This document shows positions 1 to 63,541 of a stretch of DNA of 63,541 nt, one piece after another. Each line of letters starts with the position of its first letter. Position 1 is the stretch's first letter. This DNA is from a virus. The position numbers and the translations under genes are program-made. The notes beneath the pieces were generated by a model, which did no database searches, was not told where the DNA came from, and saw only the letters and a list, made by a program, of their open reading frames with translations. The stretch is taken from IMG/VR virus record IMGVR_UViG_3300032322_001418, positions 1-63,541 of that record; one strand, written 5' to 3'.

Positions 1-123
1 CGCGGCGTATTCAGCCTCTACTCGCAGTTTGTTCCCCCACCATGAAAGGGGGTCTTGATGGTATTCGCATGCTGTGCCTGCTAGGTATCCGTCAACAGCC
101 ATCTTTGCCAACTTCTTCAGCGC
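1..123. repeat. Terminal redundancy, left copy
   Basis: Positions 1-123 are identical to 63419-63541. The leftward coiled-coil gene continues in frame across the join, so the molecule closes to a 63,418-bp circle. This fits an assembly overlap of a circular or circularly permuted genome; a true short terminal repeat cannot be excluded from sequence alone. Confidence 0.97.
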
Positions 124-465
124 ATCGCGCTCGGCCCGCAGCGCCTCGACCTCGGCGCGCAGTTTTCCAATCTGCTCCTCTTGCGACAGCACAACAGACA
201 TTGCGTCGGCCTCGGCATGACTCAGGCGCAGGCACTCGGCGCGCAGCGCCTCGACCTCGGCGCGCAGTTCGTCCTCGTTTCTGTCACGGGCCGTGGCGGC
301 GTCCTTGTACGCCTCGACCTCGGCGCGCAGAGTCATCAACTCAGTACGCAATGACAGGTTGTGGTTTGCCTCCTCGTTGTGCAAACGACGCAGGTGCTCT
401 ACCTGTATACGCAGGTCGGTGTTTTCAGCCAGAGCAGCTACCAGCTCTTTCTCAATAAGGCTCAC
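1..465 (-). CDS. Coiled-coil protein, N-terminal part (gene crosses the circle junction)
   Basis: GTG start at 465-463, preceded by AAGGTGAAG about 10 bases upstream. The frame is open to base 1 and continues at 63418-63389, ending in TGA, for 164 residues in total. The protein is rich in Glu, Arg, Leu and Ala, and the core LRAEVEA occurs three times, spaced 21 and 35 residues apart, both multiples of seven. That is a continuous parallel coiled-coil signature. Short segments without heptads lie at both ends. Function is unknown; a scaffolding or oligomerising role is only a guess. It is the last gene of a run of small genes after ssb, and its stop overlaps the start of the next leftward gene at 63396. 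Confidence 0.8.
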   Translation of the reverse strand, partial: MSLIEKELVAALAENTDLRIQVEHLRRLHNEEANHNLSLRTELMTLRAEVEAYKDAATARDRNEDELRAEVEALRAECLRLSHAEADAMSVVLSQEEQIGKLRAEVEALRAERDALKKLAKMAVDGYLAGTACEYHQDPLSWWGNKLRVEAEYAA

Positions 466-469
466 GGCT

Positions 470-655
470 TCACCTTTTGATGTGAAGTCCAACGATCCCG
501 TAGTCGGTGTCCTGCGCCTCCAGAACCATGAAGCGCAATATCGAGCCGTCATCAAGCTCAATACCGATGATCTCGGTGGCCATTCCGGAATTAAACTTTC
601 GCCGCTTCTGCACGACGCGGGTTATCTTTTTCCCAATCACTTTGCGCGCGTTCAT
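470..655 (-). CDS. Small basic/acidic protein, unknown function
   Basis: 61 residues. The start ATG at 655-653 is chosen because GGGAG lies 7 bases upstream; a longer open frame to 715 has no ribosome-binding site. The N-terminus is basic (ARKVIGKKITRVVQKRRK), followed by a likely small beta-rich domain (IIGIELDDGSILRFMVLEAQ). It sits 4 bases before the downstream GTG-start coiled-coil gene and overlaps nothing. No family was recognised. Confidence 0.7.
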   Translation of the reverse strand: MNARKVIGKKITRVVQKRRKFNSGMATEIIGIELDDGSILRFMVLEAQDTDYGIVGLHIKR

Positions 656-659
656 CGTG

Positions 660-758
660 TCACTCCCGCCAATCTGAGTACATGTCGGCAACGATTGCTG
701 CCGACACGACAACAAGGCCGATGATGATCGAGACCCATATCAGGTCACTCGTATTCAT
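660..758 (-). CDS. 32-residue single-span membrane peptide
   Basis: ATG at 758-756 with GGGTGA upstream; TGA at 662-660 lies inside the ribosome-binding site of the next gene. Residues 6-28 form one hydrophobic helix (LIWVSIIIGLVVVSAAIV), flanked by a short polar N-terminus and an acidic/aromatic tail (DMYSDWRE). An upstream ATG at 770 overlaps the previous stop but lacks a purine-rich site. It fits tightly between two real genes, which supports it despite its size. Function unknown; small phage membrane peptides often act on host envelope proteins or on lysis timing. Confidence 0.6.
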   Translation of the reverse strand: MNTSDLIWVSIIIGLVVVSAAIVADMYSDWRE

Positions 759-762
759 GGCG

Positions 763-1083
763 TCACCCATTCAGAGAGGAGAACAGCTGGCGCAGCTTGG
801 CAACACGCTCGCGGCCGTCTTTGGCATCGAGCTGTTCTTCTGTAGCTATTCCATCAACCCAGCCAAGCAGTGAATCGCTGGCCTGAAGCAGCTGGTGCAG
901 CCGTGCCTTCAGACTGGCGTTGACCTGAAGCGCGGCAGCCAGTGTCTGTGCCGTGTGTGACACAGCCTCGCGCAACTCTGCGACCTCCATCTCAAGCAAG
1001 CGCCTGCGGGTTTCATCTATGGCTGCAGCTGCTCGCATGCGGGCCAGCTCGCTTTCCAGCTGTGCAATGTTCGTGTTTTCCAT
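763..1083 (-). CDS. Coiled-coil protein, unknown function
   Basis: 106 residues. ATG at 1083-1081 with AAGGGAG 6-8 bases upstream; the 5-residue longer form is less likely. Residues 5-75 are heptad-like (many Leu/Ala/Glu, e.g. RRRLLEMEVAELREAV), so an extended coiled coil is expected. The C-terminus is mixed and charged. It is the first gene after ssb in the leftward operon, with an A/T-rich 60-base gap before it. No enzymatic motif was seen. Confidence 0.72.
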   Translation of the reverse strand: MENTNIAQLESELARMRAAAAIDETRRRLLEMEVAELREAVSHTAQTLAAALQVNASLKARLHQLLQASDSLLGWVDGIATEEQLDAKDGRERVAKLRQLFSSLNG

Positions 1084-1111
1084 GTGTGCTCCCTTCATCC
1101 GTATTTTCTAA

Positions 1112-1139
1112 AGCATGTTTTTAACGTGGTGCCCATGCT
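1112..1139 (-). terminator. Weak hairpin after ssb
   Basis: AGCATG and CATGCT pair around a 16-base loop in the A/T-rich gap downstream of ssb. On the minus strand TTAGAAAATA follows. It may be a weak or partial terminator or an mRNA-end stabiliser; it lacks a clean U-tract. Confidence 0.3.
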
Positions 1140-1143
1140 CCAC

Positions 1144-1575
1144 TCAATCAAAAGGGATGTCGTCCTCGTCGCCGGTGTTATCGCCGGCAGCCCTTGCCGC
1201 GTGATCATCTTTCTTGGCATGGCGCGTGCCTGACTTGTCGCCGCCGCCCAGCATCTGCAGGCTGTCCACCCTGATCTTGGTGGTATATCTGTCGATGCCG
1301 GCCTTGTCGGTCCACTTCTCGGTCCGCAGCGAGCCCTCGACAAACACCTGTGAGCCCTTGCCGAGGTATTCTGCCGCGACCTCAGCAAGACGCCCCCAGA
1401 CCTCGCACCGATGCCACTCTGTGCGTTCCTTGGCCTCGCCAGTCTGCTTGTCCTTCCAGCGCTCGCTGGTGGCGACGCTGAAGCTGGCAATCTGGATCCC
1501 GCTTGGCGTTGAGCGAACCTCAGGATCTCCGCCGAGGTGGCCTAGCAGCATTACCTTGTTGACTCCGCGCGACAT
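1144..1575 (-). CDS. ssb: Single-stranded DNA-binding protein
   Basis: 143 residues. The OB-fold starts at residue 1 and shows typical bacterial SSB signatures: [16 protein letters not shown] near the N-terminus, a [12 protein letters not shown]-type segment around residue 55, and a [15 protein letters not shown]-type strand near residue 75. The C-terminal tail ends in the acidic DDIPFD, matching the conserved DDDIPF tip that recruits replication and repair partners. It covers single-stranded DNA during replication and recombination. It lies directly after recT (2-base gap) and completes an exonuclease-RecT-SSB recombination operon. Keeping the tip suggests it can contact host replisome proteins, relevant because the phage carries no polymerase. 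Confidence 0.95.
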
Positions 1576-1577
1576 GA

Positions 1578-2453
1578 TTACTTCTCCTCGACGCTTGTCA
1601 GCGCTTCACGCTTGGTGGTGTAGGCGATCCGGGCCGCCTTGATGTGTTCATCGTCGGTCAGCGACTTGGCCAGATCACCGGCCTTCAGTAGCTCAGCCAG
1701 ATTGCTGGCCGTGCTGATCGCCTCGATCACCCGCTGCAGCGGCGCGGCAGATCCATTGCCAAGATCAAAGCTGACAGGCGTGGGCCTCGGCATGTCGTAG
1801 GAGCGCACCGGCGCAGGCTCGTTGCTGTAGTCCATCAGCTCCTCGGCAACGCCAAGGCCCTTCAGGACATCCGGATATGCGTCACGCAGGCAGAAGGCGC
1901 GGGCGCGCAACTGCAGCATACGGCGCATGTACTTGCGCCAAACGGTCTTTACCGTCAGGCCAGCCATGTCGGCATCGGCCTTGGAGAACGACGCCTTGAT
2001 GGTGTCCACGTCTCCACGACGCTTGGTCTCGCACCATGCCGTGGCAGTGGCCTCGTCGTACCACTCGCGGATCCACAGGCACAGCGGGCTTGCGCGGACG
2101 ATTCCGATCAGGCCATCGCCCCACAGCGACGGGCGTCCGTCGATCACGGCGATCGACTGGATCGACTGGAATGGACCCATGCCAAGCTCGCTGCCCATCT
2201 GGATGGCCACGAAACAGTCGGCGGGCTTGCCGCGATAGTTTTCTGGGACCATGGACGATGACGCCAGCACGCGCGAGATGCGCTTGGCAATCTCGTACTT
2301 GGTGAATTCCGGAGACGCCTCGATGTTCGCCGGGATCGTCTCGGCATAGGAATCGGGCTGCTGCACGGGCACGTCCACCTTCGCCGGCTCGGCCGCCTGC
2401 TCTATGCTGGCTGGCTCCGGGGTTTCACTCACGACCTTGTTGACCTTAGCCAT
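1578..2453 (-). CDS. recT: RecT-family single-strand annealing recombinase
   Basis: 291 residues from ATG at 2453; a 14-residue longer frame to 2495 is not preferred. The family core is clear: a segment reading [20 protein letters not shown], then [14 protein letters not shown], as in phage RecT proteins that anneal complementary strands. The first 45 residues are Pro/Glu-rich and probably disordered. The start overlaps the exonuclease stop by 8 bases, so the two are translationally coupled. Together with the upstream YqaJ-type exonuclease and downstream SSB it forms a Red-like system for recombination-dependent replication or end repair. Confidence 0.93.
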
Positions 2454-3390
2454 TGCTGTTCTCCAGTGTGATGACAGCGTTCTTCTCAATGGCATCGGTG
2501 ACCAGCTTCGGCAGCTTGGTCACGCGACGCATGTCCATGTAGCTCGACGCAGCTACCGTGTACTGCTCGCGGCTGACTTCCTTACGGGTGAAGCAGGAGC
2601 CGTCCGGCAACAGGCCAGCAGACGCCTCGCCCATCAGCATCGCGATGCGGTTCTTGCAGCCCTCGATCACCTTGTCGTACAGCGCACGCTGCTCGCTGGC
2701 ATCGGCCCATACGTCTGCGTACTGCTGGGCGACATCAGGCAGCTTGATGACGCTGCCGTTGGTGCCCGGGTACAGGCGCTTGATCAGCTCGGTGGTCGAG
2801 CGGTGCTCGTAGTGCGGGGTCGGCGGGACGCCGGCCTGCACGCGATCCCAGAATTCGGACTCCGCCTCGATCAGCCGATCGATGATTTCCTGTATCGGGT
2901 GGATCTTGTAGACGCGGAAGTCGCGGTTGCCGATCAGCACGCCGAGGTCAAACTCGTCCCAGCCGGTCACGGCCAGATAGTGCTGAACCTGCGCCATGAC
3001 ATGGGGCGGAACCTCGTTACTGCCGGCCGGACCCCAGCCAAAGCCAAAGGCATCCGACTTCGCCTCGAAGCCCAGCTTGCGGTCAACGCCAACGACTCGC
3101 CGGTCGATGTTGGCGAGCATGAACGGGTACTTGCTTGAGCGGAACGTCTGGTTCTGGCGGATGACCTTGAAGCCGGTCTGGTCGGCGTATGCCTCGCAGA
3201 TCGGATCTTCCAGATACGTGCCCCAACGCAGCGACGCATTGTCAGCGCCGTCGTCTGGCTCGATCTCGCCACGCTTCTCGTGGTACAGGGACAGGATGTC
3301 CCGGTATGGGTTGACGCCGATGATGATGCCGGCATCAGAGCCGCCGATGCCGCTGCGACGCTCGGCGCGCTGTTCTTTGGTGATTGCCAT
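2446..3390 (-). CDS. YqaJ-like (lambda-exonuclease-fold) recombination exonuclease
   Basis: 314 residues from ATG at 3390 (GGAG 9 bases upstream); longer frames run into the tRNA-like element. YqaJ motifs: GIGGSDAGIIIGVNPY (residues 14-29), E61 in LEDPICEAY, D96 in ANIDR, and E109-A-K111 in GFEAKSD, followed by the QVQHYLAVTG helix (134-143). This is the PD-(D/E)XK core that degrades one strand of double-stranded DNA to give the overhang on which RecT anneals. A later region of about residues 200-314 is helical. It is the first protein gene of the leftward early operon. Confidence 0.93.
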   Translation of the reverse strand: MAITKEQRAERRSGIGGSDAGIIIGVNPYRDILSLYHEKRGEIEPDDGADNASLRWGTYLEDPICEAYADQTGFKVIRQNQTFRSSKYPFMLANIDRRVVGVDRKLGFEAKSDAFGFGWGPAGSNEVPPHVMAQVQHYLAVTGWDEFDLGVLIGNRDFRVYKIHPIQEIIDRLIEAESEFWDRVQAGVPPTPHYEHRSTTELIKRLYPGTNGSVIKLPDVAQQYADVWADASEQRALYDKVIEGCKNRIAMLMGEASAGLLPDGSCFTRKEVSREQYTVAASSYMDMRRVTKLPKLVTDAIEKNAVITLENSNG

Positions 3391-3435
3391 TCTCTGCGCT
3401 CCATTGCATGGCCGCCAACCGGCCAGTTGAAAAGA

Positions 3436-3546
3436 TGCCTCAGGGCAGGAGTCGAACCTGCTTCGTGTGGTGACCACCGACCAGATAAGTGAGCCTTTCC
3501 TCCCACCTTCCAGACCAGCCGTTCCGCCGGCCAACATCACCGAGGC
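3436..3546 (-). tRNA. Atypical tRNA-like element (111 nt, isotype not assignable)
   Basis: The 5' GCCTCGG (3546-3540) pairs with the 3' CTGAGGC, extendable by one further T-A pair. Next to it is a perfect T arm: GCAGG, loop TTCGACT, CCTGC. A GCCG/CGGC hairpin occurs in the D-arm position and GTGG/CCAC could be a variable arm. The body between is about 30-35 bases longer than a normal tRNA, and I cannot place a 7-base anticodon loop with U33 and a purine at 37. There is no encoded CCA. It may be a degenerate tRNA, a tRNA with an insertion, or a tRNA mimic at the start of the leftward transcript. Confidence 0.45.
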
Positions 3547-3552
3547 AGGTCA

Positions 3553-3580
3553 ATCCTACACGTTTGTCACTGGATGTCAA
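3553..3580 (-). promoter_or_regulatory. Leftward sigma70-type promoter for the recombination operon
   Basis: On the minus strand TTGACA (3580-3575) is a perfect -35. After 16 bases comes TAGGAT (3558-3553) as -10 (4 of 6). Transcription would begin about where the tRNA-like element begins. The -35 lies inside the 17-bp palindrome described separately. Confidence 0.6.
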
Positions 3581-3590
3581 GCGTTGACAT
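3574..3590. promoter_or_regulatory. Perfect palindrome, candidate operator of the divergent early region
   Basis: ATGTCAA-gcg-TTGACAT is a perfect 7-bp inverted repeat with a 3-base spacer. It contains the leftward -35 and touches the rightward -35, so a dimer bound here would block both. The adjacent Cro/XRE-like protein is the obvious candidate ligand (inference). Confidence 0.6.
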
Positions 3591-3618
3591 AGACGCTGAG
3601 TGAGTGCGGGTGTATTAT
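3590..3618 (+). promoter_or_regulatory. Rightward promoter for the Cro/XRE-like regulator
   Basis: TAGACG (3590-3595, 4 of 6), a 17-base spacer, then TATTAT (3613-3618, 5 of 6). The start point would fall about 30 bases before the regulator's start codon. The -35 shares its first base with the end of the palindrome. Confidence 0.55.
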
Positions 3619-3654
3619 CCTGACTGATCTTTTTTATACCAAAGTGGAGCGATC

Positions 3655-3984
3655 ATGGCATCGAAAAAGAACGGCAAGGCGCGGGTCAGGGTTGCGGCGA
3701 AGGGTGAAGATATTACATATCCAGCCGAGATGATCCCGATCGTGGTCAGGCCGGATTCAAATCCGCCCCACCAGAATCCGATCCGCGCATTCCGCGAGGA
3801 GCTGCGGCTCACGCGCGAGGAGTTTTCCAAGCTGCTTGGCGTGACGGTGATGACCGTCAGGACGTGGGAAACGCCGAACCTCAGCCGCCCCAAGGGCAGC
3901 AAGGCCATCGAGCTGGTCGATCTGGCGCGGCGCAACGCCTATCCACTGACGCTGGACGACATCTATCGCAACCGCGCACTGTGA
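3655..3984 (+). CDS. Cro/XRE-type helix-turn-helix regulator
   Basis: 109 residues; ATG with GGAG 6 bases upstream. The N-terminal 40 residues are basic and extended. Residues 42-75 form an XRE-like HTH (IRAFREELRLTREEFSKLLG, then VTVMTVRTWE), followed by a C-terminal helix region resembling the NadS/HigA type. It is the only gene between the divergent promoters and the helicase operon. By position it should bind the palindrome at 3574-3590 and set the balance between leftward and rightward early transcription, including its own. No partner repressor or integrase was found, so lysogeny is not implied. Confidence 0.82.
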   Translation: MASKKNGKARVRVAAKGEDITYPAEMIPIVVRPDSNPPHQNPIRAFREELRLTREEFSKLLGVTVMTVRTWETPNLSRPKGSKAIELVDLARRNAYPLTLDDIYRNRAL

Positions 3985-3987
3985 TAC

Positions 3988-4016
3988 TTGACGCGGGCGA
4001 TTCCCGGGAGTACAAA
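3988..4016 (+). promoter_or_regulatory. Rightward promoter for the helicase-primase operon
   Basis: TTGACG (3988-3993, 5 of 6), exactly 17 bases, TACAAA (4011-4016, 4 of 6). It begins just after the regulator's stop codon. The transcript would start at the foot of the hairpin at 4021-4051. Confidence 0.5.
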
Positions 4017-4020
4017 AACA

Positions 4021-4051
4021 ACGCCCCTCGCGAGTTTCCTCGGAGGGGCGT
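4021..4051 (+). other. Strong hairpin at the predicted 5' end of the leader
   Basis: ACGCCCCTC pairs fully with GAGGGGCGT; inside, after one bulged G, CGAG pairs with CTCG around a TTTC tetraloop. No U-tract follows, so it is more likely a 5' stabilising or regulatory hairpin than a terminator. Termination of upstream read-through remains possible. Confidence 0.6.
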
Positions 4052-4431
4052 GGTGCTTGACAACCCGCCAAGGTTTCAAGCGCGGTCCGGACGCGGCGGA
4101 CATGGCAATCATGCCACGTCCATCCTTCCCACCGCAAGCTGCGCCCCGCCAGACGCTCCGAAAGGGTCGTCAAGACGCACGTAGTCATGCCCGTCCAATG
4201 TCGGGGCTCGTCAGGAAAGCATTGGTAAGTCGCCGGGAGGTAGCCACCCGGTAGGCGAAAACCCGGGCGCTGTCCGACCCCCTGACAACCCGGTCTCCCA
4301 AGCGGAGAGGCTCATCGAGTATCCCCGGCCAGTGGCCGACAGGCGAGGGTCGAGAGGGCAGCAGGCCCCTCCAGACCCCGACCGGAGGGAGAAAGAGGGG
4401 GCATTATGCCCAGTGGATTTGCGAGGTTGGC
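4052..4431 (+). other. Gene-free structured leader before the helicase
   Basis: About 380 bases with no frame I can support. Open frames here are short, Arg/Pro/Ser-rich and lack good ribosome sites. Several inverted repeats are visible. CGCC/GGCG encloses GGG/CCC near 4222-4254, and TCTCC/GGAGA (4294-4298 with 4304-4308) encloses CAAGC. GC-rich purine runs precede the helicase. It could be a regulatory leader, a non-coding RNA or part of the replication origin. I recognise no known riboswitch or ribozyme consensus. Confidence 0.5.
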
Positions 4432-5979
4432 GTGGACATCAGACCGTATCAGCTTGAGGCTATCGACCAGTGCCGCCGGGCATTCGCGTCCGGGTCGCGG
4501 CGCATCCTGCTGCAGGCACCCACTGGCGCGGGCAAGACTGTCATCGCCGCCCAGATCGTGGAAAGCGCTGCGCGCAAGGGCCGGCGGATCCTGTTCCTCG
4601 CTCACCGCAGGGAGCTGGTCAACCAGTGCGCGGACAAGCTGCGCAGGTTTGGCGTCGATTACGGGATCCTGATGGCTGGCGAGGATCCCAGCTACGAATA
4701 CGAGGTGCAGGTCGCCAGCATCGATACCTTGCGTGTGCGCTGCATGAAGAACCAGCGGCAGCCCATGCCGAAGGCTGACGTGGTGATCATCGATGAAGCG
4801 CACCGCGCGATGTCGCGCACCTATCAGCAGGTCATCGAGTACTACGTCAAGGAACACAACGCTGCGGTGCTTGGCATGACTGCCACCCCGATCCGCAGTG
4901 ATGGTCGAGGGCTGGGCTCGACCTTCGAGAGCATGGTGCGGTGCCCGTCCATCCGCGAGTTGACCAAGGCTGGATACCTAGTCCCGGTGCAGTACTACGC
5001 GCCGACGATCCCTGACCTGACCGGGATCAAGATCGTGCGCGGCGACTACGACGAGCGCGAGCTTGAGAAGGCCATGGATCAGCGCAAGGCTGTGGGCGAC
5101 ATCGTGGAGAACTGGGTACGCGTTGCGAGTGATCGGCCTACCATCGTGTTCGCGACCAGCGTCAAGCACTCGATGCACATCCGTGACGAGTTTGTCAGGG
5201 CTGGCTTCAGGGCTGCGCACATCGATGGCACGATGGGGCTGGCGGATCGTGATGAGGTGCTGCGCGGCTTGGCCAGCGACAAGTACCAGATCGTGACCAA
5301 CTGCATGGTGCTGACAGAGGGCTTCGATGACCCGAAGCTCAGCTGCTGCGTGCTGGCGCGGCCGACCAAGAACCCCGGGCTGTACCTGCAGATGGCTGGA
5401 AGGACGCTGCGTCCTAGCCCCGGCAAGAGCGACTGCATCCTGCTGGATCACAGCGGCAACGTGTACGAGCACGGCTTCGTGGCAGACGATCGAAGCTGGG
5501 AGCTGTCGGAGGGCAAGGCTGCGAATAACGGCAAGGCCAAGCAGCGCCCGGCTGAGCGCAGGCCGATCACTTGCGTCAAGTGCGCGCACGTGTACGAGGG
5601 ACAGCTGCGTTGCCCGAGGTGCAGGCACCTTCCGGAGCGCAAGGGCAAGTACGTCGATACCCGGCATGCGGACCTGAACAGGATCGCCGAGGAGGAGCGG
5701 CGGAGCGCCAAGAAAAAGGTGTTCACTCAGGAGGACAAGCAGCGCTGGTATAGCATGCTCACCGACTACGCACTAAGGTACAATAAAAAGCAGGGCTGGG
5801 TTGCCCACGCTTACCGTGACAAGTTTGGCGTATGGCCGCGCGACATGCTGCCATGGCCAGTCGAGGCTGACGCGGAAGTGAAGGCATTCATCCGGCACAA
5901 GCAGATAAGGTTTGCAAAATCACAGAGGAGGCACACACATGCGGCACCAGACGGCAACGCGCCAGTCGGCGCAGGGTAA
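4432..5979 (+). CDS. Superfamily 2 DEAH-box helicase with zinc motif
   Basis: 515 residues; GTG start with GAGG 9 bases upstream. RecA-like domain 1 has Walker A APTGAGKT (29-36), DEAH (121-124) and TAT (150-152). Domain 2 ends in motif VI QMAGRTLR (320-327). A four-cysteine cluster (C381, C384, C394, C397) follows, as in RadD/SSL2-like phage helicases. The C-terminal 100 residues include a conserved-looking helical tail, as in bacterial RadD. It should unwind or remodel branched or forked DNA using ATP. The last 41 bases overlap the primase gene, so the two are coupled; it is probably the replicative or recombination helicase. Confidence 0.93.
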   Translation: MDIRPYQLEAIDQCRRAFASGSRRILLQAPTGAGKTVIAAQIVESAARKGRRILFLAHRRELVNQCADKLRRFGVDYGILMAGEDPSYEYEVQVASIDTLRVRCMKNQRQPMPKADVVIIDEAHRAMSRTYQQVIEYYVKEHNAAVLGMTATPIRSDGRGLGSTFESMVRCPSIRELTKAGYLVPVQYYAPTIPDLTGIKIVRGDYDERELEKAMDQRKAVGDIVENWVRVASDRPTIVFATSVKHSMHIRDEFVRAGFRAAHIDGTMGLADRDEVLRGLASDKYQIVTNCMVLTEGFDDPKLSCCVLARPTKNPGLYLQMAGRTLRPSPGKSDCILLDHSGNVYEHGFVADDRSWELSEGKAANNGKAKQRPAERRPITCVKCAHVYEGQLRCPRCRHLPERKGKYVDTRHADLNRIAEEERRSAKKKVFTQEDKQRWYSMLTDYALRYNKKQGWVAHAYRDKFGVWPRDMLPWPVEADAEVKAFIRHKQIRFAKSQRRHTHAAPDGNAPVGAG

Positions 5980-6916
5980 ATGGGACTGGATCCTGACCAC
6001 GTTGTGCGGCCCGGAGATCGTACGCAGGAAGCACGGGCCGTGCCCAATGTGCGGCGGCAAGGATCGGTATCGCTACGACAACAAGAACAATGGCGGCGAG
6101 TACTACTGTGCCCAGTGCGGGCACGGTGACGGCTTTGACTTGCTGTGCAAGCTGAACGGATGGGACTTCAAGACAGCGGCCAATGCGGTGGATGACCTGC
6201 TGGGCAACACCACGAAAGAAAAGCTGCTGGAGGTCGAGCAGAAAGAGCAGAAGCCGTTTCTGCCAATCGACCCTGACAAGCGGCGCAGCGCACTGAACGC
6301 GGTGTGGGCAGACGCAGACCAGCCGCAGGTCGCCATCGATTACTTGGCCGGGCGTGGGCTCGATGTCGAGAAGGCCAAGAGCATGGGCCTGCTGGGCGAC
6401 ATCCGTGGCAGTGGCAGTCTGCTTGATTCAGACACTCGCCAGCGTGTCCCGGGCATGGTGGCGATGATCAGGAACGGCAGCGGAAGGCCCATCGGAATTC
6501 ACCGCACGCTGTTGCCGCCGCAGGGCGTGCGGACGAAAAAGATGATGCCGCCGATAGAGCCGATCGCCGGAGCCGGCATCAGGCTTGGCAAGATCACTGA
6601 CAAGGTGGTGATCGGCGAGGGCATCGAAACGACGCTGGCTGCATGCATGCTGTACAACATGCCCGGCCTGTGCGCCATGTTCGCCAACAACATGGAACGC
6701 ATTCAGATCCCAGAGCATGTCCGCAAGGTGGTGATCTGCGTGGACAACGACAGGTCGTTCACCGGGCAGGCCGCATCGTTCGCGCTGGCCAAGCGTCTGG
6801 TCACCGGGCCGGACAAGCGTGGCGTTACTGTGGTGATGCCGCTCAACGCCAATGACGACATGGCCGACTACGCACTGCGTGGTGGCGAGTTGCTGGAGCA
6901 GGGGGACGAGCCATGA
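5939..6916 (+). CDS. DNA primase: zinc-binding plus Toprim domains
   Basis: 325 residues from ATG at 5939 with AGGAGG 7 bases upstream (inside the helicase gene). A P4-type zinc motif uses C35, C38, C57 and C60 (CPMC and CAQC). The Toprim domain shows EGIE (227-230) and DND (269-271), the metal-binding acidic residues used to make RNA primers. There is no helicase domain; the separate upstream helicase presumably supplies it. The stop overlaps the next start (ATGA). With no phage polymerase seen, these primers are probably extended by the host replisome. Confidence 0.92.
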   Translation: MRHQTATRQSAQGKWDWILTTLCGPEIVRRKHGPCPMCGGKDRYRYDNKNNGGEYYCAQCGHGDGFDLLCKLNGWDFKTAANAVDDLLGNTTKEKLLEVEQKEQKPFLPIDPDKRRSALNAVWADADQPQVAIDYLAGRGLDVEKAKSMGLLGDIRGSGSLLDSDTRQRVPGMVAMIRNGSGRPIGIHRTLLPPQGVRTKKMMPPIEPIAGAGIRLGKITDKVVIGEGIETTLAACMLYNMPGLCAMFANNMERIQIPEHVRKVVICVDNDRSFTGQAASFALAKRLVTGPDKRGVTVVMPLNANDDMADYALRGGELLEQGDEP

Positions 6917-7590
6917 CATCGGATCTGGTTGCGTGGCAGGGGCCATGCGAGCTGCTGGAGGCGAAGTGGAACGACCGTGATGGCACCATGGTCAAGTTTC
7001 GGCTGGTCGAGGTTGACGAGGCGAGCCGCAATCCATTCGTGACGTTCACCAAGCGGCGCAAGGGCAGGGCAGGAACCCGGTTCTCTGCCAAGATGGTTCC
7101 GACCGAGCGCCCGGACCTGCTGGTCTACAACGACGAGGCCATGCTGGCCGGCTGGGGCGACTCGCAGAATGGCGGCATGACGGTGACGTTCTGGCTGGCC
7201 GAGGATAGGCTTGGCCATCCGTTCACTGGCTGGGCAAGGCACACTGAGTTTGTGGTGGTGCTGGTAGAGCTTGACGAAGCCGAGGAGCCGGTCAACCAGA
7301 AGGTCAGGGCAAAGGTCGAGGCTGCCTCTGAGAAGCCGTCTGCGCGCCTGTCGTACAGCGCAGCCATGCTCTGCCGGCAGCCGCAGTTCTGGCAGTGGCT
7401 CAACGAGGAGCTGTCGATCGAGCCCATCGAGGGCGAGGTTGATGCTGCTGAGTTTGTCCGCAACTCGCTCAAGATCAACAGCCGTGGTGTTCTGGACACC
7501 GATCAGCGTGCGGCCGAGCTGTACCGTCGCAGGATCCTAGTGCCCTACGAGGAATGGCTGGAGGGCAAGAATGGCAGGAGGTACCAGTGA
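6913..7590 (+). CDS. Conserved-looking replication-region protein, unknown function
   Basis: 225 residues; ATG overlaps the primase stop by 4 bases. The first 110 residues look beta-rich (repeated short strands such as MTVTFWLAED and EFVVVLVELDE). The C-terminal half is helical and has WQWLNEEL and a segment about residues 165-205 with conserved-looking Arg/Glu (AAELYRRRILVPYEEWL). It lies between primase and the recombination nucleases in a chain of 4-base overlaps, so it is transcribed and translated with replication functions. No catalytic signature was recognised. Confidence 0.75.
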   Translation: MTSDLVAWQGPCELLEAKWNDRDGTMVKFRLVEVDEASRNPFVTFTKRRKGRAGTRFSAKMVPTERPDLLVYNDEAMLAGWGDSQNGGMTVTFWLAEDRLGHPFTGWARHTEFVVVLVELDEAEEPVNQKVRAKVEAASEKPSARLSYSAAMLCRQPQFWQWLNEELSIEPIEGEVDAAEFVRNSLKINSRGVLDTDQRAAELYRRRILVPYEEWLEGKNGRRYQ

Positions 7591-7724
7591 CCAAGGGGAT
7601 CGAGATGACCAATCCGGCGCTGCGACGCAAGCCGAAGCCCAGCCACCCATGGGCGAAGTGGCGGCCGGGCTGGCTGAAGATTCAGCAGCGGGCGTTCAAC
7701 CCGCACCGGGCAAGGCAGAAATGA
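7587..7724 (+). CDS. 45-residue basic Trp-rich protein
   Basis: GTG start overlaps the preceding TGA (GTGA) and is preceded by GGAGG 6 bases upstream; its own TGA overlaps the next ATG (ATGA). The protein is highly basic with tryptophans (KPSHPWAKWRPGWLKIQQR). The perfect coupling at both ends supports it against the longer competing frame from 7571. It may bind nucleic acid or be a small partner of the following nuclease (inference). Confidence 0.6.
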   Translation: MTKGIEMTNPALRRKPKPSHPWAKWRPGWLKIQQRAFNPHRARQK

Positions 7725-8077
7725 TCGCGGTCAGTGCGCACGAGCGTCGGCTGAGGTCGATGCGGTGCGTGCTGACAGGCCTGCCCTACGTCACCCTGCA
7801 CCACTGCAGGGGAGGGTCGGTTGCCCAGCTTGGCTGGGGTGTTGGGGTTGGTCAGAAGCAGAACCCGTTCTTGCAGATCCCGCTGAACGGCGAGTATCAC
7901 GTTGGCAGCAACGGCATCGATTATGGCTATGGAGTTGAGTCATGGGAGCAGGCATTCGGTACTCAGGTACAGCTGCTGGAGCGGGTAAACGCAGAGCTTC
8001 CCTACGACATCTGGGAGCAGGCGCTGCTGTGGCACGCAGAGCATCGCCGAAATACAAGGCCCGGAAGACGACCGTAG
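7721..8077 (+). CDS. Ref-like HNH-type nuclease
   Basis: 118 residues from ATG at 7721. The core resembles phage P1 Ref and related recombination-enhancement nucleases: LHHCRGGS (residues 26-33), IPLNGEYHVGSNGID (53-67), then a SWEQAFGTQ helix (74-82). Invariant-looking His27, His28 and His60 could hold the metal. Ref proteins cut displaced single strands in RecA filaments; here RecT may replace that context. The 50-residue upstream extension of this frame is Gly/Asp/Gln-rich and is probably antisense-like filler over the real small gene. The C-terminus overlaps the DUF1064 gene. Confidence 0.75.
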   Translation: MIAVSAHERRLRSMRCVLTGLPYVTLHHCRGGSVAQLGWGVGVGQKQNPFLQIPLNGEYHVGSNGIDYGYGVESWEQAFGTQVQLLERVNAELPYDIWEQALLWHAEHRRNTRPGRRP

Positions 8078-8394
8078 CTGGCATTACCTTCGACTCAGCC
8101 AAGGAAGCGGCGCGCTACCTGCAGCTGGCCATGATGGCGGAGGCTGGCGCAATCGTGGAACTGAAGGTGCATCCCGTGTTCAAGCTGACGGCTGGCGGCA
8201 GGCCGGTCATGTACAGCCCACGGACCAAGCTGGGCAAGCGGCGTCAGGCCAGCTACGAGGCTGACTTCTCCTACAGGTACGCCGGCAGCTGGGAGCGGAT
8301 TGTCGAGGACGTGAAGGGGTTTGACACCCAGCTGTCGAGGCTCAAGCGGGCGATGCTTGAGGCGGAGTTTGGAATCACTGTCCAGATTGTGTAA
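8029..8394 (+). CDS. DUF1064 family protein, nuclease-like fold
   Basis: 121 residues from GTG at 8029. It follows the DUF1064 pattern closely: KYKARKTTVAGITFDSAKEA near the N-terminus, the central strand VELKVHPVFKL, then YEADFSYR and VEDVKGFDT. These acidic/Lys motifs (D...E-D-V-K) match a restriction-endonuclease-like core, often compared with Holliday-junction resolvases. It ends the rightward early operon, 70 bases before a terminator. It overlaps the Ref-like gene by 49 bases in another frame; a longer N-terminus is unlikely. Confidence 0.85.
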   Translation: MARRASPKYKARKTTVAGITFDSAKEAARYLQLAMMAEAGAIVELKVHPVFKLTAGGRPVMYSPRTKLGKRRQASYEADFSYRYAGSWERIVEDVKGFDTQLSRLKRAMLEAEFGITVQIV

Positions 8395-8401
8395 GAATGT
8401 C

Positions 8402-8462
8402 GGTGCCGGCATCCGCCTCCCTGTGAGTGCCGGCACCTTGTGTGCATTCTCTGTGAGAGAAT
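8402..8462 (+). other. Two tandem hairpins before the terminator
   Basis: GGTGCCGGCA (8402-8411) pairs perfectly with TGCCGGCACC (8428-8437). ATTCTC (8446-8451) pairs with GAGAAT (8457-8462). They immediately precede the terminator and may protect the mRNA 3' end or add termination strength. Confidence 0.6.
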
Positions 8463-8465
8463 CTT

Positions 8466-8502
8466 GGGCCGGCAACACCACCCCGTTGCCGGCCCTTTTT
8501 TT
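8466..8502 (+). terminator. Intrinsic terminator of the rightward early operon
   Basis: GGGCCGGCAAC and GTTGCCGGCCC form an 11-bp stem followed by seven Ts. The T-run abuts the stop codon of the converging leftward gene. Confidence 0.9.
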
Positions 8503-8924
8503 CAGTCCACGTAGCGCAGGAACTTGCCCTCGATCAGTCGGGTGATGATCGGCTGGACCTGATTCTTGCCCATGCCAGTGTCGTTCACGACAGAGGCAAC
8601 GATCTTGCCGCGCTCAAGCCCGGCCTTCAGGTCGTCCTTCATGAATTTGCGGATGCTGCTGAACACCTTCGCCTGATACATGGACTGGATCTCCTGCCCG
8701 GTGCCGACCCCGAGGGCCAGCTTGCGGTTCTGGAGGCCAGCCCCGCGCTGGATCCCGAAGTCAACGCGCCGCTTGTACTTGCGATTCGCGTCCTCGATCT
8801 CCTCTGCGGCCCGGCGTGATGCGCCAACTTCCTTGAGGTTGATGAAGTAGCGAATCTCGCTGGGGTGGTACTTGGACAGTACGTCGAATTCTTCCTTGCT
8901 TACAGCTTTCCATCCGTCACGCAT
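8502..8924 (-). CDS. Early protein with winged-helix-like C-terminus, unknown function
   Basis: 140 residues from ATG at 8924; GAGGAG lies 8 bases upstream (a GTG 9 bases earlier is possible). The middle is rich in Lys/Arg/Glu and probably helical (AAEEIEDANRKYKRRVDF). The C-terminal 35 residues read like a winged helix (VASVVNDTGMGKNQVQPII, then RLIEGKFLRYVD). It is the last gene of the leftward operon and ends inside the opposing terminator's T-run. It may be a DNA-binding regulator of host or phage genes. Confidence 0.7.
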   Translation of the reverse strand: MRDGWKAVSKEEFDVLSKYHPSEIRYFINLKEVGASRRAAEEIEDANRKYKRRVDFGIQRGAGLQNRKLALGVGTGQEIQSMYQAKVFSSIRKFMKDDLKAGLERGKIVASVVNDTGMGKNQVQPIITRLIEGKFLRYVD

Positions 8925-8950
8925 GTGATGCACTCCTCTTGTTGGAATGA

Positions 8951-8970
8951 CCCCGGCCTTGCGGCCGGGG
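8951..8970 (-). terminator. Hairpin between two leftward early genes
   Basis: CCCCGGCC and GGCCGGGG form an 8-bp stem with a 4-base loop. There is no U-tract on the minus strand, so it may only attenuate expression of the gene at 8502-8924 relative to the DUF932 gene. Confidence 0.45.
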
Positions 8971-8983
8971 CCTTGTTGTTGCC

Positions 8984-10132
8984 TTAGGCGGCGACCTTCT
9001 CAGCCTGCGAGATCCGCTTCCACTGCGAAGCCGGCAGGGTGATGATGTTCGAGCCGATCTCCTCCAGCTCGAATGCGCGCTCCTGCGTCACCTTGTCCTC
9101 GTTTGCGAGGGCGGTGATGGCATTGAGCATGCCCCAGCGCGACAGGTCGCCATCGGTCAGCAGGTTCTTCAGCACGTCGTCCAGCTCGTTCTCGCGCAGG
9201 CCGAGATCCTTGCCGAGAACCTGCACGCCCTTGACGGGGTTCTGCATGGTCTCGCCATCGCGGAGCGAGCGCAGCGTGTCACCCATCTTCTGCACGAAGT
9301 CACGCGAGCCCATCGAGCGCATGATGTCAGTCATGACCGACAGGATTGCCTCGTCGTCCTTCTGGCGCGTCGCATCGCTGAGGATGTCGAGGCCGGCGGT
9401 GGCCAGCTTGCCGCCGATGTGAGTGCGGCGGAATTCGATGGCGTTGTCGCCAACCCCGAACACGCAGCCGTTCTTGCAGTAGGTCCGGTAGAAGAACCCG
9501 CGCACGAACAGTGAGCCGCGACCAGTCTCGCTGTTGCCGATCTCGAAGCCCGGGTACACGATGTCGCGACCAGTGCCGTGCGGAGCCGGGCCGATGTCCT
9601 GCGCCAGAGACGGGTCAGTCCAGACCACGCGCAGGCGCATGTCGTTCTCGTCAATGTGCGAGGCGAGGATCTGGTGGTCGGGCAGCCCGGAGTCGGAGCC
9701 GATCAGGGCGGGCAGCGACTTGGCCAGCACCGTGTCGTTGTCCAGACGCTTGTAGCGGTTGGACAGGAAGGCGCGGGCCTTGCCATCGAGGGTGCGGACC
9801 ATGCGCATGCCGGGCTCGCGCTCGAACAGGGCATTGACCTGACCAGTCACGAGATCGCGGTGGTCCTTGACCAGACGCGAGTAGTACGTCCACGGGATGT
9901 TCAGCCAGCTGGCAATCTGCCGGTGAGCGTTGTCCGTGATCTCGTACTTGCTGGTGACCTCGCGCTCGCCATCGGGGCGGACGTTGAGGGTAACCAGCGC
10001 GGTGCCGGTCGGCGCGTTGTCGTCCTGCACCATGCGCAGGTTGTTGCGGGTATCGGCAACCAGATCAACCTTGGTTGCGGTCTGGCGCTGCACTTCGGTG
10101 GCCAGCTCAATCAGCGTCTTGCCAGTCTTCAT
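8984..10132 (-). CDS. DUF932 (phage/plasmid TIGR03299-like) protein
   Basis: 382 residues from ATG at 10132 with GGAG 7 bases upstream. It shows the phage/plasmid DUF932 layout: an N-terminal alpha/beta region, then the family core with TYYSRLVKDHRDLVTGQVN (about residues 85-103), RAFLSNRYKRLDN, and FFYRTYCKNGCVFG in the middle. The C-terminal third is helical. The family is common in phages and plasmids and its molecular role is unsettled. It has its own promoter upstream and is probably made early and abundantly. Confidence 0.85.
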   Translation of the reverse strand: MKTGKTLIELATEVQRQTATKVDLVADTRNNLRMVQDDNAPTGTALVTLNVRPDGEREVTSKYEITDNAHRQIASWLNIPWTYYSRLVKDHRDLVTGQVNALFEREPGMRMVRTLDGKARAFLSNRYKRLDNDTVLAKSLPALIGSDSGLPDHQILASHIDENDMRLRVVWTDPSLAQDIGPAPHGTGRDIVYPGFEIGNSETGRGSLFVRGFFYRTYCKNGCVFGVGDNAIEFRRTHIGGKLATAGLDILSDATRQKDDEAILSVMTDIMRSMGSRDFVQKMGDTLRSLRDGETMQNPVKGVQVLGKDLGLRENELDDVLKNLLTDGDLSRWGMLNAITALANEDKVTQERAFELEEIGSNIITLPASQWKRISQAEKVAA

Positions 10133-10178
10133 GTGTGATCTCCGTTTGGTCCCTGCCCCATCGGCTGGGAGTGTGGTA

Positions 10179-10207
10179 ACTGTATATCGGCTTCCAGAGG
10201 AAGTCAA
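10179..10207 (-). promoter_or_regulatory. Leftward promoter for the DUF932 gene
   Basis: On the minus strand TTGACT, a 17-base spacer, TACAGT. It lies 47 bases before the DUF932 start codon, just after an A-run (10218-10225) that could act as an UP-like element. Confidence 0.65.
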
Positions 10208-10227
10208 TACCCATATCAAAAAAAATA

Positions 10228-10449
10228 TCACCTGATGTTCAGGACCATCATCAGCATGCGCATGCGCGAGTCGGGCATGGAGCGAAACGTCGTGTTTGGC
10301 TTGCGCCCGATGGTCGGCTTGACTAGCCAGCGATCGACGGTGCTGTCATTGACGTACAGCAGGCGCGCGACCTCAGAGCGTGTCAGGCCATGCTCTTTGA
10401 TGATGGTCCGAAGGGTCTCGTTGTTGTTCGAGCTTCTGGTGGCTTTCAT
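10228..10449 (-). CDS. Small helix-turn-helix DNA-binding protein
   Basis: 73 residues from ATG at 10449. Residues 12-45 form an HTH (LRTIIKEHGLTRSEVARLL, then VNDSTVDRWL), followed by a basic Met/Arg-rich tail. It lies directly upstream of the DUF932 promoter, making it a plausible regulator of that promoter or of other early promoters. No strong ribosome-binding site; a GAG is 11 bases upstream, so it may be weakly translated. Confidence 0.78.
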   Translation of the reverse strand: MKATRSSNNNETLRTIIKEHGLTRSEVARLLYVNDSTVDRWLVKPTIGRKPNTTFRSMPDSRMRMLMMVLNIR

Positions 10450-10472
10450 GGTCGTGTACTCAGGTAGTGGGA

Positions 10473-10494
10473 CGGGAGGGCTTTCGCCCTCCCG
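10473..10494 (-). terminator. GC-rich hairpin between small early genes
   Basis: CGGGAGGGC and GCCCTCCCG form a 9-bp stem; on the minus strand the loop is a GAAA tetraloop. There is no U-tract, so this is a processing or attenuation hairpin rather than a certain terminator. Confidence 0.5.
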
Positions 10495-10503
10495 CCCGTG
10501 GCA

Positions 10504-10749
10504 TTACGACGGCAGGCCGATGCTGCGGATGGCCTCGCGGACGCTGGCCAGCAGACGGCTGTCGTTCTGCAGGGCAAGCAGCTCGTCCCTGCTGATCACA
10601 GCAGAGCCATCGTCCGCATAGGCAGTCTTGACGCCGAGCTTGTCGGCGAGCGCCTTGACGGCCTGTTCGCGGGTCATGCCAAGCTCGCTCAGGATGGCCT
10701 GAGTAAGCGCCTCCTCGGAAATACCGAGCTTCGACAGGTTGATCAACAT
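10504..10749 (-). CDS. Small early helical protein, unknown function
   Basis: 81 residues from ATG at 10749. Almost entirely helical by composition, with Leu/Ala/Glu periodicity (ISEEALTQAILSELG, then TREQAVKALADKLG) and an Asp-rich turn near residue 46. It could be a small regulatory or anti-host protein. It begins 6 bases after the preceding gene and shares its promoter. Confidence 0.65.
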   Translation of the reverse strand: MLINLSKLGISEEALTQAILSELGMTREQAVKALADKLGVKTAYADDGSAVISRDELLALQNDSRLLASVREAIRSIGLPS

Positions 10750-10755
10750 GTGCAG

Positions 10756-11034
10756 TTACTCCGTGGTTTCAGTTTCAGTCAACGCGGCATCCTTGATGAA
10801 TGACTTAGCCGCTTCAGTCATCCCATGAATCCGGCCAAAGCGCCGGAACATCTTTAGATCCTTTGGCTGTGCTACGTCCTTCAGCGTAGTCATGTAGCGA
10901 GCCTCGCGAGGGTCTGCCTTCGTAACACGCAGAGGTGAATCCATCACCAGCACGTGCAGGTACTTCCTGCCTTCCCTCACCAATGCGACGCGCGATCCCT
11001 CGTCCGTCCTGTAGCGCATCAGTCTTGCCGCCAT
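10756..11034 (-). CDS. Basic early protein, unknown function
   Basis: 92 residues from ATG at 11034; GGAG lies 9 bases upstream and a good promoter 35-60 bases upstream. The sequence is strongly basic in the middle (VALVREGRKYLHVLVMDSP, then KDLKMFRRFGR), with an acidic Thr/Glu tail. The longer frame to 11292 reads Ser/Arg/Ala-rich and is rejected. The whole N-terminal 74 codons overlap the C-terminal end of the gene at 10814-11365 in another frame. Confidence 0.65.
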   Translation of the reverse strand: MAARLMRYRTDEGSRVALVREGRKYLHVLVMDSPLRVTKADPREARYMTTLKDVAQPKDLKMFRRFGRIHGMTEAAKSFIKDAALTETETTE

Positions 11035-11365
11035 CTGTGCAGTCTCCGTTGTTATCTCTAACACTGACAGTATAGCTGACTGAGGAATCCAAGTCAACTC
11101 TGCCAGTCGGGACGCGCCACAGGCGACCGACGCATTCTCGCGTGTCAGCATCGAGTACCTCGGTGCTGGCCCATGCGAACATGCCGTCAACCTCGATGGC
11201 CGCGCCTTCACGCAGGCACAGGCCAAGCGTGGCGATGGTCTTGAGGATCGAGCGCGAGCCGCTGGCTGACGCTGGCGGGATCGCTGAGTCATCGAAACTC
11301 AGGACGTAGGTCAGCTCAACGGTCGGCTCAGACCTGAAAAGGTTGAGCAACCAACGCATGTTCAC
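10814..11365 (-). CDS. Early protein with long out-of-frame C-terminal overlap
   Basis: 183 residues from GTG at 11365, which overlaps the previous stop (GTGA) and has GGAGG 7 bases upstream. Residues 1-105 look like a genuine domain (beta-rich: TVELTYVLSFDD, AIEVDGMFAWASTEVLD, RVDLDSSVSYTVSVRD). No stop occurs in this frame until 10814, so the last 74 residues are read through the next gene's coding region and look low-complexity (Gly, Arg, Ser). Either the tail is tolerated, or a stop was lost in this lineage or by a sequencing error. Confidence 0.6.
   Translation of the reverse strand: MNMRWLLNLFRSEPTVELTYVLSFDDSAIPPASASGSRSILKTIATLGLCLREGAAIEVDGMFAWASTEVLDADTRECVGRLWRVPTGRVDLDSSVSYTVSVRDNNGDCTDGGKTDALQDGRGIARRIGEGRQEVPARAGDGFTSACYEGRPSRGSLHDYAEGRSTAKGSKDVPALWPDSWDD
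11069..11097 (-). promoter_or_regulatory. Leftward promoter inside the upstream coding region
   Basis: On the minus strand TTGACT (11097-11092), 17 bases, TATACT (11074-11069, 5 of 6). It has the same -35 and spacing as the DUF932 promoter. It would drive the genes at 10756-11034, 10504-10749 and 10228-10449. Confidence 0.7.
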
Positions 11366-11601
11366 GACAAGTCCTCCGAGTCGCGCACCTCTGCCACGAG
11401 CTTTTCAAGCACGCGCGGCGGCAGCTGGGTTGCTGGGATGGTGATGCCAAACAGCACGACCTTGGTGATGGTCACTGATGGCACGTAGTTGTCGCTCGCC
11501 TCCGAGATTTCGTAGGTAAGGTCGTAGTACACCTCGGCTTCGGTTGTCAGGTCTAAGACCTCGGTGCCCAAGTACATTGAATCTGACTTGATGTAAGACA
11601 T
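11362..11601 (-). CDS. Small beta-rich early protein, unknown function
   Basis: 79 residues from ATG at 11601; AAGGGG lies 7-9 bases upstream. An ATG 6 bases earlier is too close to that site. The protein is acidic and beta-rich (AEVYYDLTYEISEAS, then VTITKVVLFGITI), with a short helical C-terminus rich in Glu. It follows the tRNA-Gln by 18 bases and shares a GTGA coupling with the next gene. Confidence 0.68.
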   Translation of the reverse strand: MSYIKSDSMYLGTEVLDLTTEAEVYYDLTYEISEASDNYVPSVTITKVVLFGITIPATQLPPRVLEKLVAEVRDSEDLS

Positions 11602-11619
11602 GATCATTCCCCTTGTGGA

Positions 11620-11693
11620 TGGTTCTCCGGGCAGGACTCGAACCTGCATAAACGGATTCAAAGTCCGCTGTCCTACCGTTAGACGACCGGAGA
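11620..11693 (-). tRNA. tRNA-Gln (anticodon TTG), CCA encoded
   Basis: Acceptor TCTCCGG pairs with CCGGAGA. The D arm contains GTCTAACGGTAGGAC. The anticodon stem is GCGGA/TCCGT with loop CTTTGAA, giving TTG. The T arm is GCAGG-TTCGAGT-CCTGC. Discriminator A and CCA follow (11623 and 11622-11620). All parts are standard, so it should be functional. Its first 15 bases overlap the 3' end of the upstream coding sequence. Confidence 0.95.
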
Positions 11694-12038
11694 GTGCAGC
11701 AGCTTGACGCCCTTGCGCACGTTGACGATCTTGCCAACCGGAGTGTTCTCGCCAATCTCGATTGCCGAGACAAAGCCGCGCGTCAAGAACACCGGGTCAC
11801 CAAGGCCGACCATGCCGTTGTAGCCGATGACTCCATGCGGCAGTGGATTGGTGCCACGCTTGGCGAATGCTCGCTGAGCTGGGGCGACAATGCGCTGGTG
11901 CAGCACGTAATCGTCCCGGTGAACCTTGTACGCATACTCGTAGACCTGCACCGTCATGGGTCGAATGCAGCCATCGTCCGTCTTGACGATGACCTCTGCG
12001 GTCGCGGTCGGCTTGGTCTTGTAGACATAGACGCCCAT
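11679..12038 (-). CDS. Early protein, unknown function
   Basis: 119 residues from ATG at 12038, 7 bases after GGGAG; an ATG at 12044 overlapping the previous stop is possible. Strands such as GVYVYKTKPTATAEVIVKT and VYEYAYKVHRDDYVL give a beta-rich N-terminus. The C-terminal half has Gly and Val turns (GVIGYNGMVGLGDPVF). The stop codon lies inside the tRNA-Gln gene, so tRNA processing would cut this message at its very end. No family was recognised. Confidence 0.68.
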   Translation of the reverse strand: MGVYVYKTKPTATAEVIVKTDDGCIRPMTVQVYEYAYKVHRDDYVLHQRIVAPAQRAFAKRGTNPLPHGVIGYNGMVGLGDPVFLTRGFVSAIEIGENTPVGKIVNVRKGVKLLHSPVV

Positions 12039-12040
12039 GG

Positions 12041-12331
12041 TCATGCTCCCGTGATTTCGTAGTTGGCGGTCATCGTGACGCGCGTGTTCTTGGCGAAGTA
12101 CTGCGAGATCCTGCGGCCCCTGCAGTACAGAGTGGCGATCGATTCTTCCTTGAGGCCAAGCTCGCTCAGCGCAATCACAGCGCGCTGGTGGGCGTCCTCG
12201 TTGTCAGGAGCGTAGATCGTCAACTCCCATGACACCGGCGAATTGGAGCCGCTTGGCCAGAGAAACAGGCTGTACTTTTTGGTCGGCACGTATGGCTTCG
12301 ACGGCTTGGCACGCTTTGCTTTGCGGTCCAT
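12041..12331 (-). CDS. Early protein, first gene of the second leftward block
   Basis: 96 residues from ATG at 12331 with AAGGAA 7 bases upstream. The N-terminus is very basic (KAKRAKPSKPYVPTKKY). The rest is a small alpha/beta domain (WELTIYAPDNEDAHQRAV, then a CRGRRISQYF segment). It could be RNA- or DNA-binding by charge. It is divergent from the small terminase gene across a 72-base gap in which I find only weak promoter matches, such as a TGCTAGATT extended -10 pointing right. Confidence 0.68.
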   Translation of the reverse strand: MDRKAKRAKPSKPYVPTKKYSLFLWPSGSNSPVSWELTIYAPDNEDAHQRAVIALSELGLKEESIATLYCRGRRISQYFAKNTRVTMTANYEITGA

Positions 12332-12403
12332 TGCTTGTTCCTTGTGTGATCTTTGTGGTAAAAACTTAACTCGACGGTGCTAGATTAACTGACTCAGGAA
12401 GCC

Positions 12404-13054
12404 ATGTCAACACTGACTGATAGAGAGGAGAAGTTCTGCCAGAACTACGTGCGCCATGGCGTCGCCTACAAGGCGGCCCTTGAGGCCGGCTATACGGAGG
12501 CAGTGGCGAATGCCAAGTCGTGCAAGATGCTGCGCAGGCCGCATGTCGCCAAGCGCATTGCTGAGTTGCGCGACAAGGTTGACCGCATGGCGGTGCGCTC
12601 GTCAGTGGATGTGATCAACGAGCTGTCGCGACTGGCGTTCAGCGACACGATCAGCTTCATGAAGCCAGACCCGGACGTGGAGGGTAACTGGATCTTCAAG
12701 TCTCCAGACGAGCTGACCGCAGACCAGCGCGCGGCTGTGTCAGGCGTTCATGTGGACGAGGTGCAGATCGGCAGGGATGCGGACGACAAGCCGATCATGG
12801 CGCAGCGTTACAGCTACACGTTCCACGACAAGCTGTCAGCGCTGGTGCAGATGGGCAGGCACTATGGCCTGTTCGATGACCGGCTCAGGGTGGTGTCCAA
12901 GTCGTCCCAGAACAGGTTCTCGAACCTCAGCACCGAGCAGCTAAACGAGTTGCGTTCCAAGATCGTCAAGTTCATTGTATCCAACCAGTCCAGCAAGCTT
13001 CCGCTGGAGGGGCAGTACATTGCAAAAGCCAAGACGGGTTTACCTGATGATTGA
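12404..13054 (+). CDS. terS: Terminase small subunit
   Basis: 216 residues; ATG with AGGAAG 3 bases upstream. The N-terminal 50 residues carry the typical HTH of this subunit (LTDREEKFCQNYVRHG, then AYKAALEAGYTEAVANAK), followed by an oligomerisation region with helices and an acidic middle (MKPDPDVEGNW). The C-terminus is basic. It recognises phage DNA and starts packaging with TerL. It is the first late gene, yet TerL is 10.4 kb downstream, which is unusual. Confidence 0.9.
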   Translation: MSTLTDREEKFCQNYVRHGVAYKAALEAGYTEAVANAKSCKMLRRPHVAKRIAELRDKVDRMAVRSSVDVINELSRLAFSDTISFMKPDPDVEGNWIFKSPDELTADQRAAVSGVHVDEVQIGRDADDKPIMAQRYSYTFHDKLSALVQMGRHYGLFDDRLRVVSKSSQNRFSNLSTEQLNELRSKIVKFIVSNQSSKLPLEGQYIAKAKTGLPDD

Positions 13055-13271
13055 GGACGCGCCTGACCTGTCTGGCGTGTCGTTTGCTGGCGATTTCGGC
13101 CTTGGGGAAGGCGAGTCTTTGCCGGAAGACCACGAGGATCTGACTGAGGCGCAGTACGCCCTGTTCAGGTTCTTGCGTGTCCTGCAGGGCTGCGCTGACG
13201 ACTCAGAGGCCGCCAAGATTGCCGAGCAGGCGGCCGACGCTCCGAGCAAGCTGATCACTCCGCGTCACTGA
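13047..13271 (+). CDS. Small acidic protein, unknown function
   Basis: 74 residues from ATG at 13047, overlapping the small terminase stop by 8 bases. Acidic and helical (EGESLPEDHEDLTEAQYALF, then LRVLQGCADDSEAAKIAEQA). No ribosome site is strong, so translation is probably coupled to the terminase gene. Confidence 0.65.
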   Translation: MIEDAPDLSGVSFAGDFGLGEGESLPEDHEDLTEAQYALFRFLRVLQGCADDSEAAKIAEQAADAPSKLITPRH

Positions 13272-13301
13272 TGGAACGGTGGAACCTATCGGGGTATAGT
13301 C

Positions 13302-13721
13302 GTGATATCACTCCAGCAGGTATCTACGCCAATGAAGCTCGCAGCTTCAGCCATCGCATCAGTGGCCGGCATCATGACTGGCTACTTCGCAGTTGATGCT
13401 TGGGCACAAGCCAAGGTTGATGCTGCCGCCAAGAGTCTGATGCAGCAGCAAGCCTTGGCTGAGGCCAAGGACAGCCTGATTCACGACCGGCTATTCCAGA
13501 TCATGCGCGTCCAGTCCGCTGAGACTGGCATCAAGGTAGCCGAGATTGAGCTGCGCCAGATCGAGGCGCAGATCCAAGAAAAGCGCAGCGCGAGAGTCCA
13601 GCCGCATCCGAGCGAGCTGCGCACCCAGCAGCGTCTGCTGCAAGCCATCGAGTTCCACGAGTCGCAGCTCAAGGATGCACGTGCTGCGCTTGAGTCCATC
13701 GATACAGCCAAACGGGAGTGA
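13302..13721 (+). CDS. Membrane-anchored coiled-coil protein
   Basis: 139 residues from GTG at 13302 with GGGG 7 bases upstream. A hydrophobic segment spans residues 12-35 (LAASAIASVAGIMTGYFAV). The rest is a long helix rich in Ala, Gln, Glu and Lys, predicted to be a coiled coil. Such proteins resemble i-spanin or small internal proteins, but the spanins are elsewhere. Function unknown. Confidence 0.68.
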   Translation: MISLQQVSTPMKLAASAIASVAGIMTGYFAVDAWAQAKVDAAAKSLMQQQALAEAKDSLIHDRLFQIMRVQSAETGIKVAEIELRQIEAQIQEKRSARVQPHPSELRTQQRLLQAIEFHESQLKDARAALESIDTAKRE

Positions 13722-13726
13722 GTGAC

Positions 13727-13900
13727 ATGCCGAAGGGTCAGAAGCCGTATCCGAAGGGAACGATGAAGCGTGAGGACTTCAAGGAACCGATGAAGCCGAA
13801 AAAGCGCGACAAGGCCGAGCCAGACATGGACGACCTGACGCCGCGCAGCAACCTGCCGCGTTACGCTGGCAGCCGTCCCACCAAGGCACGGGGGCGCTGA
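13727..13900 (+). CDS. Small highly basic protein
   Basis: 57 residues from ATG at 13727, 7 bases after GGGAG. The GTG at 13718, which overlaps the previous stop (GTGA), is an alternative. Lys/Pro/Arg-rich throughout (KGQKPYPKGTMKREDFKEP) and probably disordered. Likely to bind nucleic acid or act as a small virion component. Confidence 0.6.
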   Translation: MPKGQKPYPKGTMKREDFKEPMKPKKRDKAEPDMDDLTPRSNLPRYAGSRPTKARGR

Positions 13901-13902
13901 CC

Positions 13903-14160
13903 ATGGGCTACATCCCGACCAAGCTGCTGAAGGCAGCAACGGCAAAGGCCAAGGCGGCGACGCCCGTCGCTCCGGCTGGCCCGGCCAAGGGTCCAGCACT
14001 GGCCGCCAATCGCGCGGCCGTTGCGGCGACGCCGGTGGCCAATCCCGGCAAGGCCCGGTTCATGCAGAAGGTGCAGGCGCTGGCTGCGTCCAAGATGTCG
14101 GCCAAGCCCAAGGCTGGCGCGCTAGGGAAGGCTGCGGTCGTCCGTCAGAAGCTCAAGTGA
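13903..14160 (+). CDS. Ala/Lys-rich small protein
   Basis: 85 residues starting 3 bases after the previous stop. More than a third alanine with regular Lys and Pro (AATAKAKAATPVAPAG), resembling histone-H1-like tails. Probably disordered and DNA-binding; could condense packaged DNA. Low complexity makes any homology call unsafe. Confidence 0.62.
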   Translation: MGYIPTKLLKAATAKAKAATPVAPAGPAKGPALAANRAAVAATPVANPGKARFMQKVQALAASKMSAKPKAGALGKAAVVRQKLK

Positions 14161-14166
14161 GGCTCT

Positions 14167-14316
14167 ATGCCGCTCGAAAAGGGAAAGTCGCAGAAGGTCA
14201 TCAGCAGGAACATCTCCGAGCTGGTGAGGTCTGGCAAGCCGCAGAAGCAGGCAGTGGCAATCGCATTGAACACCGCTGGCAAGGCCAAGGCTCGTGGCAA
14301 AATCAAGGGAAGGTGA
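14167..14316 (+). CDS. 49-residue small phage protein
   Basis: ATG at 14167 with TGAGG 7 bases upstream. The sequence pattern ([19 protein letters not shown], then [19 protein letters not shown]) is of a type I recall as widespread among short hypothetical proteins in tailed phages. Role unknown. It sits in a run of tiny genes (13727-14483) with tight spacing. Confidence 0.7.
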
Positions 14317-14321
14317 TTCCC

Positions 14322-14483
14322 ATGATGAAGGCAGCTCCAAAGTCGAGGGCCGGCACGATGGAGAAGGTTCTGGGGGCGTCGATCTTGGCGTGGCTGGTCT
14401 TGGTGGTGACGGCTTTGCTGATCATGCTGGCGCTGAAGGTCTCGGACCCGGTGGCCTTTCTCGATTTGGTTATCAGATCCTGA
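14322..14483 (+). CDS. Single-span membrane protein
   Basis: 53 residues from ATG at 14322 (a second ATG follows immediately) with GGAAGGTGA upstream. Residues 15-45 are hydrophobic (VLGASILAWLVLVVTALLIM). The N-terminus is basic and the tail short. The overlapping Gly/Asp/His-rich frame from 14294 is rejected for this stretch. Confidence 0.68.
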   Translation: MMKAAPKSRAGTMEKVLGASILAWLVLVVTALLIMLALKVSDPVAFLDLVIRS

Positions 14484-14527
14484 TAGAGCCGTTGCGCCGT
14501 CGCGGGAGGATTGGCCAGAACGATGTC

Positions 14528-14707
14528 GTGTCGCGGGCGAGGATGGTGAAGCCTGTCGGGTCGATTCCAGAGGTCAAGCTGCTGTGGGTTGAGGTTTCGT
14601 TCAGTGGTCGAAATGACCGCCAGCTGGTGGCGATCCCGCTGGAAGATTTCCACGAGTACGTAGATCTGCCGATGGTGAATCTTGGCGAGCAGACGCCCGA
14701 AGCATGA
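14528..14707 (+). CDS. Small protein, start uncertain
   Basis: 59 residues if GTG at 14528 is used, or 54 from ATG at 14543. Neither has an ideal ribosome site; GGGAGG at 14502 is about 20 bases upstream of the GTG. The protein has a beta-rich core (VKLLWVEVSFSGRNDRQLVA) and an acidic tail. It fills the gap between the membrane protein and the Cys-rich protein. Confidence 0.5.
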   Translation: MSRARMVKPVGSIPEVKLLWVEVSFSGRNDRQLVAIPLEDFHEYVDLPMVNLGEQTPEA

Positions 14708-14909
14708 GCGCTGCGTAAGCTGCTGGCAGCTTGTCAGCGCATCGGAGTTTGTGGCCAAGGGTGGCTGGAAGTCGAACAGGTGCAGGGCGTGCCGCAAGGC
14801 TGACGCGGAGCATAGGGCGCGATACGAGGCGATTCATCATGACCCGGATTGTGATTGCCGTCTGTGCCGCCATTGGCGTGCTGTTGTCGAGCGCAGCGAA
14901 TGCTGGTGA
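14682..14909 (+). CDS. Cys-rich zinc-binding protein
   Basis: 75 residues with a TTG start (GGTGA upstream), overlapping the previous gene by 26 bases. Two CxxC pairs (CVSC at residues 11-14, CRAC at 34-37) followed by CDCRLC at 58-63. This resembles small zinc-ribbon or HNH-associated phage proteins. Its C-terminal 71 bases overlap the FN3 gene's signal peptide region. Confidence 0.62.
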   Translation: MASRRPKHERCVSCWQLVSASEFVAKGGWKSNRCRACRKADAEHRARYEAIHHDPDCDCRLCRHWRAVVERSECW

Positions 14910-15432
14910 CGCGAGACTGACGTGGGTGAATGCGACCCAGCGGGTTGATGGGTCTAGCCTGACGGCCAGCTCGCTGCGTGGAACCAAGATCGAATGGTCG
15001 CGCTGCCAGTCGCAGGATCCGGCGACGGCCCCGGTGTTCGGCGCCGTGGCCGGGCAGTTCACGGTAGCTGCCGGCCTCACAACCCATTCGATCACCGGCC
15101 TGCCATCGGGGCGCTGGTGCTTCCGCGCTTACACCCTTGCCGTCGATACAGATGGAGTGACCCAGCAGGAGAGCGACCCGTCCAGCGTGGTGGCCAAGGT
15201 CATCATGGACGCCAAGCCTGCGCCGCCCTCGCTGCTGACGGTACAGGAGCTGGTGGTCTACAACGTTCTGAAGCAGCGCGACCGATTCGTGCTGCTGCCT
15301 GTTGGAACGGTTCCGGCTGACACAGCGTGTGACGCAACCAACGAGGTGAACGGCTATTATGCGGTGCCAAGGGCTGCCGTCACTTGGTATGGCTCTAGTC
15401 GCTCCGAGGTGGTGGTTGCCCGGTGTGGCTGA
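14839..15432 (+). CDS. Exported FN3-like (immunoglobulin-fold) protein
   Basis: 197 residues from ATG at 14839. A clear signal peptide (TRIVIAVCAAIGVLLSSAANA, one residue omitted from the Met) predicts export, cleaved after ANA. The mature part opens with an FN3-like domain (ARLTWVNATQRVDGSSL, then ITGLPSGRWCFRAY), followed by a second domain of about 60 residues with two cysteines. It could be a cell-surface or periplasmic protein, or a carbohydrate-binding virion decoration. A homologous-looking FN3 gene follows directly. Confidence 0.72.
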   Translation: MTRIVIAVCAAIGVLLSSAANAGDARLTWVNATQRVDGSSLTASSLRGTKIEWSRCQSQDPATAPVFGAVAGQFTVAAGLTTHSITGLPSGRWCFRAYTLAVDTDGVTQQESDPSSVVAKVIMDAKPAPPSLLTVQELVVYNVLKQRDRFVLLPVGTVPADTACDATNEVNGYYAVPRAAVTWYGSSRSEVVVARCG

Positions 15433-15830
15433 TCAGGATCTGGTGGTGGCTGCGCGGGCTGTTCACGGACGAGTTGCCGCCGCCATCTGCTGCTTCTGAC
15501 CTCAGAGGTGATGCAATGAAGAACGTGCTGCTGAGCTGGACCCTGCCGACCACCCGCGTGGATGGCAGCCCCCTCGCCCCGGCGGAGATCGCCGGCACCG
15601 AGGTGTTCATCCGTGTGGAGGGGGCTCCTGACTTCGTGCTGCTGGCCACGGTCCCGGCTCCCCAGACCTCGCTGCGCCAGACCGAGCTGGACTCCGGTAC
15701 CTACGAGTTTAGGGTGGTCGTGGTGGACAAGCAGCGCCCGCCCAAGCGGTCCGCCGCTGTCACCAGCAGCGTCTCCGTGGAACTGGCCGAGCCCAGCCCG
15801 GCGCTGGGCTTCGTGGTCAGCGTCGAGTGA
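15423..15830 (+). CDS. FN3-like protein with hydrophobic N-terminus
   Basis: 135 residues from GTG at 15423, overlapping the previous stop by 10 bases. The first 14 residues are very hydrophobic and aromatic (WLIRIWWWLRGLF), suggesting membrane association. An FN3-like domain follows (NVLLSWTLPTTRVDGSPLAP). An internal ATG at 15516 with AGAGGTGA upstream would give a 104-residue FN3-only form, so two products are possible. The two adjacent FN3 genes look like a tandem duplication. Confidence 0.68.
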   Translation: MWLIRIWWWLRGLFTDELPPPSAASDLRGDAMKNVLLSWTLPTTRVDGSPLAPAEIAGTEVFIRVEGAPDFVLLATVPAPQTSLRQTELDSGTYEFRVVVVDKQRPPKRSAAVTSSVSVELAEPSPALGFVVSVE

Positions 15831-15833
15831 GCC

Positions 15834-16031
15834 ATGGCCGGCGTCCTGCAGCAGCTCCAGAGCGAGCTGGAGCCCGGCATGAAGGTCTCCGCCGGCTGGG
15901 TCTCCAGACGCTACGGCGTGTCCCTACGGACCGCCCGGCGCGTCCTGCGTAGGCTCTGGCTGGGGCAGGTCGCCACCCGGGAATGGTCAGGACGCTGGCT
16001 GTACGAGGCACGCCAGCTGAGGCTGCTGTGA
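15834..16031 (+). CDS. Small winged-helix/HTH protein
   Basis: 65 residues from ATG at 15834, 3 bases after the previous stop. A basic HTH-like core (VSAGWVSRRYGVSLRTARRV, then LRRLWLGQVATREWSGRW) suggests a winged helix binding DNA. Its place among late structural genes is unusual, so it may regulate the fibre/glycan cassette that follows. Confidence 0.65.
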   Translation: MAGVLQQLQSELEPGMKVSAGWVSRRYGVSLRTARRVLRRLWLGQVATREWSGRWLYEARQLRLL

Positions 16032-16192
16032 TCAGCCATGTTTCACGGGGAACATTCCAGCCCGGGTCGGAACCCACCCAGAAACCCAACCGCAAGTCGC
16101 CAGTAACGGTCTCCCAAGCACCCATTCCTCAACCAGAACATACCGCCAAGGCCCTCTCCTCCTCCCAGAGCAGTCGGTCAAGGCTCGTCTAG
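16028..16192 (+). CDS. Small Ser/Pro/Gln-rich protein, doubtful
   Basis: 54 residues from GTG at 16028, which overlaps the previous TGA (GTGA) and has GAGG 5 bases upstream. The sequence is low in structure (Ser, Pro, Gln, Arg-rich), so only the coupled start supports it. If not translated, this 190-base stretch is a spacer. Confidence 0.4.
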   Translation: MISHVSRGTFQPGSEPTQKPNRKSPVTVSQAPIPQPEHTAKALSSSQSSRSRLV

Positions 16193-16225
16193 GGGTCAGT
16201 CAAACCAAAGAGAAGGATTGCCCCA

Positions 16226-16417
16226 GTGATAGAGCCGGGAGATGACGACACCACAGCCCCAGACAAAGGTAGCCCAAAGTCAGGCAAGCGCCTCTGTTCC
16301 CGCTGCCAGAAAGAACCCCGCCGCAATGGACAACGCTACTGCCAAAGCTGCCACGCCGGCTGGATGCGGAAACACCGCGCCAAACGACGCAGTGACAGCC
16401 CTCAGGGAGTCCAATAG
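16226..16417 (+). CDS. Small zinc-ribbon protein
   Basis: 63 residues with GTG start at 16226 and GAAGGA about 11 bases upstream. The N-terminal 20 residues are acidic (EPGDDDTTAPDKG). A zinc ribbon follows: CSRCQKEPRRNGQRYCQSC, then a Trp/Arg/Lys-rich helix. This CxxC-x12-CxxC arrangement is common in short phage and bacterial proteins of unknown role, sometimes HNH-related. Confidence 0.68.
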   Translation: MIEPGDDDTTAPDKGSPKSGKRLCSRCQKEPRRNGQRYCQSCHAGWMRKHRAKRRSDSPQGVQ

Positions 16418-16476
16418 CATGGCCCGGGGCTACCTGCCGATCGGTGGCGAGCTACCGTCCCTTCTAGGAGGCTGAC

Positions 16477-19400
16477 GTGGCACACACCGGACTCGACGCA
16501 ATCGCCTATCGCGCAGGCTACAACGACGGACGCCTGCAGCGCGGCAACCGCAATCCCTACGATCAGGCAACCCTGCTGTCCACGTGGTCGGCCTACGAGG
16601 AAGGCTACGCAGACGGCAGCCTGACCGCCCAAGGCGGCACGACCCTGATCCCCGGACCGCAAGGCCCCGCCGGCCCGCCCGGACCGCAAGGCCCGCCGGG
16701 AGCCGCCGATGCCGATGGCGTGAACATCATCGCCGCCGGCACCCAGACCGCAGGCAATACCCAGACGGTGCTGTTCCAGAACTCGAACGGGGTCTCGTTC
16801 GGGATGTCCGGCAGCAACGTGGTCACCGCATCGGTGGCCGGCATCAAGAGCGTGTCGGCCGGCACTACGCGCCTGACCAATGGCGAGCTGGTGCTGAGCA
16901 ACGCCAATGGCGTCTCGTTCGGGGTCAACGGCAACACGGTTACCGCGTCCGTAGGCGTGGGCGGAGTCGGCTCGCTGTCGGCTGGCACGACCCGGGCGAC
17001 GCTGGGCGAGGTGGTGCTGTCCAACTCCAACGGCGTGTCGTTCGGCATGGCGGGGCAGACCCTGACGGGCAGCGTCGCCGCACAGGTGCCGTTTGGGGTC
17101 AGCGCCGGCACCCAGAGCGTTTCGACCGGGACGCTGGTGTTCTCGAATTCCAACGGGATCACCTTCGGCATGTCCGGGTCGAGCCGGATCACTGCGTCGC
17201 ACAATGGCCTGACCACGGCTGCGCTGTCTGATCACAGCCACGGCAACCCGCAGCTCAACCTGACCAACCTCAGTGGAACGACCGCGAGCAATTCCGCAGG
17301 CTTCACGCTGTCGCTGTCGGCGGCGGCTGGCGGCGGCGGTGGAGTCGGCCTGTCTGCTGGTACGCAGAGCGTATCCACGGGCACGGTCGTCTTCTCGAAC
17401 TCGAATGGCATCACGTTCGGGATGTCGGGCTCCAGCCGCATCACGGCATCACACAATGGCCTGACGACTGCGGCACAGAGCGATCACTCGCACGGCAACC
17501 CCACGCTGGCGTTGACCAACCTGAGTGGCACGACGGCCAGCAACTCTGCTGGTCTCACGCTGTCGCTATCGGCGGCACCGCCAAGTAACACCATCGGCAT
17601 GTCGGCTGGCACGCAAAGCGTGGGCACCGGCACCGTGGTGTTCTCGAACTCGAACGGCATCAGCTTCGGGATGTCCGACTCGTCGCGCATCACTGCGTCG
17701 TACACGGTGCCGACGATCACCTCGCTGAGCCTGAGCGATCAGGCCACGTCGATCACGGCAGCCCGCCTTGCCTTCACGAATCTGAACGGGGTCACGCTGT
17801 CGCTGTCCACGACCACGGGCGGCAGCGCCACGCTGGTGGGGTCGCACAATGCCCTCACCTCGCAGAGCAACCAAGCGCTGTCAGGCAGCAACGGCAGCTT
17901 CGCCTTCCAGACGGCCACCTTCGGCAACCTGAACGGGCTGTCGTTCTACACCTCGAACGGCTCGATGGTCGGCTCCTACACAGTGCCCACCCAGTCGGCC
18001 CAGACGCTTGGCCTGTACGGGTCATCGAACACCACGGGGCAGTCCAGCAGCAGCACGTTCGATGCCCGCTCCGTGACCTTCCGTGGCGCTGGCGTGGCCT
18101 CGGTCGGCATGTCCGGCGGCGAGGTCGTCATCAGCGTGCCCTCTGGCGGCGGCGCTGGCGATGGCGGCAACGTGCTGGCTGCCGGCACCCAGACCGGCAC
18201 CTCGCTGGGCACGATCCGCTTCGAGGACAGCAACGGCATCAGCTTCGGCATGAGCGGCAGCACGCGGATCACGGCGAGCTATACCGTGCCGAGCACCGCT
18301 GGCCTGCTGTCAAACATCAGGGTATCGGCCGGCACGACCAGCAACCTGCTGTCGGCCGTGACCCTCGGCGACGCCAACAACGTCAGCTTTGGGCTCAATG
18401 CCTCGACCCTGACGGCCAGCATCCCGGCCGGCGCGACGGCCACGGGCAACCTCGGAGCTGTTGGTGGGGGCACGCAGACCGCGACCTCTGGGACGGTCGT
18501 GTTCGCAGACTCGAACGGCATCTCGTTCGGCCTGTCTGGCAGCACGCGCATGACCGCGACCGTGCGCACGGACTACGCGAACAGCACCCATTCGCATGGC
18601 AACCCGACGCTGAACCTGACCAACCTGTCGGGGACGACTGCCAGCAATAGCGCGGGGCTCACCCTGTCGCTGAGCGCAGCGGCCCAGTCGGTGCAGCCCG
18701 GGGTGGGCTCGATCAGCGCTGGCACAACCCGAGTGACGACCGGCGAAGCCGTGTTCGCAGATGGCAACGGCATCTCGTTCGGTGTGAACGGGCAGACCAT
18801 CACGGCCAGCCACAATGGCCTGACCAGCCAGTCCAACCAGAACGTGACGGCCGCCAACGGTGGCTTCGCGTTCCAGACGCTGAGCTTCAGCAACGCCAAC
18901 GGGGTCAGCTTCGGCACGTCCGCAGGTAGCGCGATCACCGGCTCAGTGGCGGCAGGAGCCACGGCAACTGGCAACGTCGGGGCGATCTCGGCAGCGGGTG
19001 CCTCTGCCAGCGCCGGCACGATCGTGTTCTCGAACTCGAACAACGTCAGCTTCGGCATGGCGGGCAGCACGGTTACCGCCACCATCACGGTGCCCGCCCA
19101 GACCGTGGACACTGCCGGCCTGTATGCGGTTGGCCAGACGACTGGGCAAAGCTCGTCCACGACCCGCGACATCCGGTCGCTGTCCGTGCAGGGCGCTGGC
19201 GGAGTGTCGGTGGGCTACTCGGCCGGCTCGCTGGTCATCAGCGGCGCAGCCGGCGGCGGGGCGGGCTACTCCGCCGGTCTGTCGAACATCGGCAACACCC
19301 TCGGCAACACCGGCACGGTCTCGCAGCAGCTCGTGCTGGCGGGCGGCAACAACATCACCCTGTCGGGCTCCGTCAATGGCGGCTCCGCCACGATCACGAT

Positions 19401-20400
19401 CAGCGCAGGGGCTGGCGGCGGCGGCAACTTCTCGGCAGGCGTGTCTACCGCCGGCAACACGGCTGGGTCCACCGGGGTCACCGGCACGCGGCTGGTGCTG
19501 GCCGGTGTCGGTGCGGTGTCGCTGTCGCAATCGACCGATGCCAACGGTGGCACGGTGTCGATCACGTCGCCCGCTACGTCCAGCCTCGCGGCAACCGGGG
19601 CACTGTCGTTCAGCAGCAACGGCTCGACCATCAGCTTGGGTGTCGGGCAGCTCACTGCCTATGCTGCCGGCAACACCTCCGGCAGCAGCTCTGGGACGCT
19701 CGATGCCCGCAGCCTGTCGTTCCATGGGTCGAACGGCATCACGGTCAACGTCAGCAATGGCTCAGTGGTGTTCTCCGGCGGAGGCGGCGGCGGAGGCGGC
19801 GGCACGACCTACGGCTCGACGCAAGTGCTCAACAACGACAACCTCGTCACGCATGCCATCCAGAACGCGTCCCTGCAGCTGTTCCCGATCTATGGCGTGC
19901 CCAACCTGACGTTCAATCGCTGCGAGCAACAGGTGCTGTTGAGTTGTGCGACCAACTCGACCTGCAGTCTCACGCTGAGCGCCTTGGTTGGGTTCTACAC
20001 CAGAAACGGGACTGCGTTCTCGCTGCTCAGCAGCTCGTCCACGAGTTTCGCGCTGACGCTCAGTGGAACCGCAAACAGCACGCTGTACTCAGGACAGAGG
20101 ATCTTCGGGTTCAACTGGAATTGCACGCTGCCGCCCGGGGATTACGTGGTTGGCCAGATTCTCAGGTCAACGACCGGAGGCAACAACGCCACGGTCAGCG
20201 TGCTGGCGGGTAGCGCGGTGGCCAGCAACTTCTCCGGCTATCTGGGGTCGGCGACCAACAACACTTATCTGCGCCGGCCGGGGCTTGGTTTCTTCTCGAA
20301 CACCACGACCGCGCTGCCGAGCAGCATCGCCTTTTCGCACATCACTGGCACTGCCTCTCAGGCAATACGCCTGCCTTCGTTGACGTTCTTTGGCAGCTAA
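16477..20400 (+). CDS. Collagen-bearing repetitive tail fibre or surface protein
   Basis: 1,307 residues; GTG start with AGGAGG 5 bases upstream. The N-terminal ~55 residues are a compact cap. Residues 60-75 are a short collagen-like Gly-X-Y run (GPQGPAGPPGPQGPP). About 1,050 residues follow of a repeated beta motif around FSNSNGISFGMSGS, typical of trimeric fibre shafts. The last ~170 residues, including two Cys pairs, are non-repetitive and probably form the receptor-binding tip. It precedes the glycan-modifying genes. Gly/Ser/Thr make up most of the shaft. Confidence 0.85.
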   Translation: MAHTGLDAIAYRAGYNDGRLQRGNRNPYDQATLLSTWSAYEEGYADGSLTAQGGTTLIPGPQGPAGPPGPQGPPGAADADGVNIIAAGTQTAGNTQTVLFQNSNGVSFGMSGSNVVTASVAGIKSVSAGTTRLTNGELVLSNANGVSFGVNGNTVTASVGVGGVGSLSAGTTRATLGEVVLSNSNGVSFGMAGQTLTGSVAAQVPFGVSAGTQSVSTGTLVFSNSNGITFGMSGSSRITASHNGLTTAALSDHSHGNPQLNLTNLSGTTASNSAGFTLSLSAAAGGGGGVGLSAGTQSVSTGTVVFSNSNGITFGMSGSSRITASHNGLTTAAQSDHSHGNPTLALTNLSGTTASNSAGLTLSLSAAPPSNTIGMSAGTQSVGTGTVVFSNSNGISFGMSDSSRITASYTVPTITSLSLSDQATSITAARLAFTNLNGVTLSLSTTTGGSATLVGSHNALTSQSNQALSGSNGSFAFQTATFGNLNGLSFYTSNGSMVGSYTVPTQSAQTLGLYGSSNTTGQSSSSTFDARSVTFRGAGVASVGMSGGEVVISVPSGGGAGDGGNVLAAGTQTGTSLGTIRFEDSNGISFGMSGSTRITASYTVPSTAGLLSNIRVSAGTTSNLLSAVTLGDANNVSFGLNASTLTASIPAGATATGNLGAVGGGTQTATSGTVVFADSNGISFGLSGSTRMTATVRTDYANSTHSHGNPTLNLTNLSGTTASNSAGLTLSLSAAAQSVQPGVGSISAGTTRVTTGEAVFADGNGISFGVNGQTITASHNGLTSQSNQNVTAANGGFAFQTLSFSNANGVSFGTSAGSAITGSVAAGATATGNVGAISAAGASASAGTIVFSNSNNVSFGMAGSTVTATITVPAQTVDTAGLYAVGQTTGQSSSTTRDIRSLSVQGAGGVSVGYSAGSLVISGAAGGGAGYSAGLSNIGNTLGNTGTVSQQLVLAGGNNITLSGSVNGGSATITISAGAGGGGNFSAGVSTAGNTAGSTGVTGTRLVLAGVGAVSLSQSTDANGGTVSITSPATSSLAATGALSFSSNGSTISLGVGQLTAYAAGNTSGSSSGTLDARSLSFHGSNGITVNVSNGSVVFSGGGGGGGGGTTYGSTQVLNNDNLVTHAIQNASLQLFPIYGVPNLTFNRCEQQVLLSCATNSTCSLTLSALVGFYTRNGTAFSLLSSSSTSFALTLSGTANSTLYSGQRIFGFNWNCTLPPGDYVVGQILRSTTGGNNATVSVLAGSAVASNFSGYLGSATNNTYLRRPGLGFFSNTTTALPSSIAFSHITGTASQAIRLPSLTFFGS
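17104..17577 (+). repeat. Tandem 74-residue fibre repeat (two full units)
   Basis: Units of 222 bp at 17104-17325 and 17356-17577 encode nearly the same 74 residues, from AGTQSVSTGT to TLSLSAA. A partial third copy of the last third begins near 18590. At the DNA level many synonymous sites differ. Confidence 0.8.
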
Positions 20401-20411
20401 AGGATGCCCTT

Positions 20412-21146
20412 GTGAGCAAGCCCTCGTTGATCGTTCAGGATTTCGCTGGAGCGCACAATGCGGACGTGGGCAAGACGGCCGCTCGCCTGATCAAGGGAGG
20501 CTCGTGGAAAAAGCAGCGCACGGTGGTGATCCTGCCGTCTGCGGCGCTGATCCCGGCCAAGGTAGCGCTGTCGCACTGGAACCTCGCGTTCTCGCCCAAC
20601 AATGGCGTGGTGCGGATCCTTGCGCAGGGCATGGAGGTTGGGGATGCGTACTCGACCGCGATCCAGCAGGTCATCGAGCATCCAGAGCTGGGCGACTGGG
20701 AGTACATCCTGACCATCGAGGCGGACAACTGCCCGCCCTCGGATGGGTTCCTCAAGCTGGTCGAGCGGATGGAGGCGCACCCGGAATTCGCCTGCATCGG
20801 TGGCCTGTACTTCACCAAGGGCGAGGGCGGCGTGGCGCAGATCTGGGGTGATCCCAAGGATCCGGTGCTCAACTTCAGGCCGCAGCCGCCGGATCCGAAT
20901 GGCGGGCTGGTCGAGTGCTGCGGCACCGGCATGGGCTTCAACCTGTTCCGCATGTCGATGTTCAAGGACTCGCGGCTGCGCCGCCCATGGTTTGTCACCC
21001 AGACCGCTGGCGGGATGTCCACGCAGGACTTGTACTTCTGGGGTGACGCGCGCAAGTACGGCTACCGCTGCGCGATCGACTGCAGCGTCAAGGTAGGGCA
21101 CTACGACATGGAGGGGAAGTTCGGCCCGCCGGACTTCATGTGGTAG
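20412..21146 (+). CDS. GT-A type glycosyltransferase-like protein
   Basis: 244 residues; GTG start. Rossmann-like order with ILTIEADNCPPSDGFLKL around residues 99-116, where E103-A-D105 replaces the usual DxD sugar-nucleotide metal motif. A later segment ends in CAIDCSVKVGHYD, with a His resembling the third metal ligand of GT-A enzymes. The phage could glycosylate its own fibre or DNA, or host surface sugars. It is immediately downstream of the fibre, which favours fibre modification. Confidence 0.68.
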   Translation: MSKPSLIVQDFAGAHNADVGKTAARLIKGGSWKKQRTVVILPSAALIPAKVALSHWNLAFSPNNGVVRILAQGMEVGDAYSTAIQQVIEHPELGDWEYILTIEADNCPPSDGFLKLVERMEAHPEFACIGGLYFTKGEGGVAQIWGDPKDPVLNFRPQPPDPNGGLVECCGTGMGFNLFRMSMFKDSRLRRPWFVTQTAGGMSTQDLYFWGDARKYGYRCAIDCSVKVGHYDMEGKFGPPDFMW

Positions 21147-21149
21147 CCA

Positions 21150-21860
21150 ATGGCGCTTGAGCTGCTTGCCACCAACAGGTCTAGTGGCGTTCCGCATGGA
21201 ACGTCCAACTATACGACCAGCTCCATCACTGGAAACGGCAAGCAGCGGACTCTGTTCTTTGCTGGATCCATGGCAGTCCATGCGTCGAGGGCTGGTCTTG
21301 CTGCTACTGACCTGACCATCTCCGATTCGCTGGGCATGTCGTGGACATCGCGACGCGAGCTGACCGTTGGCTCTGGCGCTGCGGCAATCCGTGTCTGGTC
21401 AGCGCTGCATCTGCCGGCTTTGGCTGATTTCACCATCACGCTGGGCTCTGGCGGCAAGGATATTCAGGCTTACCGACTTGGTTTGTGGGCTGTGTATGGC
21501 GCTGCAGACTCGCCAATTGGTGGGGTTGGGTCAAACTCGAATTCTGGAGATGGCAGCCTGTCGGTCACTCTCGACCAGACTCCATTCAACAACTCGCGCG
21601 CCCTGCACTGGATAGTGAATGCGCTGAGTGCTGGATCGCCAATCATCGTAGCTGGCTCGGATACTGCGCTATCCGCCACGTCAGTTGTTGCCGACTACAT
21701 GATCCACGGATTCGGTGATAAAACAGACAACAACCATATCAATGGTTTGTTTTATAGTGATGTACTCAGTGGCACCGGAACGTCACTTGGATGCGGTGCC
21801 GTTGGGATTGAGGTACGTGAGTTGATGGCTGGATACGCACCCGTCTGGCTGCGTCAGTGA
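21150..21860 (+). CDS. Beta-rich virion-like protein, unknown function
   Basis: 236 residues. Strand/turn-rich with many Ser, Thr and Gly (DLTISDSLGMSWTSRRELTV, then IVAGSDTALSATSVVADYM), like phage tail or fibre-associated proteins. It lies between a glycosyltransferase and a sugar dehydratase. It may be an accessory fibre or a substrate of the glycan enzymes. No catalytic motif was seen. Confidence 0.6.
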   Translation: MALELLATNRSSGVPHGTSNYTTSSITGNGKQRTLFFAGSMAVHASRAGLAATDLTISDSLGMSWTSRRELTVGSGAAAIRVWSALHLPALADFTITLGSGGKDIQAYRLGLWAVYGAADSPIGGVGSNSNSGDGSLSVTLDQTPFNNSRALHWIVNALSAGSPIIVAGSDTALSATSVVADYMIHGFGDKTDNNHINGLFYSDVLSGTGTSLGCGAVGIEVRELMAGYAPVWLRQ

Positions 21861-21876
21861 CAAGGGGGAATCAGAG

Positions 21877-22923
21877 ATGTCCAATCACCGATTGAGTAAC
21901 GTCAAGCGGATCCTGCTGACTGGCGGGGCCGGCTTCATTGGCAGCCACGTGCTGCAGCAGATGGTCGAGACCTGCCCGCAGTGGCACTTTGTGGTGATCG
22001 ACCGGCTTGATTCGTCGGGCAACCTCAACAGGCTGGCTGAGCTGAACCTGCCGATGGACCGGGTGAAGTTCATCTACCACGACCTAAAGTCGCCGATCAC
22101 TGGGCAGCTGGCTTACCAGATCGGCCATATCGACAGCATCATGCACCTAGCTGCTGCGACGCACGTCGATCGGTCCATCGAGGATCCGATGTCGTTCGTC
22201 ATGGACAACGTGGTGGCGACGTGCAGCCTGCTGAATTACGCGCGCACGCTGCCGTACCTCCAGTCGTTCCTGTACTTCAGCACTGACGAGGTGTTCGGTC
22301 CTGCGCCTGAGGGTGTGGCTTACCGTGAGTGGGATCGCTACAAGTCTGGCAATCCGTATGCCGCGACCAAGGCTGGCGGCGAGGAGCTGGCGCTGGCATT
22401 CCACAACACCTACAAGCTGCCGGTGATCATCACGCACACCATGAACGTGGTTGGCACGATGCAGCACCCGGAGAAGTTCGTGCCGATGACGATCTCCAAG
22501 GTCCGCGACTCGCGGACGGTGACGATCCATTCTGACAAGACCCGGACAAAGGCTGGCAGCCGGCACTACATCTCGGTCAGGGATGTGGCCGGTGCGCTGA
22601 TCTTCCTGATGTCGGCCAGCGATGGCTTCAGGGAATTCGGCGGCAAGTACAACATTGTCGGCGTCAAGGAAATCAACAACCTGCAGATGGCGCGGATGAT
22701 CGCGACGGCGATGAACAAGCCGCTGGACTACGAGATGGTGGACTTCCATTCGAGCCGCCCCGGCCATGACCTGCGCTATGCGCTGGACGGGTCGCTGATG
22801 GCGAGCCTTGGCTGGCGTCCGTCGATCGACATCTACGACGAGATCAAGCACATCGTGGACTGGAGCCTGAAGAACGACCACTGGCTGTCGCCGCCGCAGC
22901 CGCGCCTGAGGGTGACCGCATGA
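21877..22923 (+). CDS. NAD-dependent sugar epimerase/4,6-dehydratase
   Basis: 348 residues; ATG with GGGGGA upstream. Short-chain dehydrogenase fold: GGAGFIG (16-22) binds NAD; STDEVFG (135-141) matches the T-D-E triad of RmlB-type dTDP-glucose 4,6-dehydratases; catalytic Y161-x3-K165. The C-terminal RPGHDLRYALDGS motif is also typical of RmlB. It probably converts an NDP-hexose to a 4-keto-6-deoxy sugar, supplying the neighbouring glycosyltransferase. The stop overlaps the methyltransferase start. Confidence 0.9.
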   Translation: MSNHRLSNVKRILLTGGAGFIGSHVLQQMVETCPQWHFVVIDRLDSSGNLNRLAELNLPMDRVKFIYHDLKSPITGQLAYQIGHIDSIMHLAAATHVDRSIEDPMSFVMDNVVATCSLLNYARTLPYLQSFLYFSTDEVFGPAPEGVAYREWDRYKSGNPYAATKAGGEELALAFHNTYKLPVIITHTMNVVGTMQHPEKFVPMTISKVRDSRTVTIHSDKTRTKAGSRHYISVRDVAGALIFLMSASDGFREFGGKYNIVGVKEINNLQMARMIATAMNKPLDYEMVDFHSSRPGHDLRYALDGSLMASLGWRPSIDIYDEIKHIVDWSLKNDHWLSPPQPRLRVTA

Positions 22924-23462
22924 ACGACGTGGTTCAGCAGCCGCTGCGGATCGACCTTGGTGCCGGCCCCAACAAGCGAGAAGGCTTCGTCGGCGTGGAC
23001 ATCAGGCCTGCCACCGGCGTGGACATCGTGACCGACCTGCGCGAGCGGTGGCCCTTCGATGACGACTCCGTGGACGAGGCCAATGCGCACCACGTGATCG
23101 AGCACTTCGACGCCGCTGGCAGGATTCACTTCGTCAACGAGCTGTACCGGGTATTGAAGCCCGGGGCCAGCTGCCAGATCGTAGCGCCGCACTGGGCGTC
23201 GTGCCGTGCCTATGGTGACCTGACTCACCAGTGGCCTCCGGTGAGTGAGTTCTGGTTCTACTACCTGTCTGCTGATTGGCGCAAGGCCAATGCGCCGCAC
23301 AACGACGGCTATCGGTGCAACTTCGCGGCGACGTGGGGCTATGCAATGCACCCGTCGCTCAACGCGCGGAATCAGGAATACCAGCAGCACGCCCTGCAAT
23401 TCTGGAAGGAAGCAGCTCAAGACATCATCGCCAACCTCAAGAAAGAGCCCATGCCACCGTGA
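22920..23462 (+). CDS. Class I SAM-dependent methyltransferase
   Basis: 180 residues; ATGA overlap with the dehydratase. Motif I is IDLGAGPNK (11-19); acidic D27 in GVDI likely contacts the SAM ribose; HHVIEHF near residue 58 and ELYRVLKPGASCQIV near 74 are motifs of the Methyltransf_11 type. The target cannot be read; a sugar or a small molecule in the same glycan pathway is the best guess from context. The end overlaps the TerL start (GTGA). Confidence 0.85.
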   Translation: MNDVVQQPLRIDLGAGPNKREGFVGVDIRPATGVDIVTDLRERWPFDDDSVDEANAHHVIEHFDAAGRIHFVNELYRVLKPGASCQIVAPHWASCRAYGDLTHQWPPVSEFWFYYLSADWRKANAPHNDGYRCNFAATWGYAMHPSLNARNQEYQQHALQFWKEAAQDIIANLKKEPMPP

Positions 23463-25111
23463 GCGCAGTCGTCCAAGAGGATGTCACCAAGCTCTGGACA
23501 GAGATCGAGGCGGAGGCGATGCGCCGCTCGCTACGCGCCTTCGTCCGTGGCGCGTGGCATGTCGTGGAGCCGGGCAAGCAGTTCGTCCCGGGGTGGCACA
23601 TCGATGCGATATGCGACCATCTGACCTATGTCTCGCTGGGCGACATCGATGACCTGCTGATCAATATCCCGCCGCGCCACAGCAAGTCGTCCATCGTGGC
23701 GGTAATGTGGCTTGCTTGGGAGTGGACGTGGGCACCGTCCTCGCAGTGGCTGTTCGCTACCTATGCCCAAGATCTGACGATCCGTGACTCGGTGAAGTGC
23801 CGCCGGCTGATCCAGTCACCGTGGTATCAAGAGCATTACGGGTCGGTGTTCAGCCTGTCGAGCGACCTTAACCAGAAAAAGCGCTTCGACAACGACCACA
23901 GCGGCTACCGGCTGGCCACGTCGGTGGGCGGCGCAGCCACTGGCGAGGGCGGCGACCGCATCGTGGTTGACGACGCGCACAACATGAAGGAAATCCACTC
24001 GGACACGATCCGCGAGGGCGTGATCGACTGGTGGAAGAACGTCATGAGCACCCGCGCCAACAACCCCAAGCGGGTAGGCCGCGTGATCATCGCTCAGCGC
24101 GGACACCATGCAGACCTGTGCGGCCACGTGCTTGGGCAGGGCAACTGGGTGCATCTGAACCTGCCGGGGTACTTCAGGCCGGCAACCCGCTGCGTGACTC
24201 GTGCCGTAAAGGCGTCGTTCAGGGCGCAGCTGAACGCTCGCCGCAGGCCGGGCGAGTTCAGGGTCGGCGACGATGTGAAGCCGCTCAAGAAAGGCGAAGT
24301 GATCTTCGTTGATCCACGCACCCAGAAAGACGAGCTGCTGTGCCCAGACAGATTCGGTCCAGACGAGATGGCTAAGCTGGCCGTCGAGATGACCGAGCGC
24401 GCCTTCGAGGCGCAGATCCAGCAGAACCCCTCGGCCGAGGGCGGCAACATCCTGAAGAAGCACCACTGGCGTAGGTGGGAGGATGTGGACCTGCCGCCGG
24501 TGAGCATGGTGCTGCAGGTCTACGACACCGCGTTTGAGCCGGAGGAGGAGAACGACTACTCGGCCCGGACGACGTGGGGCGTGTTCGAGCATACCGAGCG
24601 GCTGGACCCAAACCTGCCGTGGACGGCCAACTACAAGGGCCAGACGCGGCTGTGTGTCATCATGCTGGAGCGGCTGAAGAAACGACTGACGTTCCCAGAC
24701 CTGCGCGACGAGGCGCTACGCTCTGCGGCGACGTGGCGGCCCGACAAGATCCTGATCGAGAAGAAAGCCAGTGGCCACTCGCTGGCGCAGGAGCTGAAGC
24801 GCGCCGGCCTGCCAGTCGCTGCGGTGAAGGTGACAGACTCGAAGTTCATGCGCGCACATGCCGCATCGCTGGTGCTGGAGCGCGGCTGCGTGTTCTACGT
24901 TCCACGCAAGTGGGCTGATGAAGTGATCGAGGAGTGCGCCCAGTTCCCAGCCGGCCAGAATGACGACATCACCGACACGGTGACCATGGCGTTGATGTGG
25001 CTGCGCAAGCGGTGGAACACGGGATTCCTTGACGACGACGACGACATCAGTCTGAATCGGAGCCAATCGACACCAGTCCGCACCTATGGCGGGCTGCAGA
25101 CCGGGAGCTGA
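23459..25111 (+). CDS. terL: Terminase large subunit (ATPase-nuclease)
   Basis: 550 residues from GTG at 23459, which overlaps the methyltransferase stop. The open frame extends upstream to 23276 but that part is antisense-like. Walker A-type PPRHSKSS (71-78); Walker B IVVDDAH (168-174). The C-terminal RNase H-like nuclease has D in QVYDTAF, IEKKASG, and DDITDTVTMAL with the late acidic pair. It powers DNA translocation into the prohead and cuts the concatemer. Being separated from the small subunit by 10.4 kb is unusual. Confidence 0.94.
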   Translation: MSAVVQEDVTKLWTEIEAEAMRRSLRAFVRGAWHVVEPGKQFVPGWHIDAICDHLTYVSLGDIDDLLINIPPRHSKSSIVAVMWLAWEWTWAPSSQWLFATYAQDLTIRDSVKCRRLIQSPWYQEHYGSVFSLSSDLNQKKRFDNDHSGYRLATSVGGAATGEGGDRIVVDDAHNMKEIHSDTIREGVIDWWKNVMSTRANNPKRVGRVIIAQRGHHADLCGHVLGQGNWVHLNLPGYFRPATRCVTRAVKASFRAQLNARRRPGEFRVGDDVKPLKKGEVIFVDPRTQKDELLCPDRFGPDEMAKLAVEMTERAFEAQIQQNPSAEGGNILKKHHWRRWEDVDLPPVSMVLQVYDTAFEPEEENDYSARTTWGVFEHTERLDPNLPWTANYKGQTRLCVIMLERLKKRLTFPDLRDEALRSAATWRPDKILIEKKASGHSLAQELKRAGLPVAAVKVTDSKFMRAHAASLVLERGCVFYVPRKWADEVIEECAQFPAGQNDDITDTVTMALMWLRKRWNTGFLDDDDDISLNRSQSTPVRTYGGLQTGS

Positions 25112-25113
25112 AC

Positions 25114-27552
25114 ATGGCTGCGCTGAATGGTGTGCTGACCGATGCGCCACGCATCAACGAGATGCCGGCCGACGATACTGGCGACTTCGAGACCGAGATC
25201 GATGGCGTCCTGATCAGTCGGCGCGGCGAGAATGTCGTGGTGGACTTCGCCCCCGGCGCTGACCGCGCTGGCCGGGATGACTCCGAGGGCCATTCCGGCA
25301 ACCTGTGCAGCCAGCTGCCGGAAAGTGAGCTGGCCAACCTTGCCAGCAAGATCATCGAGTACGTCGATGTGGACATCGAATCGCGCAAGGACTGGCAGCG
25401 GCGCATCGATCAGGCCATGGAGCTGATGGGTCTGAACAACATCCCGATGGACTCCCTGCCATTCGACGGCGCGTCTGCGGTGACCTATCCGCTGATCGGC
25501 GAAGCCGTGGTGCAGTTCCAAGCGAGGGCCATCGAGGAGATCTTCCCGTCTGATGGTCCGGCCAAGGTCAAGATCGTTGGCGAGCGGACGCCGGATCGCG
25601 AGGCGCAGGCGGAGCGTGTCCGTGAGCATATGAACTACCAGATGCTCGACCAAGACAGGTCGTACTTCTGGCAGACGGACATGATGCTGTTCTACCTGCC
25701 GCTGGGTGGGTCGGCCTTCAAGAAAACCTACTTCGACCCGATCCAGCAGATGACGGTCAGTCGATTCGTGCGCAGCAGCGACTTCATCGTGCCCTATGTG
25801 GCGACCGATCTTGCCTCAGCGCCGCGCTACACGCATCGCATGATCAAGACCGACAGCGAGATGAAAAAGCTGTTCGCGTCAGGGTTCTACCGTGAAGTGC
25901 CGCTGATGCAGGGCGGCTGGCTCACAGACACCGACAGCAACGAGCAGGCGGCGATCGACAAGGCGGACAGCAGGACTGCCTCGACCCACTACGATGACAA
26001 CAAGAACACGCTGCTGGAATGTCACATCGATCTGAGCCTGTCGTGTGACGAGGGGATGGCTGAGCATCCGCTGCCGTACATCGTCACGGTTCTCAAGGAA
26101 ACGCAGCAGGTCATTGGCGTCAGGCGCAACTGGAAGGAAGGCGACCAGACCTTCCGCAAGCGCATCTACTTCACCCACTATCGCTACCTGCCCGGCTTCG
26201 GGTTCTACGGATTCGGCCTGCTGCATCTGATCGGGTCGGTGGCCGAGGCCACGTCGTCATCGATTCGTGCGCTGCTGGACTCGGCGGCATTCGCCAACAT
26301 GCAGGGCGGCTACGCGTCCAGCGACGCCAAGTTCAAGCCGGGCGACGAGCGCATCGCCCCGGGCGTGTACAAGCAGGTCAACATGACCGCCGAGGAGCTG
26401 GCGAGGGCGTTCTATACGCCACCGTTCCGCGAGCCCTCGGCTGCCTTGGCCCGCCTCTTTGAGGCGCTGGTGCAGGCCGGCAAGTCGTTCACCTCGACCA
26501 CCGAGGCGATGACCGGAGAGGCCCCGACCACCGCTCCGGTCGGCACGACGATCGCCATGATCGAGCAGGGCAGCAAGGTATTCAGCGGCATTCACCGCCG
26601 GCTGCACATGGCGGCGGCCGAGGAATTCTCGCTGCGTGCCGAGCTGAACCACGAGTTCCTGCCAGACGAGTACCCCTACGAGGTAGAGGGCGGGGCCAAG
26701 ATGGTCCTGCGGCAGGACTATGACGGTCGCGTGGACGTGATCCCGGTCTCCGACCCGAATATCTTCTCGACCGCCCAGCGGATCGCGCAGGGGCAGGCGT
26801 TGATCGAGCTGTCGGCTGGGTCGCCTGACCTGTACGACCGGCGCAAGGTCCACATCAGGTTCCTCAAGAGCATCCGCGTGGCCGATCCGGAGGACTTGCT
26901 GCTGCCGGAGCAGGAGGTCAAGCGCTGCGACGCGATCACCGAGAACGCCAAGATGCTGACTGGTCGCCCGGCCAAGGCGTTTGTCGAGCAGGACCACGAC
27001 GCCCACATTGCGGCGCACATGAACTTCATGGCTGGCCTTAACAAGGATGCGCTGCAGATCGTCGGTATGCCGATGCAGGCGCACCTCGCTGAGCATTACG
27101 CCATGAAGTACTACGTGCAGATGAACCGCATGGCCAACGGCCAGCTGCCGCCGCTACAGCTTGACGCTGCCGGCGAGGAAGCAGAGCTTCCGCCTGAGGC
27201 TGATGCGATGATGTCGCAGTTTGCCGCGCAGGCTGGGCCGATCCAACTGATGCCTCCGGACGAGGAGGGGCCTGACGCAGAGCAGCAGGCGGCCATGGCC
27301 GAGGAGCAGCGCAAGCAGATGGCCTTCGAGGCCGAGCAGGCGCGCAAGCAGCAGGAGCACGAGCTGGAGCTGCAGCGGTCGCAGGAGAAGTTCGAGGCCG
27401 AGCTAGAGCGCGACAACCTGCGCGTCATGATGAACATCGACCGCGAGGACCAGAGCGCCGCAGCCAAGCAACGTCGCGAGGATGCGATGGCGCAGGTCAA
27501 GGCAAAGACAGCGCGAGGGAAGACAGGTGGAAAGGGTACTCAAGCCAAGTGA
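25114..27552 (+). CDS. Portal protein
   Basis: 812 residues; ATG 3 bases after the terL stop with GGGAG upstream. Size, position after terL and a beta/alpha core (KVKIVGERTPDREAQAERVR) fit the large portals of podoviruses. The C-terminal 100 residues are a Gln/Glu/Arg coiled coil, consistent with a barrel or internal helix bundle. It forms the dodecameric DNA channel at one capsid vertex. Confidence 0.88.
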   Translation: MAALNGVLTDAPRINEMPADDTGDFETEIDGVLISRRGENVVVDFAPGADRAGRDDSEGHSGNLCSQLPESELANLASKIIEYVDVDIESRKDWQRRIDQAMELMGLNNIPMDSLPFDGASAVTYPLIGEAVVQFQARAIEEIFPSDGPAKVKIVGERTPDREAQAERVREHMNYQMLDQDRSYFWQTDMMLFYLPLGGSAFKKTYFDPIQQMTVSRFVRSSDFIVPYVATDLASAPRYTHRMIKTDSEMKKLFASGFYREVPLMQGGWLTDTDSNEQAAIDKADSRTASTHYDDNKNTLLECHIDLSLSCDEGMAEHPLPYIVTVLKETQQVIGVRRNWKEGDQTFRKRIYFTHYRYLPGFGFYGFGLLHLIGSVAEATSSSIRALLDSAAFANMQGGYASSDAKFKPGDERIAPGVYKQVNMTAEELARAFYTPPFREPSAALARLFEALVQAGKSFTSTTEAMTGEAPTTAPVGTTIAMIEQGSKVFSGIHRRLHMAAAEEFSLRAELNHEFLPDEYPYEVEGGAKMVLRQDYDGRVDVIPVSDPNIFSTAQRIAQGQALIELSAGSPDLYDRRKVHIRFLKSIRVADPEDLLLPEQEVKRCDAITENAKMLTGRPAKAFVEQDHDAHIAAHMNFMAGLNKDALQIVGMPMQAHLAEHYAMKYYVQMNRMANGQLPPLQLDAAGEEAELPPEADAMMSQFAAQAGPIQLMPPDEEGPDAEQQAAMAEEQRKQMAFEAEQARKQQEHELELQRSQEKFEAELERDNLRVMMNIDREDQSAAAKQRREDAMAQVKAKTARGKTGGKGTQAK

Positions 27553-27700
27553 GGTGCGGGCGGCACGTGAGTTTCTGCGCAAGCGTGGCGTGCGCGGCGT
27601 GTCCCCCCGTAAGTTTGCCGGTGCCAGCGCTGAGACCGGCTTGTCGTTTCAGACCCTGCTTGCAAGTCTGGCGGGGGTAGCAAGGAAGATTCAATCATGA
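27527..27700 (+). CDS. Small basic protein
   Basis: 57 residues from GTG at 27527, overlapping the portal 3' end by 26 bases, with GAGGGAAG upstream. Basic N-terminus then a small helical domain (AREFLRKRGVRGVSPRKF, then GLSFQTLLASLAGVAR). Similar short proteins follow portal genes in some podoviruses; role unknown. Confidence 0.6.
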   Translation: MERVLKPSEVRAAREFLRKRGVRGVSPRKFAGASAETGLSFQTLLASLAGVARKIQS

Positions 27701-27966
27701 GCATCACAGTCCGTCGTTTCGTGACCGACTTCGAGAAGATCGTGTCTCAGAATGTCGTGGAGGAATCCATGAAGCTGAGCAGGGGGATTGCGCCCGACTA
27801 TGCCATCTACAAGCAGTCGTGCGGCTACCGTGCGGGTCTGGAGGCGGCCGTCGCCATCGCCCGGGAGATGCTGAAGCAGATCGAGGATCTGCAGGACCGC
27901 GACGAGGGTGGCGAGCTGCCCGAGATCAAGCCTGCCCGACAGCCCAAGCAGAGGGTTCAGGCATGA
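27697..27966 (+). CDS. Small helical protein, unknown function
   Basis: 89 residues; ATGA overlap with the previous gene. Helical, with VEESMKLSRGIAPDYAIYKQ and AAVAIAREMLKQIEDL segments and a Lys/Gln/Arg tail. Such proteins are typically head-assembly accessories; no family was recognised. Confidence 0.68.
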   Translation: MSITVRRFVTDFEKIVSQNVVEESMKLSRGIAPDYAIYKQSCGYRAGLEAAVAIAREMLKQIEDLQDRDEGGELPEIKPARQPKQRVQA

Positions 27967-28361
27967 CGGTCAAGCAGTGTACGTTCGAGGCTCCGGTGCG
28001 TGACCTGAACGCCTGCCCGATCAAGCCACTTGGCTGGCGGCTGGTGATCGCGCCATACGAGCCCGAGAACACCTCGCAGGGTGGCATCCTGATTGCCGAG
28101 CAGGCGCTCGAATCGGAGCGGCTGCTGACCTTCTGCGGCAAGGTGGTCGCTGTCGGAGAGGCGTGCTACAAGGCCGTGACCCGTTCCGGCCTTGACATGT
28201 CGCTATGGGAGCGGACCCCGAAGGTGGGCGACTGGGTGATTTACGGAACCTATGGTGGTCAGCGTGTCGTGACCAAGGGCGGTGCCCGTTTCGTGATCAC
28301 CAATGACGATGCGGTGCTGGCCATCGTGGATGGTCCGCAGGACTTCAAGTACTACCTGTGA
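27963..28361 (+). CDS. GroES-like co-chaperonin
   Basis: 132 residues from ATG at 27963 (ATGA overlap); the 48-residue upstream extension is rejected. Cpn10 signatures: PLGWRLVIAPYEPENTSQGG (residues 19-38, including the mobile-loop start), GKVVAVGEACYK around residue 59, and the core strand KVGDWVIYGTYGG near 85. It should pair with host GroEL to fold the capsid protein, as gp31 does in T4. It lies between portal and scaffold. Position and fold agree, but sequence identity cannot be computed here. Confidence 0.85.
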   Translation: MTVKQCTFEAPVRDLNACPIKPLGWRLVIAPYEPENTSQGGILIAEQALESERLLTFCGKVVAVGEACYKAVTRSGLDMSLWERTPKVGDWVIYGTYGGQRVVTKGGARFVITNDDAVLAIVDGPQDFKYYL

Positions 28362-28371
28362 GGTGATCGCC

Positions 28372-29412
28372 ATGCCCAAGCATGAGATCGTGTTCGAGGA
28401 CTTGCGCGGATCCCCTGATGAAGGCGTCGTGCAGGTTGACCTCGACAAGGAAGACGAGCGTTTCGGAATCAAGCGTCTGGAACAGGACGACCCGAAGGGC
28501 AAGGCCGAGCCCGATGGCCGGGCTGGCGATGGCGAGGAGGCCGACGAGGCTGACGCTGCCAAGGCCAAGCCGATGATCGGCCGGGACGATGACGAGGAGC
28601 AGGGCTCTGACGAGAGCGATGACGACTACTCCGAGCGTGTCCGTAAGCGCATCGACCGTGAGCGCAAAGCCAAGCAGAAGGCGGCCGAGGAGCGCGACTA
28701 CTGGAAGCAGAAAGCCGACGAGATGTCGCAGCAGCTGGCAGAGTCGCGGCGCGTCACCAGCGAGCGGACGGTCAAGGCAATCGATGACCAGATCTCGGCT
28801 ACTGAGAAGGCGCTTGAGGATGCCATCGAGTCAGGCAAGACCTCAGATCAGGTGCGGCTGACCTCCAAGCTCACCGATCTCAAGGCTGAGCGCATCACCA
28901 CCCTGCTGAACAAGGAAGACGATAGTTCCACGGAAACCGTTGAACGGAACGGCGAAGCTGGTAAAGTCGCCGATAAGCGGTCGGAGACCAATCCCTTGGT
29001 CACCAAGTGGGTAAAGTCGAACGCCGATTGGTATGGAAAGAGAGGTTTTGAGAGGCAGACTCGCCTTGCCAATCGGATCGATCGCGAGGTGTACGAGGAT
29101 GGGTTCTCGCCGACAGACCCCGATTATTTCGAGGAGCTGGACCGGCGACTGAAGGACAAGGTGCCCGAGCTGTTCGACAGTGACCAGCCACGGGAGCGTC
29201 GTCCGATCAGGTCACCAGTTGCCCCGCTTGGAGGGGCAGAGGATGAGCGCCCGATCCGTCGTTCAGGGAACAAGGTTGAGATCACCGGCGAAGATCGCGA
29301 GACCATGATCCGATTCGGACTTGATCCCAACGACCCTGAGGCGCTTCGTGAATTCGCGCGCAACAAGCGCGAGGCCGAGGCAGATCAGCGTCGTTACGCG
29401 AGGAGCCGTTGA
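28372..29412 (+). CDS. Capsid scaffolding protein
   Basis: 346 residues from ATG at 28372 with GAGGTGA upstream. Acidic and helical: N-terminal Asp/Glu-rich, then KRIDRERKAKQKAAEERDYW and long coiled coil with Ala/Glu/Arg. The C-terminal third has a tighter basic/acidic domain, often the capsid-binding part. It directs procapsid assembly and is lost on maturation. Position just before the capsid genes supports the call. Confidence 0.85.
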   Translation: MPKHEIVFEDLRGSPDEGVVQVDLDKEDERFGIKRLEQDDPKGKAEPDGRAGDGEEADEADAAKAKPMIGRDDDEEQGSDESDDDYSERVRKRIDRERKAKQKAAEERDYWKQKADEMSQQLAESRRVTSERTVKAIDDQISATEKALEDAIESGKTSDQVRLTSKLTDLKAERITTLLNKEDDSSTETVERNGEAGKVADKRSETNPLVTKWVKSNADWYGKRGFERQTRLANRIDREVYEDGFSPTDPDYFEELDRRLKDKVPELFDSDQPRERRPIRSPVAPLGGAEDERPIRRSGNKVEITGEDRETMIRFGLDPNDPEALREFARNKREAEADQRRYARSR

Positions 29413-29948
29413 TGAACAGGAAAACTGCCGCTGAGCAAGCCGTAGTGACCGAGCATGGCGTCGTCCATGCCCACGAGACTCGTGTGGACGAGACCTCGGA
29501 TGTAAATGCCACCCACCCGAGCGGGAGCGCTCCATGGGTCCGCCCGACCAGCCTAGACGCGCCGCCGGCGCGACCGGGGATGGTGCAACGGTGGATCCGT
29601 CGAACGGTCCGGGGTGAGGCCGATCCCAAGAACTTGAATCGTGTGTGGCGAGAGGGCTGGCGTCCGCGCAGCCCGGATTCGTTGCCAGATGAGTGGCGCG
29701 TATTCGCCAACTTCGCGAACAAGAACGAGGGAATGATCGTGGTGGATGACCTGATCCTGATGGAAATCCCAGAGTCAGTCCTCGCTGAAAAGCGTCGGCA
29801 CATTGCCGACCAGACCAAGATGCAGATGGTCGGCGTGGAGCATGACTTGACGAATTCGCAGGTGAAAGGCCATCCGATCTTCAAGGATCACAAAACGTCG
29901 GTAAGCCACCCTTCCCGCAGACGCGTGGAAGTCGCTGACGACGAATGA
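29412..29948 (+). CDS. Virion-region protein, unknown function
   Basis: 178 residues; ATG overlaps the scaffold stop. A central basic segment (MVQRWIRRTVRGEADPKN) and a Trp-rich stretch (NRVWREGWRPRSPDSLPDEW) suggest a structured domain. Possibly head-tail or decoration. Ends 8 bases before the next gene. Confidence 0.65.
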   Translation: MNRKTAAEQAVVTEHGVVHAHETRVDETSDVNATHPSGSAPWVRPTSLDAPPARPGMVQRWIRRTVRGEADPKNLNRVWREGWRPRSPDSLPDEWRVFANFANKNEGMIVVDDLILMEIPESVLAEKRRHIADQTKMQMVGVEHDLTNSQVKGHPIFKDHKTSVSHPSRRRVEVADDE

Positions 29949-29956
29949 GGTAACGT

Positions 29957-30526
29957 ATGGCCAATGTCAATGCTCCGCGCGGCCTGTGGCCGGTGCGTCA
30001 TGGCACTGGTGGCGTGATCCGTCTGGAGGAGTTCACGATTGCTTCCGGCCTTACGGCTGACATTTTCCTCGGAGATGTCGTCCGCTCGACCGGCACTGGC
30101 AAGAACATCCAGCGCGCCACCAATGCCGCCGATATCCTCGGCGTGTTCGCCGGCTGTCAGTACATCGATGCCAATGGCGACGTTCAGTTCGCCAAGCAGT
30201 GGAAGTCTGGCACCGCAACTCTGGGTACGCAGAAGGCGACTGCTTGGGTCTACGCAGACCCAAACATCATCTTCGGCGCTCAGATCGCCACCATCGCTGA
30301 GGCTGATGTCAACCTGTTTGCCGACCTCGTGGTTGGCACCGGCAACGCACTGACCGGCGTTTCCGGCGACACGGTGACCATCACCACGGGTGACCAGTTC
30401 CGCGTCATCGGGCTGCTGCCTGATGCTGTGGCTGGGGCTCTTTCGGAGTATGGCGCTTACGCCAAGGTCGAACTCCAGTGTGTCCGTCACGAGCGCTTCG
30501 CGGCGACTCTGGCGACGGCAGTCTAA
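29957..30526 (+). CDS. Structural protein, probable head decoration or stabilisation
   Basis: 189 residues. Beta-rich with repeated Gly/Thr/Val strands (GVIRLEEFTIASGLTADIFL, then GDTVTITTGDQFRVIGLLP), characteristic of small capsid-associated domains. It lies directly before the capsid gene. Decoration or minor capsid cannot be separated by sequence alone. Confidence 0.65.
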   Translation: MANVNAPRGLWPVRHGTGGVIRLEEFTIASGLTADIFLGDVVRSTGTGKNIQRATNAADILGVFAGCQYIDANGDVQFAKQWKSGTATLGTQKATAWVYADPNIIFGAQIATIAEADVNLFADLVVGTGNALTGVSGDTVTITTGDQFRVIGLLPDAVAGALSEYGAYAKVELQCVRHERFAATLATAV

Positions 30527-30540
30527 GGAGGTAACTGACC

Positions 30541-31455
30541 ATGAGCGTCATGAATCGCGCACGGTTCCGCAAGCAGCTTCAGGAAGGCCTCAACACGGTC
30601 TTCGGTCTGGAGTATCGCCGGTACGAGCAGGAGTGGCGGCCGATCTTCGATGTCGCCAACTCCAGCAAGGCATACGAGGAGGATGTCCTCCTCGCGGGTC
30701 TGGCTGGTGCCCCTGTCAAGCCGGAGGGTGCCCCGGTCGCCTACGACATGGGCGGCGAGGCATTCGTGTCCCGCTACGTCCACGAGACGATCGCGCTGGC
30801 GTTCGCCATCACCGAGGAGGCCGAGGAGGACAACCTCTATGGCAGCGTCGGCCAGAAGTACGCCCGCGCTCTCGCTCGCTCGATGCAGCACACCAAGGAA
30901 GTGAAGGGTGCGGCCATCCTCAACAATGGCTTCAGCGCTTCGTTCCCGGGTGGTGACGGTGTTGCCCTGTTCAGCACCTCGCATCCGCTGTTCGGTGGTG
31001 GCACGCAGTCCAACACCTTCGCGACGCAGGCCGATCTCAGCGAGACCTCGCTGGAGGAGGCGCTGATCGCGATCAGCAAGTTCGTGGACGAGCGTGGCAT
31101 TCCGGTCGCTGTTCGCGGCCAGCGTCTGATCGTGCCCCCGGACCTGATCTTCGTTGCCGAGCGCCTGCTCGCCTCGACGGGTCGCCCGGGCACGGCTGAC
31201 AACGACGTGAATGCGATCCGGTCGATGGGCATGCTGCCCGGTGGCATGGCCCAGAACCATCGCCTGACCGACTCCAACGCATGGTTCATCAAGACCGACT
31301 GCCCGGATGGTCTGAAGCACATGGTGCGCAAGAACATCCAGCGCGGCCTCGAAGGCGACTTCGAGACGGGGAACATGCGTTACAAGGCGCGTGAGCGCTA
31401 CAGCTTCGGCTGGAGCGACTACCGTGGCGTGTTCGGTTCGAGCGGTGTGAACTGA
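30541..31455 (+). CDS. Major capsid protein
   Basis: 304 residues; ATG with AAGGAGG 9 bases upstream, the strongest ribosome site in the late block. Pattern of an HK97-fold shell protein: GLNTVFGLEYRRYEQEWRP near the N-terminus, then VSRYVHETIALAFAITEEAE, and a C-terminal KNIQRGLEGDFETGNMR segment. Size and position after scaffold agree. It forms the icosahedral head, probably chaperoned by GroEL with the phage GroES-like protein. Confidence 0.9.
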   Translation: MSVMNRARFRKQLQEGLNTVFGLEYRRYEQEWRPIFDVANSSKAYEEDVLLAGLAGAPVKPEGAPVAYDMGGEAFVSRYVHETIALAFAITEEAEEDNLYGSVGQKYARALARSMQHTKEVKGAAILNNGFSASFPGGDGVALFSTSHPLFGGGTQSNTFATQADLSETSLEEALIAISKFVDERGIPVAVRGQRLIVPPDLIFVAERLLASTGRPGTADNDVNAIRSMGMLPGGMAQNHRLTDSNAWFIKTDCPDGLKHMVRKNIQRGLEGDFETGNMRYKARERYSFGWSDYRGVFGSSGVN

Positions 31456-31462
31456 GCGACCT

Positions 31463-31486
31463 GAGGGGGGCCGAGAGGCCCCCCTC
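31463..31486 (+). terminator. Hairpin after the capsid gene
   Basis: GAGGGGGGCC and GGCCCCCCTC form a 10-bp stem with a GAGA loop. TCTCCCTT follows rather than a U-run. It probably reduces transcription downstream of the capsid gene without stopping it fully. Confidence 0.65.
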
Positions 31487-31528
31487 TCCCTTAAGCCCTG
31501 ACGACCCGCAAGGGACAGGAGACGACAG

Positions 31529-31969
31529 ATGGGCAAGAGAGTGACTTTCGCCGGCTACATTCGGCAGCGCGGCAACTCCGATTCCAAGACCCCGGCCTCG
31601 CCGGGCGTTACCATGAACTACCTGCGCTGTCAGGTGACCCCGACGCAGGCCATGGGCTCGATGACGCCCAAGCGCATCCTGCCGAAGGGTGCGATTCCGC
31701 TGCACTTGATCACCCTTGGCGGGGCGACCGGCGGCACCAACCCGACCATCGACGTTCAGCTGGCTGGCGGCGCCGCTGCCGGTCTGGCGAATGAGCTTGA
31801 CGCCGACACCCTCTCGACTGCGCTGGTCACGTCCGGCGCGTCGCTTGGCGCTGCGCTCACGGCTGACACCGAGGTGCAGGCTGGTGTTGGTGCGTCTGCT
31901 GCGACGGGCGGCACCACGACGTTCCTGATCGGCTACCTGATGCAGGACGACCTCAAGCTCAACGACTGA
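31529..31969 (+). CDS. Head/neck structural protein
   Basis: 146 residues. Beta-rich, Gly/Thr/Ala-rich (TIDVQLAGGAAAGLANELD), likely a capsid decoration or head-completion protein. It follows the capsid gene after a hairpin. No family is firmly recognised. Confidence 0.65.
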   Translation: MGKRVTFAGYIRQRGNSDSKTPASPGVTMNYLRCQVTPTQAMGSMTPKRILPKGAIPLHLITLGGATGGTNPTIDVQLAGGAAAGLANELDADTLSTALVTSGASLGAALTADTEVQAGVGASAATGGTTTFLIGYLMQDDLKLND

Positions 31970-31982
31970 TAGGGGGTGAGTC

Positions 31983-32321
31983 ATGCGTCCTATCAGGCTG
32001 GCTGTAGCTGCAGCCGGAACGTACTACATCCCGGTCAACCGGGAAGTGGTCAATACGGTCTGCGAGATCGAGCTGTCGGGGCTGACGATCACGTCAGTGT
32101 CGTGGACGAATGCCAACATCCGGATGGGTGCGTCGCCGGCAAATGGCGGGCCGATCAACGCCCCTGACAACGGGGTGGCTGCGGCAAGCGCGCCGTGGCA
32201 GGCGATCACCGCAGCGACTGATGGCAGCTACCGGGTCGATTTCCCGATCGACAGCCTGCGTGTTGTCCTCGCCGGTGCAGGCTCTGCCAACATCTACGTC
32301 AATCAGGAAGCGGATGGCTGA
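31983..32321 (+). CDS. Small neck/head protein
   Basis: 112 residues; ATG with GGGGGTGA upstream. Beta strands such as ANIRMGASPANGGP and YRVDFPIDSLRVVLAGAG. Likely part of the capsid or neck; function not assigned. Its stop overlaps the next start. Confidence 0.62.
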   Translation: MRPIRLAVAAAGTYYIPVNREVVNTVCEIELSGLTITSVSWTNANIRMGASPANGGPINAPDNGVAAASAPWQAITAATDGSYRVDFPIDSLRVVLAGAGSANIYVNQEADG

Positions 32322-33034
32322 TGGCAACCTCCGGGCGCTACCTGTTCAACCCCGTCATCGCCGAGATGGTGGATGAGGCGTTCGAGCGCTGCCGGATCGA
32401 TGCTGCACTGCTGACGGCAAGGCACATCGAATCCGCGCGGCGCTCGATGCGCTTCATGGTGGCTGACTGGGCGACCGAGGAGCATCACGAGTTCCGCATT
32501 CGTCAGGTGTCATTCACGCTGACGACCGGGCAGAGTGTCTATACCGGCGGCGATGACATTGGCGACCCGTTCGGCAGCAACGTCATCGATGTCCTTGGCG
32601 TGGTCCTGCGGCGAGACAATAGCGACACGCCGCTGTCGCTGATCTCCCGCTCCGACTACCTGAACATCCCGAGCAAGGACATCACTGGGCGTCCTGACCA
32701 GTACTTCGTGGACAAGCAGCGCGACGAGCTGTCGATCACGGTGTGGCCGGTGCCAGAGAACTCGACCGACGAGCTGGTCATGGACCTGCTGGTCCAGTTC
32801 GAGGACAGCGACACTGCGTCGCTCAACGCCGACATCCCATACTACCTGTACGACGCCTTCGCCAGCGGGCTGGCCGCGCGTCTGGCCGAGAAGTTTGCCA
32901 CGCCAGAGCTGGAGGAAAAACTGTGGCTCAAGGCTGGCAGGGCCTTGAAGCGTGCCACGGTAGCCCAGCGTGAGCCCGGCGACATCCGGCTGGTGCCGAC
33001 CCATCGCGGCAGGGGTGGCGCAAGGATCCGCTAA
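32321..33034 (+). CDS. Head-tail adaptor / tail tubular protein A-like
   Basis: 237 residues; ATGG overlap with the previous stop. A helical N-terminus (VIAEMVDEAFERCRIDA), a beta core (TLTTGQSVYTGGDD) and a C-terminal helix pair resemble P22 gp4/T7 gp11-type adaptors that ring the portal. Position between capsid and tail hub agrees. Confidence 0.75.
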   Translation: MATSGRYLFNPVIAEMVDEAFERCRIDAALLTARHIESARRSMRFMVADWATEEHHEFRIRQVSFTLTTGQSVYTGGDDIGDPFGSNVIDVLGVVLRRDNSDTPLSLISRSDYLNIPSKDITGRPDQYFVDKQRDELSITVWPVPENSTDELVMDLLVQFEDSDTASLNADIPYYLYDAFASGLAARLAEKFATPELEEKLWLKAGRALKRATVAQREPGDIRLVPTHRGRGGARIR

Positions 33035-33564
33035 TGGCCAGCCGCCGCTACGCGCGAGGTGATCGCGCCCTCGCAGAATGTCAGCGGTCTGGCAAGCGGG
33101 TTCCGTACCGGGATCTGGTCGAGGACGGCCACGTCAAGGGGCTGATGGTGGCCCCTGACTGGTACGAGCCGAAGCACCCGCAGGAGTCGCCCGTCGTGGC
33201 GACCGACAGCAGCTCGCTGCACCGTCCATCCCCTGAGTTTTCTGCGCCGCCGACCGAAGGCGTGCTTGGCGACGCAACGCCAAACCTGCTGTATCAGGCG
33301 ACCACGACCTTGGCTGTCGATCTGCAGGACGGCATGCACCGGCTGCTGGTCAACGACGCAGTGGTCGCGACCTACGGCACGCCCATCTGGGTTGGCATCT
33401 TGGAGGACGAGGCAGTCATTGGCTGGGTGCTGCTGTTCGTCGGCGCTGAGCTGACCGAGCCCACCTACGCGGTTCCACTGCAATCCTGCCCTCACTTGGA
33501 GGCCCCAGCGCCTGCTGGCGGGCCGGTTTATATTGGCCCCAACGGCAACGGCATCTTGAATTGA
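33034..33564 (+). CDS. Neck/structural protein
   Basis: 176 residues. The N-terminus reads ECQRSGKRVPYRDLVEDGH, then VAPDWYEPKHPQE, a pattern frequent in small podovirus neck proteins. The rest is beta-rich. It sits between two adaptor-like genes. Its exact place in the virion is not known. Confidence 0.68.
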   Translation: MASRRYARGDRALAECQRSGKRVPYRDLVEDGHVKGLMVAPDWYEPKHPQESPVVATDSSSLHRPSPEFSAPPTEGVLGDATPNLLYQATTTLAVDLQDGMHRLLVNDAVVATYGTPIWVGILEDEAVIGWVLLFVGAELTEPTYAVPLQSCPHLEAPAPAGGPVYIGPNGNGILN

Positions 33565-33573
33565 GGGGCCACC

Positions 33574-34221
33574 ATGAACTACACGACGCTGGTTCAGAAC
33601 CTGCAGAACTGGATGGAGGACGACGGGCTTGAGTTTGCCGGCTCGATAGAGCAGCTGGTTGCTATCGCCCACCGTCGCGTCTGCCGCGACCTAGACTTGG
33701 CGCTGTTTGTCGGCAGCGGAAGCTCCAACACGGCCAATGGCAACCCGGTGCTGACCAAGCCCTCGGTTACCGGGATCATCGCCTTTTCCACGCTGCGCTA
33801 CACCAACGCAGGCAGGCAGACGATCCTTTCCCAGCGCTCGCTGGATTACGTGCTCGACTACGCCGGCAACTCGACCGGCGGCCCGCCGCTGTACTACGCC
33901 GACCTGTCTGAGACGCAGTGGACGCTGGCACCAGTGCCGGCCGCAACCCATGCGGTGACCTGCACTGGAAGCATCGATCCGCCGCCATTGTCCACCACGG
34001 TGGCAACCACGTGGCTTGGCGATGCCCTGCCAGACCTGCTGTTCAAGGCCTGCAAGCAGGAGGCCGAGGGTTTCCTGAAGGCGGACGACCGCATCCAGAT
34101 CTGGACGCAGCAGTACGCAGAGGCGCTGCCGATCGCCAAGCGCTACCTCTATGATCTGCTGCGAGCCCGTTACCAACTGACCCCCATGCAAGTGCCGGCA
34201 CAGCCGACCATTGCGAGGTAA
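33574..34221 (+). CDS. Head-tail connector/adaptor protein
   Basis: 215 residues; ATG 10 bases after the previous stop. Starts with an adaptor-like helical block (TTLVQNLQNWMEDDGLEFAG, then LVAIAHRRVCRDLDLAL), a beta middle, and a C-terminal helical region (LFKACKQEAEGFLKADDR). This is the layout of phage tail-tubular A/gp11 adaptors. Two adaptor-type genes (with 32321-33034) are present. Confidence 0.72.
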   Translation: MNYTTLVQNLQNWMEDDGLEFAGSIEQLVAIAHRRVCRDLDLALFVGSGSSNTANGNPVLTKPSVTGIIAFSTLRYTNAGRQTILSQRSLDYVLDYAGNSTGGPPLYYADLSETQWTLAPVPAATHAVTCTGSIDPPPLSTTVATTWLGDALPDLLFKACKQEAEGFLKADDRIQIWTQQYAEALPIAKRYLYDLLRARYQLTPMQVPAQPTIAR

Positions 34222-34224
34222 GCC

Positions 34225-35067
34225 ATGCCGAGCTATTCAGACCTGTTGCGGTTGACGCTGCAGAACGCCGGTGAGAACGAATCGACGTGGGGCGATGTCG
34301 CCAATGCCGTGTTCGATCTGCTGGAAGATGCGATTGCCGGCCTGACTTCGGTGTCGGTGACCAGCGGCGACGCAACGCTGTCGGCCCTCAATGGCACCGC
34401 CGACCAGTCGCGCCGCGCGATCATCGAGGTCACCGGAAACCCCGGCGTGGCGCGCAACGTGAACGTGCCTGCGCTGACCAAGTGCTACGTGGTCAACAAC
34501 CGGACCACCGGCGGGCAGAACGTCACCATCAAGACTGCCGCTGGCACCGGCGTCCTGCTGCCGGCGAATGTGCCGTACATCGTCTACTGCGACGGCTCCA
34601 ACGTGTATGGTGTTGGCGCAGCGGTCGCCACCTTGGCGACATCAGCCACCAGCGCAGACACGGCTACCAATGCCCTGTCGCTGGGCGGATACGTTGCGGC
34701 AAGCTACCCGAGGCTGGCGGCGGCAAACACGTTCACGGCAGCCCAAAGCGTGCAGCGTGTTGCCCTGACCAGCGCCGCATCGATCACCATCAATGCTGCG
34801 TTGTCGAACTGCTACAGCCTGACAGCGTTGCAGAACTTCACGCTGGCCAATCCCACTGGCGGTACTGATGGCGAGACCCTGCGTGTCGTGATCAAGCAGG
34901 GTGCTGGCGGCCCATACACGATCACCTTCGGCTCGAAGTGGGTATTCCCAAGTGGTGCAGTGCCGGCGCTGACGGCTACTGTCGGAGCTAGAGATTATCT
35001 GGCTGCCGAATACTATGCGGCCGACGATGTGTGGCTGGCGGCGATGAATCGCGACATGAAGGTGTGA
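34225..35067 (+). CDS. Tail or fibre-associated structural protein
   Basis: 280 residues. The N-terminus reads YSDLLRLTLQNAGENESTWG; a Thr/Ala/Gly-rich shaft follows, ending in LAAEYYAADDVWLAAMNRD, a C-terminal form I have seen in tail-fibre tips. Possibly a short fibre or tip. It is followed at once by a Gly-rich protein. Confidence 0.68.
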   Translation: MPSYSDLLRLTLQNAGENESTWGDVANAVFDLLEDAIAGLTSVSVTSGDATLSALNGTADQSRRAIIEVTGNPGVARNVNVPALTKCYVVNNRTTGGQNVTIKTAAGTGVLLPANVPYIVYCDGSNVYGVGAAVATLATSATSADTATNALSLGGYVAASYPRLAAANTFTAAQSVQRVALTSAASITINAALSNCYSLTALQNFTLANPTGGTDGETLRVVIKQGAGGPYTITFGSKWVFPSGAVPALTATVGARDYLAAEYYAADDVWLAAMNRDMKV

Positions 35068-35069
35068 CC

Positions 35070-35873
35070 ATGTGGGACGTGCCATTCCCATTGATGGTCG
35101 GCGGTGGCGGAAGCAAGAATCTGGTCATCGATTCTGATCTTGTTACCGGCTACACCACGATTGTCGATGGTCGCTCGTATGTTGGCGCTTATGACCTGTA
35201 TCGCGAGTGCGGCTATCCAACAGAGCCTACTTCTGTCGTTCTAACGATCAATAGCGCGGCAAAGTGCGCGATGGTCATCGTCTCCAACGATTTTGCCTCT
35301 GGCAGTTCTGTCGGCATTGTCGTCAGCGGATCGGCGCAAGTCGTTGGCGCTGGCGGGCAAGGCGGCGATGGCGGCTATGCCGATGACGGCATTGCGATGG
35401 ACGGCGGCCCCGGGCAGGCAGGCGGCGCAGCCCTATTGCTCAGCCGCAACATCAGCCTGAACATCGATGACGGCTACCTGTATGGCGGTGGCGGTGGTGG
35501 CGGTGGTGGCGCTGGCGCAATCTCCAGCAACGGTGGCTCAGGCGGCGGCGGTGGTCGCGGCTTCAACAACGCCCCCGGCGGTGCTGGCGAATGGGTGAAT
35601 GGCACTGACGGCACAGCAGGCAGCATCACGGCCCCGGGTGTTGGTGGCACTGGGGCGGCAGATGGTGGAGCTGGCGGCAACTGGGGATCTGCTGGCACTG
35701 ATGGCGCGGACACTGGCAAGAATGGCGGCGCCGGCGGTGCTGCAGGCTATGCCATCTTGGGCAGAGTCAGTGGCGTTGTCGTCACCCTGACTGGAGCCAA
35801 GAACCTCTCCACCCTGACCAGCGAAGGCCGGCTGCTTGGCAGCTATTCAGTTCCGGGCGGGAGTATCAGCTAG
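35070..35873 (+). CDS. Glycine-rich tail tip protein
   Basis: 267 residues from ATG at 35070 with GAAGGTG upstream. The first 110 residues are mixed; residues 115-235 are very glycine-rich (runs such as GGGGGGGGGAGA), with Ala/Asn/Asp; a short C-terminal beta segment follows. Similar Gly-rich domains cap fibre tips (polyglycine type II sheets). The gene at 43806 has the same layout. Confidence 0.72.
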   Translation: MWDVPFPLMVGGGGSKNLVIDSDLVTGYTTIVDGRSYVGAYDLYRECGYPTEPTSVVLTINSAAKCAMVIVSNDFASGSSVGIVVSGSAQVVGAGGQGGDGGYADDGIAMDGGPGQAGGAALLLSRNISLNIDDGYLYGGGGGGGGGAGAISSNGGSGGGGGRGFNNAPGGAGEWVNGTDGTAGSITAPGVGGTGAADGGAGGNWGSAGTDGADTGKNGGAGGAAGYAILGRVSGVVVTLTGAKNLSTLTSEGRLLGSYSVPGGSIS

Positions 35874-38395
35874 TGACGCAGCAGCAGATCTTCAACCTGC
35901 CTATCGCGGCTGGCGTTTATACCGAGGAGACCGAGCGCGGCGCACAGGGTCGCTGGCACAAGGTTGACAAGGTGCGCTTCCGCAAAGGCCTGCCTGAAAA
36001 GATCGGCGGATGGGTCAAGATCAACCCGGACGATCCGCTGCTTGGCACGGCGCGGAAGATCATCGATTGGGTGTCGCTGGACGGCAAGAAATGGTCCGCC
36101 ATCGCCACTGAGCAGAAGCTGTACCTGTATCAGGACGGCACGCTCTACAACATCACCCCGATTCGCCGCACGGCCACCCTTACCGGCCCGTTTGCCACGA
36201 CCATCAACCAGCCAACGGTGGTGGTCACTGATGCCGCGCATGGCGCGCAGATCGGCGATTACGTCACTTTCGACGGCGCAACGGCTGTCGGCGGCCTGAC
36301 CATCGATGGCGAATACCGCGTCACTGCGGTGCTGACGCAGGACACGTATTCGATCACGGCCAGCAGCAATGCCAGCTCCACGGCTACCGGCGGTGGAACG
36401 GTCGAGGCGCAGTACGAGATCACGGTAGGCAGCGAGTCGAACGTGACTGGCCGGGGCTGGGGCACTGGCCGCTGGAGCGTCGGCACGTGGGGCACGCCGA
36501 GAACGGTGTCTGCGACCGTCATCTCGCTGCGCACGTGGTCGCTGGACAACTGGGGCGAGGACTTGATTGCCTCCCCGAGCGGCGGCGCAATCTACTGGTG
36601 GGACAGGACGAATGGCCCAACGTCGCGTGCCGTCAGGCTCGAAGCTGCCGGGACTCCGCTGTTCAACAACTTCGTGCTGGTCTCGCAGCGCGATCGGCAG
36701 ATCATCTCGTTCGGCAGCTACGACTACTTCAACAACAGGTTCGATCCGCTGCTGATCAGGTATTGCTCGCAGGAGGATTTCAACGACTGGATCCCCAACA
36801 ACCTGAACACCGCAGACGACATCCGCCTCTACCGTGGCTCGAAGCTAATCACGGCCGTCCGCGCTCGTGGCGAGATCGTGTTCTGGACTGACGTGTCCAT
36901 GCACTCGCTGGTGGCTGTCGGGCCGCCAGACGTGTTTGCCCTCAACACCATCGGCGAGAACGTCTCGATCCTCGGACCCATGGCGGCAATTGCCGTTGAT
37001 TACCGTGTGTTCATGATGGGCGAGGCCAACTTCTACATGTACGACGGTGTGCTGCGGGTGCTGCCGTGCGACGTGCGCAACTACGTCTACAACAACCTGA
37101 CCGTCAGCCAGAAGGACAAGGTGTACTGTGGGCTGAACCGCGAGTTCAACGAGATCTGGTGGTTCTACCCTGCCAACGATCCGTCACTGTGGCTCACTGC
37201 TGATTTCTCGCTCGACGCGCAGACCGACTCGTGGGACACGCAGTCCATGATCGGCTCGCCAGACTACACGATCGCCTACAACACTGGCGGCTTTGTCGAG
37301 CTGAGCACCTACACCGCCAGCAATGTCGATGCGGCGTATCTGCTGAAAACCAGCGCGCCGCTGGACGACATGAGTGCTGCTGAGTTCGAGGTGATGTTCA
37401 CCGTCAACTCGATCACTGGCGATGGCGGCCTGTCGATCCTGCCCTATGTGTCCGACTTCGCGACGGTCAATGGCACGTCGGCCGAGAATTTCCTCGGCCT
37501 AGCAGTGGAGCTGCGTGGCCAGCAGAATCAGGTGCGCTGGTCAAAGCGTGGTGCGGATGGCGCGTTCGCGACCCTCGACAACAATGTCACGGTAACGCTG
37601 AGCACCCTGCCGACACCGATCACCATCACTGTCGGCAGAACCTATGGCCTGATCGTCAGGCGCAGCGCCAACGTGCTGACTGCGTGGCTGTACGACGAGG
37701 CCAGTGGCACGACCCAGCAGGTCGGCGCAGTCACGCTGAGCAGCACCGAGATTGCCGCATACTCGACCTATGGCAGCGGCAAGACGGTCGGCTTCTCGCT
37801 GGCAACCATCGGCTCTGCCGGCACTGCTGTGGGGGCGTTTTCGGTCGAGTCGTTCCGGGCTGGCCCGGTCGGGACGCTGGTGAGCCCGGCATTCCGTGGC
37901 GCTGCTGACGAGGTGAACAGCTACGTCGCCTTCAACTACGAGGAAGGTACGTGGACCTACGGCTCGATGACCCGGACGGCATGGCAGGATCGCTCGCCGG
38001 TGTTCGAGAAGCCGTATGCGGCCAGCACGGATGGCTACCTGTACAAGCACGAGGTAGGCGTCGATGCTGACGGGCAGCCGATGACTGCCTTCATCGAGTC
38101 GTTCATGATGGAACTCCCAGAGGCTGGCGAGGAGCTGATGCACGTCAGCCAGCTGATCCCTGACTTCCTAACGCTGGAAGGGACGGTCAACGTCAGCATG
38201 CGCGGCCGGAAGTACCCTCAGGATCCAGTGCTGGTCTCGAAGGGGCCGTATCCGGTGTCCTCTGGTACTCGCAAGATCAGCCTGCGCGTCATGGCCCGCC
38301 AGATTGCGCTGCGGCTTGAATCATCGGCCATCGGCGACCGCTGGCGCTCTGGTCGCTGGCGCGGCCGGGCCGGAGCGCACGGTAAGCGTGGATGA
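35873..38395 (+). CDS. P22 gp10/tail-tubular B-like tail hub
   Basis: 840 residues; GTG start. The N-terminal block (NLPIAAGVYTEETERGA, then RWHKVDKVRFRKGLPEKIGG) is typical of the P22 gp10/tail tubular B family that forms the tail beneath the adaptor. A beta-propeller-like series follows to about residue 430. From about 440 to 660 an apparent beta-sandwich (LamG-like) insertion interrupts the family pattern. The C-terminus is basic and Arg/Gly-rich (RWRSGRWRGRAGAHGKRG). Confidence 0.8.
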   Translation: MTQQQIFNLPIAAGVYTEETERGAQGRWHKVDKVRFRKGLPEKIGGWVKINPDDPLLGTARKIIDWVSLDGKKWSAIATEQKLYLYQDGTLYNITPIRRTATLTGPFATTINQPTVVVTDAAHGAQIGDYVTFDGATAVGGLTIDGEYRVTAVLTQDTYSITASSNASSTATGGGTVEAQYEITVGSESNVTGRGWGTGRWSVGTWGTPRTVSATVISLRTWSLDNWGEDLIASPSGGAIYWWDRTNGPTSRAVRLEAAGTPLFNNFVLVSQRDRQIISFGSYDYFNNRFDPLLIRYCSQEDFNDWIPNNLNTADDIRLYRGSKLITAVRARGEIVFWTDVSMHSLVAVGPPDVFALNTIGENVSILGPMAAIAVDYRVFMMGEANFYMYDGVLRVLPCDVRNYVYNNLTVSQKDKVYCGLNREFNEIWWFYPANDPSLWLTADFSLDAQTDSWDTQSMIGSPDYTIAYNTGGFVELSTYTASNVDAAYLLKTSAPLDDMSAAEFEVMFTVNSITGDGGLSILPYVSDFATVNGTSAENFLGLAVELRGQQNQVRWSKRGADGAFATLDNNVTVTLSTLPTPITITVGRTYGLIVRRSANVLTAWLYDEASGTTQQVGAVTLSSTEIAAYSTYGSGKTVGFSLATIGSAGTAVGAFSVESFRAGPVGTLVSPAFRGAADEVNSYVAFNYEEGTWTYGSMTRTAWQDRSPVFEKPYAASTDGYLYKHEVGVDADGQPMTAFIESFMMELPEAGEELMHVSQLIPDFLTLEGTVNVSMRGRKYPQDPVLVSKGPYPVSSGTRKISLRVMARQIALRLESSAIGDRWRSGRWRGRAGAHGKRG

Positions 38396-41300
38396 CCAGA
38401 CAGCGCAACGCGGAAACCCTGCCGGCATTCCACGAGGAGACGTATGTCCCTTACAAGATGCGGCAGTTTTCATCGATCGTGGAGCGCCGCCTGCAGGCGC
38501 TGGAAACGATCGCCTATGCGGACGATGACCCCGAGGAGGAGTCACTGTCAGATCGGTATGCGCTGGTCGGGCATACCCACGACGCCAGTGAGATCTCCGG
38601 GCTAGGCTCGTACCTGACGAGCCTCAGTAGCGAGTCGATCTTTGGCCTCGGCGATGTAGACCCTTCCACGGGCGGCCCCAATCCGGGCGATACGCTGGTA
38701 TGGGATGGCACTCGCTTCGTCACTGGCGCAACTGGTGCGTCACTGACGGCATCCCAGCTGCTGTCGCTGCTGCTGACGGTTGATGGCTCCGGGTCTGGTC
38801 TGGATGCCGACCTGCTGGACGGCCAGAGTTCGGCCTATTACCGGAACGTCGCAAACCTGACTGGCGTGCTGTCCACGCCGCAGGGTGGAACTGGGCTTAG
38901 CGGCTATACCCTTGGGAATATCCTCTACGCCTCGGCCACGGACACCCTGTCGGCGCTGCCCGGCAACACCACGACCAGCCGTCGCTGGCTGAGGCAGACG
39001 GGCACTGGAACGGTCTCCGCTGCGCCTGCATGGGACGACATCGGCTACACGGATGTCGGCAGCGTGCCGACTTCGAGGATCGCTGGCCGAATCACCGCTG
39101 GCACGGGCGCTCTGGAGGCGCTGACGGGCACGCAGGCCACGACCCTGTTGGACACCTTCACCTCTGGGCTGAAGGGGCTAGCGCCGTCCTCCGGCGGCGG
39201 CACGACCAACTACCTCCGGGCTGATGGGACATGGGCGTCGCCGCCCGGGGTCACGGATCTCAGCTACACGGCTTCGACTCGCCTGCTGGCCAGCAGCACT
39301 GGGGCGGATGTCACCCTGCCGCTATTCAGCAGCGCTGACGCAGGCCTGTCTCCGGCCAGCGGCGGTGGAACCACCAACTACCTGCGCGCAGACGGAACGT
39401 GGGCTGCCCCTCCGGGCGTCACCGACCTCGGCTACACGGCATCGACCAGACTGTTGACGAGCAGCACCGGCGCGGACGTGACGCTCCCGCTGGTCTCCAG
39501 TTCAGATGCCGGCCTTGCCCCGGCCAGTGGTGGTGGCACGTCCAACTTCCTGCGCGCGGATGGCACTTGGGTGGCACCGCCGACCGGTGGTGTTACTGAT
39601 GGAGACAAGGGAGACATCACCGTCAGCGGTAGCGGCGCTACGTGGACTGTTGACAGTGGAGCGGTTTCTTACTCGAAGATCCAAGACGCTGCAGCAACGT
39701 CGGTGCTTGGTCGTAGCGCTGGCACGACTGGTGTTCTGGCTGACATTGTTGCTGCTAGTGACGGTCACGTTCTCCGCCGCGCATCTGGCGCTCTCGGTTT
39801 TGGGACGATCCCGTCCACTACTGTGACCGGCCTCGCGGCCATCGCAACGTCTGGCAGCGGTGCCGACCTGTCCAATTCGTCGGTGACCTACGGCAAGATC
39901 CAGAACGTCTCCGCGACCAATCGCCTGCTGGGCAGGTCCACGGCTGGCGCTGGGTCCGTCGAGGAAATCACGGTCGGCGGCGACATTTCTCAGTCTGGCA
40001 GCACGTTCACCATCGGCACCAATGTGGTGTCGCTGACAAAGATCCAGCAGATCGCTACTGCCTCGTTCCTTGGTCGCGTTACTGCCGGCACTGGCAACAC
40101 CGAGGTGTTGAGCGGTACGCAGGCAACCACGCTACTGGATACGTTCACGTCCGGCCTGAAGGGTCTCGTTCCGGCATCCGGAGGTGGCACCACCAACTTC
40201 CTGCGGGCTGATGGATCGTGGGCGGCTCCTCCGGTCGCTGGAAGTCCGGCGCTTGATGATCTGACAGACGTGACCATCACGTCGGCAGTGACCGGCAACG
40301 TGTTGCGCTATAACGGCACGGCATGGGTCAACTATGCCGACTCAAACTATGCCGCTGCATCGCACGTGCATTCTGGTGGAGACATCACTACTGGCACTGT
40401 TGCTGATGCCCGCCTGTCCTCGAATGTGGCGCTGCGGAACGCCGACAACAACTTTTCAGTAAGCCAGACGGTCGCTGCCCAGACGTTTACAGTGGCTCCG
40501 GCCAGCGGTGCGGCGCAGGTCCGCATCACTCCATCGTCAGGCAACCAAGCGCAGATTCTGTACGACCTCCCCGGCAGCGGTTCCTTCGTCATCAGGGACA
40601 TGACTGCATCTGCTGATCGCCTGCAGATCACGTCTGCCGGTGCGTTCATATTGGGCGGCAACGTCACTGTGACCGCTGCGACTCACCTGTTCAACAGTGG
40701 CGTTGACTCTACTGGCACGTTCACGCTGGGCTCTACGTCTGCGATCAGCCGCGAGCAGCGGTTCAGGCTGGTCAACTCAGTGCTGACGGCTGGTGTCGAT
40801 TTTGTGCTGGCTGGCCCCGGCGATAGATATGGCATCTACGACCGAAATGGCACTGCTGGCTGGGCGATGAATATCGAGGCGTCCACCAGAAACGTCATCT
40901 TCTCTGGCACTGTCACCGGGACGACGTTCTCTGGTAGCGGCGCATCGCTCACGAGCCTGAACGCCAGCAACCTGTCCACTGGCACAGTGGCGGATGCGCG
41001 GCTGTCCAGCAACGTGGCCTTGCGCGACGCGTCAAACACGTTCACCGCCACGTCAAATACTTGGAAGGCTACGTCTGGTTCTACGTATCTGCAGCTCCGC
41101 AAGAGCGTTGACACTGAGTACGCCGGCATCCTGTTCCAGAACGAGGGCAACGTCACCCGGTTCAACCTGTACGAGCGCAACTCTACTGACGACAACCTGA
41201 CGCTCTCGTACTACAACGACTCTGGCGTCTATCAGGGCGACGTTCTTGCGGTCGCCTCGTCCAATGGCGCAGTGACGATCACGCCGGCGACGACCATCAA

Positions 41301-43806
41301 CGGCGCGCTCACGGCACGTGGTGGAGCGACGTTCGCGCCGATTGGCACTTGGGATGTTCGTATCGAAGCCGCGACGGCTGACACTTCAGCCCCGCGCATC
41401 CAGTCGTACAACACCAAGCCTCTGTACCTGAACGAGCTTGGCAACGCAGTCATTGTCGGTTCTGGCGGTCTATCTACTTCCGGCACGCTTTCTGCTACTG
41501 GAGTCGTCAGTGGTGCCGGCTTCATCGTGGAAGGCACGACCACGGTCCCAAGGCTCGACATAGATAGCAATGGCTACTTTGTCACGACCAAAACCACCGT
41601 AACTGGTGGATGGGCGCGCGGATCGGTAGCACGCAATAGCAGCGGCACCAGAATGGGCGGTATCGGTTTCCTCGGAAATGCCGAAACGCTTACGTCGGTG
41701 CGTCTTGGTATTGGTGCTGACTGGTGGACGGACGGCACCAACGTGCTGGCCGGCTCTGCCTCTGCAATCAGCATTGGCAGCGCAACACTGAACCAGACGA
41801 TCACGTTCCCCGGAAGTGGCAATGTAACCATGAACGGAACGTCACTGACGCTGCAAACTGCAGCGCCAATACTTCAGTTCATTGAGTCAGACCAAAGCGC
41901 CGATAACCAGCGATGGGCTCTAGTTAGCAATGCCTCAATGTTTTCAGTGCGTGCTTATGACAGCACTGGCGCAAACAGCAAGTACGCCATTCAATTCAAT
42001 AGAAGCGGTTTCGCGCTGACCGGGTTTATTTTTGGTAATACGACCGACAACCCGACGTATACCTTTGACGGCTCTGGCACAGCCACGTTCAACGGCAACG
42101 TAAGCATTAGCCCCGACAGGAAACTGTCGTTTGGCAGCAATGCTCGTCAGATGCTGGAGCTATGGGGTACTTCCTATGCGCTAGGCGTGCAGGCTGGAAC
42201 GATCTATTTCAGATCTGGGCAGCGGTTTTCGTGGCATCTCAATGGTGTGCATAGCAGCACTGAGAATGACCCCGGCTCTGGCGGCACCAACTTGATGACG
42301 ATGATCTCCAGCGGCCTGACAGTCAATACTGGAGCGGCCACGCTGACTCGCCTTGATGCCGGCCAGTCGTTCCTCGACATTGGCGACGTAACAAACTCGA
42401 CAAGCTACCGACTGCGCATGCGTCGCAGCAACGGTGGCATTGCGGCAGAGCAGGACTGGTACGTCGTCTCTGGTAACGCGCCTGTTTATCAGTACATCGA
42501 AAACGGTGTTTACACTGGTGAACGTGCAGGTACGGTAACGTCCACGAATTCCTACCGGCCGTACTACGAAAGCTTTGTGTCGTCAGTCGGCACTCGTGAG
42601 TTTGGCTTTGTCAACCTGACGACCGGCAACTTTACTGCGACCAACATGATCCCTGCGATCACGCTGGTCGCATCTGATGGCAACGTCGTCATTGGCCCCG
42701 CCACTGGTGCTGCATCGTCGTACACAGTGCGGGCAACTAATGCCACTGGTACCGACGTGACCGGCTCGACGCTGAACATCAATGCCGGACGCGGCACTGG
42801 CACCGGCGCAAGTGGCAGCATCGTATTCAGCACTGGGCCGGGTGGCTCTACTGGGTCGTCTCTCAACAATCTGACTGAACGCCTGCTCCTTACGTCATCC
42901 GCGATCAATATGACCGCTGGTGCCGCGCAGCTGCTGAATTTGTACGCTGGATCGACTCAAGACCACGTGTACATTGCGTTCTACGCAGACTCCGGATCGC
43001 AAAGCACGCGGTCTGGATTCTTCGGGTACAGCAGCGGTGGCACTTCAGACATGACGCTGCAGAACGAGATGACCAATGGGTCTATCTTCATCAGGCCGAA
43101 TGGCACTGGCGTTGCGCGCGTCACTGGTTCCACCAATCCGTCGTTGTCCGTCCTAGATGGGACGGTCAACACCAAGGTCCAGTCAATCACTGGCGATGCA
43201 GGTTATCTTGGAACACAGTCCAACGACGCCCTCAAGATCGTCACCAACAACACTGCAAGGCTGACGATTGCGGCCACTGGCGAATCGACGTTTGCAGCGC
43301 AGATTCGTGGTGCTGACGGCAGTGCATCGGCTCCGTCCTATGGATTCTCAAGCAATACCGACGTTGGGTTCTACTACGCCAGTGGATACATCTATGCGTC
43401 GTATGACAACTCTGACGTGGCTCGTTTTTGCTCTAGGGCAAACGGCTCTCTGGAGGTCTACGACGAAGGCGGAGGCGGGCCGCATGATGTGGGCTGGCGC
43501 GACATCCCGCAGAACTCCCAGTCGTCATCGTACACGCTGGCTCTTTCGGATCGCGGCAAGCACATCAGCATCACGACTGGTGGCGTCACCATCCCCGCCA
43601 ACGGCACGGTGGCATTCCCTGTCGGATCTGCTGTCACCATCTACAACAACTCAGGATCCAACCAGACGATCTCGATCACGACGGACACCTTGCGGCTGGC
43701 TGGGTCTGCAACGACCGGATCGAGGACACTTGCCCAGTATGGCGTCGCAACCGTGCTGAAGGTGGCAAGCACGACGTGGGTCATCAGCGGTGCGGGCGTT
43801 ACCTGA
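38392..43806 (+). CDS. Giant tail fibre
   Basis: 1,804 residues; ATGA overlap with the hub. N-terminal adaptor helix (residues 1-45: MRQFSSIVERRLQALETI), then the GHTHDASEISGL motif typical of fibres. Residues 120-600 are Gly/Ser/Thr repeats, including a 56-residue unit. From about 680 the sequence turns into long varied beta repeats with higher A+T. The last ~115 residues (from GWRDIPQNSQSSS) look like a beta tip. It probably binds the host surface; no peptidase or lyase motif was seen. Confidence 0.85.
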   Translation: MTRQRNAETLPAFHEETYVPYKMRQFSSIVERRLQALETIAYADDDPEEESLSDRYALVGHTHDASEISGLGSYLTSLSSESIFGLGDVDPSTGGPNPGDTLVWDGTRFVTGATGASLTASQLLSLLLTVDGSGSGLDADLLDGQSSAYYRNVANLTGVLSTPQGGTGLSGYTLGNILYASATDTLSALPGNTTTSRRWLRQTGTGTVSAAPAWDDIGYTDVGSVPTSRIAGRITAGTGALEALTGTQATTLLDTFTSGLKGLAPSSGGGTTNYLRADGTWASPPGVTDLSYTASTRLLASSTGADVTLPLFSSADAGLSPASGGGTTNYLRADGTWAAPPGVTDLGYTASTRLLTSSTGADVTLPLVSSSDAGLAPASGGGTSNFLRADGTWVAPPTGGVTDGDKGDITVSGSGATWTVDSGAVSYSKIQDAAATSVLGRSAGTTGVLADIVAASDGHVLRRASGALGFGTIPSTTVTGLAAIATSGSGADLSNSSVTYGKIQNVSATNRLLGRSTAGAGSVEEITVGGDISQSGSTFTIGTNVVSLTKIQQIATASFLGRVTAGTGNTEVLSGTQATTLLDTFTSGLKGLVPASGGGTTNFLRADGSWAAPPVAGSPALDDLTDVTITSAVTGNVLRYNGTAWVNYADSNYAAASHVHSGGDITTGTVADARLSSNVALRNADNNFSVSQTVAAQTFTVAPASGAAQVRITPSSGNQAQILYDLPGSGSFVIRDMTASADRLQITSAGAFILGGNVTVTAATHLFNSGVDSTGTFTLGSTSAISREQRFRLVNSVLTAGVDFVLAGPGDRYGIYDRNGTAGWAMNIEASTRNVIFSGTVTGTTFSGSGASLTSLNASNLSTGTVADARLSSNVALRDASNTFTATSNTWKATSGSTYLQLRKSVDTEYAGILFQNEGNVTRFNLYERNSTDDNLTLSYYNDSGVYQGDVLAVASSNGAVTITPATTINGALTARGGATFAPIGTWDVRIEAATADTSAPRIQSYNTKPLYLNELGNAVIVGSGGLSTSGTLSATGVVSGAGFIVEGTTTVPRLDIDSNGYFVTTKTTVTGGWARGSVARNSSGTRMGGIGFLGNAETLTSVRLGIGADWWTDGTNVLAGSASAISIGSATLNQTITFPGSGNVTMNGTSLTLQTAAPILQFIESDQSADNQRWALVSNASMFSVRAYDSTGANSKYAIQFNRSGFALTGFIFGNTTDNPTYTFDGSGTATFNGNVSISPDRKLSFGSNARQMLELWGTSYALGVQAGTIYFRSGQRFSWHLNGVHSSTENDPGSGGTNLMTMISSGLTVNTGAATLTRLDAGQSFLDIGDVTNSTSYRLRMRRSNGGIAAEQDWYVVSGNAPVYQYIENGVYTGERAGTVTSTNSYRPYYESFVSSVGTREFGFVNLTTGNFTATNMIPAITLVASDGNVVIGPATGAASSYTVRATNATGTDVTGSTLNINAGRGTGTGASGSIVFSTGPGGSTGSSLNNLTERLLLTSSAINMTAGAAQLLNLYAGSTQDHVYIAFYADSGSQSTRSGFFGYSSGGTSDMTLQNEMTNGSIFIRPNGTGVARVTGSTNPSLSVLDGTVNTKVQSITGDAGYLGTQSNDALKIVTNNTARLTIAATGESTFAAQIRGADGSASAPSYGFSSNTDVGFYYASGYIYASYDNSDVARFCSRANGSLEVYDEGGGGPHDVGWRDIPQNSQSSSYTLALSDRGKHISITTGGVTIPANGTVAFPVGSAVTIYNNSGSNQTISITTDTLRLAGSATTGSRTLAQYGVATVLKVASTTWVISGAGVT
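39190..39582 (+). repeat. 56-residue tandem repeats in the giant fibre
   Basis: Units of 168 bp begin at 39190, 39358 and 39526 (third one partial), encoding TNYLRADGTWA-type blocks then STGADVTLPL. A related block recurs near 40174. Exact period and similarity are visible at protein level; DNA copies differ at synonymous sites. Confidence 0.8.
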
Positions 43807-44441
43807 TGGGCATTCAGCAAGCACTGCTGTTCGCCAACACCTCGTTCACGCCTGTTGAATTCGAGTACAGCGGCAGTGGCAGCGGCAACGTGACTGTGCC
43901 GAGCGGCGCGACGCAGGTCATCGTAGAGGTGTGGGGGCCGGGCGGCGGCGGTGGTGGTGGAACCAGCGTTGCCCCTGAGAATGGCGGCGGCGGTGGCGGC
44001 GGTGGCGGATACGTCAAGATCACCAAGTCGCTGACCAGCGGCGATGCCGGCAAGACGATCTCCTACTCGATCGGATCTGGCGGCAGCGCTGGCGGGGTGG
44101 ACACCACTGGCGGCAATGGCAGCGCGAACACCACGTCGAGTGCCAGCTCGTTCTCGTTCGGGTCGTTCACCCTGACCGCAGGTCTTGGTAACGGCGGATT
44201 GCGTGGCTCGCTGGGTGGCACCGGCGGCAACGGAGGTACGGCCAGCGGCGGAGACACCAACACGCCCGGCAATGCCGGCGACGCCGGCGACAATGTGTAT
44301 CCGCCGGCTGACGGCGGCGCGGGCGGGCAAGGCATTGTTGGTGACCTGTCGGAAAGTGCCGGTTCCGGCGGTACCGGTGGAGCTCACGGCAACGTCGGCA
44401 CGCCGGGATCTGGTGGCAAGGCGAAATTCAGGTTCACATGA
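43806..44441 (+). CDS. Glycine-rich fibre tip protein
   Basis: 211 residues from ATG at 43806, overlapping the fibre stop. An N-terminal beta segment (residues 1-55) is followed by long glycine-rich stretches with Thr/Asn/Ser. It resembles the 35070-35873 protein and polyglycine receptor-tip domains. Being directly after the giant fibre, it may be its tip or a chaperone. Confidence 0.72.
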   Translation: MGIQQALLFANTSFTPVEFEYSGSGSGNVTVPSGATQVIVEVWGPGGGGGGGTSVAPENGGGGGGGGGYVKITKSLTSGDAGKTISYSIGSGGSAGGVDTTGGNGSANTTSSASSFSFGSFTLTAGLGNGGLRGSLGGTGGNGGTASGGDTNTPGNAGDAGDNVYPPADGGAGGQGIVGDLSESAGSGGTGGAHGNVGTPGSGGKAKFRFT

Positions 44442-44452
44442 GGAGGCGTTCC

Positions 44453-44623
44453 ATGACCGGCAATCTGCTGATCGACATCACGATCGCCATTGCGCTGATC
44501 GGCGCTCTGCTGTTCTACGTTTCAAGGAAGCTGCGGCGCGAGGTGGAACGGCGCAACACCCCAGTTGCAAAGGACAAGCCAGTTGTTGAAAAGCCGCAGG
44601 ACGTGAATCAGGTTGGTCCATAA
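44453..44623 (+). CDS. Small membrane protein
   Basis: 56 residues from ATG at 44453, which follows AGGAGG by 7 bases; the ATG at 44438 overlaps the previous stop but is too far from it. Residues 3-24 are hydrophobic (NLLIDITIAIALIGALLFYV) with a basic tail. Role unknown; late position allows a part in lysis or virion assembly. Confidence 0.68.
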   Translation: MTGNLLIDITIAIALIGALLFYVSRKLRREVERRNTPVAKDKPVVEKPQDVNQVGP

Positions 44624-44641
44624 GCAAAGGGGCATGCTGCC

Positions 44642-44938
44642 ATGGCGACGTATCAAGAACTGCATGAATTGACGACGGACGTGACGCTGCTGCAACGTGT
44701 AACCATGGCTGTGGTTATTGCGTGCAACACCATTCGCTCTGAGCCCGCCGATACCGAGCACCATGCTGCCCGGCTCACGTGGGCGCTGAATGCGCTGACA
44801 AATCCTGACGGCATGGCTAGGCAGCTGCTGTGGATCCTGCTGGCTCAGTACAAGGATCTGACGGTGACGCAGATCATTGATTCGACTGATGAGGATCTGC
44901 AATCGGCCGTCCTTGGGGCTGTCGATCTTTACCGCTAA
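44642..44938 (+). CDS. Helical protein, unknown function
   Basis: 98 residues. Helix-rich (HELTTDVTLLQRVTMAVVIA, then LTWALNALTNPDGMARQLLW). Proteins of this type are found beside internal virion genes in podoviruses; function not known. Confidence 0.65.
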   Translation: MATYQELHELTTDVTLLQRVTMAVVIACNTIRSEPADTEHHAARLTWALNALTNPDGMARQLLWILLAQYKDLTVTQIIDSTDEDLQSAVLGAVDLYR

Positions 44939-44958
44939 CTGAAGGGGGAGAAGGGGGA

Positions 44959-45447
44959 ATGGCGAAGATTTCAATCAGGGTTGCGAGGGCTGTCGATGCC
45001 TCCAACCTGTATCGGCTGCTGGAGGAGGTTCACTCAGAATCTCCGCAGTATCCGCCGGTGGACCCGGCCATGGGCCTGCGCTGGGTGACAGACACCTTGT
45101 GCGACGGGTACGTGATTGTTGCGGATTTGTCTGGCAGACTGATAGGGTCTCTGGCACTGACCAACTACCAGTTCCCGTGGTCGCGGCGCTGGTATCTGTA
45201 CCTCGAATGGCTCGCGGTGTACAAGCGGTTCAGGGCAGAGGGCGCGTTTGATGCACTGATGGCGGCGGCTCACGCATACGCTGATGAGCTGAAGGCTCCC
45301 ATCCTCGCTGGTGTCTCTGCGTCTGGGAAGGATGTGTTCATCAAGGACCGTCTGATCCAGACGCGTGGGTATACCTACATCGGGGGATCTTTCATCAGGA
45401 GTGCCGCCAATGGGCAGCAGCAAGAAAAAGACCAAGCAAGTCTATAA
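44959..45447 (+). CDS. GNAT-like N-acetyltransferase
   Basis: 162 residues; ATG with AGAAGGGGG upstream. GNAT layout: IRVARAVDASNLYRLLEEVH at the N-terminus, YVIVADLSGRLIGSLAL (strands 2-4), WYLYLEWLAVYKRFRAEGA (core strand plus the pyrophosphate loop region, here degenerate), and a C-terminal TRGYTYIGGSF. It overlaps the next gene by 38 bases. Substrate unknown; phages of this group often carry such a protein next to ejected internal proteins. Confidence 0.78.
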   Translation: MAKISIRVARAVDASNLYRLLEEVHSESPQYPPVDPAMGLRWVTDTLCDGYVIVADLSGRLIGSLALTNYQFPWSRRWYLYLEWLAVYKRFRAEGAFDALMAAAHAYADELKAPILAGVSASGKDVFIKDRLIQTRGYTYIGGSFIRSAANGQQQEKDQASL

Positions 45448-46321
45448 GCCGCCGGAGTGGGTCGAGGACGCGTCCAAGCAGGCCATTGGGCTTGGGCGTC
45501 AGATCGGCTCGCAGGCCTATGAATCCTACGGTGGCGACCGTGTGGCGGGGCTGTCTGAGAACGAGCAGCGCGCTTTGACGCTGGCCGGGCAGTCCGAAGG
45601 CCAGTGGAAGCGCTACCTCGACCAAGGTGAGGCAGCGCTGAGCCGCATGGGCGAGCGCTTCACCGATACGGACATTCAGGGCTACATGAACCCCTACATC
45701 AGGGGTGCGCTGGAACCTGCCGCCCGAGAGGTGCGCGAGTCTGGCGCGCGTCGTCTTGCCGACTTGCGCGCCACCCGAGCCCAGCGAGATGCCTTTGGTG
45801 GCTCGCGTGGTGCGCTTCTCGAATCAGAGGCGCAGCGTGGAACAGAGCAGACGCTGAGCGATCTGTACGCTCGCGGCTATGGCCAAGCCTTCGAGTCGGC
45901 TGCCGATCGCTGGGAGCGAGACCGGGCGGTCGGCATGCAGGAGGCACAGGGCTACAACGTGCTGGCGCAGCTCTATCAGGACGCCACCCAAGCCGACATC
46001 AACGCCCTAATGACGACGGGTGCCACGGATCGAACGATCCGGCAGTCGCTGGCCGACTTCGACTACCAGCAGTTCAGGGAGGGGCGTGACTGGGACGTGC
46101 GCAATCTGGCTGGCCTGCTGTCGGCCATCCAAGGCACGCAGGGTTCCTATTCCACCACGACCACGACCACTGAGAAGCAGAGTGGCGGGGCTGCCAGTCA
46201 GCTCCTCGGCTTGGCGGCCACGATCGGTGGCGCGGTCATGACGGGTGGTGCCAGTCTTGCCACGCTGGGTGGCGCACTGTCTACCGCTGGCCAGAGCGTG
46301 CTTGGCGGCAAGCAGACGTAA
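45410..46321 (+). CDS. Internal virion protein (ejection protein)
   Basis: 303 residues from ATG at 45410 with AGGAG 7 bases upstream. Ala/Gly/Gln/Arg-rich helical protein with many Glu (ALEPAAREVRESGARRLADL) and a Gly/Ala-rich C-terminal segment (SQLLGLAATIGGAVMTGGAS), which suits a protein threaded into the cell envelope. Same region as the P22/T7 ejection genes. Confidence 0.75.
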   Translation: MGSSKKKTKQVYKPPEWVEDASKQAIGLGRQIGSQAYESYGGDRVAGLSENEQRALTLAGQSEGQWKRYLDQGEAALSRMGERFTDTDIQGYMNPYIRGALEPAAREVRESGARRLADLRATRAQRDAFGGSRGALLESEAQRGTEQTLSDLYARGYGQAFESAADRWERDRAVGMQEAQGYNVLAQLYQDATQADINALMTTGATDRTIRQSLADFDYQQFREGRDWDVRNLAGLLSAIQGTQGSYSTTTTTTEKQSGGAASQLLGLAATIGGAVMTGGASLATLGGALSTAGQSVLGGKQT

Positions 46322-46336
46322 CCGGGGGTTCTAGCC

Positions 46337-47635
46337 ATGGCACGACTTCCAGAGCCGGACTACATGCAGGCAGAGCGCCAGAGGCTCGCTGGGGCGCTAC
46401 AGGCGGCCCCTGAGGGCTCCGCTGGCGGGCCTGCCCTGACCACCTACCCCATGGATGGGCCGGGCGCTGTGCCCGGCCCAGCGTTGCAGATGAGGCCTGT
46501 GCAGGTCCAAGAAGGTTCCATGGGGCAGCCGCCGCCAGCTCCGGCAGGGCAGGCTCCGGCTGGGGCTCCCCCTTCTCAGCCGGCTCTTGCCAACCCGCAG
46601 CAGGCGGCTGCCCCACCCCCGATGACGCCGATCCAGATGATCGAGGAGACGCCCCCGGAGGTGCTGCTGGAGACTGCCGAGCAGTCTGCCGATGTCACCA
46701 GCAGGACGGTCAAGAGCAACCCGGATGCCGCCCCGCAGGTCAATGCTGCGCTGCAGCAGGCCGGCGTCAATGTCGAGGAGGCAGTCACTGACCTGACTGA
46801 CCGGCTTCTCGACAAGGCCGCCAAGCGGGCCAAGGGTCGCGAGTCGCCCCAGTACAACGAGACTGAGTGGAAAAACCGCTGGAAGAACGTGTTCAACGTC
46901 ATCCCGCGAGACCAGATGGGCCTATTCCTGATGGACTTCGGCTTGCGCCTGATGGCCGCTGGTGGCAGCGGTCAGGGGAACCTAGCCAGCCATATCGGTC
47001 AGGCCGGTCACGGAGCCCTCGGCGGGGTGATGGAGCGCAAGGCAGCCTCCGAAAAGACGGCGCGCGAAGCTGAGGCTGAGGCTGGCAAGACTGCCGCAAC
47101 AATGGTCGGGGTGCAGTTGGAGGCAAACCGCGCCAAGCTGGAGGCTGCGAAGGACAAGCAGATCCTGCCTGACAAGATCGTCTATGACGAAAACGATGCC
47201 GCGTTTTTCGACTTTGGCGATGGCAAGGGCCTGACGCCGCTGACCATGAACGGCAAGCCGATCAAGCTCAGTCCTCGCGATCGTGGCAAGAATGGCAGCA
47301 AGTATGCGCAGGAAATCATGCTGGAGAACCTGCGCGCTGTTGGCTATAGCGACCGCGAGGCCATGGATCTGATTCAGGGCGCTCCTACCGCTGCAGAGAT
47401 GCGCTTCAAGTTCGCCCAGACGTTCGATGACCTTGCGTTCAATCAGAGCGCACGCGCGGCGCCCCCGGGCGGCAAGCAGCGCACGCGGATGTCAGAGTGG
47501 ACGCCAGCGCAACGCAAGGCTTGGATCGAGCAGCGGGTTGCCGAGGTGTCCGGCATTGCCGGCGGCAACCAGCAAAACGCGACTGGTGTTGGCGGGAACG
47601 GCCCGCGACGCCCGCCGGGGTTCAACGATTACTGA
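46337..47635 (+). CDS. Internal virion protein, Pro/Gln-rich
   Basis: 432 residues. The first ~110 residues are Pro/Ala/Gln-rich and disordered; then an acidic helical region (ADVTSRTVKSNPDAAPQVNA) and a core of conserved-looking helices (RDQMGLFLMDFGLRLMAAGG). The C-terminus is Gly/Asn-rich. It probably accompanies the giant protein inside the head and is injected with it. Confidence 0.72.
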   Translation: MARLPEPDYMQAERQRLAGALQAAPEGSAGGPALTTYPMDGPGAVPGPALQMRPVQVQEGSMGQPPPAPAGQAPAGAPPSQPALANPQQAAAPPPMTPIQMIEETPPEVLLETAEQSADVTSRTVKSNPDAAPQVNAALQQAGVNVEEAVTDLTDRLLDKAAKRAKGRESPQYNETEWKNRWKNVFNVIPRDQMGLFLMDFGLRLMAAGGSGQGNLASHIGQAGHGALGGVMERKAASEKTAREAEAEAGKTAATMVGVQLEANRAKLEAAKDKQILPDKIVYDENDAAFFDFGDGKGLTPLTMNGKPIKLSPRDRGKNGSKYAQEIMLENLRAVGYSDREAMDLIQGAPTAAEMRFKFAQTFDDLAFNQSARAAPPGGKQRTRMSEWTPAQRKAWIEQRVAEVSGIAGGNQQNATGVGGNGPRRPPGFNDY

Positions 47636-47645
47636 GGGAGCATGA

Positions 47646-50600
47646 ATGGCCACCGACCCGAAGGCGCTTGAGCAGGAACTGGATCTCGCCTACCAGAAGT
47701 TCAGCAAGGCCCATGAAGCTGGAGATCGCGAGAACGCCAAGCGCTTCAGGGACTATGCCTTGGAACTGGAGAAGGCGATCGAGGAATCTCGACGCCAGCC
47801 TGCAGCGCCTCAGGAGTCCGGTATCGAGGTAGACGAGGCCGCGCCGAAGGCTGCGCCAAAGCCGTATACCCCGCCAAAGGCCGAGGCCCAGCAGCCTGCC
47901 GACACCGGCATTGACTGGGGCGAGGACATCCCCCCGCCGGCGCGGCGTGATGGCACGCCGATCCTGATTCCGCCCGGCTCCACCAAGCCGACCCAGAAAA
48001 CCGAGATCGAGGGCGGCGACCTGTGGACCGCCATCAAGTACTCGGCAACGTCCCGCGTCTCGAACTATCTGTCGGCTCGCGAGAACATTCGCCGCCGCCG
48101 CAACCTGACGACCTCGCTGGTGGCGCGCGAGCTGCCAGAGGAATGGCGCACTGAGATCGAGTCGTCTGCTGACAAGCCCATCAAGTCGATGACTTTCATG
48201 GAGCTTGATATTCGCGCTCGCCGCCGCTATGGCGACAAGTACGATGAAGTCCTCGGCAGGCTGAAGGAAAACCCCTCCGTAGCCTCGATGATTGACGAGG
48301 CCAAGACCGACTCCGGGGTCAACCTGTACGAGTCGATCATCAGGCCGGCATTCAGTCCGTCCGACGAGTTTTCTGTTGCCGATGTCTGGAAGGAAAAGCT
48401 GGACAGCACGGTCAAGCAGTACAGCGAGTCTGCGCAGCAAGGCAGGGAAAAGCCGTTCCTCAACCCAGAGGCGACCATTGAGCCCGGCACTTGGTTCGAG
48501 GGGACCAAGATGCCTTGGGAAGATCTCGACGCGTTTGTGCTATCTGCTGCTGAGAACTCGGTGCAGATCGGCGAGGGTATTGCTGCCGCTGCCGTTGGTG
48601 GCAAGGCTGCCGGGCCGATCGTGTCGCGTCTGGTTGGAAGGACTGCCACGCCTCAGGCCTTGAGGGCGGCCACCGACAAGGTTGCCGGCCGCCTCGGCAT
48701 GGCCGCCGGCGCGACCTCCGAAGCCTACTCGGTCAAGGATCAGGTCGAGGCAGAGACGTTCCAGCGCCTTCAGTCGCTGCCTGACGAAAAGTGGCAGACG
48801 GACGAGGAATACCACCGTCTCCGCGATGGCGGCCTCACTGATGAGGAGGCTCGCTTTGTGCGGTCGCAGGAGCTGTCTGCCACTGCCGGAAACGTCGCTG
48901 GTGTCGTGTCTGGCTTGGCCCTTGGCGCTCCCATGGGCTACCTGTACGGCAAGCTGGCTGGCCGGCAAAGCGCCGCTCTTGGCTCGCGGGAGATGGTATC
49001 TGCACTATCGCGCAGCACGCTTGGCGCTGCCAAGGGTTTCGCTGGAGAGGCCGCGCAGGAAGGCACTCAGGAATTCACGGAAAACACCATCGGCAATGTT
49101 GCCGTCAGGATGGTTGATCAGGAGCAGCAGATCTTTGCTGGCGGCTTGAACGCATTCCTTGGCGGTGCCGCCATGGGTGGTGCGTATGGCCTTGCTGGCG
49201 GCGCGCTGTCTGCCGCAACCGGCGTGCCCGGCATCGACAAGGAAACTCAGAAAATCCTCGACGCATCGCGCGCGTGGGAGTCTGCAGCCAAGGCGCGCTG
49301 GAAGTTGCAGGCGGAAATTGGCGACCCCAACTGGGGCACCGACATGCTGCCCGGCGAACGCCTGAGAAAGATGGTCGATCTGGAAAACCTCCAGATGGAG
49401 GAGGCCGAGGCATTCAATGGCGTTGAGCCGCTGCTGCGCAAGCAGATGACCGCCAACAACGCTGGCGAGGCTGAGTTTGCGGCACTTGACCGCATGGCAG
49501 CCAGCGCCAAGGCGACCATCGATAGGGTCAAGCAGTCGCGTGAGTCACGCGAGGAATCGCAGCGCGCCGCTGAGGAACAGCGGAAGGTTGATGCCGAGCG
49601 TGAGCAGATCCGCGTCAAGATCGAGCTTGACCAGATGAAGCTGGCGGATGTTGAGCGCATGGCCGACAACATCCACAAGGTTCGCTCCATGCAGGCGCTG
49701 GAGCAGGCAGATTACGAGGAGCTTCAGAGAGAAGGCTACGGTCGGTGGAACGTCAAGGGTGACAAGTTCATCATCACGCCAAAGGGTGTGCGTGCTGCCG
49801 GCGAGCTTGAGCGTCAGGCCGAGCTGCTGAACCAGCGTCTCCAGTCTGGCTACACCGGACCTGAGCGGCGCGCAAACCTGCAGCTGCGCGAGCGCATCAA
49901 GGCGATGAGCCCCGAGCAGCTTGAAGCTGCCGTCTATCTCACCGACAAGACAAACCTGCTGAACAGGCGCGCGTTTGACGAGGCTGAGAAGGACAATCCG
50001 TCTCCTGCTTATGCAGAGATCGACGCAGACTCGGTTGCGTGGGTCAATGACAACTGGGGTCACGAGTATGGCGACAAGCTGTTGTCTGCCATTGCTGATG
50101 CTGTTAGGGAAGAAACAAAAGACCTAGATGGAGTCGCCGCGTACCACAAGAGCGGAGATGAATTTGCCATCACTGGTACGTCGGAGGAGCAGCTTGAGGA
50201 GATCATGCAGCGTGTCAAGACACGCCTGCAGGGTAGCCCGATTGTCAACGGAAAAGAGTCCGTCCTGCCGACAGTAACGTGGGGCACAGGCCCCACCAGC
50301 GTCGATGCAGACAAGACGATGCTGGAACGCAAGAAGGAACGCACCGCTGCCGGAAAGAGGGCTGATCGCAAGGCGCGTCCTGCTACATGGCAATCATCTT
50401 CATTGCTGCTGATGACTGGCGGAGAGGATGTCGATGCCGAGCCTGCTGGTGAGCATGGCAAGGCACAGTTGTCCATGCTGGACGTTGGCTATGGGTATGG
50501 CTTCAGTGGCGGCGAAGGCATGCGTTTTGGGCCAGCGAGGGCAGATGCGCTGGCTATTCCTGCTGAGTTTGCCGAGCTTGTTGGCGATCCCAGCAACCTG

Positions 50601-53600
50601 TCGTTTGTCCGTGATGGCAATGGCCACGAGGCTATCAGCGGTGCTGATGCCAAGCGAATCATCGAGGCGATCGCAGAAAAGCACGGCATCGAAACGCCGT
50701 CGTCTGTAGCTACTGCTTTGTCTCGCTCTCAGGTTCCGTTGCTTGAGGCTGGAATTCGCGTGCTTGGCAGGGAGATTGACCTGTCTGCAGGAACGGTGCG
50801 CTCCATCATTGATGGTGACGCCAAGACGGTCGCCCTAGACACGATGAACAAGATCCTTGCTGGGTTCCGCGTTGCGGTCAGCAAGTCCAGCCCCGGAATG
50901 TACAACGCCGACAGTGAGCAGGCAGCACTGCCCGCTGCATGGGCGTCCAAGATCACGCTGGTAAAGCCGTCGCTGCCAAAGCAGAAGGCTATTCGAGAAA
51001 CCCCGAGGTTTGCCGCAGGCTCTCAGCAGCCGTTTGATTTCGACTTCAAGCCGCGCTACACGACAAGGGCCAAAAGGGCGTCGAGGAAGCACATGCGCCG
51101 GGCTGAGGCGGCCATGGCTGCTGTGTTTGGTCAGTACAAGAACCTTCCGACAGTCACCTTGGTAAACACGGTCGATGATCTGCCAAGCGGCGTGCTTGCA
51201 GACTTGCGCGCCATGGGCGGCAATCCCTATGGCGTGCGCGGCATGTTCGATGAAAAGAATCCTGCCAATGGCGTGTTCATCGTTGTCGCCAACAATCTCA
51301 ACGTCTTGTCTCGTGATCTGAAAAAGCCGGTGTCGTCAATCAAGCCGTCCGAGCTTGAGGGGGCGATCATCGAGACCGCGTTCCATGAAATCGTTGGTCA
51401 CTATGGCCTTCGTGGCTTGGTAGGCAGTCAGGAGAATCTTGATCGTCTTGCTGAGCTGATCGTCAAGTCGTTCCCGCGCGAGGCCACTGCTACTGCGTTG
51501 CGCATCGGTGCAAACATGGCCTTGCCACGCCATCGAGCGCTCGTTGGCGAGGAGACGTTCGCATATCTTGCCGGCGAGATTTTGGCCAAGCGAATCACGC
51601 TTGATCCGAAAGAGCGCACCTTGTTCAGGCGAGCCATCAACTGGGTCAAGACGCTGCTGCGCAAGCTCAAGTTTGATCGGTTCCTGAAGATGACCGATCG
51701 GGACATGATGGCGCTGATTGCCGAGGCGCAGATCTTCGTCAAGTCTGGGAACAAGTGGAAGTTCCAGACCATGAACGGAGAGACGTTGACGCCTTACATG
51801 CGCAACATGGAGATGTTCAAGAACGGAATGCTGAAGGCTGTCCAAGAGGGGACCAAGCCGCTCAACAAGAATGAGCGCGCGGCGCTGGCTGCCAAGGATC
51901 CGGCCATGGCCGGCGTTAAGGAAATGCCGCTGTTCCCAGAGACTGGCACCGTTTCCGCGTACATCGCCGCAGTCGAGTATGCGATGGCAAAACTCGGCTA
52001 TGTCAGCAAGACCGAGCTGACCGCATCTGGAATCATGGAAATGCTGCGTCCGCCGCTGCTGCGGAAGCTGGCATTTGATGTCCATCCTGAGACTCTAGAT
52101 GAAAATGGTCGCGGCCTTACCGATCAGCAATTCGCTGCGCATTTTGGCGTGCCGCTTGAAGATCTTGACGAGTTCTTGCTGTCAAATTCCTTGACAGAGG
52201 AGCAGGTTGCAAAGGCACAAGAGCTTGTCGAGCGGTTCGACCTAGATCGTGACATCTACTCGTCAGAAAGACTTGCGGCCAACAATGGTCTGAATGCCCA
52301 GCAGCTGCGCAGCTATGTCGATGGCGGCATCGATGAGCAAATCAAGCTGTTGCCTCCGCGCGTACGCCCAAAGGTTGAGGAGCTGCTTAATATCCGCTCG
52401 CAAGCGATGAGCAGCAGGGATGATCAGTACATCAATGCAACTCTTGAAATCGATAAACTTTTCAGGGCACCAGCTGACCCGAAGACGACGGTCATCAACA
52501 AAAAGATGATCTTGAAGTGGCTCACTGATGCCTTTGCGCACGTCGAAATTTTCCCGTGGTCTATCGCTGATGTAGACCCAACGGATGCTCAGGCTGTAAA
52601 GCTGGCCTACACAAGGATCACCGGGCAGCGCCCGTTGCTACCCGGCTATGCGCACGACCAGCTCAACGACAATGCGCCTTGGACTGCTGGCGATGCGCAG
52701 TCATTCCTGATGGGGCTTGATGAGGAATTGCGCGAGAGGGTCATCGCCGAGATGGCTGCCATCAAGGCAAAGGGATATGACTACGGATTTGATCCTCAGC
52801 TGAACCGCTGGTTTGATTGGGTGCAGCCAAACAAGCAGCACGAGCATAGCCGCTACACCCCTGCCGGGCTGTCCACCGAGGAATACATGACTGTCGCCTT
52901 GTACGACAAGTCAGCGATGAAAGTCCGCTCTGAAAGCATCAGGCATGGCCACTATTCTGGGTCTGCTTGGCCGCGCGGGAATGTAGGTGTGCTGTTCCAC
53001 ATCAGGCAGAGCGTGGTCAATGATGCGTCCAAGAATCCGCCTACCGCTCCAAACAGCAAGTATCAGGGTAAGGCGTGGTATCTGGTTGAGCTGCAAACCG
53101 ACTGGTTTGACAAGCATCGGTCGCTGAATAGCGAGGCTGCCCGCGTTGCTTTGACGGCTCGCACCAGAGAAAAAGGCGACGCCCTGTTCACGTCAATTGG
53201 TGCGTTCACAGACGTTGTTAGCAGGCAGGTATTTGATGCAATGGTCGAAAAGACCAAGAGCATCATTGAATCAGTCTTGCCTGATGCTGAGCAAGACGCT
53301 GATGCGTGGCTCAGCGCTGCGACTGAATCTGTAAAGCAGAACGAAAGCAAGCGTATTGGAGTGCAACCTGAAAACCTCAGGCAGGTGCTGATCGAGCGCA
53401 GGCTAAAGTCTAGGACCAGCGAGCGGCTTTCGATGCTCGCCGGCGAAATTGTCAATTTCATGGGCGATAGAAACACTCTGTTGCACAAGGCAACTTCGTC
53501 TCGCCGCCTGCGCATCACTGCGGACGCCAGAGAAATTGCCCGCGCCAACAACATGGCGGTCAAGGAATTTTTGTGGGGGATGAGCCGCAGGATCGTTACC

Positions 53601-56600
53601 ATCAGGGAGGCCGCGTCGAATGCCAATTGGTATACGTCATGGAATGGCACGGAGCCGGTCTTCAGCGACGAATTTAAGGACATCCTTACGTTTGGCGAGG
53701 TGACAAGGGCGTCTCTATACGACTCTCGCAGCAGCTATTCGAGTCTCAGCGTGCATCAGCATATCGCCAATGCGATTGGAACTAGCCAGCTATCTAGGCT
53801 TGGCTATGCCAAGAAGGAGCTTAGGCGGGAGCTTGAGCTGCTGTATGACAAGCTTGGCATTGATCTGAGCAAGCTCGATCACGCCATGTCTAGCCTGTCA
53901 GAGGCAAAGGTGTATCGCTGGTCAGTGCCACTTGACACGATCCCGGTCATTCTAGACGGCGAAAAGGCGATGCACGCTGGCGCTGATTCGTTCATCAGGT
54001 CAGCCATTGATTACGTACACAAGGTTGACCATCGCTATTCGTCAGAAAACTTCAGGGTGCAAAGCGACGTTGGCAACGCCGACTCAGACGTATCGATCAG
54101 CTATACGGGATTGGTCGCTGAAAGCCTAGATGAAGCCAAGGAAGTGCTGCTAAAGGCCATTGATCACTACGTGTCAAATGAGCTGCCCCAGCTTTTTGAC
54201 GCGTGGGCAGATGAAGTGGTCGTCAATACAACGAGGCAGCGTGAGCGCAATAGGCTCTCAAGCTCAGACGATCAGGAGCTGGCAAAGAAAACCATTCAAT
54301 GGCTTGGCCTTGAGGAAAAAGATACCGACGAATTCAGCAACGTAACCGAATACTCGCTTGGCCACTATGGAATTGTGACCAAGGAAGACTACGTATCAGA
54401 AAGACTCCCGGACGAGATCGACTTCTACCGCGAAAATGGGGAGAACTACATCGACTGGAGCGCAGAAGAATTCGACGATCATCCGCTTGACACCGATCAT
54501 CCGGAGTATCGGAGCCGTGTCGTTGTTGATGCAGATGAAAATGAAGATGCGACCCTAGCAGATGCGTGGCTTGAAGAACGCAGACGCGAGCGGGTCGAGG
54601 AGATGCTTGAGGGAGGCGGCTATCTGTATCAGATGGCAGAGGAAGCTGCTGCGTCAAATTATGAAGATCAGGTCATCTACCATGCGATCCTTCCATCTGG
54701 AATCGTCAACAGGGATCTTGATCCGATCCCGCAGGTAGAGATTGTTCAGGTCAAGAGTCACAGCGGTGACTGGAGCGTCTGGGTTGACGGAGAGTATGTT
54801 GCCGAGGGTTTGTCTCGCGAGCGAGATGCTGACATAAAATTGATGCAGGGTGTGATTGCCTATCTTGAGGACAATCGTGTAATTGCGTGGAAGCCTGAAT
54901 TCCCGTGGAGCCAGCAGGCCCCTGCGCAGCCAGATCCTGTTGATCGCCCTGAAAAGCCTGACTTTACGTCTTACGCAAAGGCCATCGCAGGGGAAATCGA
55001 AAAGAGCGGCGAGGCAACAGTCGTTGACGCTGGCGTCCTATACGAGCAGGTAATCGATGCCGCGAAAATCACCTCGTCCCCGGTGGTGCCAAAGTCTCAC
55101 CTAGCCAAAGACGAGGTGTGGCGGCTTATTGCCCTGCGCTACATCATTGCTGACGCTGTCAGGCGCGGCATTCCGAAAGTCATGTGGCATGGCGGCGAAG
55201 GAACCAGCAAGCGCGGCGGCGGCCTGAGCTTCACGACCGTTGAAAGAATCGTATGGCGCAAGGCGTCAATGGAAGTCAACGGCAAGACCAAGGACGTGGT
55301 TGTCATCGAGACACCGCGATACTCTGGCAATTCAATCATTCTTGAGTTGTCCGCAGACAGGATTGCCCCTGTCCTTGGCCAAGACGTTTATGAACTGATG
55401 ATGCGCCAGATTGCTGGCAAGGCCCCGCTGCGCGCTGGCGAGGCAGATATCAGCGGAACGCCGCAGCTTGATGATCTTGTTATTGGCCGGGCTGGAGAGT
55501 CTTGGGTTTTGCATCGTGTTGGTGATCCATCGATTCTCAGCATTGCCACCACCAGAGAGGAGATTGAGGGCATCCGCAGCCAAATGTTTGCAGATGCTCA
55601 GCGCAATGGCTCGTGGACTGCAGTCTTATCGCAGTCCCCGGTGCAGCGGTCGATCAGCAGTGGTTACGGTGAAAGCCACGAGGAGACCGCTAGGCTAATT
55701 GCGGATTTTGAGGCAAAAGTCCCAAATCTTGGCGTGTCTGAGGCAGACATCTCGATGTCTGGCGAGATCACTGGGGACATGCTTGGTGGTGGTTACATCT
55801 ACCTAGCAACTCACGAAACAGACTCGTTCATGCATACGCCAGCCGGAGCCGATAGCTATGGCGCTCGGCTGATGGGCGCACGAATCAACTATGACGGCAT
55901 GCTCAACAGGATCTGGTCAAAGGAACTGAAGAAGTACGGTGTGCAAATCACATCCGGAGCTGCTGTCGTTCCAAGCTCAATGACCGCTGACGAAGTTAGG
56001 GCTGAAGGCTTGCGAGTCACCAGCAGCTACAGCGATGCATTTGTGCAGCAGTATGGAACGCCAGTGATTGTCAAGATCAGCGGCGAGACATCCGGCTTCG
56101 CTGTTGTCAGTAATGCTGGCCCGATACTCAATAGGGTGTATTGGACCAAGGATGAGGCTGAGCGTGCGCTGAATGAATTCGTGCGCACCAAAAATGCAGA
56201 GTTGCTGTCAACCAAACTGTACGAGTTCACGATCAATGACGCTTTGAGGGAGGCGTTTTCTGGCCCTGTCGTGCCATTCAATTACGATCCGTACAAGGAT
56301 CCTGTACTGAAGGCTGCGGCAGAGCGCATTGGCAGCCGTAAGCCAAGCCTCAGGTCGCGCATCGATGCGTGGCGCAGGACGTGGAAGGACTCGTTCCTGC
56401 AGGGCACGTTCGATCGTTTCCATGGCATCAAGTCGGCAATGACGGACGCAGACCTGCTGAAGGTCGAGGCCGCCCAGAATCCGTACATCCAAGCACGGCT
56501 GTCCACCTCGCTTGATTCCGTGATGACTGCGGTCATGGACTATGGCCACCCGATCTGGAAGGACGGCATCGTCCAGACGGAGGGTCGTGGGCTTGCTGAA

Positions 56601-59090
56601 GTCCTCAGGCCAGTGTCTGGCCAGATCGAGTTGTGGGCCATGTACATGGCTGGCGTGCGCGCCAAGCGGCTGTTGTCAGAGGGTCGCGAGAACCTGTTCA
56701 AGCCTGAAGAAATTGATGCGATGGTCAAGCTTGGCGACGTGTACCCGATGTTCAAGGAAGTCGCCAAGGACTACGCAGCGTTTCACAAGCGTGTGCTGGA
56801 CTTTGCGCAGGAAGCCGGGGTCATCAATCCCGAGACCCGGCCAATGTGGGAGAACGCGGATTACGTCCCGTTCTACCGTGTCGAGGACGACCGTCTGGTC
56901 GGGCCGCTTGGCCCGGGTCGTGGCATCGCCAACGTCAGATCTCCGATCAAGCAGCTGAAGGGCGGCACCGAGAACGTCCAAGACATCATGCACAACATCA
57001 TGGTCAACCTCACCAATCTGGTAGACGGTGCCATGAAGAACCATGCTGCGTTGCTGGCGGTGGATTCACTGCGCCAGAGCGGCATCATTGCGCGTGAGCC
57101 GTTGGCGTTCTCGGCAGAGCTGATCCCGCTGGAGCAGGTCAAGAAACTGCTGATCGACAAGGGGATCAATCCGGCGACCATCCCGCCTGATGCCCTGAGC
57201 GGGTTCCAGAAGATGTTTGCCCTGCAGGCCCCGAAGGGCGACGGCATCATCAGCGTGCTGCGCAATGGCAAAAAGGAGTTCTACTACACTGACGACCCGA
57301 TCCTGTTCAGGGCGCTGTCGTCCATCAACCAGAAGTCGTGGGGCGCATGGATGAGCCTGCTGCGCGGGCCGAAGCGCCTGCTTACTTCATGGGTTACGCT
57401 GGACCCGGGCTTCATGATCGCCAACTTCATGCGCGACGCCTTGTCGGCATTCGTCATCAGCCGCGACAAGTTCATCCCGATGGCGGCCGGGCTCAAGGGT
57501 TTCGCCAAGGCGCTGGTCAAGGACGAGGACATGCGGACGCTGCTGTCGTCAGGCGCGTCATTCGAGTCAGGCTTCATCAGCCAAGGCGACCCGGAGACGA
57601 CCAAGCGGATGCTGAAGGCAAAGATGAAGGACAAGTCCTTTGCCAGAACCGTGCTTGACTCGCCGGTGAAGCTGTATGAGGCATGGAAGGCCATTGGGTC
57701 TGCGGCCGAGAATGCCAACCGTCTGGCCGTCTATCAGGCTGCCCTGCGTGCCGGCAAGTCCAAGGCGCAGGCTGCTTACGAGGCCAAGGATCTGATGGAC
57801 TTCTCCATGTCAGGCGACTGGCCAATGATCCAGTTCCTGATCCAGACGGTGCCGTTCATGAACGCCCGCCTGCAGGGTCTGTACAGGCTTGGTCGCGGCG
57901 CAGCAGAGCACCCGGTGGCCTTCACCATGAAGGGTGCGCTGGTCGGCATGGCTGGGCTGGCCTTGTGGTTCGCCTTCAAGGATGACGAGCGCTACAAGGA
58001 TCTGGAGGACTGGGACAAGGACACGTACTTCCACTTCTGGATTGACGACCAGCACTACCGGCTGCCGAAGCCGTTCGAGATCGGCGCGATCTTCAACACC
58101 ATTCCGGAGCGCATCTTCGAGTACATGTACTCGAACGAGACCGATGCCGGCAAGCTGCTGCTGAAGCGGTTCGGGTTCATGCTGACGGAGACGTTCTCCA
58201 TGAACCCGATCCCGCAGGCAGTGATGCCGATGGTGGAGAGCTGGTTCAACAAGAGTTTCTTCACCGGCAACCAGATCGTGTCGCCATTCGAGGAGCAGCG
58301 TCTGCCGCCAGAGCAGTACCGCTACTACACCGCGCCGACGTTCATCGAGCTTGGCAGGGCTCTGCCTGCGCCGCTCGACCTCGCCAGCGACAAGATCCGC
58401 AGCCCATTGCAGCTGCAGAACCTGTACTACGGCTACACCGGGACGCTTGGTCGGTATTTCGTGATGGGCTCTGACGCCCTGCTCAGGCACTACGCAGAGA
58501 TGCCCATGCCGCCTGAGAAGACGATCGCTGAGTACCCGGTGATCGGCAGGTTCGCTCGCGGCGACGATCCGCGACGCACCCGCTACGAGGAGGAGTTCTA
58601 CAACATGCTGCGCAAGACGCTGCAGGTTCAGAACTCGGTCAGGTTCCTCGATAAGGTCGGCGAGGATGAGCGCATCGACTACATCGAGGGCAAGTACGAC
58701 CCGTACATCGTCGTGGCCAAGGAGCTGGAGAACGCCCGCCAGCAGGTCCAGAAGCTGGATCAGCAGATGCGCGAGATCTATCTGGACCCGGCCATGACCC
58801 CGCAGGAAAAGCGGCGGGAGGTGGATCAGCTGCAGACCGAGAAGAACGCCATCTTCAAGGAAGCCTACCTGCTGCGTCCGGGTGGCCCGGAAAACAGGCA
58901 GCGTCCGGCCACGCAGGAGGAGGTCAAGTTCCTGATCGAGCGGTTCAACTTCAGCCAGCCTGAATCCAACAAGCTGCGCGAGGTTGCCCCGATCACGGCT
59001 GACCTGCTGCAGGAGATCAAGATCCTAGAGCCCAAGTCTTTGGCATCGATCGCCAAGCTCGCGCCAATCGAGGAGAGCCCGAATGAGTAG
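47646..59090 (+). CDS. Giant polyvalent ejected protein (3,814 residues)
   Basis: ATG with GAGGGAG 6 bases upstream; one open frame of 11.4 kb. Regions: about 1-150 acidic/Pro linker; 280-520 Gly/Ala-rich amphipathic segments with AAQEGTQEFTEN, typical of DNA-ejection proteins; 620-760 coiled coil and HTH-like block; 765-890 GGDEF-like domain (TNLLNRRAF, AEIDADSVAWVNDNWGHEYGD, SGDEF at 836-840); about 1150-1330 with FHEIVGHYGLRG (H1247, E1248, H1252), the HExxGH pattern seen in peptidase-like parts of phage polyvalent proteins; 1400-2900 varied, including VMWHGGEG near 2512; 3050-3760 an LPD38-like C-terminus (TSWVTLDPGFMIANFMRD near 3248, one transmembrane helix near 3430). It is injected with DNA and may act in the host. 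The GGDEF motif is degenerate, so cyclic-di-GMP synthesis is doubtful. Confidence 0.85.
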   Translation: MATDPKALEQELDLAYQKFSKAHEAGDRENAKRFRDYALELEKAIEESRRQPAAPQESGIEVDEAAPKAAPKPYTPPKAEAQQPADTGIDWGEDIPPPARRDGTPILIPPGSTKPTQKTEIEGGDLWTAIKYSATSRVSNYLSARENIRRRRNLTTSLVARELPEEWRTEIESSADKPIKSMTFMELDIRARRRYGDKYDEVLGRLKENPSVASMIDEAKTDSGVNLYESIIRPAFSPSDEFSVADVWKEKLDSTVKQYSESAQQGREKPFLNPEATIEPGTWFEGTKMPWEDLDAFVLSAAENSVQIGEGIAAAAVGGKAAGPIVSRLVGRTATPQALRAATDKVAGRLGMAAGATSEAYSVKDQVEAETFQRLQSLPDEKWQTDEEYHRLRDGGLTDEEARFVRSQELSATAGNVAGVVSGLALGAPMGYLYGKLAGRQSAALGSREMVSALSRSTLGAAKGFAGEAAQEGTQEFTENTIGNVAVRMVDQEQQIFAGGLNAFLGGAAMGGAYGLAGGALSAATGVPGIDKETQKILDASRAWESAAKARWKLQAEIGDPNWGTDMLPGERLRKMVDLENLQMEEAEAFNGVEPLLRKQMTANNAGEAEFAALDRMAASAKATIDRVKQSRESREESQRAAEEQRKVDAEREQIRVKIELDQMKLADVERMADNIHKVRSMQALEQADYEELQREGYGRWNVKGDKFIITPKGVRAAGELERQAELLNQRLQSGYTGPERRANLQLRERIKAMSPEQLEAAVYLTDKTNLLNRRAFDEAEKDNPSPAYAEIDADSVAWVNDNWGHEYGDKLLSAIADAVREETKDLDGVAAYHKSGDEFAITGTSEEQLEEIMQRVKTRLQGSPIVNGKESVLPTVTWGTGPTSVDADKTMLERKKERTAAGKRADRKARPATWQSSSLLLMTGGEDVDAEPAGEHGKAQLSMLDVGYGYGFSGGEGMRFGPARADALAIPAEFAELVGDPSNLSFVRDGNGHEAISGADAKRIIEAIAEKHGIETPSSVATALSRSQVPLLEAGIRVLGREIDLSAGTVRSIIDGDAKTVALDTMNKILAGFRVAVSKSSPGMYNADSEQAALPAAWASKITLVKPSLPKQKAIRETPRFAAGSQQPFDFDFKPRYTTRAKRASRKHMRRAEAAMAAVFGQYKNLPTVTLVNTVDDLPSGVLADLRAMGGNPYGVRGMFDEKNPANGVFIVVANNLNVLSRDLKKPVSSIKPSELEGAIIETAFHEIVGHYGLRGLVGSQENLDRLAELIVKSFPREATATALRIGANMALPRHRALVGEETFAYLAGEILAKRITLDPKERTLFRRAINWVKTLLRKLKFDRFLKMTDRDMMALIAEAQIFVKSGNKWKFQTMNGETLTPYMRNMEMFKNGMLKAVQEGTKPLNKNERAALAAKDPAMAGVKEMPLFPETGTVSAYIAAVEYAMAKLGYVSKTELTASGIMEMLRPPLLRKLAFDVHPETLDENGRGLTDQQFAAHFGVPLEDLDEFLLSNSLTEEQVAKAQELVERFDLDRDIYSSERLAANNGLNAQQLRSYVDGGIDEQIKLLPPRVRPKVEELLNIRSQAMSSRDDQYINATLEIDKLFRAPADPKTTVINKKMILKWLTDAFAHVEIFPWSIADVDPTDAQAVKLAYTRITGQRPLLPGYAHDQLNDNAPWTAGDAQSFLMGLDEELRERVIAEMAAIKAKGYDYGFDPQLNRWFDWVQPNKQHEHSRYTPAGLSTEEYMTVALYDKSAMKVRSESIRHGHYSGSAWPRGNVGVLFHIRQSVVNDASKNPPTAPNSKYQGKAWYLVELQTDWFDKHRSLNSEAARVALTARTREKGDALFTSIGAFTDVVSRQVFDAMVEKTKSIIESVLPDAEQDADAWLSAATESVKQNESKRIGVQPENLRQVLIERRLKSRTSERLSMLAGEIVNFMGDRNTLLHKATSSRRLRITADAREIARANNMAVKEFLWGMSRRIVTIREAASNANWYTSWNGTEPVFSDEFKDILTFGEVTRASLYDSRSSYSSLSVHQHIANAIGTSQLSRLGYAKKELRRELELLYDKLGIDLSKLDHAMSSLSEAKVYRWSVPLDTIPVILDGEKAMHAGADSFIRSAIDYVHKVDHRYSSENFRVQSDVGNADSDVSISYTGLVAESLDEAKEVLLKAIDHYVSNELPQLFDAWADEVVVNTTRQRERNRLSSSDDQELAKKTIQWLGLEEKDTDEFSNVTEYSLGHYGIVTKEDYVSERLPDEIDFYRENGENYIDWSAEEFDDHPLDTDHPEYRSRVVVDADENEDATLADAWLEERRRERVEEMLEGGGYLYQMAEEAAASNYEDQVIYHAILPSGIVNRDLDPIPQVEIVQVKSHSGDWSVWVDGEYVAEGLSRERDADIKLMQGVIAYLEDNRVIAWKPEFPWSQQAPAQPDPVDRPEKPDFTSYAKAIAGEIEKSGEATVVDAGVLYEQVIDAAKITSSPVVPKSHLAKDEVWRLIALRYIIADAVRRGIPKVMWHGGEGTSKRGGGLSFTTVERIVWRKASMEVNGKTKDVVVIETPRYSGNSIILELSADRIAPVLGQDVYELMMRQIAGKAPLRAGEADISGTPQLDDLVIGRAGESWVLHRVGDPSILSIATTREEIEGIRSQMFADAQRNGSWTAVLSQSPVQRSISSGYGESHEETARLIADFEAKVPNLGVSEADISMSGEITGDMLGGGYIYLATHETDSFMHTPAGADSYGARLMGARINYDGMLNRIWSKELKKYGVQITSGAAVVPSSMTADEVRAEGLRVTSSYSDAFVQQYGTPVIVKISGETSGFAVVSNAGPILNRVYWTKDEAERALNEFVRTKNAELLSTKLYEFTINDALREAFSGPVVPFNYDPYKDPVLKAAAERIGSRKPSLRSRIDAWRRTWKDSFLQGTFDRFHGIKSAMTDADLLKVEAAQNPYIQARLSTSLDSVMTAVMDYGHPIWKDGIVQTEGRGLAEVLRPVSGQIELWAMYMAGVRAKRLLSEGRENLFKPEEIDAMVKLGDVYPMFKEVAKDYAAFHKRVLDFAQEAGVINPETRPMWENADYVPFYRVEDDRLVGPLGPGRGIANVRSPIKQLKGGTENVQDIMHNIMVNLTNLVDGAMKNHAALLAVDSLRQSGIIAREPLAFSAELIPLEQVKKLLIDKGINPATIPPDALSGFQKMFALQAPKGDGIISVLRNGKKEFYYTDDPILFRALSSINQKSWGAWMSLLRGPKRLLTSWVTLDPGFMIANFMRDALSAFVISRDKFIPMAAGLKGFAKALVKDEDMRTLLSSGASFESGFISQGDPETTKRMLKAKMKDKSFARTVLDSPVKLYEAWKAIGSAAENANRLAVYQAALRAGKSKAQAAYEAKDLMDFSMSGDWPMIQFLIQTVPFMNARLQGLYRLGRGAAEHPVAFTMKGALVGMAGLALWFAFKDDERYKDLEDWDKDTYFHFWIDDQHYRLPKPFEIGAIFNTIPERIFEYMYSNETDAGKLLLKRFGFMLTETFSMNPIPQAVMPMVESWFNKSFFTGNQIVSPFEEQRLPPEQYRYYTAPTFIELGRALPAPLDLASDKIRSPLQLQNLYYGYTGTLGRYFVMGSDALLRHYAEMPMPPEKTIAEYPVIGRFARGDDPRRTRYEEEFYNMLRKTLQVQNSVRFLDKVGEDERIDYIEGKYDPYIVVAKELENARQQVQKLDQQMREIYLDPAMTPQEKRREVDQLQTEKNAIFKEAYLLRPGGPENRQRPATQEEVKFLIERFNFSQPESNKLREVAPITADLLQEIKILEPKSLASIAKLAPIEESPNE

Positions 59091-59517
59091 CCCGTTCAAG
59101 TTTGGCAAGGCGTCCAACGACAAGCTGAAGACCTGCCATCCTGATCTTGTGAGGGTGGCAGAGCTTGCCCTGTCCAGATCTCCGGTTGACTTCACCATCG
59201 TCTGGGGCTGGCGGGATGCGGCCCAGCAGAATGCCATGGTTGCCGCCGGCGCCAGCAAAACCCCGTGGCCGAAGTCCAAGCACAACGCGACGAACCAAGC
59301 CGGGGAGCCTGCGTCGAACGCCATAGACTTCGCCCCGGTGGTCGGTGGAACAATCCCGTGGAAGGACACGCACCTGTTTGCCGTCGTGGCCGGCGTGCTG
59401 ATGTCTGCTGCGGTGGAACTTGGCGTCAGGCTAAGATGGGGCGGAGATTGGAACATGAATGGCCTGACCACCGATCAGACGTTCATGGACTGGGGCCACG
59501 TAGAGAGACTTGAATGA
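59083..59517 (+). CDS. Endolysin, M15 (VanY-type) zinc peptidase
   Basis: 144 residues; ATG overlaps the giant gene's stop by 8 bases. Zinc ligands fit the M15 pattern: S65-K-H67 (KSKHNAT), D82 in AIDFAP, and H139 in DWGHVE. The helical start (FGKASNDKLKTCHPDLVRVA) is the usual substrate-recognition part. It cuts peptide bonds in the cell-wall stem (L-Ala-D-Glu or D-Ala). No signal peptide, so release needs the holins. Confidence 0.92.
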   Translation: MSSPFKFGKASNDKLKTCHPDLVRVAELALSRSPVDFTIVWGWRDAAQQNAMVAAGASKTPWPKSKHNATNQAGEPASNAIDFAPVVGGTIPWKDTHLFAVVAGVLMSAAVELGVRLRWGGDWNMNGLTTDQTFMDWGHVERLE

Positions 59518-59774
59518 TGGAGCAGGGTGATATTGCCAATCTGCAGATTCCGCTGAAGTGGCTGATCACCACGATCCTCACGCTTGGCAGCGCCATCATC
59601 ATGGGTATCGGCTGGTGGATTGTCCGCGAGCTGCGCCGCAATGACGATGAGCATGTTCAGTTCGAGCGGAACCTGCGGTCAGGCAATGACCAGCTGCATA
59701 CCAAGATCGACGCCCTCGACATGAAGATCGAGCGGCTGACGCTGCATTTGATGCCGCGTGGAAACGAGAGGTGA
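59514..59774 (+). CDS. Holin-like or lysis-associated membrane protein
   Basis: 86 residues from ATG at 59514 (ATGATGG; the second ATG at 59517 is equal). One membrane span (WLITTILTLGSAIIMGIGWW, about 16-36) followed by a charged coiled coil (ERNLRSGNDQLHTKIDALDM). This resembles phage HP1 holin or LydA-type accessory proteins. It follows the endolysin directly. Confidence 0.7.
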   Translation: MMEQGDIANLQIPLKWLITTILTLGSAIIMGIGWWIVRELRRNDDEHVQFERNLRSGNDQLHTKIDALDMKIERLTLHLMPRGNER

Positions 59775-59779
59775 CACCC

Positions 59780-60118
59780 ATGTCTGACTGGTTCAATTCG
59801 TACCCGGTGCTGGCTGTGCTCTGCGTTCTGGGGGCCATGGTCAGCATCCTCAAGCACTGGCACGCGGCCTCCCAGCGCGGGGCGAAGATCAACAGGGCCT
59901 TCATCTCCGCCTACTTCGTTGACCACTGGGTCGAAACCGCGCTGGCCATGATCGGCGCGGCAGCCATGTTCATCATTGCCGCCTCGACTGGGCAGCTCAA
60001 CGTCATGGCCGCCCTGACCGCCGGCTACACCGGCAACTCGCTGGCCGACCTGCTGTCCGGCAACCGGGGTACCCGTAACGTCCTGACGGCTGGCCCGCCG
60101 GGCAGGGATGGACCGTGA
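59780..60118 (+). CDS. Holin candidate with two membrane spans
   Basis: 112 residues from ATG at 59780 (AGAGGTGA 7 bases upstream). Spans are visible at about 8-28 (YPVLAVLCVLGAMVSIL) and 52-80 (WVETALAMIGAAAMFIIAAS). Gly/Asn tail with GNSLADLLSGN. It is placed between the endolysin-side membrane protein and the spanins; it probably makes the pore that releases endolysin. Confidence 0.72.
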   Translation: MSDWFNSYPVLAVLCVLGAMVSILKHWHAASQRGAKINRAFISAYFVDHWVETALAMIGAAAMFIIAASTGQLNVMAALTAGYTGNSLADLLSGNRGTRNVLTAGPPGRDGP

Positions 60119-60561
60119 GCCCGCTTGCCCTGTTGTCCAGCCGGTGGGTGCAGCTCGCCCTGATGGCCTTGGTGGCGGCCTTTCTGGGCTGGCTTCTGCT
60201 GGGTGCCCGTGAGGAGATCGGCCGGCTGGAGGCCTCTCTGGAGGCCCAGCGGGGGCTGGTCGCCCAGTGCGCTGACGCGAATGGTGATAACCTGAAGGTC
60301 ATCGACGCCCTGCGCCGGGACATCGACGCCCTGCGCCTGAAGCGCGCCGAGGAGGCTGCCGAGCGCGAGGCGGCGCTGGCCGAGCGGGATCGCCGGCTGG
60401 CGCAGGCTGAGGCAGCGGCGGCTGCCGAGAGGAGGAAGCGCCGTGAGCTATTCCGGAGTAGCCCAGACTGCGAGGCCTTTGGTGGCCTCCGGGTTGATCT
60501 GGCTTGCCCTGCTGTCGCTGACCGGCTGCGCCAGCGAACAGAGGGTCATCGTCCGGACTGA
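60115..60561 (+). CDS. i-spanin (Rz-like)
   Basis: 148 residues with GTG start overlapping the previous stop (GTGA). One N-terminal span (LALMALVAAFLGWLLLG) and a long Arg/Glu/Ala coiled coil to residue 120, then a Cys-containing tail. Inner-membrane spanin that links with the outer-membrane lipoprotein to fuse the membranes at lysis. The o-spanin gene starts inside it. Confidence 0.88.
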   Translation: MSPLALLSSRWVQLALMALVAAFLGWLLLGAREEIGRLEASLEAQRGLVAQCADANGDNLKVIDALRRDIDALRLKRAEEAAEREAALAERDRRLAQAEAAAAAERRKRRELFRSSPDCEAFGGLRVDLACPAVADRLRQRTEGHRPD

Positions 60562-60760
60562 GCGGGTAGAGGTTCCGGTGGAGGTGGTGAAGCCCCTCCC
60601 AGAGGGACTGACCCAGCCGATCCCGCGTCCGGAACCCCTACCCGCCCAGTACACCGTCGAGGACGTGTTCGACCTGATCGACACGCTCTACGACCTGCTG
60701 GACCGCGCCAACGCAGACCGCGAGGCGGCCGGCAAGCTCACCCGGCCGTCGCCGCCTTGA
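60443..60760 (+). CDS. o-spanin lipoprotein (Rz1-like), embedded start
   Basis: 105 residues; GTG start with GAGGAGG upstream, inside the i-spanin gene in another frame. A signal sequence with lipobox LTGC (residues 26-29) predicts lipidation at C29. The mature part is Pro/Glu/Val-rich, typical of o-spanins. The partially nested arrangement is the known Rz/Rz1 type. The last 23 bases overlap a converging minus-strand gene. Confidence 0.88.
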   Translation: MSYSGVAQTARPLVASGLIWLALLSLTGCASEQRVIVRTERVEVPVEVVKPLPEGLTQPIPRPEPLPAQYTVEDVFDLIDTLYDLLDRANADREAAGKLTRPSPP

Positions 60761-60938
60761 TCACCCTGATCGCGCGCGGCCGGATTTCCTCGACCATCGA
60801 CATGATCTGCTCGCCGTGACGCTGGCACTGGGCGGCCCATGCCTCGTTCTTGTGGAACGTGGACACGCAGCCGCAGCGGAAGGCAACGTGCGTCACCTTC
60901 TCTGTTGCACAAAAGCTGTTGCGTGGAACGGCACCCAT
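60738..60938 (-). CDS. Small Cys/His-rich protein, last of the leftward read
   Basis: 66 residues from ATG at 60938; no obvious ribosome site, so the start is uncertain. Cys and His pairs (CATEKVTHVAFRCGCVSTFH, then CQRH) suggest zinc binding. Its 3' end overlaps the o-spanin gene. It lies on the minus strand, downstream of a rightward frame at 60976-61164. Confidence 0.5.
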   Translation of the reverse strand: MGAVPRNSFCATEKVTHVAFRCGCVSTFHKNEAWAAQCQRHGEQIMSMVEEIRPRAIRVIKAATAG

Positions 60939-60975
60939 ATATGTCAATGATGCACAAAGACATAGGCACGCGCAA

Positions 60976-61164
60976 GTGATCGCATTCCTGCTGCTGGTTT
61001 TCAGCCTGTTCTGCTTCCCTGACTGGCCAGTGTTTGGCGCGCTGGGAATCGCCGCAGCCTTTACCATAGCCTCGCGCACTAGGCTGTACCCCAGCCCATA
61101 TTTCGAGGCTGTGGCAGCCTGTAGCGCCTTGGCTGGGGCCATCGTCTGGGTGGTGCTAGCTTAG
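60976..61164 (+). CDS. Small two-span membrane protein
   Basis: 62 residues from GTG at 60976 (AGG 9 bases upstream). Two hydrophobic segments (VIAFLLLVFSLFCFPDWPVF and AVAACSALAGAIVWVVLA). An extended frame from 60850 adds a Cys/Arg-rich part overlapping the minus gene and is less likely. It may be an additional holin or antiholin; its stop overlaps the PagL-like gene's stop. Confidence 0.45.
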   Translation: MIAFLLLVFSLFCFPDWPVFGALGIAAAFTIASRTRLYPSPYFEAVAACSALAGAIVWVVLA

Positions 61165-61724
61165 AAGCGCCACGAGATGGCGGCCAAGTCGCGGCCCAGA
61201 TTCGACTTGCCCACGCAGCCGGGCTCGCCATTGCACACCTTGCGCGAGGTGCCGGCATTCGAGAAATGCCGGGCAATGACCAGCGCCAGACGGTCGGTGA
61301 ACCTGTAGCGCAGCATCGGCATGAACTGGATCGTTCCGGAGTTGTAGGCGTCCTCGTTCTGCAGGACGGCCAGCCCAAGGCCAATGTCCAGCTTGCCGAA
61401 GCCGTCAACGATCGCGCCATGCACAGCGATCTGGTTGCTTTGGAACTGCCCGTTGTACGTGCTTGACCCGATGAGGTGGAACCCAGCCTCTAGGCTGGTG
61501 TCCAGCGGACCCGGGGTGGCAACGACAAAGCCCAGCACCGGGGTCGGCCCGCGCGCATAGGTGCTGCCAGCCTCGATCATCAGGTCGGCAGCCTCGGCCC
61601 GCCTGCAAGTCGTTGCGAAGGCGACGATCAGCAGGATCAGGAAGATGACGAGTGTCCACCTGACCGGCTTGTCATGCGGCAGCAGCGGCGCGATCAGCGC
61701 ATTCAGCTTGTCCCAGAGTTTCAA
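61161..61724 (-). CDS. PagL-like lipid A 3-O-deacylase (outer-membrane beta barrel)
   Basis: 187 residues; TTG start overlaps the previous stop (TTGA) and has GGAGGG 8 bases upstream. A basic/hydrophobic N-terminus with a span (LVIFLILLIVAFATT) and an AEA-A cleavage-like site precedes a beta-rich mature part ending in SWRF, an outer-membrane C-terminal signature. HFSNAG gives H153 and S155, with E167 fourteen residues after the His: the same H-x-S and +14 Glu spacing as the catalytic triad of PagL (His126, Ser128, Glu140). It should remove a fatty acid from lipid A. It is read with the early leftward genes, not the lysis genes. Confidence 0.75.
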   Translation of the reverse strand: MKLWDKLNALIAPLLPHDKPVRWTLVIFLILLIVAFATTCRRAEAADLMIEAGSTYARGPTPVLGFVVATPGPLDTSLEAGFHLIGSSTYNGQFQSNQIAVHGAIVDGFGKLDIGLGLAVLQNEDAYNSGTIQFMPMLRYRFTDRLALVIARHFSNAGTSRKVCNGEPGCVGKSNLGRDLAAISWRF

Positions 61725-61918
61725 TTGCCAGCCCTCCGCTCAAGCCTGACGGTATCGCCAAGCACGATGATCCCCTTCTCGCGCATCCACTGCCGCGCCT
61801 TTTCGCGGCGTTCCTCAAGGTCAGTTTTCTCCTGCCCGACAGCGATGCGCGGCTCAAGCAGTAGAAATTCAGAGCTGGGTGGTTCCAGCATGATGCTCAG
61901 CTTGTTCACGATAGTCAT
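61721..61918 (-). CDS. Small acidic/basic protein upstream of the PagL-like gene
   Basis: 65 residues; ATG at 61918 with AGAGGTGA upstream. Charged helical middle (EKTDLEERREKARQWMREKG). TTGA coupling with the PagL-like gene suggests a joint role or only shared translation. No family was recognised. Confidence 0.65.
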   Translation of the reverse strand: MTIVNKLSIMLEPPSSEFLLLEPRIAVGQEKTDLEERREKARQWMREKGIIVLGDTVRLERRAGN

Positions 61919-61921
61919 AGG

Positions 61922-62113
61922 TCACCTCTGGACAACACGGTCCAGCCACATCCGCACTTCAGCCTCGGTGATGGGACGGCCAATGCCGTCCCTCACCGCA
62001 GCGTTCTTGGCTGCCGTCAGCACACTGACGGTCTCTGGGTCGAACGGCCCATTGCGCAGCAGGTATTCGCTGAGCGCATAGTTGGCCGTGAATTCGTTGT
62101 TGCAGTCGGTCAT
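61922..62113 (-). CDS. Small helical protein
   Basis: 63 residues from ATG at 62113, overlapping the preceding TAA (TAATGA). GAGGG is upstream. Helix-rich (NYALSEYLLRNGPFDPET, then KNAAVRDGIGRPITEAEV). The 49-residue longer form is Gly/Arg-rich and rejected. Confidence 0.65.
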   Translation of the reverse strand: MTDCNNEFTANYALSEYLLRNGPFDPETVSVLTAAKNAAVRDGIGRPITEAEVRMWLDRVVQR

Positions 62114-62718
62114 TACTTCGGACCCTCGCCGCTGACCTGCTTTTTCTGGTCCTCGACGCTGATCTTGCGCTCCTCGGCCTTGGGCTCGACAACCGGGGTC
62201 ACCACCGGCGGCACCGCAGCCGGGCAAGACTCCAGCACCTTGGCCGCCTCGGTGGAACACAGGATGATCAGCGCCTCTCTGGTGTAGCCGATGGCGGCGA
62301 AGCTGCGTGCAGTCTCACGCTTGTCGCACTCAAGATCGCGATACGACTTGCCAGCACCCACGCCAAAGCCAGCGGCGCTGACGCCACCATTGGCGACACC
62401 CATGCAGACAGCTGACGGGAACAGCCCGCCAAGCGCTACATCCGGGGTGTTGTCGCGGGTTTTCGCAGCCTCGAACGTGATCGAGTTGTCGGCGCTGGAG
62501 TTGCTGTTGGCATTGGAGTCGCTGAACGAGCTGGACTTGCTGCCGCTGAACGATGCGCTCTTGCTGCTGCTGATCGCCAGCTGCCCCTGAGACTGCGCCT
62601 GCGCCTGCTGCTGGTGCTGAGCCTGCTGCTGATCGTGCTTTGGCGGGGTCGGCTTGGTAGCCGCAGCCGGAAACGCCAGCGTTGCGCCGATGATCGTCGT
62701 GATGATGAAACGGTTCAT
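62113..62718 (-). CDS. Exported Gln/Ser-rich protein
   Basis: 201 residues; ATG with AGAGGGT upstream. A signal peptide (FIITTIIGATLAFPAAAT) is followed by Gln-rich and Ser-rich low-complexity stretches (QQQAQHQQQAQAQSQG, then SKSASFSGSKSSSFSDS). The C-terminal half has a Cys-containing domain (three Cys) with a Pro/Glu/Lys tail. It should be in the periplasm. It precedes the PagL-like gene, so both act at the envelope. Confidence 0.72.
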   Translation of the reverse strand: MNRFIITTIIGATLAFPAAATKPTPPKHDQQQAQHQQQAQAQSQGQLAISSSKSASFSGSKSSSFSDSNANSNSSADNSITFEAAKTRDNTPDVALGGLFPSAVCMGVANGGVSAAGFGVGAGKSYRDLECDKRETARSFAAIGYTREALIILCSTEAAKVLESCPAAVPPVVTPVVEPKAEERKISVEDQKKQVSGEGPK

Positions 62719-62722
62719 GGTA

Positions 62723-63166
62723 TTACCCTCTGCTGATGATCTTGAATTCGGTGTTAGGAATCATGATGACTGGCTCCTCGTCTCCAGTCTGCCCACGGTC
62801 TGTCCTGCCTCCCCATCGTATGTCGTAGCCCATGCCAGTGTTCGGTGGCCACTTGCCATAGACAATCTGGTCGCCCCACTCGAACACGAGAAAGAATGGC
62901 TTGTTGGTCTGCTGTGCAAGCTGCTTCATATAGACCCACTTCGAGACCGACAGCAAGACCGTGTTGTACTCGCCCCATGCTGTCGGCCCGCGATATTTGT
63001 ACTCGCCCCAGCCCAGCAAGCCGTTGTTCCTGATCAGCGCCCAGTCGCAGCGGTACAGCGAGTCATCCAGCTTCATGAGCTTGCACTGCCACTTGTCGCA
63101 TAGCAGCACGCGCGCGGCATCCTCGCGGGCCAGATCTTCCGGTGTTTCGTTGCGCGGCCTAGACAT
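62723..63166 (-). CDS. PD-(D/E)XK-like nuclease fold protein
   Basis: 147 residues from ATG at 63166. D41 (CDWALIRNN) and E55-Y-K57 (GWGEYKYR) fit the D-Xn-E-x-K core. A helix and strand follow (SVSKWVYMKQLAQQTNKPFF, then LVFEWGD), as in VSR/VRR-type small nucleases. It may cut host or phage DNA. Catalytic spacing is right but the family cannot be fixed by eye. Confidence 0.6.
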   Translation of the reverse strand: MSRPRNETPEDLAREDAARVLLCDKWQCKLMKLDDSLYRCDWALIRNNGLLGWGEYKYRGPTAWGEYNTVLLSVSKWVYMKQLAQQTNKPFFLVFEWGDQIVYGKWPPNTGMGYDIRWGGRTDRGQTGDEEPVIMIPNTEFKIISRG

Positions 63167-63168
63167 GG

Positions 63169-63396
63169 TTACAGCACATCCCCCATCAAATCGCTGACCA
63201 GACACATGTCATTGTTGTCAGCGTCCTCTTTATCGCCCGGATCAGTCCACTGCAGGCTGATGATGGTGTAGCACTTCACACACTCGATCTGCCCGTTCTC
63301 GCGTATCCAAAACTGCTGTCCACCACAATTGTGTTCCCAGACCCTGACGATGCGCCGTTCCTTGAACGAGCCAAAATCAGCGACCTTATCATTCAT
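63169..63396 (-). CDS. Small protein with one CxxC motif, unknown function
   Basis: 75 residues; ATG at 63396 inside the end of the coiled-coil gene, preceded by GAGGTGA. C24 in HNCGG and C39-V-K-C42 could bind zinc (with the nearby His). The C-terminus is acidic and ends in MGDVL. It lies 2 bases before the nuclease gene. Confidence 0.68.
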   Translation of the reverse strand: MNDKVADFGSFKERRIVRVWEHNCGGQQFWIRENGQIECVKCYTIISLQWTDPGDKEDADNNDMCLVSDLMGDVL

Positions 63397-63541
63397 ACTT
63401 CACCTCGCACGCCGCCAGCGCGGCGTATTCAGCCTCTACTCGCAGTTTGTTCCCCCACCATGAAAGGGGGTCTTGATGGTATTCGCATGCTGTGCCTGCT
63501 AGGTATCCGTCAACAGCCATCTTTGCCAACTTCTTCAGCGC
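63389..63541 (-). CDS. Coiled-coil protein, C-terminal part (same gene as at 1-465)
   Basis: Continuation of the gene that starts at 465. Bases 63541-63419 duplicate 123-1, and the unique end runs to TGA at 63391-63389, overlapping the next start at 63396 by 8 bases. In this part the coiled-coil heptads end and a Trp/Tyr-containing tail (HQDPLSWWGNKLRVEAEY) follows. Confidence 0.8.
   Translation of the reverse strand, partial: ALKKLAKMAVDGYLAGTACEYHQDPLSWWGNKLRVEAEYAALAACEVKYE
63419..63541. repeat. Terminal redundancy, right copy
   Basis: Identical to 1-123 over all 123 bases. Removing one copy gives the 63,418-bp circle. Confidence 0.97.

Follow-up and report, generated by a model that had tools for sequence, protein, structure and literature searches.

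A predicted antisense-controlled RNA module ahead of the helicase and primase genes of a tailed phage

The 447-nt gene-free region located ahead of the helicase and primase genes in a tailed phage is suggested to be an antisense-controlled RNA module that controls phage replication, a reading that derives from comparative sequence analysis and to which we assign an even chance of being correct. A sense RNA would start at a hairpin (H1), and an antisense RNA of approximately 80 to 100 nt would cover its 5′ end and stop at the same hairpin. The layout of such a cis-antisense pair, with opposed overlapping promoters and full complementarity between the antisense RNA and the 5′ portion of the sense RNA, is found in eight of eight loci, with a weak leftward promoter in the sequence that is the focus here. 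This sequence (hereafter the window) is the whole stretch of DNA that was analyzed, a virus record of 63,541 bases.

In the window, the SSB, RecT-like, and exonuclease genes run leftward from position 3390, and an HTH regulator gene (3655–3984) follows on the plus strand. On the 3′ side of the gap, a DEAD/ResIII helicase gene begins at the GTG at 4432 and is followed by a Toprim primase gene, after which come the terminase, portal, head, DNA-ejection, and lysis genes. A preliminary description of this DNA had pointed to a gene-free stretch before the helicase, in agreement with our analysis: positions 3985–4431, between the HTH stop codon at 3984 and the helicase start, hold no conserved ORF, and the analogous frames of the relatives are interrupted by stop codons and by frame-shifting indels. 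A protein encoded in the leader was considered and rejected; frames are open in loci L029, L032, and L011, yet L012 has a stop, and the changes track stems, not codons. The helicase Shine–Dalgarno sequence GAGG (4423–4426) and the GTG start (together 4423–4434, plus strand) are partly paired in both predicted folds. Near 4 kb, the cumulative GC skew reaches its lowest value; gene direction switches at the same place, and the skew is therefore uninformative with respect to the origin.

The window has a second large gap (264 nt; 3391–3654). On the minus strand at 3437–3546 there is a 110-nt tRNA-like cloverleaf with a 7-bp acceptor and the T-arm GCAGG TTCGACT CCTGC, positioned at the predicted start of the exonuclease–RecT–SSB operon (promoter TTGACA-16-TAGGAT; 3580–3553). 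It is similar to the tRNA-Gln of the phage itself in the T-arm and at the 3′ end; it scores 25 bits with the Rfam tRNA-Sec model (threshold 47), gives no ARAGORN call, and has an ordinary folding energy (z −1.2). Elsewhere, a cluster at 20412–23459 (plus strand), located between the early and terminase genes, carries a nucleotide-sugar epimerase-like gene (21877–22920) with glycosyltransferase-like and methyltransferase-like neighbors, and a single 3814-aa ORF (47646–59090, plus strand) lies immediately before the endolysin gene.

The closest annotated relatives of the helicase are 38 to 43% identical, and matches to it on plasmids reach approximately 35% identity at most. Integrase and ParA were searched for in the phage records studied here and were not found. 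No DNA polymerase I family gene (PolA) was found in these records, and the host polymerase may therefore be used. In the Pseudomonas phages PS-1 and YA3, the order is CI, Cro, an unannotated gap, helicase, and primase. This gap of approximately 470 to 610 nt (PS-1/YA3; L258 2900–3440, L259 2765–3230) is situated 3′ of the Cro-type regulator genes and 5′ of the helicase region; it includes a 53-nt stretch that is 91% identical between the two phages, and directly ahead of the helicase lies a hairpin resembling a leftward terminator. Neither an Rfam family nor similarity to the window was found in it.

The region has its own promoter, as proposed in the preliminary description, with TTGACG (3988–3993) and TACAAA (4011–4016) separated by 17 nt (predicted sense promoter, 3988–4016, plus strand). 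Its score of 8.9 is reached by 0.7% of Markov shuffles, and a strict promoter scan missed it because the −10 element is without the final T. The start site is expected at the foot of H1 (4021–4051), which has the 13-bp stem described earlier, built from segments of 9 and 4 bp and including a single bulged base. H1 is predicted to form both the 5′ end of the sense RNA and the terminator hairpin of the antisense RNA. It is followed by H2 (GCTTGA...TCAAGC; 4055–4081), whose 5′ arm and loop contain the alpha segment. When the whole region is folded, z is −2.7 on the plus and −2.6 on the minus strand. The structure resides in H1 and H2 (4021–4082; z −5.0/−5.2 relative to shuffles), while the remaining 349 nt (4083–4431) do not deviate significantly from shuffles (z −1.3/−1.05). 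Hence, the folding check bears out the 5′ hairpins and not the rest, and the further nested inverted repeats that had been listed are mostly at chance level for 65% GC.

Read on the minus strand, H1 is followed by a T-run, TTGTTTTTG (4012–4021), seen on the plus strand as an A-run ahead of H1, and it thus resembles an intrinsic terminator that would end a leftward transcript, a feature missed in the preliminary description. The T-run marks the expected 3′ end of the antisense RNA and is T-rich in most relatives. The predicted antisense RNA (4012–4101, minus strand) is approximately 90 nt long, carries H2 and then H1, and is proposed by homology with the seven other loci, in most of which the leftward promoter is clearer. 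In the window, the predicted antisense promoter TTGCGG-18-CATGAT, with a TG upstream (4108–4137, minus strand), is weak (p 0.07). It is located 26 nt from H2, whereas in the seven other loci the −10 element ends 2 to 8 nt from H2. This weak and oddly placed promoter counts against antisense control. The earlier suggestion of a regulatory RNA with its own promoter and 5′ hairpin is nevertheless supported by the sequence, and the comparison adds the predicted antisense RNA.

The relatives were collected from IMG/VR by their helicase and HTH genes and have conserved synteny. The loci of the RNA type are the window, L005/L015, L006, L011, L012, and L155, together with L029 and L032, which were found by a DNA pattern and are both fragments. 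All eight share a common layout with a plus-strand promoter, H1 at its start site, H2 within a few nucleotides, and a leftward promoter. The −10 element of the plus-strand promoter ends 3 to 8 nt before H1 in 8/8 loci (p 0.003–0.06 each). In L029 and L032, the unit adjoins other genes and precedes a T5orf172/MUG113-like ORF (weak match) and terminase genes. The plus-strand promoter is present in these two loci, whose upstream genes differ, and it is therefore not a by-product of the HTH coding sequence. In the H1 and H2 stems, 13 of 14 pairs are changed on both sides with 99% of positions paired (0/500 shuffles), a percentage that is partly circular as the arms were chosen per sequence by folding and some loci are closely related. 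The spacing between the H2 arms varies from 15 to 28 nt across loci, with a stem of 6 to 9 bp, and this variable spacing is more in keeping with an RNA hairpin than with a protein operator.

Searches beyond these loci gave few leads. At the Rfam gathering threshold, the window region has no match, permissive scans of it gave nothing relevant, and the relatives show a few weak matches far below threshold. No close DNA relatives of the window region or of the L029 module were found among annotated phages, or of the L012 module among plasmids, and no extra copies of the L012 module were found in related records. With only the HTH protein of the window as query, a scan returned nothing, and a pattern scan of bacterial genomes returned chance-like matches only, the pattern being too loose.

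To the right of H2, each locus carries a segment (beta) similar in sequence to the antisense strand of the 5′ arm and loop in that locus's own H2. In the window, beta (4157–4177, plus strand; core GGGTCGTCAAGA, 4164–4175) complements the loop and the 5′ arm of H2, so that an alternative pairing is possible. Own beta–H2 pairs outscore mismatched pairs in a permutation test by alignment (p 0.0011) but not significantly by duplex energy (p 0.085). Together with the predicted antisense RNA, this points to a sense RNA that could fold in two ways, with the choice decided by the antisense RNA, a principle shared with antisense-controlled RNAs.

The predicted sense RNA continues with the S region (4083–4431, plus strand), which is without significant structure in the window and lies outside the conserved S domain found elsewhere. 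In L011, L012, L029, and L032, this compact domain spans approximately 150 to 220 nt. Of its 45 predicted pairs, 11 are changed on both sides; TGACC/GGTCA, TGAGC/GCTCA, and AGCC/GGCT, all in a single hairpin, are among them. Where only one side of the long hairpin has changed, the result is G–U on the plus strand and would be A–C on the minus strand, which argues that the plus strand is the RNA. The domain spans two gene contexts among these four loci. A covariance model of it (R1) matches all four strongly and finds nothing convincing in the window, L155, L005, L006, L245, PS-1, or YA3. The window S region was rejected as an R1 member; it has no match with default filters, and with filters off the best hit is 5.1 bits (E 0.3). 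The 5′ unit is thus the constant part, and the downstream part varies. An 18-nt all-purine tract in the window (GGAGGGAGAAAGAGGGGG; 4384–4401, plus strand) is possibly R-loop-prone and is not conserved. Neither an RNase H site, a primosome site, nor an unwinding element was identified. The attenuator considered in the preliminary description is not supported in its classical form, as there is no plus-strand intrinsic terminator between H1 and the helicase (3985–4431).

Among the relatives, the slot between the HTH and helicase genes is occupied in two main ways, by RNA or by protein. The protein type (L001, L002, L004, L009, L013, L016, L153, and others) has an ORF of 122 to 132 aa with direct repeats, often of approximately 10-bp period, and AT-rich repeats upstream. 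Origin-like arrays precede this winged-helix-like ORF at L001 2318–2626, L153 2811–3102, L013 2396–2623, and L009 2456–2611. The structural model of the ORF product is mostly helical (pLDDT 77), with weak fold matches to MarR- and CodY-type winged helices and to viral proteins named replication initiator or replisome organizer; no match was found in Pfam, PHROG, PDB sequences, or annotated phages. That its similarity to initiators is a weak fold similarity only counts against replication control. The ORF is present in 4/4 protein-type records tested and absent from the window, L011, L012, L155, L015, the L245 record, and the fragments L029 and L032. The L245 record has the same HTH gene and a third sort of gap (3200–3620), with a rightward promoter–hairpin–terminator unit and a helicase that does not follow directly; this unit is possibly an inverted module. 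The earlier proposal of a replication origin is supported only indirectly, by this alternation with a winged-helix-like ORF and repeats and by the GC skew minimum, which is confounded by gene direction.

In the model that we favor, RNA polymerase would initiate the sense RNA at the foot of H1 (~4021), and the transcript would run through H2, beta, and the S region toward the helicase and primase genes. The leftward promoter to the right of H2 would give rise to the short antisense RNA, complementary to the first 80 to 100 nt and ending at H1. The sense RNA would adopt one of two folds, with H2 closed on itself or with the H2 5′ arm paired with beta, and binding of the antisense RNA would select the fold and set the amount of productive sense RNA. 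The output would be the start of replication, either via a ColE1-like primer RNA or through activating transcription across an origin.

RNA-based replication origins are classic in plasmids. As in ColE1 RNA II/RNA I, stem-loops would open the predicted sense RNA, an antisense RNA of approximately 100 nt from a promoter inside the region would cover its 5′ end, and the slot codes for no initiator protein; the antisense target may also pair with a segment farther downstream, as in ColE1. Unlike ColE1, there is no sequence similarity (the ColE1 RNA I and RNA II family models have no match in the window region at the Rfam gathering threshold), the hairpins are two instead of three, and a helicase gene follows. 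In phage P4, immunity depends on the CI RNA, and a long untranslated helicase–primase leader with repeated complementary segments lies upstream of the alpha operon. The P4 CI RNA, however, is of the same strand as the leader, whereas the small RNA predicted here is of the opposite strand. In cluster A mycobacteriophages (Alma, LadyBird, RedRock), the protein initiator RepA alternates with a non-coding, RNA-based prophage origin, with ori deletions of approximately 400 to 500 bp (PMC7157519); likewise, the phages here carry either a protein initiator candidate or the predicted RNA module. The cluster A RNA origin lies beside parABS, where it serves the prophage with lytic growth being independent of it, and the sections of that study consulted describe no antisense pair (PMC7157519). 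In contrast, the module here precedes a helicase–primase operon in phages for which ParA and integrase were not found.

The alternative that deserves most weight, tentatively, is that the two RNAs only set translation of, or read-through into, the helicase–primase mRNA, with the origin elsewhere. Antisense control of rep mRNA leaders is established for pT181/pIP501 and IncFII (reviewed in PMC5415839), and the predicted antisense RNA would likewise act against a leader ahead of a replication gene, after the models of CopA/CopT and of pIP501 RNAIII acting on rep genes. Moreover, the window has no other plus-strand promoter ahead of the helicase, the H1 5′ arm is able to pair across the helicase Shine–Dalgarno sequence in the free fold, and the alternative pairing between the S region and H1/H2 exceeds chance in the window (p 0.007). 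This last signal, however, is not significant in the other loci, and in contrast to pT181/pIP501, neither an attenuator terminator nor a conserved leader peptide was found in the region. That the region is a helicase-operon leader, as initially proposed, is further made uncertain by L155, with a strong promoter directly at the helicase ATG, and by L029 and L032, where the module precedes a different gene. Control of replication start is therefore favored over a plain mRNA leader as the most likely output, given the position in front of replication genes, a slot that excludes the winged-helix-like ORF with its origin-like repeats, a unit that also occurs next to other genes, and the separate strong helicase promoter in L155. 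Control of helicase–primase expression would be a close second. The variability of the S region across loci, together with its lack of significant structure in the window, counts against the favored explanation.

It is improbable that function lies solely in the short leftward RNA and its promoter, acting by transcription interference or by terminating transcripts, with the sense RNA having no role of its own. Such a system would resemble lambda OOP/pO, a short leftward RNA between the regulator gene and the replication genes; the place in the lambda-like order is the same (HTH, then replication genes), a parallel that extends to PS-1 and YA3, and the lambda pO promoter influences replication (PMC3985674). 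Yet the plus-strand promoter is found at H1 in 8/8 loci, and the S domain is plus-strand RNA in four. In addition, OOP overlaps cII and is antisense to its 3′ end, whereas the RNA predicted here stops just outside the HTH coding sequence and opposes the 5′ end of a separately promoted RNA; with the terminator falling after the HTH stop at 3984, an OOP-type RNA antisense to the regulator 3′ end was rejected. A very unlikely explanation is that H2 and beta are operator half-sites of the HTH protein and H1 merely a terminator. In most loci, H2 and beta do contain repeated half-sites resembling CTGGT/ACCAG, and divergence between the sequences is greatest where the HTH recognition region diverges (window and L155); the arm spacing and stem length of H2 are nonetheless unlike a dimer operator, and the L029 and L032 fragments are without such an HTH gene. 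We give equally little credence to an ordinary spacer, in which a terminator guards against stray leftward transcription next to GC-rich non-coding DNA. The insignificant structure of the window S region and the absence of a known family or close homolog would suit a spacer, but a two-promoter, two-hairpin layout is kept in eight diverged loci, and the RNA domain is conserved in four of them.

Diverged phages thus appear to replace a putative protein initiator with an RNA pair at one slot, and this exchange offers a natural comparison for the evolution of phage replication modules. A broader proposition, which we hold as doubtful, is that a tailed phage family without a recognizable integrase uses an origin that is RNA-primed and regulated by antisense RNA, instead of a protein initiator, with modules that swap at one slot and an RNA module that also travels to other phage contexts. 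The antisense-controlled module would predict, in a testable way, where and how synthesis of the phage DNA starts.
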